Source: Bacteroidota bacterium
GTDB lineage: Bacteria; Bacteroidota; Ignavibacteria; UBA10030
DNA: 36,817 nt
Assembly: GCA_026416125.1 (NCBI GenBank)
Contig: JAOAFT010000006.1
Span: forward strand, 77,015 to 113,831
Reading direction: 5' to 3'
Shown: in pieces, positions 1 to 36,817 of the stretch
Position numbering within the stretch: position 1 is the stretch's first letter
Layout of the letters: each line of letters starts with the position of its first letter
Position numbers and translations under genes: made by a program
Notes under the pieces: model-generated
Database searches by the model: none
The model's input: only the letters and a program-made list of their open reading frames with translations
What the model was told of the DNA's origin: nothing

Positions 1-1802
1 TCGCTCTTGTTTTTACAATTGGTCTTTTGGTATCAAAACGTGCTATCAAAGATTTAAATTCTTATTTCCTTGGAAGCAACTCACTTCCGTGGTGGGTACT
101 TGGAGTATCGAATGCCTCTGGAATGTTCGACATTACTGGAACAATGTGGCTTGTGTATCTGCTTTTCGTTTACGGAATGAAGAGTGTTTGGATTCCATGG
201 GTATGGCCAATATTCAACCAAATTTTTTTAATGGCATATCTTTCAATTTGGCTCCGTAAATCGAATGTTATGACAGGTGCCCAGTGGATCGAAACACGAT
301 TTGGATCGGGGAAAGGGGCACGACTTGCACACATCATTGTTGTTATCTTCGCATTGGTGAGTGTTATTGGTTTCATTGCATACGATTTCAAAGGAATTGG
401 GAAATTTGCTAAGATATTCCTACCCTGGGATTTATCAGCAGATACTTACGCAATTATTCTTATGAGCATTACAGCTATCTATGCTGTGAAAGGTGGAATG
501 TTTAGCGTTGTCATAACCGAATTCATCCAATTTCTTGTTATGACTGTTGCTTCGATAGCAGTGGGCATACTTGCAATGCAACTTGTTTCTCCTGAGATGC
601 TCGCCGCCGTTATTCCAAATGGTTGGAAAAACATTTTTTTCGGATGGCGCCTAGATCTAAATTGGACTGGTTTGCTCGATGCGGTGAATTCTAAAATTCA
701 AAGCGATGGCTATGAACTCTTCGGTATTTTCTTTATCATGGTGTTGTTCAAGGGCTTTTTGGTCAGTGCTGCAGGTCCTGCACCAAACTACGACATGCAA
801 CGGATTCTTGCAACTCGTTCCCCAAAAGAAGCAGCAAAAATGAGTTGGTTTGTTTCTATCGTACTCTTTTTCCCACGATACATGCTTATTGCAGGACTCA
901 CTGTTCTCGCACTCGTTTTCTTGACTCCTGAACTTAAACAGATGGGGCCAGCTATCGACTTTGAAATGGTGCTTCCGTTAGCATTACGTGACCTAATTCC
1001 CATAGGGTGGGCTGGATTGTTAATGGCAGGACTTCTTGCTGCCTTTATGTCTACATACGCAGCAACAATTAACGCAGCTCCTGCATATGTCGTAAATGAC
1101 ATTTACAAAAAATTTATTAATCCCCATGCCACTCAGAAAAAGTACGTCCACATGAGTTACATCGTAACAATATCATTCGTTCTTCTCGGTTTCATTTTCG
1201 GCATTCTCGCTGAATCAATTAATCAAGTAACATTGTGGATTGTGAATGCACTCTGGGGCGGATACACTGCTTCGAATGTTCTCAAATGGTACTGGTGGCG
1301 ATTGAATGGGTACGGCTATTTCTGGGGAATGGTTACTGGTATTGCTTCTGCTCTCGTAATACCTGTAGCTTTCCCACAGCTCCACGCACTTGATGCGTTT
1401 CCATACATTCTCTTTGTTTCTACGGCAGGATCGATCCTCGGGAGTCTCTTAACAGATCCAGAGCCCGATGAGGTACTTATGAAATTCTATATCCAAGTAC
1501 ACCCCTGGGGATTTTGGAAACCCGTGTTAAAGAAAGTACAAGCGTATTACCCAGAGTTTCAGCCAAACAAGAATTTCTACCGCGACATTTCGAACGTCGT
1601 TGTTGGAATTATATGGCAAGCATCTCTTGTTGCTCTTCCTGTCTTTCTCGTAATCCAAGAGTATCCATACTTTTGGGTGTGTGCAGGAATTACAGTCATA
1701 ACGTCTCTTTTCCTAAAATTCAATTGGTGGGATAAGCTCGACGTACTAGCAAAGGAAAATACACCTTTCCTCCATAATTTAACGTCTAAGCTGGAGAAGT
1801 AA
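1..1802 (+). CDS. Sodium:solute symporter (SSS/SLC5 family), 5'-truncated by window edge
   Basis: Integral membrane transporter predicted to couple Na+ entry to uptake of a solute, probably a sugar. The frame is open from base 3, and the codons before position 27 encode a hydrophobic stretch (ALVFTIGLL) that completes the first visible membrane helix. The TTG at 27 is therefore not the start; the true start lies left of the window. A dozen or more hydrophobic segments follow. Family-like signatures are GVSNASGMFDITGTMW near the start and AGPAPNYDMQRILATR around residue 250 counted from base 27. The stop (1800-1802) is almost directly followed by the GH130 gene, so the two are probably co-transcribed. 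In Bacteroides fragilis a symporter of this kind sits beside a mannosylglucose phosphorylase and an epimerase in a beta-mannan locus, which suggests a beta-mannoside substrate here. The family is certain; the substrate is inferred. Confidence 0.9.
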   Translation, partial: ALVFTIGLLVSKRAIKDLNSYFLGSNSLPWWVLGVSNASGMFDITGTMWLVYLLFVYGMKSVWIPWVWPIFNQIFLMAYLSIWLRKSNVMTGAQWIETRFGSGKGARLAHIIVVIFALVSVIGFIAYDFKGIGKFAKIFLPWDLSADTYAIILMSITAIYAVKGGMFSVVITEFIQFLVMTVASIAVGILAMQLVSPEMLAAVIPNGWKNIFFGWRLDLNWTGLLDAVNSKIQSDGYELFGIFFIMVLFKGFLVSAAGPAPNYDMQRILATRSPKEAAKMSWFVSIVLFFPRYMLIAGLTVLALVFLTPELKQMGPAIDFEMVLPLALRDLIPIGWAGLLMAGLLAAFMSTYAATINAAPAYVVNDIYKKFINPHATQKKYVHMSYIVTISFVLLGFIFGILAESINQVTLWIVNALWGGYTASNVLKWYWWRLNGYGYFWGMVTGIASALVIPVAFPQLHALDAFPYILFVSTAGSILGSLLTDPEPDEVLMKFYIQVHPWGFWKPVLKKVQAYYPEFQPNKNFYRDISNVVVGIIWQASLVALPVFLVIQEYPYFWVCAGITVITSLFLKFNWWDKLDVLAKENTPFLHNLTSKLEK

Positions 1803-1805
1803 TTG

Positions 1806-2990
1806 ATGACCAAAAAAGCATTTAACAACCGAGTAAAGATCATTTTCAATGAATACGAGAAACTCATTCGACGGAAGAATATCAAGCTTCCAACGAAGAA
1901 TGGGATTATTGAACGTTATAAGTATCCTATCCTCACAGCTGCACATACACCACCGTTCTGGCGATACGATTTCAACTATGAGTCCAACCCTTTCTTACTT
2001 GAGCGTATGGGGATAAATTCAACGTTCAATGCAGGTGCTGTTGAATATAATGGGAAGATTCTTCTCATTGTTCGTGTAGAAGGTGTTGATCGGAAGTCAT
2101 TTTTTGCAATAGCTGAGTCAAACAATGGAATTGACAACTTTCGTTTCTGGGACTACCCTATTGAACTTCCTGAGACATCAGATCCTGACGTAAATGTATA
2201 CGATATGCGCATCACAAAACACGATGATGGGTGGTACTATGGTCTATTTTGCACAGAGAGAAAAGATCCTTCAGCTCCACGCATAGATACCTCATCGGCA
2301 ATAGCTCAATGTGGCATTGTAAGGACCAAAGATTTCAAAACATGGGAACGACTGCCAGATTTAATAACGCGTTCACCACAGCAACGCAACGTCGTCCTTC
2401 ATCCAGAATTTGTCGATGGAAAATACGCATTCTATACGCGGCCACAGGATGGATTTATCGATACAGGTTCTGGTGGTGGTATCGGCTGGGGGCTTTCGGA
2501 AAGTATGAATCCCGCACGAATCGACCACGAAACCATTATCGACGACCGAGTTTACCACACAATTAAAGAAGTCAAAAACGGCCTCGGTCCTGCACCAATA
2601 AAAACAGAAAAAGGATGGCTTCATCTTGCACACGGTGTACGAAATACTGCTGCCGGATTACGGTATGTACTATACTTGTTTCTTACTGACTTGAACGATC
2701 CCACAAAAGTTATTGCACGACCCGGAGGTTACTTCATGGCACCTGAGGGCGAGGAACGTGTTGGTGATGTATCGAACGTTCTCTTCAGCAACGGATGGGT
2801 TGCTCGTCCGAACGGTAATGTCTTCATTTACTATGCTTCGTCCGATACCCGACTGCACGTTGCTACATCGACTCTTGACAAGCTCATTGATTATGTTCTC
2901 CATACTCCTGGAGATGGTTTACGGAGTGCACTGTGTGTAAAACAGCGAATTGACCTCATACGTAAAAACCTATCTATTTTGAAAAAATAG
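1806..2990 (+). CDS. GH130 family glycoside phosphorylase, likely 4-O-beta-D-mannosyl-D-glucose phosphorylase
   Basis: Cytoplasmic enzyme of about 394 residues predicted to cleave a beta-mannoside by phosphorolysis, releasing alpha-mannose 1-phosphate. GH130 motifs are visible: FNAGAV (about residue 75), VRVEG (90), VYDMRIT (about 132-138) with the likely proton-donor Asp at 133, and ALF-like LFCTER. The overall pattern matches subfamily GH130_1 (mannosylglucose phosphorylase) better than the mannobiose enzymes, but this was judged by eye. There is no signal peptide. ATG 1806 is preferred over the adjoining TTG 1803 because GGAG at 1793-1796 sits 9 bases upstream. It follows the symporter with no gap, consistent with uptake then phosphorolysis of Man-Glc disaccharide. 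The epimerase and mannanase of the known pathway are not in the window. A strong terminator follows. Confidence 0.85.
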
Positions 2991-3001
2991 CCCCGCGCAG
3001 T

Positions 3002-3066
3002 ACTGTACTTCGGTACAGTCCTCCTCCCTGTGCAACGTTTCTGGAAACGTTGCACAGTTCTTTTTA
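3002..3066 (+). terminator. Tandem hairpin: UUCG tetraloop followed by a 13-bp intrinsic terminator
   Basis: Downstream of the GH130 stop are two hairpins. The first (3002-3019) is a perfect 7-bp stem ACTGTAC/GTACAGT closed by a TTCG loop with a C-G closing pair, the very stable cUUCGg form. The second (3028-3057) is a perfect 13-bp stem, CTGTGCAACGTTT paired with its complement, with a four-base CTGG loop, followed directly by TTCTTTTT. The second is a textbook rho-independent terminator for the symporter-GH130 transcript; the first may protect the 3' end or help termination. Confidence 0.85.
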
Positions 3067-3165
3067 ATAATTGTCCCACCACATTCTTACGCTGATTAAA
3101 CCGCACAATGAAAACATTATTTCGTATATTGTATATTCTATAAGCAACAAACAGAAAGGAGTACG

Positions 3166-4248
3166 ATGCAAATAGGTATTGTTGGTCTTCCTTTCAGTGG
3201 GAAAACAACATTGTTCCAAACGATTACAAAGACACACTTGGATGCGTCAGCAGTTACGACTCTCGAAGCGCACCACGCAGTTGTGAAGGTCCCCGATGAA
3301 CGACTCACTCGGTGTGCAGAACTACTCGTACCAAGACGAACAACGTATGCAACAATTGAATTTGTTGATGTTGTTGGTTTACAGAGGAACGAACGTGGAT
3401 CACCACAATTTACTACTCACTTCCTTGCAAATGTCAAGTCAAATGACGCATTGATCCACGTTGTGCGAGTATTTAAGAATGAAACTGTACCACACCCCGA
3501 AGGCACCATTGATCCAGTTCGAGATATTACACTCCTTGAAACTGAATTTATCCTTGCCGACCTAGCACTTCTTGAGAGTAGAATTGAAAAAATTACTAAA
3601 ACCCTCTTAAAGACAAAGAATGAACAAATGGCACGAGAACTTTTCCTCCTTGAAAAATGCAAGCACCATCTGGAACACGAGCAACCACTTCGAAATACAA
3701 CCTTAACACCAGAGGAGCATTCAATGCTTAAACCATATCAACTTCTTACGACAAAACCTATGCTTATTGCGTTGAACTTTGATGAAATGAACCTCGATAA
3801 CCAAAAGATACTCAGCGAAATTAGAAAGCAGAAAGAGTCTCCAAGCACAAAAGTGATCCACTGTTTAGGAAAGCTCGAGTTTGAAATGTCGGAACTCCCT
3901 GACGAAGAAGCAGCTCTTTTTATGCAAGAGTACGGCATTACCGAATCAACACTTGATCTTCTAATCCGGGAGTCGTATAGAATTCTTGGGCTTCAATCAT
4001 TCTTCACCGTCGGGGAAGATGAATGTCGAGCATGGACTATTAAGAAAGGTATGACAGCACAAGAAGCCGCTGGAGTAATTCATTCTGATTTCTATACAAA
4101 ATTCATCCGTGCTGAGGTTGTTCACTATGACGACTTTATCGCCGCTGGCGGATCTTTTGCAAAAGCAAGGGAACTCGGCTTGTGGAGACTCGAAGGAAAA
4201 GACTATGTTGTTCAAGATGGGGATATTCTTTCAATACGCCATAGCTAA
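3166..4248 (+). CDS. YchF/Obg-family P-loop ATPase, divergent
   Basis: Predicted cytoplasmic P-loop NTPase of 360 residues, about the usual YchF length. The G1 loop is GLPFSGKTT at residues 7-15; most YchF proteins have NVGKST here, so this is a divergent member. The G4 position reads NFDE, which fits the YchF NxxE pattern that lowers GTP specificity in favour of ATP rather than the NKxD of true GTPases. A long charged coiled-coil insertion lies around residues 130-180. The C-terminal 85 residues form a TGS-like domain (FFTVGEDE, AWTIKKGMTAQEAAGVIH, VQDGDIL). Known YchF binds ribosomes and affects stress translation; the role of this divergent form is inferred. A good AAAGGAG ribosome site lies just upstream of the ATG. 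Confidence 0.85.
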   Translation: MQIGIVGLPFSGKTTLFQTITKTHLDASAVTTLEAHHAVVKVPDERLTRCAELLVPRRTTYATIEFVDVVGLQRNERGSPQFTTHFLANVKSNDALIHVVRVFKNETVPHPEGTIDPVRDITLLETEFILADLALLESRIEKITKTLLKTKNEQMARELFLLEKCKHHLEHEQPLRNTTLTPEEHSMLKPYQLLTTKPMLIALNFDEMNLDNQKILSEIRKQKESPSTKVIHCLGKLEFEMSELPDEEAALFMQEYGITESTLDLLIRESYRILGLQSFFTVGEDECRAWTIKKGMTAQEAAGVIHSDFYTKFIRAEVVHYDDFIAAGGSFAKARELGLWRLEGKDYVVQDGDILSIRHS

Positions 4249-4348
4249 CATTTAGCTAACTTTCTGCTTTATAGATAGCTATGAAATCGATTATTTACGA
4301 AACTTACTTGTGTTCCTCCACTAACCACTTGCTTGCTCTCGTAAAGAA

Positions 4349-4376
4349 TTGACTGTACTTTACAAGAAAATATGTG
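4349..4376 (+). promoter_or_regulatory. Candidate sigma70-like promoter for mscS
   Basis: TTGACT at 4349-4354 (5 of 6 to the -35 consensus) is followed after 16 bases by TATGTG at 4371-4376 (a weak -10). Transcription from here would start around 4383, downstream of the GTG at 4374 and upstream of ATG 4410, which agrees with ATG 4410 as the true start of the MscS gene. This is motif matching only. Confidence 0.3.
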
Positions 4377-4398
4377 CTCACATCTGCTCAACTGTATT

Positions 4399-4402
4399 GG
4401 AG
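4399..4402 (+). promoter_or_regulatory. Ribosome binding site that decides the mscS start
   Basis: GGAG lies 7 bases upstream of ATG 4410. No comparable site precedes the in-frame GTG at 4374, so the shorter reading frame is preferred. Confidence 0.65.
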
Positions 4403-4409
4403 TTACCCA

Positions 4410-5489
4410 ATGGATACACGACATATGTTTGGCATTGTTCCGTACATTCTTCCGCCAAGTATCATCCTTGTTGCGATCATAGTTGGATCAATTGCCGATA
4501 GAATTATCCAACGAAAGCTAACTAAACTCGCAACAAAAACACGGTGGGAGGGAGACGATATTATCATCCAAGCACTCCAAGGTATTTTTAAATTGTGGTT
4601 CTTACTCTTTGGAATATATGTCGCTCTCCCTCTTATTCCGTTCAAACGAGAGTACCATGAAATCTTTACCAATATCATTGTCGCTAGTCTGATTTTTTCG
4701 TTCACGATCATTCTTGCACGAATTGCATCGTCATATCTTGCGTTAAAGACGCAAAAGGTACAAACAGTACTCCCTTCGACCTCCATAATAGTAAACATTA
4801 CACGGTGGACGATTTATGTACTCGGTGCTCTTATTATCTTGCAAACGATGGGAATTTCCATTACACCAATTCTTACAGCACTTGGGGTTGGAGGTTTAGC
4901 AGTAGCTCTCGCGCTTCAGGATACACTTTCAAACCTTTTCGCTGGTCTCCACATCTTACTCACACGGCAAATTCGACCCGGTGATTATATTAAGTTAAGT
5001 TCTGGTGAAGAAGGAATAGTTGCAGATATTACCTGGCGAAACACAACGATACAACAACTAGCAAACAATCTTATCATTATTCCGAATTCAAAACTTGCAA
5101 ATACTATTGTGATTAACCACTACCTTCCGGAGAAAGATTTATCGATTACTATCCCGCTCGGTGTAAGCTATGAAAGTAATCTCGAACATGTTGAACATGT
5201 GACACTCGAAGTAGCTCGCGAAGTTCTTCGCGAAGTACCTGGTGGAGTTCCAGATTTTGAGCCTGTTATCCGGTTCCATACCTTTGGTGATTTTAGCATC
5301 AATTGTAATGTGGCTTTGCGTGCTCGAGAGTACGCCGATCAATTTCTACTCCGACACGAGTTTATAAAACGGCTACACAAGCGTTATGCAAAGGAAGGAA
5401 TAATAATACCATACCCCACCCGGACTATTTACGTAGAGCAAGGGAAGGAAATTCCTCGAAACCACACTGAACAGCAGAACCGTGTTTGA
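4410..5489 (+). CDS. MscS-family mechanosensitive ion channel
   Basis: Inner-membrane channel that opens under membrane tension to release solutes on osmotic downshock. It is 359 residues from ATG 4410 (371 if the upstream GTG 4374 were used). Four hydrophobic helices lie at roughly residues 14-30, 56-78, 86-104 and 131-150, followed by the glycine/alanine-rich pore helix containing LGVGGLAVALALQD. Next comes the MscS beta domain with RPGDYIKL, GIVADITWRNTTI and IIPNSKLANTIVINH, then the alpha/beta C-terminal domain. The ribosome site GGAG 4399-4402 decides the start. Its 3' end is convergent with the RNase R gene, with only 12 bases between the stop codons. A short stem CGTGT/ACACG surrounds the stop but has no T-tract. 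Confidence 0.92.
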   Translation: MDTRHMFGIVPYILPPSIILVAIIVGSIADRIIQRKLTKLATKTRWEGDDIIIQALQGIFKLWFLLFGIYVALPLIPFKREYHEIFTNIIVASLIFSFTIILARIASSYLALKTQKVQTVLPSTSIIVNITRWTIYVLGALIILQTMGISITPILTALGVGGLAVALALQDTLSNLFAGLHILLTRQIRPGDYIKLSSGEEGIVADITWRNTTIQQLANNLIIIPNSKLANTIVINHYLPEKDLSITIPLGVSYESNLEHVEHVTLEVAREVLREVPGGVPDFEPVIRFHTFGDFSINCNVALRAREYADQFLLRHEFIKRLHKRYAKEGIIIPYPTRTIYVEQGKEIPRNHTEQQNRV

Positions 5490-5501
5490 ACACGTGAGCT
5501 G

Positions 5502-7658
5502 TTAATCAGTAAGAAGAATAAAATCTACTTGCCGTTGCTCAGCATTCACCCGTACAAGTTTTACTCGGACTCGATCACCGAGTCTATACATTGTCCTGGT
5601 GCGCCGTCCAATGAGTGCGTAGTGCTTTTCATCGTATGAATAGTAATCGTCCATCAATTCGCGAACATGAACCATCCCTTCCACTAAGATGTCGGTCAAC
5701 TCTACAAAAATGCCATACGGAGCAACACCTGAAATAACTGCATCGAACTCCTCACCAAGATGTTTCTTCATATATTCTACTTGAACCGCTTTTACCGCTG
5801 CTCGTTCTGCTTCCATTGCAACACGCTCTCGTTCTGACGATTGCTTGGCAATGGCTGGTAGTCTTTGCTTCAATTGCTCACGTTCGTGTGGAGTAATCCC
5901 GCTGGTGTACTTCTTTAACATCCGATGGACAACAAGATCAGGGTAGCGCCGAATGGGGGATGTAAAGTGAGCATAGTAATCGAACCCTAAGCCATAGTGA
6001 CCAATATTATGTTCGGAGTATACTGCTTTAGCCATTGATCGGAGAACAATTTCATTGATAATGTTTTCAACATCTGTCCCCTTTACTTGGGTAAGCAACT
6101 TTTGGAGCGCCTTCGCATTGACACCCTTTTCAATGTCGAGAGAGAAACCAAATTTTTTAACAAAGAGTGCTAATTCTTGAATTCGTTGTGGATCAGGAGC
6201 ATCATGTACACGGTAGAGAAATGGTTCTCTGTGTGTATTCGGTTTTGGCATACCGATGTGTTTTGCAACAACTCTGTTCGCAAGAAGCATACATTCCTCA
6301 ATGAGTCTATGACTCTCAAGCCTCACCCTCTTCACTATTTCGATTGGCTTTCCTTCTTCATCGAAACGGAACGAGACCTCAGCCGTCTCAAAATCAATAC
6401 TTCCTTCTCTCAAACGCTTTTTTGTCAATGTTGATGTGAGAGCATAGAGCATCGTGAACGCAGTGACATACTGCTCGTCACCAGGTGAAACAGGTTTTCC
6501 GGACCTAAGTCTGTTGAGTATCTCCTGGACTTCTTCATACGTGAATCTTCGACTGCTACGAATAATGCTGGGAGTAATACTGTACTCTTTCACAGCACCA
6601 CGTGGCGAGACAACCATGATAACAGAGTACGTAAGCTTTTCCTCATTTGGGCGTAGACTACAGAGGTATGTTGAGAGTCGCTCTGGTAACATTGGTATCA
6701 CACCATTCGGGAGATAAACACTTGTACCTCTACGCAATGCCTCTTTATCGAGTTCACTCCCTTCCGCTACGTAGTGTGAAACATCGGCTATATGAACACC
6801 CAATTTATAGTTTCCATCAGGAAGTTGTTCAATAGAAAGTGCATCGTCAAAATCTTTAGCGTCTTCGGGATCGATTGTGAAAGTGAGAAGGGATCGAAAA
6901 TCACTTCGCCGAGCAATTTCATCACTCCCAATGTCAGCTGGAAGGGCTTCTGCTTCTCGGAGTACTTCGGGAGGAAACGATCGTGGCAGTTCATACTCGT
7001 GCACGATAGCTAAAAGTTCAGTTGACAACTGTCCTGGAGTACCAAGGCTCTTCAAAATACGTCCACGTGGTACCTCGTGTCGATGCATTGAGAGAACTTC
7101 GACAACTACTTTTTCACCCACCTGAGCTCCTTGAAGAGCATTGGAGGGAATAATCACCTCTTGAGAAAAATCTTTGGAATCGGGAATCACAATGTAGTGT
7201 TTCCGTACTCGGTCGAGTATGCCTGTAAGTATCCGATGTTTGCGCTTTACAACTTGTAGAATATCACCATGTCGAACTTTGTGTGCATACCCTTTGGATG
7301 GATGAGAGTGAACAAGTACTTCTACTATGTCTCCATCGAACACTACATCATCAGTATAAGTACGGATCTCAATCTCTTCATTCGTCCCATCAACGATAAC
7401 AACCCCTCGCTGACGAACTTTCTTAAAAATGCCTTGTACCCGTTCTTCGCGGTGGAGATGCCCATACTTTTTCCCACGAACACGGAGAATTGCTTGCTTA
7501 TCTTGCAAAAAGCGTAGTTGTTCTTTGAATTGGAGATATGTTTTCTCATCACGAATACCTAGTCGACGCGCAAGTTCACGCGCTTTGAAGAGTTCATTTG
7601 GGAATCGTTTAAGAAATTGAAGTATTTTTTTCTGGAGTTCTTCGTTTGGTATTGTCAT
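5502..7658 (-). CDS. rnr: Ribonuclease R (RNB-family 3'-5' exoribonuclease)
   Basis: Processive 3'-5' exoribonuclease that degrades structured RNA in the cytoplasm. It is 718 residues, close to the usual bacterial length. The order is an N-terminal winged-helix region (about 1-65), cold-shock-like OB domains (about 70-205), the RNB catalytic domain (about 250-580) and a C-terminal S1 domain (about 635-715; VAPYGIFVELTDILVEGMVH). The catalytic acidic cluster is intact in TIDPEDAKDFDDAL: Asp263, Asp269, Asp271 and Asp272 correspond to the four metal-binding aspartates of RNase II/R. The ATG lies 18 bases after the tamB stop with no clear ribosome site, suggesting it is the last gene of the rfaE1-rfaE2-tamB-rnr transcription unit. 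Highly confident. Confidence 0.96.
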   Translation of the reverse strand: MTIPNEELQKKILQFLKRFPNELFKARELARRLGIRDEKTYLQFKEQLRFLQDKQAILRVRGKKYGHLHREERVQGIFKKVRQRGVVIVDGTNEEIEIRTYTDDVVFDGDIVEVLVHSHPSKGYAHKVRHGDILQVVKRKHRILTGILDRVRKHYIVIPDSKDFSQEVIIPSNALQGAQVGEKVVVEVLSMHRHEVPRGRILKSLGTPGQLSTELLAIVHEYELPRSFPPEVLREAEALPADIGSDEIARRSDFRSLLTFTIDPEDAKDFDDALSIEQLPDGNYKLGVHIADVSHYVAEGSELDKEALRRGTSVYLPNGVIPMLPERLSTYLCSLRPNEEKLTYSVIMVVSPRGAVKEYSITPSIIRSSRRFTYEEVQEILNRLRSGKPVSPGDEQYVTAFTMLYALTSTLTKKRLREGSIDFETAEVSFRFDEEGKPIEIVKRVRLESHRLIEECMLLANRVVAKHIGMPKPNTHREPFLYRVHDAPDPQRIQELALFVKKFGFSLDIEKGVNAKALQKLLTQVKGTDVENIINEIVLRSMAKAVYSEHNIGHYGLGFDYYAHFTSPIRRYPDLVVHRMLKKYTSGITPHEREQLKQRLPAIAKQSSERERVAMEAERAAVKAVQVEYMKKHLGEEFDAVISGVAPYGIFVELTDILVEGMVHVRELMDDYYSYDEKHYALIGRRTRTMYRLGDRVRVKLVRVNAEQRQVDFILLTD

Positions 7659-7676
7659 AGCATTTTCACTGGAATG

Positions 7677-10600
7677 TCAGAACGTAAATCGGTAGAATAT
7701 TTTCGCGCTATTGTATGCGCGACGTTGCATTTCGGAGTACTCGAAGCTTTCAACTTTGTGTTCGAGTGAGAGAATAAGGTTCCGTGAAAGCATGGAGAGC
7801 GGTAATTCAACACTAACGTTTGCATTTCCAAATGGGTCGTTGATAACTTTTCCACCAAAACGTATAATAGCATCTCCAACTTGGCCTGTTAGCCGTACAT
7901 CTGCTGATTTTTGGAACTCTCCCCCATAGTAGAGAACATCAACAGATTGTATGTAGCCTCCTGTATTCCTTCGTAACGCTTCGCTAAGTGGTCCTGTAAT
8001 CATTCCTGCAGCAAGTCCAAACCCGAGATTAGTACCAATAAGGCTCGTACGCTGTTGAGCAGTAAGTTCATCTGTGAATTGACCACTGAGAATAAACGAT
8101 ATTGCATTCGATTCATCGTCTCCGGTCTCGTAGCGTACCCATTCATTATTTTCGTACCGTTCGATACGGGTAGAAACTTTCGGTTCAGTACGTGTCCCAG
8201 TGATATTGAGAATTACAGCAATACGTTCCCTGTCTGTCTGCGATGAAAACGATGATGTCTGGGATCGTGTTGGTGCCAGAGTAGTATCAAGAATATGAAT
8301 ACCTTCGTATCGTGCAGTCACATTAAGTTCTGGATTTCCAAGATCTCCTGTGAACGTTATGGTACCAGCTGCATCGAACTTTTTAAAGAAATTGTAGTAG
8401 GAACGTTCACCAACTTCAACTTGTCCGGCAAAACGACTTATTGTTCCTACTTTATTATATGTCAACCGACCCTTTAACACGGCAAAGAGCTCTTCACTTG
8501 TCTGTGTATTAAAGACAAACCGAATCGAGTTATTTCCACGGGTTTCAACAGCAATATCGTAGTCAATATTGTTCAAGAATGATTCTTCGGCTTTGCTGAG
8601 CTGAGATGGTTGCCCATTGTGGGCTTGTTGTCGGAATGATTTCGTCTCTTTCACTGTCATCGTATCATTTTCAAATGTTACAGCAATTGTACTTGCACGG
8701 AGTGGTGGTGCTTCACGCTCAGGCGGGAAAATTAATTGAGCATCCAGTAAGTAAAGCTCTCCACGAATGAGTGATCGTTCAGGTGTCCCTTGCCATGAGA
8801 GACCTTGCGGGGATGTACCAACATAGAGTGTACCATACATCGACTGTCCTGGCATACGTTGCTCCTTCATGACAAGTAACTTCCCCTCAGCTTTCAATGA
8901 AAACCTCTTTACAGAAAGTCCACTGAGAATACATGAACCAGTAATATCCAGACGGCCATCTGTCCGCTGATCTTCTGGTACATTGCTTATGGAAACATCT
9001 TCCAGGTAAATACGATTCCCTTCGGATACCGCACGACCATCGAGAATGTACTGTACTCCAAGAGGCCGAACGAGGAACCGTACATTGTTGAAGACAATAG
9101 AACCACTATACTCCGGGTTGCTAACACTACCTTGAACCTTTAGATTGCATGCGATTGTACCAGAAACATTCTGGAGAATAGGAAAAAATGGAGAAAGAAG
9201 GATTGCATTAATAGCATCTCCACGAATTTCTATATCAAGCATGCCATTTGCAGGTATATCTGTTCGACTAGGTGATATTGAGAGCTGAACTGGTATTGTT
9301 CCTCTTACAGTCACATCGGGTTGTAATAGAGAACTTCTTGCACTCGTAAACATTAAGAGTGCTGTGGATAACATATTCTCATAGTAAGATACATCAAGAA
9401 TTGCAGTACCAAAATACACATCGTGAATGCTTCCATCCTGTATTTTTAAATTACAAACGAACGATGGCTTCTCCACTGTCCCACGAATAATGCCACGACA
9501 ACTCATAGCTCCAGTAAGTTGATGGAATGTCCCCATTGATTGAGTTTGCCGGATAATATTTTTCAAATCACTAAGATTAAAGTTTTCAACACCAAATACT
9601 ATGTCAGACATTCCAGAGGGATTAAAGAGCCCTTTAACAACGAGGGTGGTTGTATCACGAAGTAACGTAAGGTTGTCTACCCATATGCCTTGATTTGTGA
9701 AATAACAACGGAATGGCTGGAGTGCCCGTACGCCCCACAGGGTATCAAACAAACACTCGAACACAGGAAATACACACCTCAGTTGTGTGCGCTCCCGTAT
9801 CCATGTGTTTTCTGCACGTAGTGTAACAAGTGAATCAACTATACCATAAAGGCATATCCTCCCAGAATCTCCACATGCATCAACCGCAAGACGTACTCTA
9901 TCCACAAGAAGATGATTGTATGTCAACGTCTGTGCTTCGCAATGGAATGATGTAGCAAACGAATGGAAGTTGGTACTTTGTACATTTGCATCGATCGTAA
10001 TGGTTGCATTCAAACCGCTGAGCATGAGATACGAAGATGGGTGATCAACTATGAACTCGCGTGAACCTACATTGAAGTTGCTTACAAGGGTATCTTCTTC
10101 AACATGGAAAGATCCTCGCAATTCAAGATCACCTTCGAGAGGAGTGGCAATGAACACACCAAAAGGAGTAAGATCACGACATTGCAGGTGGAAAGTAACG
10201 TTTTGTGACGGCATTGCAATCGGAAAAACTATTTGCTTAGTACCCTGCGTCGGGGTATTTTCAAAATACATGAGGTAGTCGGTAAAATATGTACTATACA
10301 GGGCTACAATTCTCTCTACTCCTTGGATAAGCGACCCGAGTGTATATGAACCCTTACAGGAGAGATCGAAGGGTTCAGATTCCAAAATGATAGTACGTTC
10401 GTTTCCTTCTAAATAGTGACGTACCAGGATACTTCCACCATCGAATGAACGCTCGCCCATGCTGGATGGGTAAAACAGGAGTTCGAGTGAATCTTTCCCG
10501 CCCTGTGCGTCCCACCTTCCACGAGCTTGAACTTGGAACGAAAGGCTGCTTTCATACTTTGAATTGTTGAGAATTTCTGCGCAATTACAAGAAATTACTT

Positions 10601-12149
10601 TTCCTTGAACTGAGTATGAAGTTTCGTCATGTGCAAATAGTACTTTCGACGATAATTCATATCGACCTGTCCCCACATTCATTACCAGATGTGAATTCAA
10701 AAGACCATCTGCAATGTTGCTAACGAGTACCATTGAATTAATAGGTATTGTATATACTTTCGATGAGTCAAGTACAGCTTTCATAACGGCAGACATTGAG
10801 CTAAGATTTGTACCTGCACCATTGATTGTCAATGTTCCGTTGAGTGAACTTTGTATTGTTGTATCGTTGAGTAGGGGACCAATGTTTACTTGTTGAAACC
10901 TAACTACCCCGTCGTATGTAAAGGGGGTTGTCTCGAATGAGATGGTCGCAGTAGCATCAACTGAACCTAGTGAGGTACGAGCATTGAGGTACGATTGAAA
11001 TTTTTGTGGAGTACCCTCGTATGCAAGTTTACCGGTAACATACCCTAAGAACCCAAGATTCGGCAATGAAAGCCCGGGAAGAAGTTCATTGGTGAGCGAT
11101 GGTGCAAGTTGTAATTCCTGCGAGTGCACAGAAAGGTAGAGGTTCTCTGGATTATGGAGATTCACCAACCTCCCTTGTAGCGAGAGTTTCGATTGCCCTA
11201 CCGTAATGGTACATTCATTTATTATACAATCACCAAAACGACCCTTAGACTCAACAGAGAGATCCAGTTCTCCATCTAAAAAATCAACATATGGATATAG
11301 AAATTGTTTTAGTTCCACTGTTGAAAGTGGTGTTGCATCGAGTTTTAAGAATACAGGCTTATCGAAAAGATTTTCAAGTGTAATTGGGCGAAAAATATTT
11401 GTGTTAAGGAGCGATGCTGTGAACTGGATATTTGATCGTGGTAACACGACGTGGACATTCTTTGCACTGATTTCATTTTCACGGAGTGTAAACACTCCAG
11501 TTAAACGTAAAATCCTTACTTCCGGGAGCACGGTCATACATTGAAACGATCGTACTGTTGCTTCGTAGCGATTGCGTGCGAGAAAAAGAGAGGCACTGAC
11601 AGTAAGTGAGTCAATACGAATGTGTGCGTAATCAATACATTGTGAGGGGAGTGGTTTTACGCGTTGCGAAAGAGCAAGTGAATCTATGACTTCAACACAA
11701 GCATTGTCGATAGTAACATTCTTAATATCGATTGACCACGGTGATGGTGTTGTATCTGGTTTTGATGTCTGAAACAATCGCTCGATGTTCCATGTTCCAT
11801 CAGTAGATCGTACTAGTACAACAGATGGATTTTCTACTAATGCATTTGCAATACCAACACGTTTCAGTAAAAGAGCAAACGGATCGTATTTGATTGTTAC
11901 AGTATGAGCTGAGATAACAACATTTTCACGCTCGAAGAATACAACTTCCTTTAAGCGAAATCCAGTAAGCAAATTCCCTTCAATAGAGTTAATCCACAGT
12001 TGACCGTTAACAATGGAGTGAGATTTATCGATGATTGTTGTCCGTAGGTACTCACGAAAAGCAGCTGTTTGTGTAAACCCTGTAAATACAACAAGGAGAA
12101 AGAGAATAATAACTGCACTGTAATATGTAATTCGTAAATACTTCTTCAC
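7677..12149 (-). CDS. tamB: TamB/DUF490-family translocation and assembly (AsmA-like) protein
   Basis: Very large (1490-residue) inner-membrane-anchored periplasmic protein. Residues about 8-27 form one N-terminal membrane anchor. The first 130 residues resemble the AsmA/TamB N-terminus (NGQLWINSIEGNLLTGFRL, a pattern seen in TamB proteins). The long middle is repetitive beta-strand-rich sequence, as expected for a bridge-like beta-taco, and the last roughly 350-400 residues match the TamB C-terminal (DUF490) region in style and end in an aromatic residue. Members work in outer-membrane protein assembly or lipid transport from inner to outer membrane. The start is a GTG at 12149, with no convincing ribosome site, 22 bases after rfaE2. 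No TamA-like partner adjoins it; the nearest BamA-type barrel in the window is the patatin fusion at 29067-31844. Confidence 0.88.
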   Translation of the reverse strand: MKKYLRITYYSAVIILFLLVVFTGFTQTAAFREYLRTTIIDKSHSIVNGQLWINSIEGNLLTGFRLKEVVFFERENVVISAHTVTIKYDPFALLLKRVGIANALVENPSVVLVRSTDGTWNIERLFQTSKPDTTPSPWSIDIKNVTIDNACVEVIDSLALSQRVKPLPSQCIDYAHIRIDSLTVSASLFLARNRYEATVRSFQCMTVLPEVRILRLTGVFTLRENEISAKNVHVVLPRSNIQFTASLLNTNIFRPITLENLFDKPVFLKLDATPLSTVELKQFLYPYVDFLDGELDLSVESKGRFGDCIINECTITVGQSKLSLQGRLVNLHNPENLYLSVHSQELQLAPSLTNELLPGLSLPNLGFLGYVTGKLAYEGTPQKFQSYLNARTSLGSVDATATISFETTPFTYDGVVRFQQVNIGPLLNDTTIQSSLNGTLTINGAGTNLSSMSAVMKAVLDSSKVYTIPINSMVLVSNIADGLLNSHLVMNVGTGRYELSSKVLFAHDETSYSVQGKVISCNCAEILNNSKYESSLSFQVQARGRWDAQGGKDSLELLFYPSSMGERSFDGGSILVRHYLEGNERTIILESEPFDLSCKGSYTLGSLIQGVERIVALYSTYFTDYLMYFENTPTQGTKQIVFPIAMPSQNVTFHLQCRDLTPFGVFIATPLEGDLELRGSFHVEEDTLVSNFNVGSREFIVDHPSSYLMLSGLNATITIDANVQSTNFHSFATSFHCEAQTLTYNHLLVDRVRLAVDACGDSGRICLYGIVDSLVTLRAENTWIRERTQLRCVFPVFECLFDTLWGVRALQPFRCYFTNQGIWVDNLTLLRDTTTLVVKGLFNPSGMSDIVFGVENFNLSDLKNIIRQTQSMGTFHQLTGAMSCRGIIRGTVEKPSFVCNLKIQDGSIHDVYFGTAILDVSYYENMLSTALLMFTSARSSLLQPDVTVRGTIPVQLSISPSRTDIPANGMLDIEIRGDAINAILLSPFFPILQNVSGTIACNLKVQGSVSNPEYSGSIVFNNVRFLVRPLGVQYILDGRAVSEGNRIYLEDVSISNVPEDQRTDGRLDITGSCILSGLSVKRFSLKAEGKLLVMKEQRMPGQSMYGTLYVGTSPQGLSWQGTPERSLIRGELYLLDAQLIFPPEREAPPLRASTIAVTFENDTMTVKETKSFRQQAHNGQPSQLSKAEESFLNNIDYDIAVETRGNNSIRFVFNTQTSEELFAVLKGRLTYNKVGTISRFAGQVEVGERSYYNFFKKFDAAGTITFTGDLGNPELNVTARYEGIHILDTTLAPTRSQTSSFSSQTDRERIAVILNITGTRTEPKVSTRIERYENNEWVRYETGDDESNAISFILSGQFTDELTAQQRTSLIGTNLGFGLAAGMITGPLSEALRRNTGGYIQSVDVLYYGGEFQKSADVRLTGQVGDAIIRFGGKVINDPFGNANVSVELPLSMLSRNLILSLEHKVESFEYSEMQRRAYNSAKIFYRFTF

Positions 12150-12171
12150 TCGCGTTAGTTATCATACTACA

Positions 12172-12666
12172 TTATTGTTGTTGCATGAGTTGATTGTGTG
12201 CGTTTAGAATTCTTTCGATAATCGACGTTGTCGATCGATGTGGGACAAACTCTATCGTTTTCACTACACCGCCTGCTGATTCAACAACGTCACGACCAAC
12301 AACATCCTCAATTGCCCAATCTGCCCCTTTGACCAACACGTCGGGGACAATCGCCTTAATGAGCTCGTATGGTGTATCCTCGTCAAAGTAACACACATAG
12401 TCAACAGCACTAAGTGCACTGAGTACCGCAGCACGATCGTCTTGTGGTACTATTGGACGTGTTGGACCTTTCAATCGTTTCACTGATGCATCAGTGTTTA
12501 ACCCTATTACAAGTACATCGCCTAAAGCTCGTGCTTTTTGGAGATATTCAACGTGGCCTCTGTGGAGAATGTCAAAGCAACCATTTGTAAAAACAACTCT
12601 TTTCCCTTCGCGACGTAACTGTTTTCGAATATCAAGAAGTTCTTCACGTGTGACAATTTTCCCCAT
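12172..12666 (-). CDS. rfaE2: D-glycero-beta-D-manno-heptose 1-phosphate adenylyltransferase
   Basis: Cytidylyltransferase-fold enzyme of 164 residues that transfers AMP to heptose 1-phosphate in ADP-heptose synthesis for lipopolysaccharide core. The nucleotide-binding motif FTNGCFDILHRGH (residues 26-38, HxGH at 35-38) is intact, as are GLNTDASVKRLKGP and the C-terminal STTSIIERI motif. In Enterobacteria this is the C-terminal half of bifunctional HldE; here it is a separate protein. It starts 2 bases after the rfaE1 stop, and the GGAGAG in the last rfaE1 codons acts as its ribosome site, so the two are translationally coupled. Confidence 0.95.
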   Translation of the reverse strand: MGKIVTREELLDIRKQLRREGKRVVFTNGCFDILHRGHVEYLQKARALGDVLVIGLNTDASVKRLKGPTRPIVPQDDRAAVLSALSAVDYVCYFDEDTPYELIKAIVPDVLVKGADWAIEDVVGRDVVESAGGVVKTIEFVPHRSTTSIIERILNAHNQLMQQQ

Positions 12667-12668
12667 CC

Positions 12669-13673
12669 TTACCGCTCTCCATTGAAATACTGTCGTGCAT
12701 TCTTATAAAGTTCAGACACATTCACAGGTACGATACCAACTTCACCGCATACAATACCCCCTGCAATATTCGCAAGTGTAGCAGCCTCACGAACTGTTGC
12801 TCCGGCAACAAGTGCCATCGTCAAGGTTGAAATTACTGTATCCCCTGCTCCAGATACATCTGCTACTTTCCGTGCAGTTGTTTCAACGTGGGCAGAGGTT
12901 CCATTTTTTTCATAGAGGAGCATACCTTTTTCACCAAGGGTGACGAGTACGTTTTCAGCTTCCAATCGACGTTGTATTTCCGCAGCGGCGACTTTAACAT
13001 CGTCCAGCGAATGAAGTCGAATGCCAAGTGCTTCTTCAGCTTCTTTCTTATTAGGTTTAAAAACCGTTACATGTTTATACTCAAAGAAATTGTTAAATTT
13101 TGGATCAACAGTAATAATTTTTTGAGCACCTCGTGCTTTGTGTATAATTGCACGGACTAAATCCTTTGTTAGAACCCCTTTGTTGTAATCTTCCAAAATA
13201 ATTCCATCAAGTTCGGAAAGCATCTTCTCAATAGTGCTGAGTATCTTTTCCTGAATTTCCTGGCGTATATCCGCTTTAACTTCATGATCAATACGCACAA
13301 CGTGATGGTCGTGAGCAATAACTCTGCTCTTAATTGTCGTTGGCCTGGAATCATCTACCACAATTCCCGTTGTTGGGAACCCAGCTTCTTCAACGAGACG
13401 ACGAAGGACCGTCGCACCTTCATCCTTGCCTACAACACCCACCATAATTGGTACTCCACCAAGTGAGGCAATGTTATTTGCAACATTAGCAGCACCACCT
13501 AGACGATTTGCCTCCTCAGTAACTTCAACAACCGGCACTGGAGCTTCGGGGGATATCCGCGTTACCGTTCCCCAAAAGTACCGATCGATCATTAAATCGC
13601 CAATGACAGCAATTCGTTTGTTCTTGAAACCGCTAAAAATTTCGTCTATTCGTTTTTCCGACAATAGCACCAT
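12669..13673 (-). CDS. rfaE1: D-glycero-beta-D-manno-heptose-7-phosphate kinase
   Basis: PfkB/ribokinase-fold kinase of 334 residues that phosphorylates heptose 7-phosphate at C1, the step before RfaE2. Visible features are KRIAVIGDLMIDRYFWG near the N-terminus (substrate side), ISPEAPVPVVEV, the GGAANVANN motif, and the C-terminal ATP-site signature DVSGAGDTVIS with the catalytic Asp. The frame is open upstream to 13778, but ATG 13673 is chosen because the conserved N-terminus begins there and AAGGG (complement of 13681-13685) lies 7 bases upstream. It is the first gene of the rfaE1-rfaE2-tamB-rnr cluster, with a candidate promoter at 13798-13827. Confidence 0.94.
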   Translation of the reverse strand: MVLLSEKRIDEIFSGFKNKRIAVIGDLMIDRYFWGTVTRISPEAPVPVVEVTEEANRLGGAANVANNIASLGGVPIMVGVVGKDEGATVLRRLVEEAGFPTTGIVVDDSRPTTIKSRVIAHDHHVVRIDHEVKADIRQEIQEKILSTIEKMLSELDGIILEDYNKGVLTKDLVRAIIHKARGAQKIITVDPKFNNFFEYKHVTVFKPNKKEAEEALGIRLHSLDDVKVAAAEIQRRLEAENVLVTLGEKGMLLYEKNGTSAHVETTARKVADVSGAGDTVISTLTMALVAGATVREAATLANIAGGIVCGEVGIVPVNVSELYKNARQYFNGER

Positions 13674-13797
13674 TGCTTTTCCCTTTGCTAGTTTATGTTT
13701 GAAATATAGAGAGAATTGATGGTACAAGCAACCAAGTGAAAAACTACGACTACTGTAATTTAACAGGTTTCTCATCAACCATTAAATCAACACTTAT

Positions 13798-13827
13798 ATC
13801 ATAACATCCCTACACCTGCCTTGACAA
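13798..13827 (-). promoter_or_regulatory. rfaE1: Candidate promoter for the rfaE1 operon
   Basis: Reading the minus strand, TTGTCA (complement of 13822-13827, 5 of 6) is followed after 18 bases by TATGAT (complement of 13798-13803, 5 of 6). The leader to the rfaE1 ATG would be about 115 bases. The -35 overlaps that of the divergent promoter on the plus strand. Motif match only. Confidence 0.4.
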
Positions 13828-13849
13828 CCCAGAGTTTTCATTATACATT
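13821..13849 (+). promoter_or_regulatory. Candidate promoter for the decaying ABC ATPase gene
   Basis: A perfect TTGACA at 13821-13826 is followed after 17 bases by TACATT at 13844-13849 (4 of 6). It uses the same seven bases, TTGACAA, as the -35 box of the divergent rfaE1 promoter. This placement also argues that the TTG at 13821 is not a start codon. Confidence 0.35.
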
Positions 13850-13889
13850 CATTCCTGGTATTGAGTCGAATTTTAGAGCATGCGAGGGA

Positions 13890-14729
13890 ATGGCTATCAT
13901 CCGAACAGAGCATTTAACGAAGCGTTATTCATCATTTACTGCAGTTAATAATCTAAGCATTGAGGTCTCTGAAGGTGAAATCTATGGTTTCGTTGGTTTG
14001 AACGGAGCTGGTAAAACCACAACAATACGAATGCTCCTTGGAATAATTCACCCAACAGATGGTTCAGTGTATCTCTTTGACAAGAACATCAAGGACGGAT
14101 TCAAACAATGGAGCGATGTTGGGTACATCGTTGAAACAGTCCACGCATACCCTACACTTACTGTCCGAGAAAACCTAGAACTCTTTGCCGCGTTCCGGAA
14201 ACTTTATGATCGTACTCGCATTGATGCTACTCTCGAACGATTCAAGTTAACGGAGTATCAAAATGTACTAGTAAAACATCTCTTGTTAGAAAATCTCCAA
14301 CGACTCGGACTTGCGCGGGCATTGCTCCATGCTCCTAAGCTCCTCATCCTCAATGAACCACTCAACGGTCTCGATCCGGCTGGTATTGTAGAAGTACGAG
14401 AGTACTTCAAAGAACTATCATTGAATGGGACCACTCTCTTCATTTCAAGCCATTTATTGGAAGAACTTTCAAAACTTGCAACGAAAATTGGCATTATTCA
14501 TCGAGGATATCTCTTTAAAGAACGTACAACTGAAGAATTGAGTAGCCAACTTTCACGGACGTTGTGTGTTTCCACAGATGATAATGATAATAGAAAAGCA
14601 GTGAATCTCTTACAAGAGTGGGGATATCAGGCAAGTATCAATGAACATGGTACTATTCGCTCGTAGGATATAGTGGAAGCTTTGTTTTATGGATCTATGG
14701 GGATCAGCCATAGCACTTCATCAATATAA
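13890..14729 (+). pseudogene. ABC transporter ATP-binding protein, degenerate, probable pseudogene
   Basis: The frame from ATG 13890 (MAIIRTEHLTKRY) resembles ATPases of bacitracin/ABC-2-type exporters. Walker A (GLNGAGKTTT), the D-loop (NGLDPAG) and the H-switch (FISSHLLEE) are intact. The signature, normally LSxG before the QRLGLA motif, reads LLLEN, so both the Ser and the Gly are lost. Walker B reads LLILNEPLNGLDP, with Asn for the usual Asp. A TAG at 14664-14666 ends the frame. The next 20 codons in the same frame, to TAA 14727, read DIVEALFYGSMGIS, which looks like the expected C-terminal tail, so the stop seems premature. No permease gene follows. Each signature/Walker B change and the stop could come from one GC-to-AT change. 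The frame also runs upstream to a TTG at 13821. A rare non-catalytic subunit is possible but less likely. Confidence 0.7.
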
Positions 14730-14740
14730 AGGAACTCTTT

Positions 14741-16138
14741 ATGCGTACAAAATTGTTCAAGTGTGTAATAATTGTTCTTGTGTTGATTGGAGGTCCTGAA
14801 AAAGGGGCATCTCAGTCTAAACACTGGGTTGGTACATGGGCAACCGCACCACAACTTGTGGAACCAAACAACATGCCACCGCCACCTGGGCTCACAAACA
14901 ATTCACTACGACAAATTGTACGAGTTTCTCTTGGTGGTGATACAATTCGTCTTCGGTTTTCGAATCATTTTAGTGAAACTTCAGTTACGATGAAATCGGT
15001 TTACATAGCTGTTTCAACGGGAGGTCATACGATTGATAGTACAACTAAGACAACGCTAACTTTTAAGGGAAGTGAAGTAGTAACGATGGGGCCAGGAACA
15101 TCGGTAACCTCTGATCCGGTAGCATTTCCGTTAAAACCCCGCATGGATGTTGCGATTACTATTTGCTATGGACAAACTTCTGAAACTATCACGGGGCACC
15201 CAGGATCGCGGACGACATCGTACCTCCGGCTGGGGAATGATCCATGCGTTATAGATTTCACAGGTGCTGTACCTATTGATCGGTGGTACACAATCAATGC
15301 TATTGAAGTACTTGCACCAACACGTACGGCATGTATTGCAATCCTTGGAAATTCTATTACTGATGGGCGTGGATCAACAACGAACATGCAAAATCGCTGG
15401 CCTGATATTTTTTCCGAACGTCTTCTGAAAAATCCAAAAACTAATCACATTGGTGTACTCAATCTTGGTATAGGTGGTAACTGTGTGCTTGCCGGTGGAC
15501 TGGGACCGACTGCTGTGAGTCGATTCGATCGTGACATTCTTGAACAAGCAGGTGTGCGATGGATTATCGTATTCATTGGTGTTAATGACATTGGCACAGT
15601 AAAAACTGTCGAGGCAGCAAGAGCAGTAGCAAACAACCTCATTGCAGCATATAAAGGAATGATCGACAAGGCACATGCACAGAACATTCGTATCTATGGT
15701 GCAACGATAACACCTTTCAAAGGAAATTCGTACTACAACGAGTTTAGTGAAGCCTGTCGGCAAACTGTTAACCAATGGATTCGCACGCCAGGGAATTTTG
15801 ATGCATGTATTGACTTCGATAGAATTATGAGAGACCCCGGGGATACTCTTAAACTCGTTTCATCTTTCCAGAATGATTGCCTCCACCCTGATGCTGAAGG
15901 GTACAAACGAATGGGCGAAGCTATTGATCTTTCCTTGTTCTACGAAGATGATTCGCTCTGTATTCGTACTCATTATAACCAAGTCCCCTTAGAGAGTTTC
16001 AGATCCACTGAGAGAAAGAAATGTACACCACTGCTAAATCCCCATGTATTCGGTATCCACTGGTTTTCTTCACGTGCTATGGTACTCAGAGAGACCGCTT
16101 TCTTCAACAAGGTACAACACACACTATTGATCCGTTAA
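14741..16138 (+). CDS. Secreted SGNH/GDSL-type hydrolase (esterase)
   Basis: 465-residue exported protein with a signal peptide at about 1-24 (MRTKLFKCVIIVLVLIGG, cleavage near GASQS). An N-terminal beta domain (about 27-195; WVGTWATAPQLVEP) precedes an SGNH hydrolase domain. Block I is GNSITDG with the nucleophile Ser, but Asn in place of the usual Asp of GDS. Block II is NLGIGGN, block III is IGVNDIG, and block V DCLHPDAEGY supplies the Asp/His. The family deacetylates or hydrolyses esters of polysaccharides or lipids; the substrate cannot be told. After the last conserved helix (AIDLSLF, about residue 403) comes a 60-residue tail with no recognisable feature, possibly a read-through of a lost stop. 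AAAGGA 7 bases before the ATG supports the start. It converges on uvrA with a 16-base gap. Confidence 0.85.
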   Translation: MRTKLFKCVIIVLVLIGGPEKGASQSKHWVGTWATAPQLVEPNNMPPPPGLTNNSLRQIVRVSLGGDTIRLRFSNHFSETSVTMKSVYIAVSTGGHTIDSTTKTTLTFKGSEVVTMGPGTSVTSDPVAFPLKPRMDVAITICYGQTSETITGHPGSRTTSYLRLGNDPCVIDFTGAVPIDRWYTINAIEVLAPTRTACIAILGNSITDGRGSTTNMQNRWPDIFSERLLKNPKTNHIGVLNLGIGGNCVLAGGLGPTAVSRFDRDILEQAGVRWIIVFIGVNDIGTVKTVEAARAVANNLIAAYKGMIDKAHAQNIRIYGATITPFKGNSYYNEFSEACRQTVNQWIRTPGNFDACIDFDRIMRDPGDTLKLVSSFQNDCLHPDAEGYKRMGEAIDLSLFYEDDSLCIRTHYNQVPLESFRSTERKKCTPLLNPHVFGIHWFSSRAMVLRETAFFNKVQHTLLIR

Positions 16139-16154
16139 CACTGAATCGTTGAAA

Positions 16155-19007
16155 TCAATAGATGAGTACTCGTTTAAGAAATTCGCCAGTTACTGAGCGT
16201 GGATTACGAGCAATATCTTCTGGTGTTCCCATGGCAACGATTGATCCACCCTTTTCGCCAGCGTCGGGTCCCAAGTCGATGATATAATCAGCACACTTAA
16301 TAACATGGAGATTATGTTCAATAACAAGGAGTGAATGACCGTGCTCGAGTAATCGATCGAAACAACGAAGTAATTTTGCGATATCATCAAAATGAAGCCC
16401 AGTTGTCGGTTCATCGAAAATAAAAAGTATATTACTTTTTTCCTCCGTTTGGGATAAATGGTAGGCGAGCTTCATTCGTTGGGCTTCACCACCTGAAAGT
16501 GTTGTAGCTGACTGACCAAGTCGGAGATATCCCAATCCTACCTCATCCAATATCTGAAGGCGTTTCACGACACGCGCACCTTCTTTCGATTCACTAAAGA
16601 ATTGAAGTGCTTCAGTTACTGTCATGGAAAGAAGATCGTCTACATTCTTTCCTCGATAACGTATTTCAAGTACTTCTCGTTTAAATCGTTTTCCTTTACA
16701 TGATTCACATGGTAGTGTAATATCAGCAAGGAATTGCATGTCTACAACTTGTACTCCTTCTCCTTCACAGACATCACACCGTCCACCGGGAACATTGAAG
16801 GAAAATGTTCCAGGTGTAAATCCACGGGTTCGTGCAGCGGGAGTATTTGCAAGGAGTTCTCTAATCTCATCGAAAGCTTTCAGAAATGTTGCTGGGTTAG
16901 ATCGAGAAGTTCGTCCGATCGGTGTTTGATCAACAAGTTCGACATGCGATATATTTTCTATTCCTTCAATTGCCTTGCATTTCCCAACGGTTCCTTCAAC
17001 AGGTTCCCCTTTGTACTTTCGGATATTTGCGTAAAGAACGTCGTGCACCAGGGTGCTTTTCCCCGAACCACTTACCCCTGTGATACAAACAAACATGTGG
17101 AGTGGTATTCGAACATCGATATTCTTTAAATTGTGTTCAGTTGCACCGTAAATGTAGAGAGAACGTTCAGAATCGTGCCGACGATGCTGTGGGAGTGGAA
17201 TAGCTAATTCCTTTCGGAGGTACTTCGCAGTTAGTGAGACCGGATGTGTGAGAAGTTCACTGTACGTTCCTTGGAAAATAATTTCACCTCCATGTTCCCC
17301 TGCACGTGGACCGAGATCAACAATAACATCGGCGTGTTGAATCATTTCCTCGTCGTGTTCCACCACGAGTACGGTGTTCCCAAGATCACGTAACGATTTG
17401 AGGATCGCAATGAGACGAGCATTATCACGAGGATGTAACCCAATGGTTGGTTCATCGAGGACGTAGACTGCTCCAACGAGTGCTGATCCAAGCGATGTTG
17501 CCAGGTTGAGTCGTTGCGACTCACCTCCAGAAAGTGTCATTGTTAAACGATCGAGTGTTAAGTACCCTAATCCAATTGCATCGAGCATTGTTAATCGTTT
17601 CTTTAGCTCTTCAAGAATACGTCGAGCAATGTGTTGCTCGTGTGGTTCAAGTGAAAGGTTTTCAAAAAACTCCTTTGCGGTTGTAATGGACATCTGCACA
17701 ATGTCGTGAATCGATTTTCCAGCAATGCGAACGTTGAGTAATTCTGGGCGAAGGCGTGCTCCCTTACATGTTGGACATACTGTGTATCCACGATATCGAC
17801 TTAAGAGTACGCGGTACTGAAGTTTGAACGACTTTTTCTCAAGGTACTCGAAAAACCCGTTGATTCCTTTGTACTGTCCATACCCTTCAATAATGATCTG
17901 TTTCTGATCATCTGTAAGGTTTTGAAAGGGAACATTTACAGGGATCCCAAGTCGAGATGCTGTTTCGAGCATCAGTTCGTAGTACTCCGACCATCGAGGA
18001 AGTGTCCACGGTACGACTGCCCCATCGCGGAGAGACTTCGATGGGTCTGGGATTACGAGATCCAAATCGATACCCATCGTTCGACCGAATCCTTGACATG
18101 TAGGACATGCCCCTAATGGATTGTTGAACGAGAATAGTCGAGGTTCTGGTTCTTCAAACTTTACGTTGTCTTTCTCACAGGTGTAGTATTGGGAAAACTT
18201 CATGTATTTGTGAGTATCGACACAGTAGACCTCCGCATACCCATTACTTTCAGTAAATGCTATTTGGAGGGAGTCTGCAAGACGAGTGACCGATTCACTC
18301 TTTTCCCAATTCAGAGCGAGACGATCAACAACAACAGAAAGAGAAATTCCCTTGTTTTTTCCGGGAAGTGGAAGCGTAGAGTCATCGAGTGAGTATATTT
18401 CATTTTGGTAGAAGACTCGTGTAAACCCACGCGCTCGGAGTGCAGAACACTCTTCCTCAATAGTACGACCAGGATGTTGACGAAGAGGGAAGAGTATATA
18501 GAGCTTCGTTCCTGATTGGAAAGTCTTCAGGGTATCGATAATAGAAGTTACTGTATCACGACGAACATTGGAACCGCATATAGGACAGTACGTTTTCCCC
18601 ACGCGTCCAAACAGGAGGCGGAGATAGTCGTACACTTCGGTAGTTGTTGCAACCGTTGACCGTGGATTTCTCGTAAGTGTTTTCTGTTCAATTGCAATCG
18701 CAGGACTCATTCCCTGAATACTCTCAACATCCGGCTTTTCCATTCGTTCAAGGAATTGCCGTGCATAGGAAGAAAGGCTTTCAACGTACCGACGTTGCCC
18801 TTCAGCATAAATTGTGTCGAAAGCAAGGCTTGATTTCCCTGATCCACTCACTCCAGTAAACACGATGAGTTTTTCTCGTGGTAGAGCGAGAGAAATATTT
18901 TTTAAATTGTGAACATTAGCTCCACGAATAACAATGGGGGCGATGCCCCCATCTGGAAGACCGGCTTTTTTCTTCAATGCCATAGTCAATGCCGCAATCA
19001 ACTTCAC
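16155..19007 (-). CDS. uvrA: Excinuclease ABC subunit A
   Basis: DNA-damage recognition ATPase of nucleotide excision repair, 950 residues. It has two ABC modules: the first Walker A is TGVSGSGKSS at about 51-60, and the second GVSGSGKSTL is at about residue 650. Signature motifs LSGGE occur in both halves (TLSGGESQRLNLA, TLSGGEAQRMKLA). Zinc-binding cysteine pairs appear as YCPICG, ACPTCQG, VCPTCKG, and CDVCEG with CESCKG. The YVESLSSYARQFLE segment is characteristic. The frame begins at GTG 19007, 6 bases after the nitroreductase stop; an internal ATG (18983, MALKKKAGLP) is an alternative start, and neither has a strong ribosome site. It is the last gene of the lpxH-pbp1A-nitroreductase-uvrA cluster. 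Confidence 0.97.
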   Translation of the reverse strand: MKLIAALTMALKKKAGLPDGGIAPIVIRGANVHNLKNISLALPREKLIVFTGVSGSGKSSLAFDTIYAEGQRRYVESLSSYARQFLERMEKPDVESIQGMSPAIAIEQKTLTRNPRSTVATTTEVYDYLRLLFGRVGKTYCPICGSNVRRDTVTSIIDTLKTFQSGTKLYILFPLRQHPGRTIEEECSALRARGFTRVFYQNEIYSLDDSTLPLPGKNKGISLSVVVDRLALNWEKSESVTRLADSLQIAFTESNGYAEVYCVDTHKYMKFSQYYTCEKDNVKFEEPEPRLFSFNNPLGACPTCQGFGRTMGIDLDLVIPDPSKSLRDGAVVPWTLPRWSEYYELMLETASRLGIPVNVPFQNLTDDQKQIIIEGYGQYKGINGFFEYLEKKSFKLQYRVLLSRYRGYTVCPTCKGARLRPELLNVRIAGKSIHDIVQMSITTAKEFFENLSLEPHEQHIARRILEELKKRLTMLDAIGLGYLTLDRLTMTLSGGESQRLNLATSLGSALVGAVYVLDEPTIGLHPRDNARLIAILKSLRDLGNTVLVVEHDEEMIQHADVIVDLGPRAGEHGGEIIFQGTYSELLTHPVSLTAKYLRKELAIPLPQHRRHDSERSLYIYGATEHNLKNIDVRIPLHMFVCITGVSGSGKSTLVHDVLYANIRKYKGEPVEGTVGKCKAIEGIENISHVELVDQTPIGRTSRSNPATFLKAFDEIRELLANTPAARTRGFTPGTFSFNVPGGRCDVCEGEGVQVVDMQFLADITLPCESCKGKRFKREVLEIRYRGKNVDDLLSMTVTEALQFFSESKEGARVVKRLQILDEVGLGYLRLGQSATTLSGGEAQRMKLAYHLSQTEEKSNILFIFDEPTTGLHFDDIAKLLRCFDRLLEHGHSLLVIEHNLHVIKCADYIIDLGPDAGEKGGSIVAMGTPEDIARNPRSVTGEFLKRVLIY

Positions 19008-19013
19008 ATGTGC

Positions 19014-19532
19014 CTACATCCATTGAACAACGTCATTGAGTGGTTTTCGTTCTTTCATCCCTTTCGGTGTATAGTCTGCTTTGGGGTACCCTAACGGTGT
19101 AATTGCATACACTTCTTCGGAATCAGAAAGGTGAAGCACCTCACGAAGAATCGATGGATTGAAGTTCGATATCCAACACGATCCAACACCTTCATTTGCT
19201 GCTGCATAGAGCATTGCAGTCATTGCAATTGCTGCATCGGTTTCAACAGAACAGTATCCATCGTACGAACGTACCCACGCTTCGTTCTTCTTCCCAACAA
19301 CCACAAGGACAACAGGAGCATCGTGGAACCATGGACGTTCATATGCACGATAGATTTTTTCGAGGAGCTCTTTCGATGTTACAACAATGAACTTCCATGG
19401 TTGCCTATTCGCAGCTGATGGTGCTAGCCGACCTGCTTCGAGTATTCGTTCAATCACCTCGCGATGAACGGGTTTTGTTGGATCATAACTCCGTACACTT
19501 TCGCGTTTCACGAGTAGTTCTCTATACTCCAT
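19014..19532 (-). CDS. Nitroreductase-family flavoprotein
   Basis: FMN-dependent NAD(P)H oxidoreductase fold, 172 residues, the size of the small nitroreductases. The N-terminal FMN-phosphate motif RESVRSYD (about 10-17) and the APSAANRQPWKF segment (about 37-48) are typical. The C-terminal half has GVGSCWISNFNP and ITPLGYPK, again usual for the family, and it ends with KERKPLNDVV. The physiological substrate is unknown; members reduce nitro compounds, quinones or flavins. The start is well defined: GGAGGA (complement of 19538-19543) lies 5 bases upstream of ATG 19532. It is 36 bases downstream of the PBP1A stop and 6 bases ahead of the uvrA GTG, so it is probably co-transcribed with them. 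Confidence 0.92.
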   Translation of the reverse strand: MEYRELLVKRESVRSYDPTKPVHREVIERILEAGRLAPSAANRQPWKFIVVTSKELLEKIYRAYERPWFHDAPVVLVVVGKKNEAWVRSYDGYCSVETDAAIAMTAMLYAAANEGVGSCWISNFNPSILREVLHLSDSEEVYAITPLGYPKADYTPKGMKERKPLNDVVQWM

Positions 19533-19568
19533 ACTTATCCTCCATTACAGGGTTTAAATTCAATCGCG

Positions 19569-21890
19569 CTACCATGTTATTTTGCTTCTCTTTCGTACAT
19601 TTTCTGTTGTGTCAATATCCCGAATCCAATCTTGAGTTGTGTGTCTTTCGCAAAGGGGAAGAGGGTACTTCACGTTGATCAATTCTACGGTTGTTTGTGG
19701 GCAGAATGGTTGAGCTTTCTTCTTCGTCTCAAGACAAATCGTGTCACTAATGACACCTGGTGGTTGTACAAAATACGCAAGAGGTAAATTGATGTTTGGA
19801 TCGTTATACACTTTTTGCATGAAGCGACCGAAAATTGGTGCTGCAGCACGCCCCCCCTGGCCATCACCACTTTGGAACCGTACACGTTGATCATCGAATC
19901 CGACCCACACTCCTGCAACGAGATGTGGAGTAAAACCAATGAACCATGCATCAGCGTAGTTGTTTGTTGTACCTGTTTTGCCTGCACAAGGTCCATTGAA
20001 GAACGTACGCACACCGCGTGTTGCTGTTCCCCCGTTGACAACACCTTTCAATATATCGGTCATAATGTAGGCTGTTTCGCGACTTAATACTTCTTTCTTA
20101 TTCGGCGTTGTTGTTTCAATCACATTGCCATCATTATCCTCGACCCTAATGATTGAGTGTGGAGTTACAAGCACACCCTCATTTGCAAAAACACCGTATG
20201 CAGATGTGATCTCAAGAGGTGTAACAACAGCAGTCCCGAGTGCGAGTGATTCGTATGGTGGAATGGGGGAGTTAATTCCCATGCGTTTTGCGTACTGTGC
20301 AACTTGTTTTGGTGGAGCGATTTCGAGAATTGCTCGTACTGTAACGAGGTTTACTGAGAACTTTAATGCGTCGCGAAGCGTGTACTTGCCACCAATGGAG
20401 CGATCGTAATTTTCGGGTGACCACCGTGTGCCATCTGGCATTGGGATGGTAACTGGTTGATTGAGAATTTCGTAGCAAGGTGGATAACCGTTATCAATGG
20501 CAACGGTGTACACAAAAGGTTTAAACGCTGACCCTGGTTGGCGTCGTATTTGCGTTACATGGTTAAGGCCATATTTAAAGTACTTGTTACTCCGGCCACC
20601 AACCATAGCGAGAATTTCGCCTGTATGGGGATTGAGAACAACAAAGCCCGTTTCTATGGTTTGCGCAACCCGTCGTACAGAGTCGACAAACATTCTGTTA
20701 TTTGAGAGTACTTTTATAATACTGTCTCGAGCAGCGTCAGTTCGAGCTTTTCGATATTGCTCACTTTCACGTATGGCTTTTTGAATGTTTTCGAGGAGTA
20801 CATCCGAATATTTGCTCCAATTCCATGTGCTGTCAAATAATTTTTGATACTCACTGAGGTGTTCTTCTACAGCAGCATTCGCATATCGTTGCATGCGACT
20901 ATCGAGTGTTGTGTACACATGGAGCCCATCTCGGTAAATATCGTAGCCGTACTTTTCCATTCGCTTCGAAAGTGTTTGGCGGATCATTTCGACAAAGTGG
21001 GGTGCAATACCGGTCCGAAGTTCAATCTCGTTGTATCGAAATTCAAGGGAATCGGAACGGATTTTCTCTGCTAGTTCTGGTGTAATCATCTTTTCATCAA
21101 CCATTGAACTAATGACAACATCTCGTCGCTTGTATGCGCGGTCAGGGTGAGTAATAGGATCGTAGTAGCTCGGTCCTTTCAGCATCCCTATGAGTAGAGT
21201 ATACTCAGACATTGTTAGTTGCGATGCTGGTTTCCGGAAGTACGTTTGTGCAGCAGATTCAATTCCATACGAGTTACGCCCGAAGTATGCAACGTTGAGG
21301 TACAGTTCGAGTATTTCTTTCTTTGTAAAGTTCCGTTCAATCTGGACAGCGGTAATGAATTCGCGGATTTTTCTTGTGATTTTATCAAAGAGAGTTTCAC
21401 GTTTCCCCTGCAGTTTATAGAGATTGCGTGAGAGTTGCTGTGTAATTGTGCTTGCTCCGGCTTGGCGAAAAGTCAATACATTAAGCACCATTTGCCTGAG
21501 GAATCGTGAAAGATTGACTCCCCAGTGTGAATAAAAGTTTCGATCTTCTGTTGCCAACAATGCTTGGATGAGTCCTGGGGGGAGACTATCGAGTGCCACA
21601 CGCATACGATTTTTGTACGCAAAGACATCGAGCACAACACCATCACTAGAGTACACTTTTGTTGCAAGTTCTGGCCGTGGGTTTTCAAGTTGCTCCAACG
21701 TTGGTAATCCACTCACAATGTACGTCCAGTACCATGTACCTGCAGCAATACAAATCAGTACGAGTAAAAGGACAAAGAGTCGTTTTTTTGTAAAGAACAC
21801 TTTCTTCTGTTTCATTCGCTTTCGTCTATATTCAGGATCAGAAAAGTACCGCTGCATCTCTTCTGAACTAAAAGATTTCGGCTCCATCAT
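19569..21890 (-). CDS. Class A penicillin-binding protein (PBP1A type)
   Basis: Bifunctional peptidoglycan synthase anchored in the inner membrane, about 770 residues. A basic cytoplasmic tail is followed by one membrane helix (about 39-58 counting from GTG 21893). The GT51 glycosyltransferase domain has the catalytic ATEDRNF motif (Glu116) and QAGASTITQQL. The transpeptidase domain has SAFK (Ser455), SVN (513-515) and KTGTT (639-643), all intact. The C-terminal region has four cysteines in the last 60 residues, perhaps forming disulfides. The frame opens at GTG 21893 followed by two ATGs; ATG 21890 overlaps the LpxH stop by one base (TGATG), so translation is coupled to lpxH. Confidence 0.96.
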   Translation of the reverse strand: MMEPKSFSSEEMQRYFSDPEYRRKRMKQKKVFFTKKRLFVLLLVLICIAAGTWYWTYIVSGLPTLEQLENPRPELATKVYSSDGVVLDVFAYKNRMRVALDSLPPGLIQALLATEDRNFYSHWGVNLSRFLRQMVLNVLTFRQAGASTITQQLSRNLYKLQGKRETLFDKITRKIREFITAVQIERNFTKKEILELYLNVAYFGRNSYGIESAAQTYFRKPASQLTMSEYTLLIGMLKGPSYYDPITHPDRAYKRRDVVISSMVDEKMITPELAEKIRSDSLEFRYNEIELRTGIAPHFVEMIRQTLSKRMEKYGYDIYRDGLHVYTTLDSRMQRYANAAVEEHLSEYQKLFDSTWNWSKYSDVLLENIQKAIRESEQYRKARTDAARDSIIKVLSNNRMFVDSVRRVAQTIETGFVVLNPHTGEILAMVGGRSNKYFKYGLNHVTQIRRQPGSAFKPFVYTVAIDNGYPPCYEILNQPVTIPMPDGTRWSPENYDRSIGGKYTLRDALKFSVNLVTVRAILEIAPPKQVAQYAKRMGINSPIPPYESLALGTAVVTPLEITSAYGVFANEGVLVTPHSIIRVEDNDGNVIETTTPNKKEVLSRETAYIMTDILKGVVNGGTATRGVRTFFNGPCAGKTGTTNNYADAWFIGFTPHLVAGVWVGFDDQRVRFQSGDGQGGRAAAPIFGRFMQKVYNDPNINLPLAYFVQPPGVISDTICLETKKKAQPFCPQTTVELINVKYPLPLCERHTTQDWIRDIDTTENVRKRSKITW

Positions 21891-22669
21891 CACTCACTAC
21901 GTGTGCGTTGAAAGTTCCACTGCTTAAGTTCAATTTTCACACCATCGAACACCGCATACGTGTTCAATTTCATCCACTCACCAACATTGACGTACATTCC
22001 ATTGCCAACCATAACCATGAGTGCTTTGTGATTATGCCCCATAATAACGTAGTCAACCCCTTCCTTCACTTTGGCTTCGGCAAACTCTATCATACTTTGT
22101 TCTTCATAGGTACGGTTTGCTGTATAAAGACGACTCTTGTGTGATGACCATCGGGCAATTTTTCCAGCAAAGTCGGGGTGTAAAAGATAGTATAAAAAGA
22201 TGCTCAGGGGATTTCTGAGAATAGGTTTAAGAATTTTATTGTATCCAAAGTCGTTTTTTAACAACCCATCGCCATGATGGAGAAAAAAACGTTTCCCAAG
22301 AATCACTTTTTCGACTGGTGAGCGATAGATCTTCATGTCAAATTCTTTTTCAAAGTAATCGTCTACCCAAAAATCGTGATTCCCAACGATATAGTGAAGA
22401 CGTACGCCAGCATGGCGAAGTTCCGAAAAAGTAGTAAACAGTCTATAGTATCCTTTTGGGACAACAGTTTTATATTCAAACCAGTAGTCGAAGAGATCGC
22501 CCAGCATGTAAATTTCTGCTGCACTGCGTTTAATTGACCGCAGAAATTGAATCAGCTCCTCCTCTTTCTGCTGCTCCTCACGTGCATCACCAACACCTAG
22601 GTGTGCATCGGAAAAAAAGTATGCCTTCCGTCTGTAGATGTGGTCTTTCCGTGCTTTTAGCCGTTTCAT
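21890..22669 (-). CDS. lpxH: UDP-2,3-diacylglucosamine diphosphatase (LpxH-like)
   Basis: Calcineurin-like metallophosphoesterase of about 259 residues that makes lipid X (2,3-diacylglucosamine 1-phosphate) in lipid A synthesis at the inner face of the membrane. Metal ligands are all visible: FSDAHLG (DxH, residues 22 and 24 counted from GTG 22672), LGDLFDYW (Asp59), VGNHDFW (98-100), LHHGDGL and MGHNHKA (near 218). Related Bacteroidota proteins share the long helical insertion around residues 140-180. The GTG at 22672 directly precedes ATG 22669, which is the more likely start; no clear ribosome site is seen. It heads the cluster that includes PBP1A, the nitroreductase and UvrA. Confidence 0.93.
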   Translation of the reverse strand: MKRLKARKDHIYRRKAYFFSDAHLGVGDAREEQQKEEELIQFLRSIKRSAAEIYMLGDLFDYWFEYKTVVPKGYYRLFTTFSELRHAGVRLHYIVGNHDFWVDDYFEKEFDMKIYRSPVEKVILGKRFFLHHGDGLLKNDFGYNKILKPILRNPLSIFLYYLLHPDFAGKIARWSSHKSRLYTANRTYEEQSMIEFAEAKVKEGVDYVIMGHNHKALMVMVGNGMYVNVGEWMKLNTYAVFDGVKIELKQWNFQRTRSE

Positions 22670-22870
22670 CACTCATTAAAAAACTGAAAAAATTGCAGGA
22701 AAATCAAGGTAAGTTCTAAGGTGTTGCTTTTTTACCATATTATTTCATAATGTCTTGTACACTTGGTATAGAAACCATCGTTATGATACCGTTCTTCCCT
22801 CTTGTTCTGAACAATCTATTACCAAAAGTAGTATACCATTGTGCCATTGCATATTGGGAGAAATAGCTGA

Positions 22871-25800
22871 ATGATTATCTTACACCGAATTATACTCACA
22901 GTGTTAATATTCTTTTTTCTTGTAGTACCCCATGCTCTCGGATTCCAACAATCGAAACCCCAAAAAGTCAAAGTCGGCGTTCTTGTTGATAACTATCCAT
23001 TCTCATACCGTGATAGTGCAGGTCATGTTCAAGGATTCGCGTTCGAACTTGTTCAAGAACTTGAGAATATTCTGAGCCTGAAGTTCGATTGAGTCGAGGG
23101 AACCGCAGATATTAAAACGCTGGGGATCTTAAAGGGAAGCGGGTACTTGTCCATCCTGGAAGTCTTGGCGAGGAAATACTTCGAAGCACAGGATTACACG
23201 ATGCAATTGCATTTGGCTTTACGATTGCTCTCATAATAGCAATATTCGCAGCAGTACGACAAAAGAAATTACGAACAGAAATTCCGCGATATCATTGCTA
23301 ACCTCGATGAAGGGTTCTTTAGTGCTACACTTGACGGTGTACTCCTCGATCATAATCAAGCATTCAATCGCATGTTAGGGTTTACTCCAGCGGAAAACTT
23401 ACGCGGTATGCAACTCCAGACACTTTGGGGAAATCCTACTGAACATCAGAGGTACATCAATGAGCTTCTCGCAAAAGGATCTATATCAAAGTACCTTATA
23501 CATGCCACGACAAAGCAAGGGTATCAAATTGCTATACTAGTATCTGCGCACATCGTGTACGACAAAGAGAAAACACCATTACGAATTGACGGCGTATTTC
23601 TCGATTTGACTCAACGCATTACACTTGAAGAAGAACTCCGCCAACGCGTTACTGAACTTACTACTATTCATCGAACTGCTGAGCGGTTGACAAAATTACA
23701 AACATTAGAGACACTTGCTAGAGATATTTTGGAAATTTTAGAAGAAACTGTGAAATATGACTATGGTGCTATTGCCTTCATCGAAGAAGAAACAAACAAA
23801 TTAGTTCCTTTTGCATTTCGAACTAAGAATAGCGCGGATACCACTTCATCTATTGATAAAGCATATTTAAACAAATTCCACTTCTATGTAGGGTGTGGTG
23901 TAACTGGATGGGTTGCAAGTAGTGGCCAAAGCGTTCGTATCGATGATGTTAGCAATGATGAACGATACATACAAGTCTACGACGATGTGTTGTCTGAGTT
24001 GTGCGTACCACTTAGAGTTGGGAATAAAATTTTCGGTATTATCAATCTTGAATCAACAAAGCGAAACGCCTATACTCTTACCGATCAACGACTCCTCGAA
24101 ACAATAGCTGCACAGGTTGCAATTGCTATTCAAAGTTCACAGTTGTATGAAGATCTTCGGATAAGCGAAGAACGTTATCGACAGATTTCTGAATTAATTT
24201 CTGACTATGCATATGCGTTTCGAGTGGAGGAGGGGACCACTCTCATCCGTGAATGGGTCACTGACTCATTCGAACGAATTACTGGGTATGCACCACAAGA
24301 ATTAGATGAAAAAGGAGGATGGTCTAGTATTATTTACCCAGACGATATGCCTATTGCTCTTCACCGTGCAAATCGCCTATTGCACGGGACTGAAGATGTA
24401 AGCGAGTTTCGAATAGTGCGGAAAGATGGAGCAATTCGTTGGCTCCGTGATCATGCAAAACCAGTATGGAGCAATGTGGAAAATCGTGTTGTGCGGATCT
24501 ATGGAGCTGCAAAAGATATAACAGAATACAAAGATGCAGAAAAAAGGATTTTGCAAGCTCATCAACGGTATGAACACTTTTTTATGAATGACCTTTCTGC
24601 TGACTTCATTTGTAACCCTGATGGTTCACTCATAGCTTGTAATCCTTCGTTTCTCAAACTCTTTGGGTTTTCCTCATTGGGAGAAGCCCTCTCTCAGAAT
24701 ATAACTACTCTCTTTGTACACCCCGATGAGATACACTGTATTTTAAACAAACTTATGAATGGAGAGCAGTGCGAGCATCGTGAAATCCAAATGAAACGAC
24801 GCGATGGAACTACCCTTTATATTATTGCGAACATTATTGGGCGATATAGCACTCAACACACACTCCTCGAAATTTCTGGTTATCTTGTCGATAAAACAAA
24901 ACAACGTATGCTCGAAGAAGGAATCTTTCAACAAGCAAAATTGGAAAGCCTTGGTACACTTGCTAGTGGAATTGCGCATGATTTCAATAATATTCTTGGC
25001 ATTATCATTGGGCATGCTTCATTCCTTGAACGACTCCAAGCCGATTCTCCTCTTCTTAAGAAACACGTTGAAGCGATAACGAAAGCAAGTATGCGTGGTG
25101 CTGAACTGGTTAAGCAAATGCTAATGTTTGCACGCAAAACAGAAGTGCATTTCGAACCACTTAATCTTAACGACGTTGTTCACGAGGTTTTGCACCTAGT
25201 TCGTGAAACTTTTCCTAAAACTATTGAAGTGTCACTAACGCTCGATACTGAGATCCCACTCATTGAAGGAGACGCCACACAACTTCACCAAGTACTTCTG
25301 AATCTTTGTGTGAACGCACGGGATGCTATGCCAAAGGGAGGAGTACTTCGTATTGCAACGTACCGCAGCACGGGATCCTTGATTAAAGAACACTCACCAA
25401 AAGCTCATGAAAACGAATATGTGACTCTTGAAGTAGCTGACAATGGCTGTGGTATGGACGAGGAAACTATGCGGCGTATTTTTGAGCCATTTTTCACAAC
25501 AAAAGAAAAAGGAAAGGGTACTGGACTTGGACTTTCTCTTGTCTATGGGATTATAGAAAGCCACGGTGGTATCATTACAGTAGAAAGTAAAGTTGGGCAA
25601 GGATCCACTTTTCGTTGTTATTTTCCCACTGTTCTAGGACGCACGCAATCAGTACCACGGTTTACATCTCCTGATACACTCCGGGGCGGAACAGAAACAA
25701 TTCTTATTGTTGAGGACGAACTACTCCTTCGATCCCTTTTACACGATCTTCTCACCAACTATGGGTATCGAGTCCATTTAGCTGCTGATGGTGAGGAAGC

Positions 25801-26058
25801 GCTTGACATCTACAACCGTTATACATCGATAGACCTCGTTATTTCGGACTATGGACTCCCGAAATTTACAGGCGAAGAACTCTACCGTCGTTTAAAACAG
25901 CGAAACCAGGATATTCGTTTCATTCTTGCAAGCGGTTTTATAGAGCCACTACTCAAAGAACAGATGTAAAAATTGGCATTATAAACTTTCTCCAAAAACC
26001 ATACGATGTAACTCAAATACTTTCTGTCGTACGTTTTGTACTCGACCAACCAAAATAG
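22871..26058 (+). pseudogene. Hybrid sensor histidine kinase with SBP_bac_3 sensor, broken by several lesions
   Basis: Remnant of a membrane sensor kinase. From ATG 22871 there is a signal peptide and the start of a periplasmic amino-acid-binding-like (SBP_bac_3) domain (KVKVGVLVDNYPFSY, GFAFELVQELE). It ends at TGA 23090-23092, where a Trp codon TGG is expected (KFD-stop-VEGT). After a missing stretch, a second SBP piece (LKGKRVLVHPGSLGEEILR) lies in the next frame from about 23128. It joins, without the rest of the domain, to a membrane helix (FTIALIIAIFAAVRQKK) and stops at 23299. The PAS frame resumes at 23282 (FRDIIANLDEGFF), as if one A had been inserted in GAATTC. After the kinase core, a frameshift at about 25967 separates the receiver's end (INFLQKPYDVTQIL) from the rest; that end closes at TAG 26056-26058. 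Confidence 0.85.
23372..25969 (+). CDS. Open kinase core of the broken hybrid histidine kinase (PAS-GAF-PAS-PAS-HisKA-HATPase-REC)
   Basis: The part of the broken gene that is still a continuous frame, 865 codons from ATG 23372. The order is: end of PAS (1-85), GAF (about 95-255; [20 protein letters not shown]), PAS with PAC (about 265-390), PAS (about 395-510), HisKA with phospho-acceptor His536 in SGIAHDFNN, and HATPase with NARDAMP, DNGCGMD and [11 protein letters not shown]. The receiver has Asp826 in VISDYGLP. All kinase motifs are intact. The frame begins inside the first PAS domain with no ribosome site and lacks a membrane anchor. Its receiver ends at LLKEQM before the conserved KP lysine, which is found in the next frame at about 25995. 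If translated at all, it would be a soluble kinase with an incomplete receiver. Confidence 0.7.
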
Positions 26059-26100
26059 CATAGGTATAATCCAGAGGATGCAAGTTCATACGTCGGGTTC

Positions 26101-27948
26101 TTACAATAGTGTTGCTTCGATGCCAGCGATGAGCCATCGTCCAGGAAGTTGGACACCGGGTATATCTTCGTACACCGTATTCAAAAGATTTGTCCCTTGT
26201 ATAGAAACCACAAATTGTGAAACTGTCATTCGGAGGTTACAATTGAGAAGCACTACAGAAGGAGCGTTCGTCCGGATCCTATAACTGCCACATGCAGAAG
26301 CTTCTATTCCAAATGGGAGTACGGAACTAACAATCGCATTGAGATGGTGACGTGGATGAATGAGAGTGTAGAGTGAAGCAACCGCAGTACCTCGATCAAT
26401 ACGCGAATCTAAATACATGTATCCAAGCTGGTAGGAGTGAATTCCTATCCGTGCTGAATTTCGCCAAATGTACTGTGCCTCAATCCCACGAGTACGAGCC
26501 CGCGTAAAATTTGTGGCTCGATAGACAATATCTGTTGGTGAAAATTTTACGTAATCAATAAGATTGCTCTGACGACGCTCGAAAAGCGAAAGAGTTCCCT
26601 GTCCACCATTCGGGTTCACATAGATGATCCCGCACTCGAACGATAAACCACGTTCAGGTTGGAGTGATGAATTCCCCTGTCTACTGGGACTCGTATAGTA
26701 CAACTCAGTATACGATGGTGCTCTGAACGATGTACCGACACTGCTGTACAACCGGAGCAACGGTGTTATACTGTACCTTGCACTGACGTTCGGAGAAAGT
26801 TGTGTCGCATACGCTGAGTGAAAATCAATTCGGATTCCACTAGTAACATGGAATGATCCGACCAAAGGAAATGAAAGTACCCCGAACACACCAAGTGACC
26901 GACGCATATGATTTCCTAAATTTGAGCTGGTAATACGATCGAGGATTCCTTCACACCCTGCAGTAAGTGATGCACTGTCACCAAGTTCGACATCTCCCTG
27001 AACATCAACAGTCAGAAGATGGGATGTGTGCGTGTTAATGAATCGGTCGAGTATATGGCGATTGTACTGAAACCGGTCATCGTGTCGTCGATAACTTATA
27101 TTCTGTTTCCAGTGTATGCGAGAACTATGTGAGGATAGTCCCACCTGAGCAATGGTCGTATGGGTACGTTCTTTCGATGGAGCGGGTCCATAGAAATTCT
27201 CTGCTCCAAAATTTTTCGCTACTGTACCAAGGATTACTGTAGTGACGCCCAGTGGTGTTTCATAATTCGAGATACTACTCAACGATGTTACTTGAAATTC
27301 AGTACCTCGTCTGTAGCCACCAGATTGTCGGTGATCCAAAGCGATACTGCTTCCACCATGCGTTGTTGCGGTACTATAGAATGCAGATACATTCCAGAAG
27401 GAATACTGCCCTCTATGGAGTCGCACCGTTGCTATGTCCTCAATCGGTATCCTTGGTACAATATTAATAACACCACCGTATGCATCAGCACCGTACAATA
27501 CCGAGAGAGGACCTTTTACCACCTCGATACGATCTACCTGATCGAGAGAGATTGGGATGTTCATCGTATGGTGCCCTGTTTGTGGATCATTCCCTCGCAC
27601 TCCGTTCACGAGTACTAATTGCTGACTAAATAACGAACCACGAATGCTAAGATCCGATTGGACACCATGGACACCGCGCGGTTGCACGTGGACCATTGTA
27701 CCATACGTTAGAACGTCTTCAATAGAACGGGCTCCCATTGTTTCGGTATAGTGATGAACATTTGCAACATCTACTGGGTAGGTACTCGATATACGATCAA
27801 TGGGGTACCTCAACGCAGTTACAACAACAGGTGGAACTTGCGTTGTAAGCGTATCTGTTCCTTGTGCGTAACAGAGCTCCAGAGATCCTAAGATACTCAT
27901 GACGATGCAGTTAATTGTAAGCAAGGTACTGTAAACGTACTTCATCAT
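26101..27948 (-). CDS. TonB-dependent outer-membrane receptor (BtuB-like)
   Basis: 615-residue outer-membrane beta-barrel for TonB/ExbBD-driven uptake. A signal peptide covers about 1-28 (ending ELCYA), then a TonB-box-like stretch (PPVVVTALR), a plug domain (about 50-160) with GVQSDLSIRG, VLVNGVRGND, VDRIEVVKGPLSVLYG and GGVINIV, and a 22-strand barrel. The barrel contains the family-typical TSFRAPSYTELYY and PERGLSFECG, and the C-terminus is NLLNTVYEDIPGVQLPGRW. The length equals that of BtuB, and the architecture resembles vitamin/siderophore receptors; the ligand is unknown. AGGAGG (complement of 27955-27960) lies 6 bases upstream of ATG 27948. Only about 70 bases separate it from marC, with no visible cobalamin riboswitch or Fur-like box. 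Confidence 0.93.
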   Translation of the reverse strand: MMKYVYSTLLTINCIVMSILGSLELCYAQGTDTLTTQVPPVVVTALRYPIDRISSTYPVDVANVHHYTETMGARSIEDVLTYGTMVHVQPRGVHGVQSDLSIRGSLFSQQLVLVNGVRGNDPQTGHHTMNIPISLDQVDRIEVVKGPLSVLYGADAYGGVINIVPRIPIEDIATVRLHRGQYSFWNVSAFYSTATTHGGSSIALDHRQSGGYRRGTEFQVTSLSSISNYETPLGVTTVILGTVAKNFGAENFYGPAPSKERTHTTIAQVGLSSHSSRIHWKQNISYRRHDDRFQYNRHILDRFINTHTSHLLTVDVQGDVELGDSASLTAGCEGILDRITSSNLGNHMRRSLGVFGVLSFPLVGSFHVTSGIRIDFHSAYATQLSPNVSARYSITPLLRLYSSVGTSFRAPSYTELYYTSPSRQGNSSLQPERGLSFECGIIYVNPNGGQGTLSLFERRQSNLIDYVKFSPTDIVYRATNFTRARTRGIEAQYIWRNSARIGIHSYQLGYMYLDSRIDRGTAVASLYTLIHPRHHLNAIVSSVLPFGIEASACGSYRIRTNAPSVVLLNCNLRMTVSQFVVSIQGTNLLNTVYEDIPGVQLPGRWLIAGIEATLL

Positions 27949-28016
27949 TTATTGCCTCCTTCATTTAATACATTGGTGAATGTTATAGAAAGGAATTTAG
28001 AACATTAGATCCACAG

Positions 28017-28613
28017 TTACTGTCCACGAATCATTCCAACAACGCCGAGGCGAATCATCATAACGGCGATTGCTGCCATCAAGATGGATGCAATTTTCGC
28101 AGAGGCTTTTGCACCAGCCTCACCCAAAAGTTTAATGACAACAACTGCATTCCGGAAAACAAACCACACAAGGAGCAAGTTTGCAAGGAGTGCAATAACG
28201 GCTGCCACATACCCGTAGGAATCAACAATGATAAGCAATGTTGTCAAAACAGCAGGGCCAATAATCAGTGGAATTCCAATCGGTACGACACCAACTGTAA
28301 GATCAGGTGCACGGCGTGTTGTTTCTCCAGTCGACAATAAATCTACAACAGCGAGAACTAACAGCACGATGCCACCACCAATGCGAAAATCGTTCTCTGT
28401 AATTCCAAGGTAATTGAAGATCATTCGACCGCCGAAAAGAAAGAGGAGAGAAACAAAGAGTGCTGTGATGGTTGCTTGCGTGACGAGTTTCCTTTTTTGT
28501 TCGACGGTCATTTCACTTGTGAGAGAAAGAAAGATAGGGACTAGACCAATAACATCGATTGCCACAAAAAGGGGGATGAACGAGAGAAAAAATATGTTAA
28601 TATCGAAGTTCAT
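28017..28613 (-). CDS. MarC-family integral membrane protein
   Basis: 198-residue inner-membrane protein with six hydrophobic helices, the normal MarC (UPF0056) size. Typical elements are the N-terminal FIPLFVAIDVIGLVPIFL, the loop MTVEQKRKL, FRIGGGIVLLVLAVVDLL (the conserved RIAGGI-like motif), the VGVVPIGIPLIIGPAVLT segment (conserved P-x-x-x-P-x-x-x-GP), and a final helix ending RLGVVGMIRG. The physiological role of MarC proteins is not settled; the old link to multiple antibiotic resistance was not supported. The ATG lies 7 bases after the stop of the 86-residue protein gene without its own ribosome site, indicating coupled translation. Confidence 0.93.
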   Translation of the reverse strand: MNFDINIFFLSFIPLFVAIDVIGLVPIFLSLTSEMTVEQKRKLVTQATITALFVSLLFLFGGRMIFNYLGITENDFRIGGGIVLLVLAVVDLLSTGETTRRAPDLTVGVVPIGIPLIIGPAVLTTLLIIVDSYGYVAAVIALLANLLLVWFVFRNAVVVIKLLGEAGAKASAKIASILMAAIAVMMIRLGVVGMIRGQ

Positions 28614-28620
28614 GGTAGAC

Positions 28621-28881
28621 TTACAACAGCTGTGCAGTTTTTAATTCTTCTTCGAGTTTCTGAGTAATTTCTTCTTCTGTGAGTGAGGAACGTACACCAG
28701 CAGCGTGAACAGCATCCGCAAGTGTTCCTTTACGTTCAACAAGCCATGCCCAGAGATTGTACGCTAACCTCATTTGGTCGTTTGGTTCAACAGTTGGTAT
28801 TGTTGCCGCCAGAGCATACACCTTCTTTTCCAACGATTCAGCAGGGAATTCTTTTACTGGTACCGGTGGTTTCGTTGCCAT
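28621..28881 (-). CDS. Small hypothetical protein, 86 residues
   Basis: I do not recognise this protein. It is acidic-to-neutral, probably cytoplasmic, with no signal peptide or membrane helix. A Pro-rich start (MATKPPVPVKEFP) precedes two or three predicted helices (about 14-28, 34-50, 55-64) and an acidic C-terminal helix (about 68-84; LTEEEITQKLEEELK). NLWAWLVERKG is the most distinctive stretch. AAAGG about 8 bases upstream of ATG 28881 and the 7-base spacing to marC support it as a real gene in the same transcript. It could be a regulator or partner of its neighbours, but there is no evidence for that. Confidence 0.65.
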   Translation of the reverse strand: MATKPPVPVKEFPAESLEKKVYALAATIPTVEPNDQMRLAYNLWAWLVERKGTLADAVHAAGVRSSLTEEEITQKLEEELKTAQLL

Positions 28882-29066
28882 TCACGTTGCCTTTCAATTA
28901 TGTCCAAGTATAACTTCGTGTCCGTATAGTTCTTATTACAGTATGCTGTGGTAATATAGACGTCAAAAGCTGGAAAAGCAACGTGGAGTTGGCTTCTTCC
29001 CACTCAGCCCCTGAGTTTTTCTGCGACAGGGATAACGTGGTATTGTTTGAGTTCGCTCAAAAAATA

Positions 29067-31844
29067 TCAATAGTTGAACCGAACAAGTGGATACCCAATA
29101 CTGAAAGCAAATTCCAATGGACCCCAACTGACGGGATGTGTAAACACATCGATTCGTGTAAAGAATGCTCGTCCAAGTGAAGCTTCTGCTGGCCCAATAG
29201 GAGTATCAAAGGCAAGCGTAACACCAAATCCATGAGTGAAGTCTGCACTTTTCACTTCGCGTGTCCTTGCCCACAATCCACCGAGGTCGTAGCGCGCTTT
29301 AAGGTACGTATCAAAGTAGAAATGAATTGGAAGTTTGTATTGGAGTTCCAAACTTCCAAGGAAGAGCTGTCGTCCGAGTTTGTCATTTTCTTTGAGTCCA
29401 AAGAACGAGTGTTGTCCTCCAAGCGAAAACTGTTCACTTACTGGGACAGCATTATCACCAACCCCGATGACAAATTTGGGCCGGAGTGTAAAAATTTTCC
29501 ATGCTGTTGCGTATGTTTCGTATGAAAAGAAGAACTTCGTGTACCCAATATCTCCACCAAGGTTAACTGTTGCTGTTTCGTAGTAGAAATTCATAACAAT
29601 TCCGGACGTTGGGTAGGGAAATTTGTCTTGTGTGTCGAGCTCTGTTCCTAAGCGGAGTGTTGATAGCCGGTAGTTCTGATTCTGAATTGGTGTTTCGTCA
29701 ATATTCATTGCTGCAACGTTTTCTACACGACTTGATATGAGAAGAGTTCCTAATCGTTCGAGTTGTGTACCGAAGTTTAATGCAATCCCATTTTTTCGAA
29801 TTCTATACTCACCTGTTCGGGAACGATTGAAAAAAGAACTACGCATTGGTTGTGAATAATCGTACACATTCACATTCCGTACATCGATGTACGTTTGAAG
29901 GCCAACCGTAAGATACGTATTGAAAATACGTGTTGCTTTTATTTCTGCACCGTAGTATTGGTTCCGTTGTCCGCCAGCAATGCGGAGACCAGCTTCTGTT
30001 GCTGTTCCAAGGAAGTTCTCATCACGCGCATCGAGTGACGGTTGAAACCCTCGTTCATTATCTATGCGCAGTCCTACACGGAGGAGCGCAGTACTTCGTT
30101 CGCGCACATCGATGACAAGAATGGTACGGGGGGTAGTACTTTGTTCCCGCTCCACCATCAATACTACTTGCTCGAAGAGACTCGTTGCATAGAGGTTTGA
30201 AATTCCTTGTGCTGCTCGTTGAATCGAGAAGAGATCGCCACGAACGAGCGGAAGTTCACGACGTACTACCCAATGTTTTGTTTTCACTGCCCCTCGTACA
30301 TCGATTTGATCGACAACTCCTTCATCGATGTGTACTGTAATCGAACCCCGCGATGTATCGATCTCCACACGGCGTACTCTCGCAAGAGCATAGCCCAGGG
30401 AACGATAGCGAGTGAGAACAGTTTCCAGAAACTGACGGAATGATGTGGCGTTGTAGTGCGAACCAATGAGTACACGAGCATACGTTGCAAGTGTATCCTG
30501 TGAGAGTACTGTCACCCCTGTACATGAAAGTTCATTGAGTCGAAATGTACGAGTTGGAATAATTTGAATGAGTGTTGAATCTCCCAGCGGTTCAACATAT
30601 GCTTCTACACATTCGTAACCTCCGTACTCTGTGAGTTCTGCAAGGAATTGTCGCAACACCCCCTCGCGAACCTCACCTTGCCTTATCCATTGTTCTACTC
30701 TAGTACTATCGATCCTGAGTTCACGTTCCCACTCAAAACGTGGATTCTTGTAGGTAGCATCTTCTGTTTGAGAACTTTGTACACGTACCCATTTCTCCTC
30801 AATGGTGTTGCGAATACGAGGGAGTGCTTCGAAGGCAGCACGCTCTCCACAGGAAATTAGTGTGTCGATGTTCGAGAAGTCGTTAGAAAGGTGATTGCCG
30901 AGGTTTGGTGTAATGACAACATCAGCTTTTAATTTTGAGAGTTTGTTCACTTGTTGCATCATGATTGTTGTAATTTGGTCGACCATTTCCCATGGTGTGG
31001 AGAGTTGATCACGACTGCGTAGCGTACTCATCATCTCAACAGCAATGATGATGTCAACACGTTCCTGGATAGCAACTTCTACAGGAAGATTCTCGACAAG
31101 GCCACCATCGAGGAGTTGGAGCGTATCTTTCTTCACACTCGTAAATAGGAGAGGGATAGCTGTACTAGCCCGAATTGCAGTGGTAAGGTCTCCATATTTC
31201 ATGACAATTCGTTTGCCAGTTACCAAGTCTGTTGCAACGGCACGAAATGGAATTTTCAAATCGTCAAAGGAGTATTCCGGGTGGTACACTGCTTGCAACG
31301 TAAGAATGTTAAGGTATCGCGTGAGACGTTGACCTGTAGAAAATGCCGATGGGATTACAGGTTCAAAACCTTCAAACCGGAGAACAATAACACTCCGATC
31401 GCGAGCAACTTTTTGATCGATGAACATTTCTTCGCGACGTGCTTCATCGGAAAGACTAAGAATTTCATCCCACCGTGTCGTATCGGCAATGTGTTCTAAT
31501 TGCTCTAGTGTGTAACCAGCGGCGTACAGCCCCCCAATAACACTTCCCATACTTGTGCCAACGATGAGATCGATAGGAATTCGTTCACGTTCAAGCACCT
31601 TCAAAACTCCAATGGCAGAGAGTCCACGAGCACCACCACCACTGAGTACAAGAGCAATCTTTGGACGTTTTGGTTTTCGGATGGAAAACCCTTCGAACGC
31701 TGTCTTCTGTACTTCACTGTATGGCTGTATAACAGTGATTCCTTGTGGTTGAGCTGTGCACACGCTTGCGCTGAATAAAAGCACAGCTACTCCAACACAC
31801 ATTGATGGTACCAACCACCTTATCGATGTTCGCACGATGTACAT
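29067..31844 (-). CDS. Patatin-like phospholipase fused to POTRA and BamA-type outer-membrane barrel
   Basis: About 925 residues from ATG 31844. A signal peptide (about 1-32, ending SVCTAQ) is followed by a patatin domain with oxyanion motif GGGARG (about 69-74), nucleophile elbow GTSMG (Ser98) and the catalytic Asp in LLDGG (about Asp246). About residues 400-600 contain POTRA-like repeats (FRLNELSCTG, DQIDVRGAVKTKHWVV). The last 300 or so form a 16-strand BamA/Omp85-type barrel ending LVRFNY. The architecture resembles PlpD-type (type Vd) secreted lipases, but is longer because of extra POTRA units. It likely acts as a lipase tethered at the outer membrane. The frame is open upstream to 31910 inside the OPT gene, but the signal peptide begins at ATG 31844, four bases after the OPT stop, so translation is coupled. 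Confidence 0.92.
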   Translation of the reverse strand: MYIVRTSIRWLVPSMCVGVAVLLFSASVCTAQPQGITVIQPYSEVQKTAFEGFSIRKPKRPKIALVLSGGGARGLSAIGVLKVLERERIPIDLIVGTSMGSVIGGLYAAGYTLEQLEHIADTTRWDEILSLSDEARREEMFIDQKVARDRSVIVLRFEGFEPVIPSAFSTGQRLTRYLNILTLQAVYHPEYSFDDLKIPFRAVATDLVTGKRIVMKYGDLTTAIRASTAIPLLFTSVKKDTLQLLDGGLVENLPVEVAIQERVDIIIAVEMMSTLRSRDQLSTPWEMVDQITTIMMQQVNKLSKLKADVVITPNLGNHLSNDFSNIDTLISCGERAAFEALPRIRNTIEEKWVRVQSSQTEDATYKNPRFEWERELRIDSTRVEQWIRQGEVREGVLRQFLAELTEYGGYECVEAYVEPLGDSTLIQIIPTRTFRLNELSCTGVTVLSQDTLATYARVLIGSHYNATSFRQFLETVLTRYRSLGYALARVRRVEIDTSRGSITVHIDEGVVDQIDVRGAVKTKHWVVRRELPLVRGDLFSIQRAAQGISNLYATSLFEQVVLMVEREQSTTPRTILVIDVRERSTALLRVGLRIDNERGFQPSLDARDENFLGTATEAGLRIAGGQRNQYYGAEIKATRIFNTYLTVGLQTYIDVRNVNVYDYSQPMRSSFFNRSRTGEYRIRKNGIALNFGTQLERLGTLLISSRVENVAAMNIDETPIQNQNYRLSTLRLGTELDTQDKFPYPTSGIVMNFYYETATVNLGGDIGYTKFFFSYETYATAWKIFTLRPKFVIGVGDNAVPVSEQFSLGGQHSFFGLKENDKLGRQLFLGSLELQYKLPIHFYFDTYLKARYDLGGLWARTREVKSADFTHGFGVTLAFDTPIGPAEASLGRAFFTRIDVFTHPVSWGPLEFAFSIGYPLVRFNY

Positions 31845-31848
31845 GTGG

Positions 31849-33849
31849 TTACGATTGATGAGCGTTGTTCCCACGCATTGAGTCCCATACGAAGTAGGTG
31901 CAAAGCACACTGAAGAGAAGAAGCCCAGTCAGTTCTCCTCCTACAGATTTTACCCATTCTGTCTGGTACCACGATGCATATCCGAACGGAACATTTTGAT
32001 CAATGAATCGTAGTAATGCATTGAGTACGCCTAGTAACGCACCACCTGCAATGAATCCAGAAGCGATAAGTGTCCCCCGTTGTTGCCGCGCAGTGTTTAT
32101 TGCTCCATCAGTGCTCCGTGACGAAACGAACCACGCAATGAGCCCTCCAACAAGTAGAGGGGTATTCAACTCTTGTGGAATATACATTCCAAGTGCAAAT
32201 GCTAACGGAGGTACTTTCAGAAAGAACATTACAACTGAAAGTACTGCTCCGACCCCATAGAGCATCCAAGGCGTTTCTGCATTCGACATTAACGGCTTGA
32301 TAACAGCTGCCATTGCATTAGCTTGTGGTGCAACAAGTGCGTGCTCACCAGTAAATCCATATGCCTCGTTCAGGAGCAGTATAACACCGCCGACAGTGGC
32401 AGCCGAAATTAGTACGCCGAGAAATTTCCATGTCTCTTGGTTCTTAGGTGTTGTCCCTATCCAGTATCCAACTTTTAAATCTGTAATGAATCCACCAGCA
32501 ACTGAGAGTGCTGTACAAACAACACTTCCAATAATCAGTGCGCTGAGCATACCCGATTCACCAGTTAACCCAACGTTGACCAAAACGAGAGAAGACAGAA
32601 GCAATGTCATTAGCGTCATTCCAGAAACTGGGTTCGTACCAACTATGGCGATTGCATTTGCAGCAACTGTTGTGAAGAGAAATGAAACAACGACAACAAC
32701 CGCAAGAGCACTGAATGCTTGAAATGCAGTTGGTACAACACTAAGTCTAAAGAACGTGAAAATTGCCAATGAAGTCAGAATGATGAGTGTTACGATCCAG
32801 AGCATTCGAATATCCGCTTGCGTACGGAGCTGGTGTTCTTGAATTGTACGTGAAGGGTGGATAATCTCCTTGTACGCAAGCTTCACAGCATTTCCAATAA
32901 TTTTCGATGACCGGAGAATTCCAATTATGCCAGCCATTGCAATACCACCAATGCCAATTTGTCGTACGTAGGTGCGGAAAATCTCTTCTGGACTCATGTG
33001 TGCAATGAGCGTTGAAGAGGCAATTGGCACGCTAAGATGCTGTCCAAATTCGTATACCAACGGTATGAGTACAAACCACGAAAGGAACGAACCAGAAACA
33101 ATTATCGTTGCGTACTTCAAACCAACGATGTAACCTAATCCAACGATCATTGCAGAGACATCGAGTTTTAAGACCACTTTTGCCTTGTCAGCAAGGGCTT
33201 GCCCCCACGCAATAATTCGTGTTGTTACAACTTCTGACCACCACCCGAACGCACTGAAAAGAAAATCGTACACCCCTCCAATGAGTCCACTAACAACGAG
33301 TACTTTTGCCTCTGCTCCGCCTCGCTCGCCCGCCATGAGTACCTCAGTTGTTGCTGTAGCTTCAGGGAATGGTAATTTCCCATGCATGTCGTTCACAAAA
33401 TACTTTCGGAAGGGTATAAGGAAGAGAATTCCTAAAAAACCACCGAGCGCTGAGGCGATGAACATTTGAATGTAACTTGGTGGAAGAGAGAGAATGTAGA
33501 GTGCCGGAATTGTGAAAATCGCACCAGCAACAACAACACCGGAACATGCTCCTATAGACTGGATGATAACGTTCTGTGCTAATCCGTCCTTCTTCTTAGC
33601 GAGTCCAGTAATTCCTACAGCAAGAATTGCAATGGGAATAGCTGCTTCGAACACTTGACCAATCTTGAGACCAGAGTATGCAGCTGCAGCAGAGAAAATA
33701 ACTGCCATTACTAGTCCCCAGCCAACAGACCAGGGCGTGACTTCGGCATATCGCTGTGTTGGTGAGAGTACCGGCGTGTACGTTTCGCCTTCTTTGAGTT
33801 CACGATATGCATTTTCGGGAAGGCCACTCGTCGTTGTTCTGTATTCCAT
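31849..33849 (-). CDS. OPT-family oligopeptide transporter
   Basis: Inner-membrane transporter of 666 residues, with about 14-16 hydrophobic helices, predicted to import oligopeptides (or metal-chelate compounds) using the proton gradient. OPT features include GLKIGQVFEAAIPIAILAVG near the N-terminus, the LPFPEATATTEVL motif (conserved FPxxxA), KYATIIVSGSFLSW, and the C-terminal AFALGMYIPQELNTPLLVGG. GAGGAG about 6 bases upstream of ATG 33849 supports the start. It follows pepT by about 107 bases and is coupled to the patatin gene. A peptide importer next to peptidase T makes a peptide substrate the likeliest reading. Confidence 0.94.
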   Translation of the reverse strand: MEYRTTTSGLPENAYRELKEGETYTPVLSPTQRYAEVTPWSVGWGLVMAVIFSAAAAYSGLKIGQVFEAAIPIAILAVGITGLAKKKDGLAQNVIIQSIGACSGVVVAGAIFTIPALYILSLPPSYIQMFIASALGGFLGILFLIPFRKYFVNDMHGKLPFPEATATTEVLMAGERGGAEAKVLVVSGLIGGVYDFLFSAFGWWSEVVTTRIIAWGQALADKAKVVLKLDVSAMIVGLGYIVGLKYATIIVSGSFLSWFVLIPLVYEFGQHLSVPIASSTLIAHMSPEEIFRTYVRQIGIGGIAMAGIIGILRSSKIIGNAVKLAYKEIIHPSRTIQEHQLRTQADIRMLWIVTLIILTSLAIFTFFRLSVVPTAFQAFSALAVVVVVSFLFTTVAANAIAIVGTNPVSGMTLMTLLLSSLVLVNVGLTGESGMLSALIIGSVVCTALSVAGGFITDLKVGYWIGTTPKNQETWKFLGVLISAATVGGVILLLNEAYGFTGEHALVAPQANAMAAVIKPLMSNAETPWMLYGVGAVLSVVMFFLKVPPLAFALGMYIPQELNTPLLVGGLIAWFVSSRSTDGAINTARQQRGTLIASGFIAGGALLGVLNALLRFIDQNVPFGYASWYQTEWVKSVGGELTGLLLFSVLCTYFVWDSMRGNNAHQS

Positions 33850-33956
33850 ACATTCTCCTCTTCATTGTTCCTTCATGTACGTTTATTCAATCGGCGTAGT
33901 TACACACAATGCGAGAATCTGGTACCATTGACAATGTACACTATGTAGGGCTTGGA

Positions 33957-35201
33957 CTATTTTTCCGACGGCTTACTTTTTTCTGCCCAAATACGGACGA
34001 GATTTACAACTGTTTCAACCGCTTTTTCCATACCCCATACATTGAGCCACTCCGTTCGACTGTGAAAGTTTGCTCCTCCTGTGAAAATATTCGGTGTTGG
34101 CAATCCAGCTTCTGTTAATCGTGAACCATCTGTTCCTCCGCGAATTGGTCTCCAATGAGGATTCAGACCCGCTTGTTTTGCAGCTTCAAATAAGTACTCT
34201 GTCACACGAGGATCTTTTTCAAGTCCTTCGCGCATGTTCCGATACTGCTCGACGATTGTCATCTCAATTTTCGCCTTAGGATGAAGTTGCTCTACTTCCT
34301 TAATCACAGCTTCGACAATTGCTTTGAGCTTCTCTAATCCTTCTGTGTGAAAGTCGCGGAAGAGAATTTTCACTGTTGATTTTCCAACACCCCCTTCGAG
34401 AATGTATGGGTGGATGTACGGTTCATACCCTTCTGTACATTCAGGAGAAATTTCTTTTGGTAATCGCGCAATGATGTCTGCAATGACACGGATGCTGTTC
34501 ACCATGATCCCTTTCGCTGTTCCCGGATGGATATCGCGACCATGGACTGTAATAGTGCACGCATTTGCACTGAAGGTTTCCTTGTTGAGTTCTCCTGGAG
34601 CATCACCATCAACTGTGTATGCTACGTGAGCACCAAATGTTCCAATATTAAAGTACTTTGTTCCTGCACCAATTTCTTCATCCGGAGTGAATGCAATGCG
34701 GAGTTTTCCATGAGGTACTTCTGGGTGTGCAAGGAGGTACTCAACTGCTGCCATAATAATGGCAATGCCAGCTTTATCATCTGCACCGAGAAGCGTTGTG
34801 CCATCGCTCGTGACAATCGTTTTTCCAACTGCATCCTTGAGAGCTGGATTCTCAGATTCACGAATGACAACGGACGGATCCCCAGGCAGTACTATATCAC
34901 CCCCGCTATACGTGAACACCTGTGGCTTTACGTTTGCACCACTAACTTCTGGCGATGTATCGACGTGTGCAATAAATCCAATAACCGGTACGTCGTAGGG
35001 AACAGTTGCAGGTACTGTTGCCATGACGTAACCGTGCTCATCGACCGATGCATCGGGAATTCCAAGATCTCTAAGCTCGCTTACAAGTAGGTTAAGTAAA
35101 TCGAATTGCTTTGTTGTACTTGGATAGGTATCAGAATTCTCTTTCGATTGCGTGTCAATCACAGCGTAGCGTAAAAATTTGTCGAGAACATGTTCAGCCA
35201 T
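33957..35201 (-). CDS. pepT: Peptidase T (tripeptide aminopeptidase)
   Basis: Cytoplasmic M20-family zinc aminopeptidase of 414 residues that removes the N-terminal residue from tripeptides. Metal and catalytic residues fall where expected for PepT: IAHVDTSPE (His79, Asp81), LLGADDKAGIA (Asp141), TPDEEIGAGT (Glu175-Glu176), TVDGDAPGEL (Asp198) and a late NFHSRTEW (His near 379). The frame extends six codons further, but ATG 35201 is the start because AAGGAG (complement of 35207-35212) lies 5 bases upstream and the conserved N-terminus begins here. It is upstream of the OPT transporter, giving an uptake-plus-hydrolysis pair. A palindrome GAACATGTTC overlaps codons 3-5 and recurs 103 bases upstream. 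Confidence 0.96.
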   Translation of the reverse strand: MAEHVLDKFLRYAVIDTQSKENSDTYPSTTKQFDLLNLLVSELRDLGIPDASVDEHGYVMATVPATVPYDVPVIGFIAHVDTSPEVSGANVKPQVFTYSGGDIVLPGDPSVVIRESENPALKDAVGKTIVTSDGTTLLGADDKAGIAIIMAAVEYLLAHPEVPHGKLRIAFTPDEEIGAGTKYFNIGTFGAHVAYTVDGDAPGELNKETFSANACTITVHGRDIHPGTAKGIMVNSIRVIADIIARLPKEISPECTEGYEPYIHPYILEGGVGKSTVKILFRDFHTEGLEKLKAIVEAVIKEVEQLHPKAKIEMTIVEQYRNMREGLEKDPRVTEYLFEAAKQAGLNPHWRPIRGGTDGSRLTEAGLPTPNIFTGGANFHSRTEWLNVWGMEKAVETVVNLVRIWAEKSKPSEK

Positions 35202-35298
35202 ACAATCTCCTTCTCTCATACGAGTTCACACAAACTTTTGAATAAGATAGAAAGAATGGTTGTGAAAAAACAGAGGAAACAACACATAGAACATGTTC
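35186..35298. repeat. Two identical perfect 10-bp palindromes flanking the pepT 5' region
   Basis: GAACATGTTC occurs at 35186-35195, inside the first codons of pepT, and at 35289-35298, about 90 bases upstream of the ATG. Both are preceded by A, so 11 bases are shared. Center-to-center spacing is 103 bases, about ten helical turns. The arrangement could be an operator pair for a dimeric repressor, but no regulator gene is nearby and coincidence is possible. Confidence 0.35.
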
Positions 35299-35353
35299 GT
35301 CCGTTTCCCACACTCGGGGCACTATTTACACACGCATACACTCATCACGACCG

Positions 35354-36817
35354 CTATTTCTCTTCCGCTTCAATCCCTAATTGGCGAAGGGCTTCAAGTA
35401 TTTTATTTTCGTAATCCTGTTTGGAAATTTTTCCTCCGCCTGCTTTAATAGTAACGAGAATTGTTTCAAATTGATTTTGCAAGTAATTTATGATCCGTGA
35501 TACATCCGATACTTTCCCTTTTGGAATTTCGAATTCTAAACAAACGGAATCCATAGAAGTGCTGTCTCCCGTCCAACCACGTTGTGGTTCACGAGTAAGT
35601 GTGACTTCCTTTGTAACTGGTTCCTCATGGTATCCGACCTTGTGTCGTTTCTCGACTGCACTGTCGTCATTCTTCTGTTCTTTACATAACTCTGCGTTGA
35701 GTAGAACCTCACTTGTACTAAATTCGACAAGTGGTACTTCCCGAAAGAAGCGGCAAACTGGTGTATTATTTTCTAGTTCACCAAGACCGAACACACCTTT
35801 CTCGACCCCATCGGCTATTGCCTTCTGAAGAACGCTCCGTTCGCTTACACGCGGTTCACCTGGTACTCTGTAGCTTGCCTGGAGAATTTGTGCTGTCGAT
35901 ACAAATGGATGCTTTCCTAAATATCGCTCCTTAATTACTAATGGAACTAGTTGCTCTACAATTTCTCCATTCGAGCAGAGTCTACTATACACTTCATACT
36001 CAAGCGGTTTTTGTTCACCATACGTCGGAATTCCAAGATCATCTTTTTTATACCCATCTTTTGATGGAATAGCAATCTGACGGTACAATCTGCGAAGCGC
36101 TTCGTGTAGTTCAGTCCCACGCTTCTTTAGCTCAACTTGAAGCTCTTTGCGCTGTTCTTCCGAAAGTGGAAGTGTTCTATCGTGTTCAATTGCTAGATAT
36201 GCTTTGTAACGCTTGAGTTGAGTTGTAAAACTTGCCCTCTCAATTTCTGTTGGAAACACAAAAAAAAGTGTATTGCAGTTTACTCTCGGAGTTGTCCCTT
36301 TGGATTTTAAAATATTCCCTATGACGTCCGTTTTTTCCTCAGGTAAAAAGATGAGTTTAAGTTCTTCTGTATCTGGAATGGATGAAGAATTTTCTTCCCA
36401 AATGAAAACCTTAAGTTTATCGCCACGCACATTTTGTTTCAGGAGTTCTTTTTCAAATTCACGTACTTCATTATCGGAAACATTTTCCATCTTTGTTAAA
36501 ATAATCCGATTGATGTTCGGTGTATTTGAGAAAAAGTACTTATCGCTTTGAAATTGGAAGTAGTAAAGCTTATTCTTTAACTGCTCAAGCGCTTCTGCTA
36601 CAACACTTGCAGGATTACTCAACGTCGTTGCTGTCCGCTTTATCTCAGTGAGTGTTGCACCACGTTCTGGACCTCCAGAAAAAGAGTACATGAAAATTAC
36701 CGTTGCAGCCCGTGTGGCAAGGTGTAATCCTTTATAAGCTTCCCCTAAATGTGCGTCCACCTTTTTACTACCGGCATCAGCATCTGTAATATCCTGAGCA
36801 ATAACACTGTTATATTC
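35354..36817 (-). CDS. DUF499-type AAA+ ATPase, C-terminal part (5'-truncated by window edge)
   Basis: The frame is open from the right edge of the window; the GTG at 36760 is internal, since residues before it (EYNSVIAQDITDAD) continue the domain. About 487 residues are visible. The pattern fits the C-terminal part of the large DUF499 proteins (COG1483-like): ATRAATVIFMYSFSGG, then GATLTEIKR, a paired-helix segment with LYYFQFQSDKYFFSNTPNIN, the VFIWEE and ELKLIFLP strands, RVNCNTLFFVFP, and a C-terminal helical end (DYENKILEALRQLGI). The nucleotide-binding part would lie outside the window. Such ATPases occur in restriction/anti-phage clusters, often with a DUF1156-type methylase and a helicase. 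Assignment is by pattern recognition only. Confidence 0.7.
   Translation of the reverse strand, partial: EYNSVIAQDITDADAGSKKVDAHLGEAYKGLHLATRAATVIFMYSFSGGPERGATLTEIKRTATTLSNPASVVAEALEQLKNKLYYFQFQSDKYFFSNTPNINRIILTKMENVSDNEVREFEKELLKQNVRGDKLKVFIWEENSSSIPDTEELKLIFLPEEKTDVIGNILKSKGTTPRVNCNTLFFVFPTEIERASFTTQLKRYKAYLAIEHDRTLPLSEEQRKELQVELKKRGTELHEALRRLYRQIAIPSKDGYKKDDLGIPTYGEQKPLEYEVYSRLCSNGEIVEQLVPLVIKERYLGKHPFVSTAQILQASYRVPGEPRVSERSVLQKAIADGVEKGVFGLGELENNTPVCRFFREVPLVEFSTSEVLLNAELCKEQKNDDSAVEKRHKVGYHEEPVTKEVTLTREPQRGWTGDSTSMDSVCLEFEIPKGKVSDVSRIINYLQNQFETILVTIKAGGGKISKQDYENKILEALRQLGIEAEEK

Follow-up and report, generated by a model that had tools for sequence, protein, structure and literature searches.

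The question raised by this locus is to which system a protein cut off by the end of the DNA belongs, and where the rest of that system lies. The window, that is, the whole stretch of 36,817 nucleotides analysed here, spans bases 77015-113831 of contig C66. This contig is 113831 bases long, so the window's right edge coincides with the contig end and no rightward extension is possible. A minus-strand frame of 487 residues runs open through this edge, as seen in an earlier sequence-only reading, which took its product for the C-terminal part of a DUF499-type ATPase. This identification is borne out by the PADLOC model HmaC (PDLC00662), which matches the fragment at 1.5e-25 over profile positions 407-844 of 941, and by the alignment of the fragment to longer relatives, on which its DUF499-type identity is based. 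Five of these relatives, of 845-848 aa, are 49-54% identical to the fragment along its length, and a sixth (880 aa) is 37% identical; by comparison with these six, approximately 361 N-terminal residues of the hmaC product lie beyond the end of C66.

The profile check proposed with that reading gave a mixed outcome. The PADLOC DUF499 profile matches the fragment at 4.1e-8, and Pfam DUF499 is found in the longer relatives L011 (3.6e-34) and L014 (9.3e-39), but the Pfam search of the fragment itself returned neither DUF499 nor DUF6079, only Enkurin at an E value of 0.4, and a Pfam scan of the relative L005 at 0.001 matched no family. The NCBIfam DUF499 anti-phage model NF042962 matches the fragment at 2.6e-9, with 35.6 bits for a cut-off of 1200 bits; naming the fragment by Pfam or NCBIfam alone was dropped, given that these matches were too weak. 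The AAA+ core of the ATPase is seen in the relatives only, with a GGGKT and a Walker B-like motif in all seven that were checked, within the part that is missing from the window protein, the protein's own copy being past the contig end. Taken together, the fragment very probably represents roughly the C-terminal 57% of HmaC, which is the ATPase component in the Hma (Type-1 BREX-related) anti-phage system.

A structure model of the fragment (pLDDT 83.1) has winged-helix-like regions at approximately residues 1-100 and 285-380, and these predicted regions are consistent with the published domain order, no more. No chain among the 993 compared by VIA-align reached a Z of 8 or above, and the top score, 7.5, was to a subunit of RNA polymerase III, a Z this low being common for winged helices. 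The tail of the ATPase, modelled alone (pLDDT 82.9) for comparison with the C-terminal RRM/ferredoxin-like domain expected of a Type-1 BREX-related ATPase, has two helices and no DSSP strands. Foldseek at 0.001 matched neither model, and a sequence-profile search of the PDB with the fragment at 0.01 found nothing.

The partner genes were sought in the same genome (assembly of 2.41 Mb, rated 98.65% complete) with the three proteins of the complete operon L011, in which helicase (2857-6213), methylase (6210-8921), and ATPase (8918-11461) follow in this order, each gene overlapping the next by 4 bases. Their best PADLOC models are HmaA, HmaB, and HmaC, and the Pfam families of the set are DUF499, DUF1156 with DNA methylase domains, and helicase domains with NOV_C. 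The ATPase matched in the window only, the methylase matched on contig C27 and, weakly, over 65 residues on C22, and the helicase matched on C27 over residues 4-1114 of 1118, with 65% identity, together with a different helicase (32% identity) on C38. The DUF1156 methylase and the helicase predicted by the sequence-only reading are thus present in the genome, on C27 (locus L022), a contig of 19184 bases (Table 1). The C38 contig (L024, 3722 bases) carries a second defence fragment with two frames, 2-2206 and 2203-3720, both cut by the contig ends; its helicase is closest to the PADLOC models DpdE and DrmD, its methylase is DrmMI-like, and the sequence is possibly DISARM-like.

Table 1. Coordinates of the locus on the window and on contig C27.
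Feature	Position	Strand	Description
pepT (M20 peptidase)	window 33957..35219	-	Pfam Peptidase_M20 1.4e-16; border gene, outside the system
Direct repeat, left copy	window 35241..35258	+	in the pepT-hmaC gap
hmaC, C-terminal part	window 35354..36817	-	487 codons and stop; DUF499-type AAA+ ATPase, from profile matches and relatives
hmaB	C27:1-2235	-	DUF1156 methylase, partial, open at contig start
hmaA	C27:2232-5576	-	complete, 1114 aa; Snf2 helicase with C-terminal nuclease-type domain
Direct repeat, right copy	C27:5637-5654	+	in the hmaA-hydrolase gap

HmaA matches its PADLOC model (PDLC00659) at 2.8e-204 and contains the motifs DDPGAGKT and DEAH, as well as a Pfam NOV_C domain (5.5e-24 at 994-1081); its FDIRS (at 1023) and IEVKAR (at 1037) may be read as the catalytic residues of a PD-(D/E)XK-type nuclease. 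The same Pfam search at 0.001 found no TUDOR domain and no HKD nuclease. HmaB, although incomplete, matches its model (PDLC00661) at 1e-77, with DUF1156 (PF06634; 3.1e-21) at residues 11-60 of the N-terminus and the motifs DPFSGGG and DPPYY. The latter is presumably that of an amino-methyltransferase. Such an assignment, to which the sequence points, would be in line with the PADLOC label and with the portion of PMC12839542 that deals with these methylases. The native sequence stops just past DPPYY, where the L011 protein continues for 373 residues further. We take the first 19 bases of C27 to be a Tn5/Nextera mosaic end left over from the library adapter, so that the partial HmaB as predicted ends in residues that are not native. 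In comparison with its relatives, the protein also has additional in-frame sequence: one such stretch, situated behind the first methylase motif, is well over 100 residues long, and further ones abound in GGGAAT-like heptamers; a three-unit heptamer pattern from hmaB had no match in the genome at 2 mismatches.

The hmaA and hmaB genes overlap by 4 bases, and hmaB and hmaC are both open at contig ends, in compatible orientations. Their junction falls in the assembly gap, which is unsequenced: no contig bridging the end of C66 and the start of C27 was found, and the N-terminus of the ATPase, sought in this genome with the L011 protein at E values up to 1, was not found. Given that an 18-base repeat occurs at both outer flanks only, C66 and C27 can be inferred to be neighbours, and the operon to have been split by the assembly at the methylase-ATPase junction. 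The expectation that the rest of the system lies just right of the window therefore holds for the existence of the partner genes, while their adjacency is deduced across the gap. Between the repeats there are 1559 bases on C66 and 5617 on C27; comparison with L011 suggests that the junction lacks at least about 2.2 kb, and that the unit would measure at least about 9.4 kb.

The flanking repeat is what is new at this Hma locus. Its two copies, AATAAGATAGAAAGAATG, are identical over all 18 bases, and have the same orientation when the end of C66 faces the start of C27. With up to 2 mismatches allowed, the whole assembly has no further copy, and the reversed control gave none at all. A shared stretch of 18 bases was reached in none of 200 resampled flank pairs. 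In a control that set 12 intergenic gaps from the window and C27 against one another (132 comparisons), the longest shared stretch was 13; the pepT-hmaC gap, being covered by a spurious 74-aa frame, was for that reason not part of this set. A unique repeat at both flanks suggests the insertion of a unit, and the operon was probably, though far from certainly, inserted as one piece that duplicated the sequence upstream of pepT. The contrast in composition is modest: the hma genes have 40.4-41.8% G+C, the nine neighbouring genes 44.5-46.5%, and the whole window 43.1%, with the third-position G+C of hmaB (42.3) inside the range of the neighbours (36.1-46.1). The pepT loci of 14 relatives yielded no empty site, and no integrase or transposase was seen near either border in the gene lists, which were scanned by eye. 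In the other hma operons, the longest exact flank-to-flank repeat is of 8-12 bases in all 11 tested, lengths reached in 6 of 200 resamples for L014 (12 bases), 20 for L041 (11), 22 for L043 (10), and 96 or more for the remaining eight. If the repeat is an insertion scar, it offers a handle on how Hma operons move.

A less probable reading, although one that has to be taken seriously, also accepts a single operon unit, and regards the repeat as a regulatory or promoter site common to pepT and hmaA, with no insertion scar. This could be so because the copies stand upstream of both genes, with approximately 22 bases separating one copy from the predicted start of pepT (40 from an internal Met) and approximately 61 separating the other from that of hmaA. 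It is favoured by the similar sequence (up to 4 mismatches) near the pepT start in seven of the 14 relatives' pepT loci, five of these seven relatives coming from one genus; six of the sites are upstream of the predicted start, and one (L060) is inside a frame, the predicted start of which is probably too early. The heptamer TATCTTA, in addition, occurs upstream of genes in the 14 loci 8 times for 1.2 expected, six of the eight occurrences preceding pepT itself. A regulatory site is less easily reconciled, however, with a sequence present at only two places in the genome, or with its 14-base core, which is found at five places at up to 1 mismatch (two exact and three with one mismatch), compared with three for the reversed control, and which is no common element of this genome. 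The repeat is also missing before the first hma gene in all 12 other operons, where the best sites have 6-9 mismatches. Insertion of the operon as a unit remains the preferred reading.

It is quite unlikely that the hmaC piece is an orphan remnant and the C27 genes a separate, partly lost system, which the different contigs, the unseen junction, and the truncation of hmaC itself in locus L010 would allow: there is a single HmaC match in a nearly complete assembly, one HmaB and one HmaA (leaving aside the weak C22 match and the different C38 helicase), the orientations of hmaB and hmaC fit, and the unique direct repeat stands at both outer flanks.

Outside the proposed unit, pepT stands on one side together with an OPT transporter and a patatin-Omp85 protein, and on the hmaA side, on C27, are a hydrolase and a response regulator, followed by genes read by eye as the nuo operon. 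PADLOC at 1e-5 found no match in pepT, the OPT protein, the response regulator, or the hydrolase, and pepT and the OPT transporter are ordinary genes. The patatin-POTRA-Omp85 protein (window 29067-31910) is matched by PADLOC phospholipase effector models with up to 46 bits over approximately 55 residues, and is probably an ordinary surface protein. The sequence-only reading is upheld in part. As to the accessory island that it proposed, the locus does not have the look of a large cluster: beyond hmaA, C27 continues with the hydrolase, the response regulator, and the putative nuo genes. The idea of pepT as the boundary between core and accessory genes is plausible, with pepT and the transporter being ordinary and the repeat lying between pepT and hmaC. 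In 13 of the 14 relatives (L047-L060), the OPT transporter follows pepT on the same strand, as in the window, with one gene between them in L050; the exception is L060. The gene upstream of pepT varies across the 14 loci: the C27 hydrolase has no match among these upstream genes at 1e-10, and in L052 the position is occupied by a response regulator 32% identical to that of C27. The pepT gene and the best nuoN match were never found on one contig in the 14 relatives, many of the contigs being short and the nuoN match in G020 being weak.

The order of the operon would be hmaA, hmaB, hmaC, with pepT at one end and the hydrolase gene, close to the nuo genes, at the other, and it would have arrived as a single unit that left the 18-base direct repeat of the pepT upstream sequence at both ends. 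In the mechanism proposed here, HmaB would mark the host DNA, HmaC, with its AAA+ and winged-helix domains, would form an ATP-driven scanning complex that tells unmarked DNA apart, and HmaA would unwind and cut the unmarked phage DNA. These roles follow the analysis in PMC12839542, which refers to an experimental study (its reference 112) as having confirmed the phage-defence role of the helicase. By analogy with that analysis, a restriction mechanism of marking, scanning, and cutting has an even chance of describing HmaABC.

A contig scan of genomes recovered 10 loci with relatives, archaeal and bacterial, at 35-56% identity by best segment. Among 100 genomes, including the present one, matches were found in this genome and in one other, at 23% identity, and 18 of the 392 genomes of the phylum, again including this one, reach 1e-60 or better with the HmaC profile. 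In the tree built by FastTree (26 sequences, 360 columns), the window protein clusters, at a split support of 0.968, with L005-L011 and L028; L027 joins next (0.986), followed by L014 (1.000), the support for its exact sister being 0.078. The closest relatives recovered belong to other lineages, which fits horizontal transfer. Phage records had no match, and the 144 plasmid records were all below 60% identity. In viral contigs, 102 stretches matched the search pattern, and none of these was confirmed as a relative.

The methylase-ATPase junction, which is hidden here, is variously occupied in the relatives. Pairs of MNT and HEPN genes occupy the hmaB-hmaC interval, or directly precede hmaC, in L005, L007, L008, and L010; L008 has a TIR-domain protein in the same position, and an AAA_15 (OLD-like) ATPase is found near the junction in L012 and, by likeness to L012, in L006. 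An MNT-HEPN pair also lies between hmaA and hmaB in L012, and an MNT gene overlaps the start of hmaA in L011. The junction has no extra gene in L009, L011, and L028 (where hmaB itself is broken), and approximately 0.9 kb without a clear gene in L014. In L027 (G147:C5), a 1450-aa TmtA-like protein with sacsin and NOV_C domains (9313-13665) stands between hmaB and hmaC, its frame overlapping both, and HmaC bears a Schlafen AlbA_2 domain at its N-terminus. Ten other HmaC proteins of the phylum sample carry an N-terminal Swt1-type HEPN, one of them below the Pfam cut-off, and these, together with L027, make up the 11 fused loci. An MNT or HEPN gene lies between or abuts the core genes in 5 of 13 unfused loci and in 0 of 11 fused loci (two-sided Fisher p 0.041, post hoc and with relatedness ignored), a count that excludes L010 and L012 (in which hmaC is broken, and which both carry MNT-HEPN pairs), L013, L004, L040, and the present locus, and in which L006-L009 were scored as unfused by length or alignment only. 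In L035, a fused locus, an MNT-like gene lies immediately outside hmaC, on the opposite strand. The occurrence of auxiliary nucleases within and near BREX-related loci, and the fusion of HEPN to MNT, have already been described (PMC12839542; PMC3710099, in the sections concerned), and TIR, sacsin, and TmtA are absent from the main text of PMC12839542.

It may be proposed, as a rather doubtful extension, that the branch of Hma to which the window belongs has an ATPase without a fused HEPN RNase, and that exchangeable cassettes, often toxin-antitoxin pairs of the MNT-HEPN type, would take its effector slot in trans at the gene junctions, above all that of hmaB and hmaC, where the assembly gap falls, with the operon being mobile as a unit and here leaving a direct repeat of the host target at both ends. 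The missing junction represents a specific and easily sequenced test for a backup cassette in this Hma member.

In comparison with known systems, BREX proper, or a Type-2 or Type-3 BREX-related system, is highly improbable: the DUF499 and BrxC ATPases are related, according to the text of PMC12839542 on these families, and residues 1-98 of the fragment model align with BrxC 9zdx in VIA-align (Z 6.6, rmsd 2.9, 81 aligned), a score tied with those of many unrelated winged-helix proteins, but DUF499 reaches 118.2 and 133.0 bits in the two relatives tested, far above DUF6079, which appears in only one of them (P0005, 20.5 bits, below the cut-off, in the same protein that has 133.0 for DUF499), HmaA has NOV_C and no HKD nuclease match, and no pglZ or DUF3780 was noticed by eye on C27 or the right part of the window; the gap could hide one. 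Type-3 BREX has a related ATPase, methylase, and helicase (PMC12839542, in its account of that type), but differs in having DUF6079 where this system has DUF499, and the present locus has a nuclease-type domain on the helicase and no pglZ noticed; in Type-3 BREX-related systems, the helicase is without a nuclease fusion and is accompanied by PglZ and iSTAND genes, whereas this HmaA carries NOV_C.

The locus is an Hma system, also called Type-1 BREX-related, and as such is of a known kind and not the undescribed system for which the sequence-only reading took it as a lead, having been described by Payne et al. 2021 (PMC8565338) and, in 2026, as Type-1 BREX-related (BR) in the relevant part of PMC12839542. 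With Type-1 BR it shares the DUF499 ATPase, the DUF1156 methylase, and the helicase with a C-terminal PD-(D/E)XK-type nuclease domain. The N-terminal HEPN, found in 1370 of 2446 Type-1 BR taxa in the counts given by PMC12839542, is unfused in the close relatives, in contrast, and that part of the window protein is missing. With Hma it shares the SNF2-type helicase, the DNA methylase, and the AAA+ ATPase, best matched by the HmaA, HmaB, and HmaC models; it differs in that the passage of Payne et al. on HmaB (PMC8565338) presents an m5C enzyme, whereas a DPPYY motif is found here, and in that the hmaB-hmaC junction is unseen at this locus. A fragment at the edge of a contig can in this way be assigned to a defence family that is widespread but little tested, and its system's likely borders fall among housekeeping genes.
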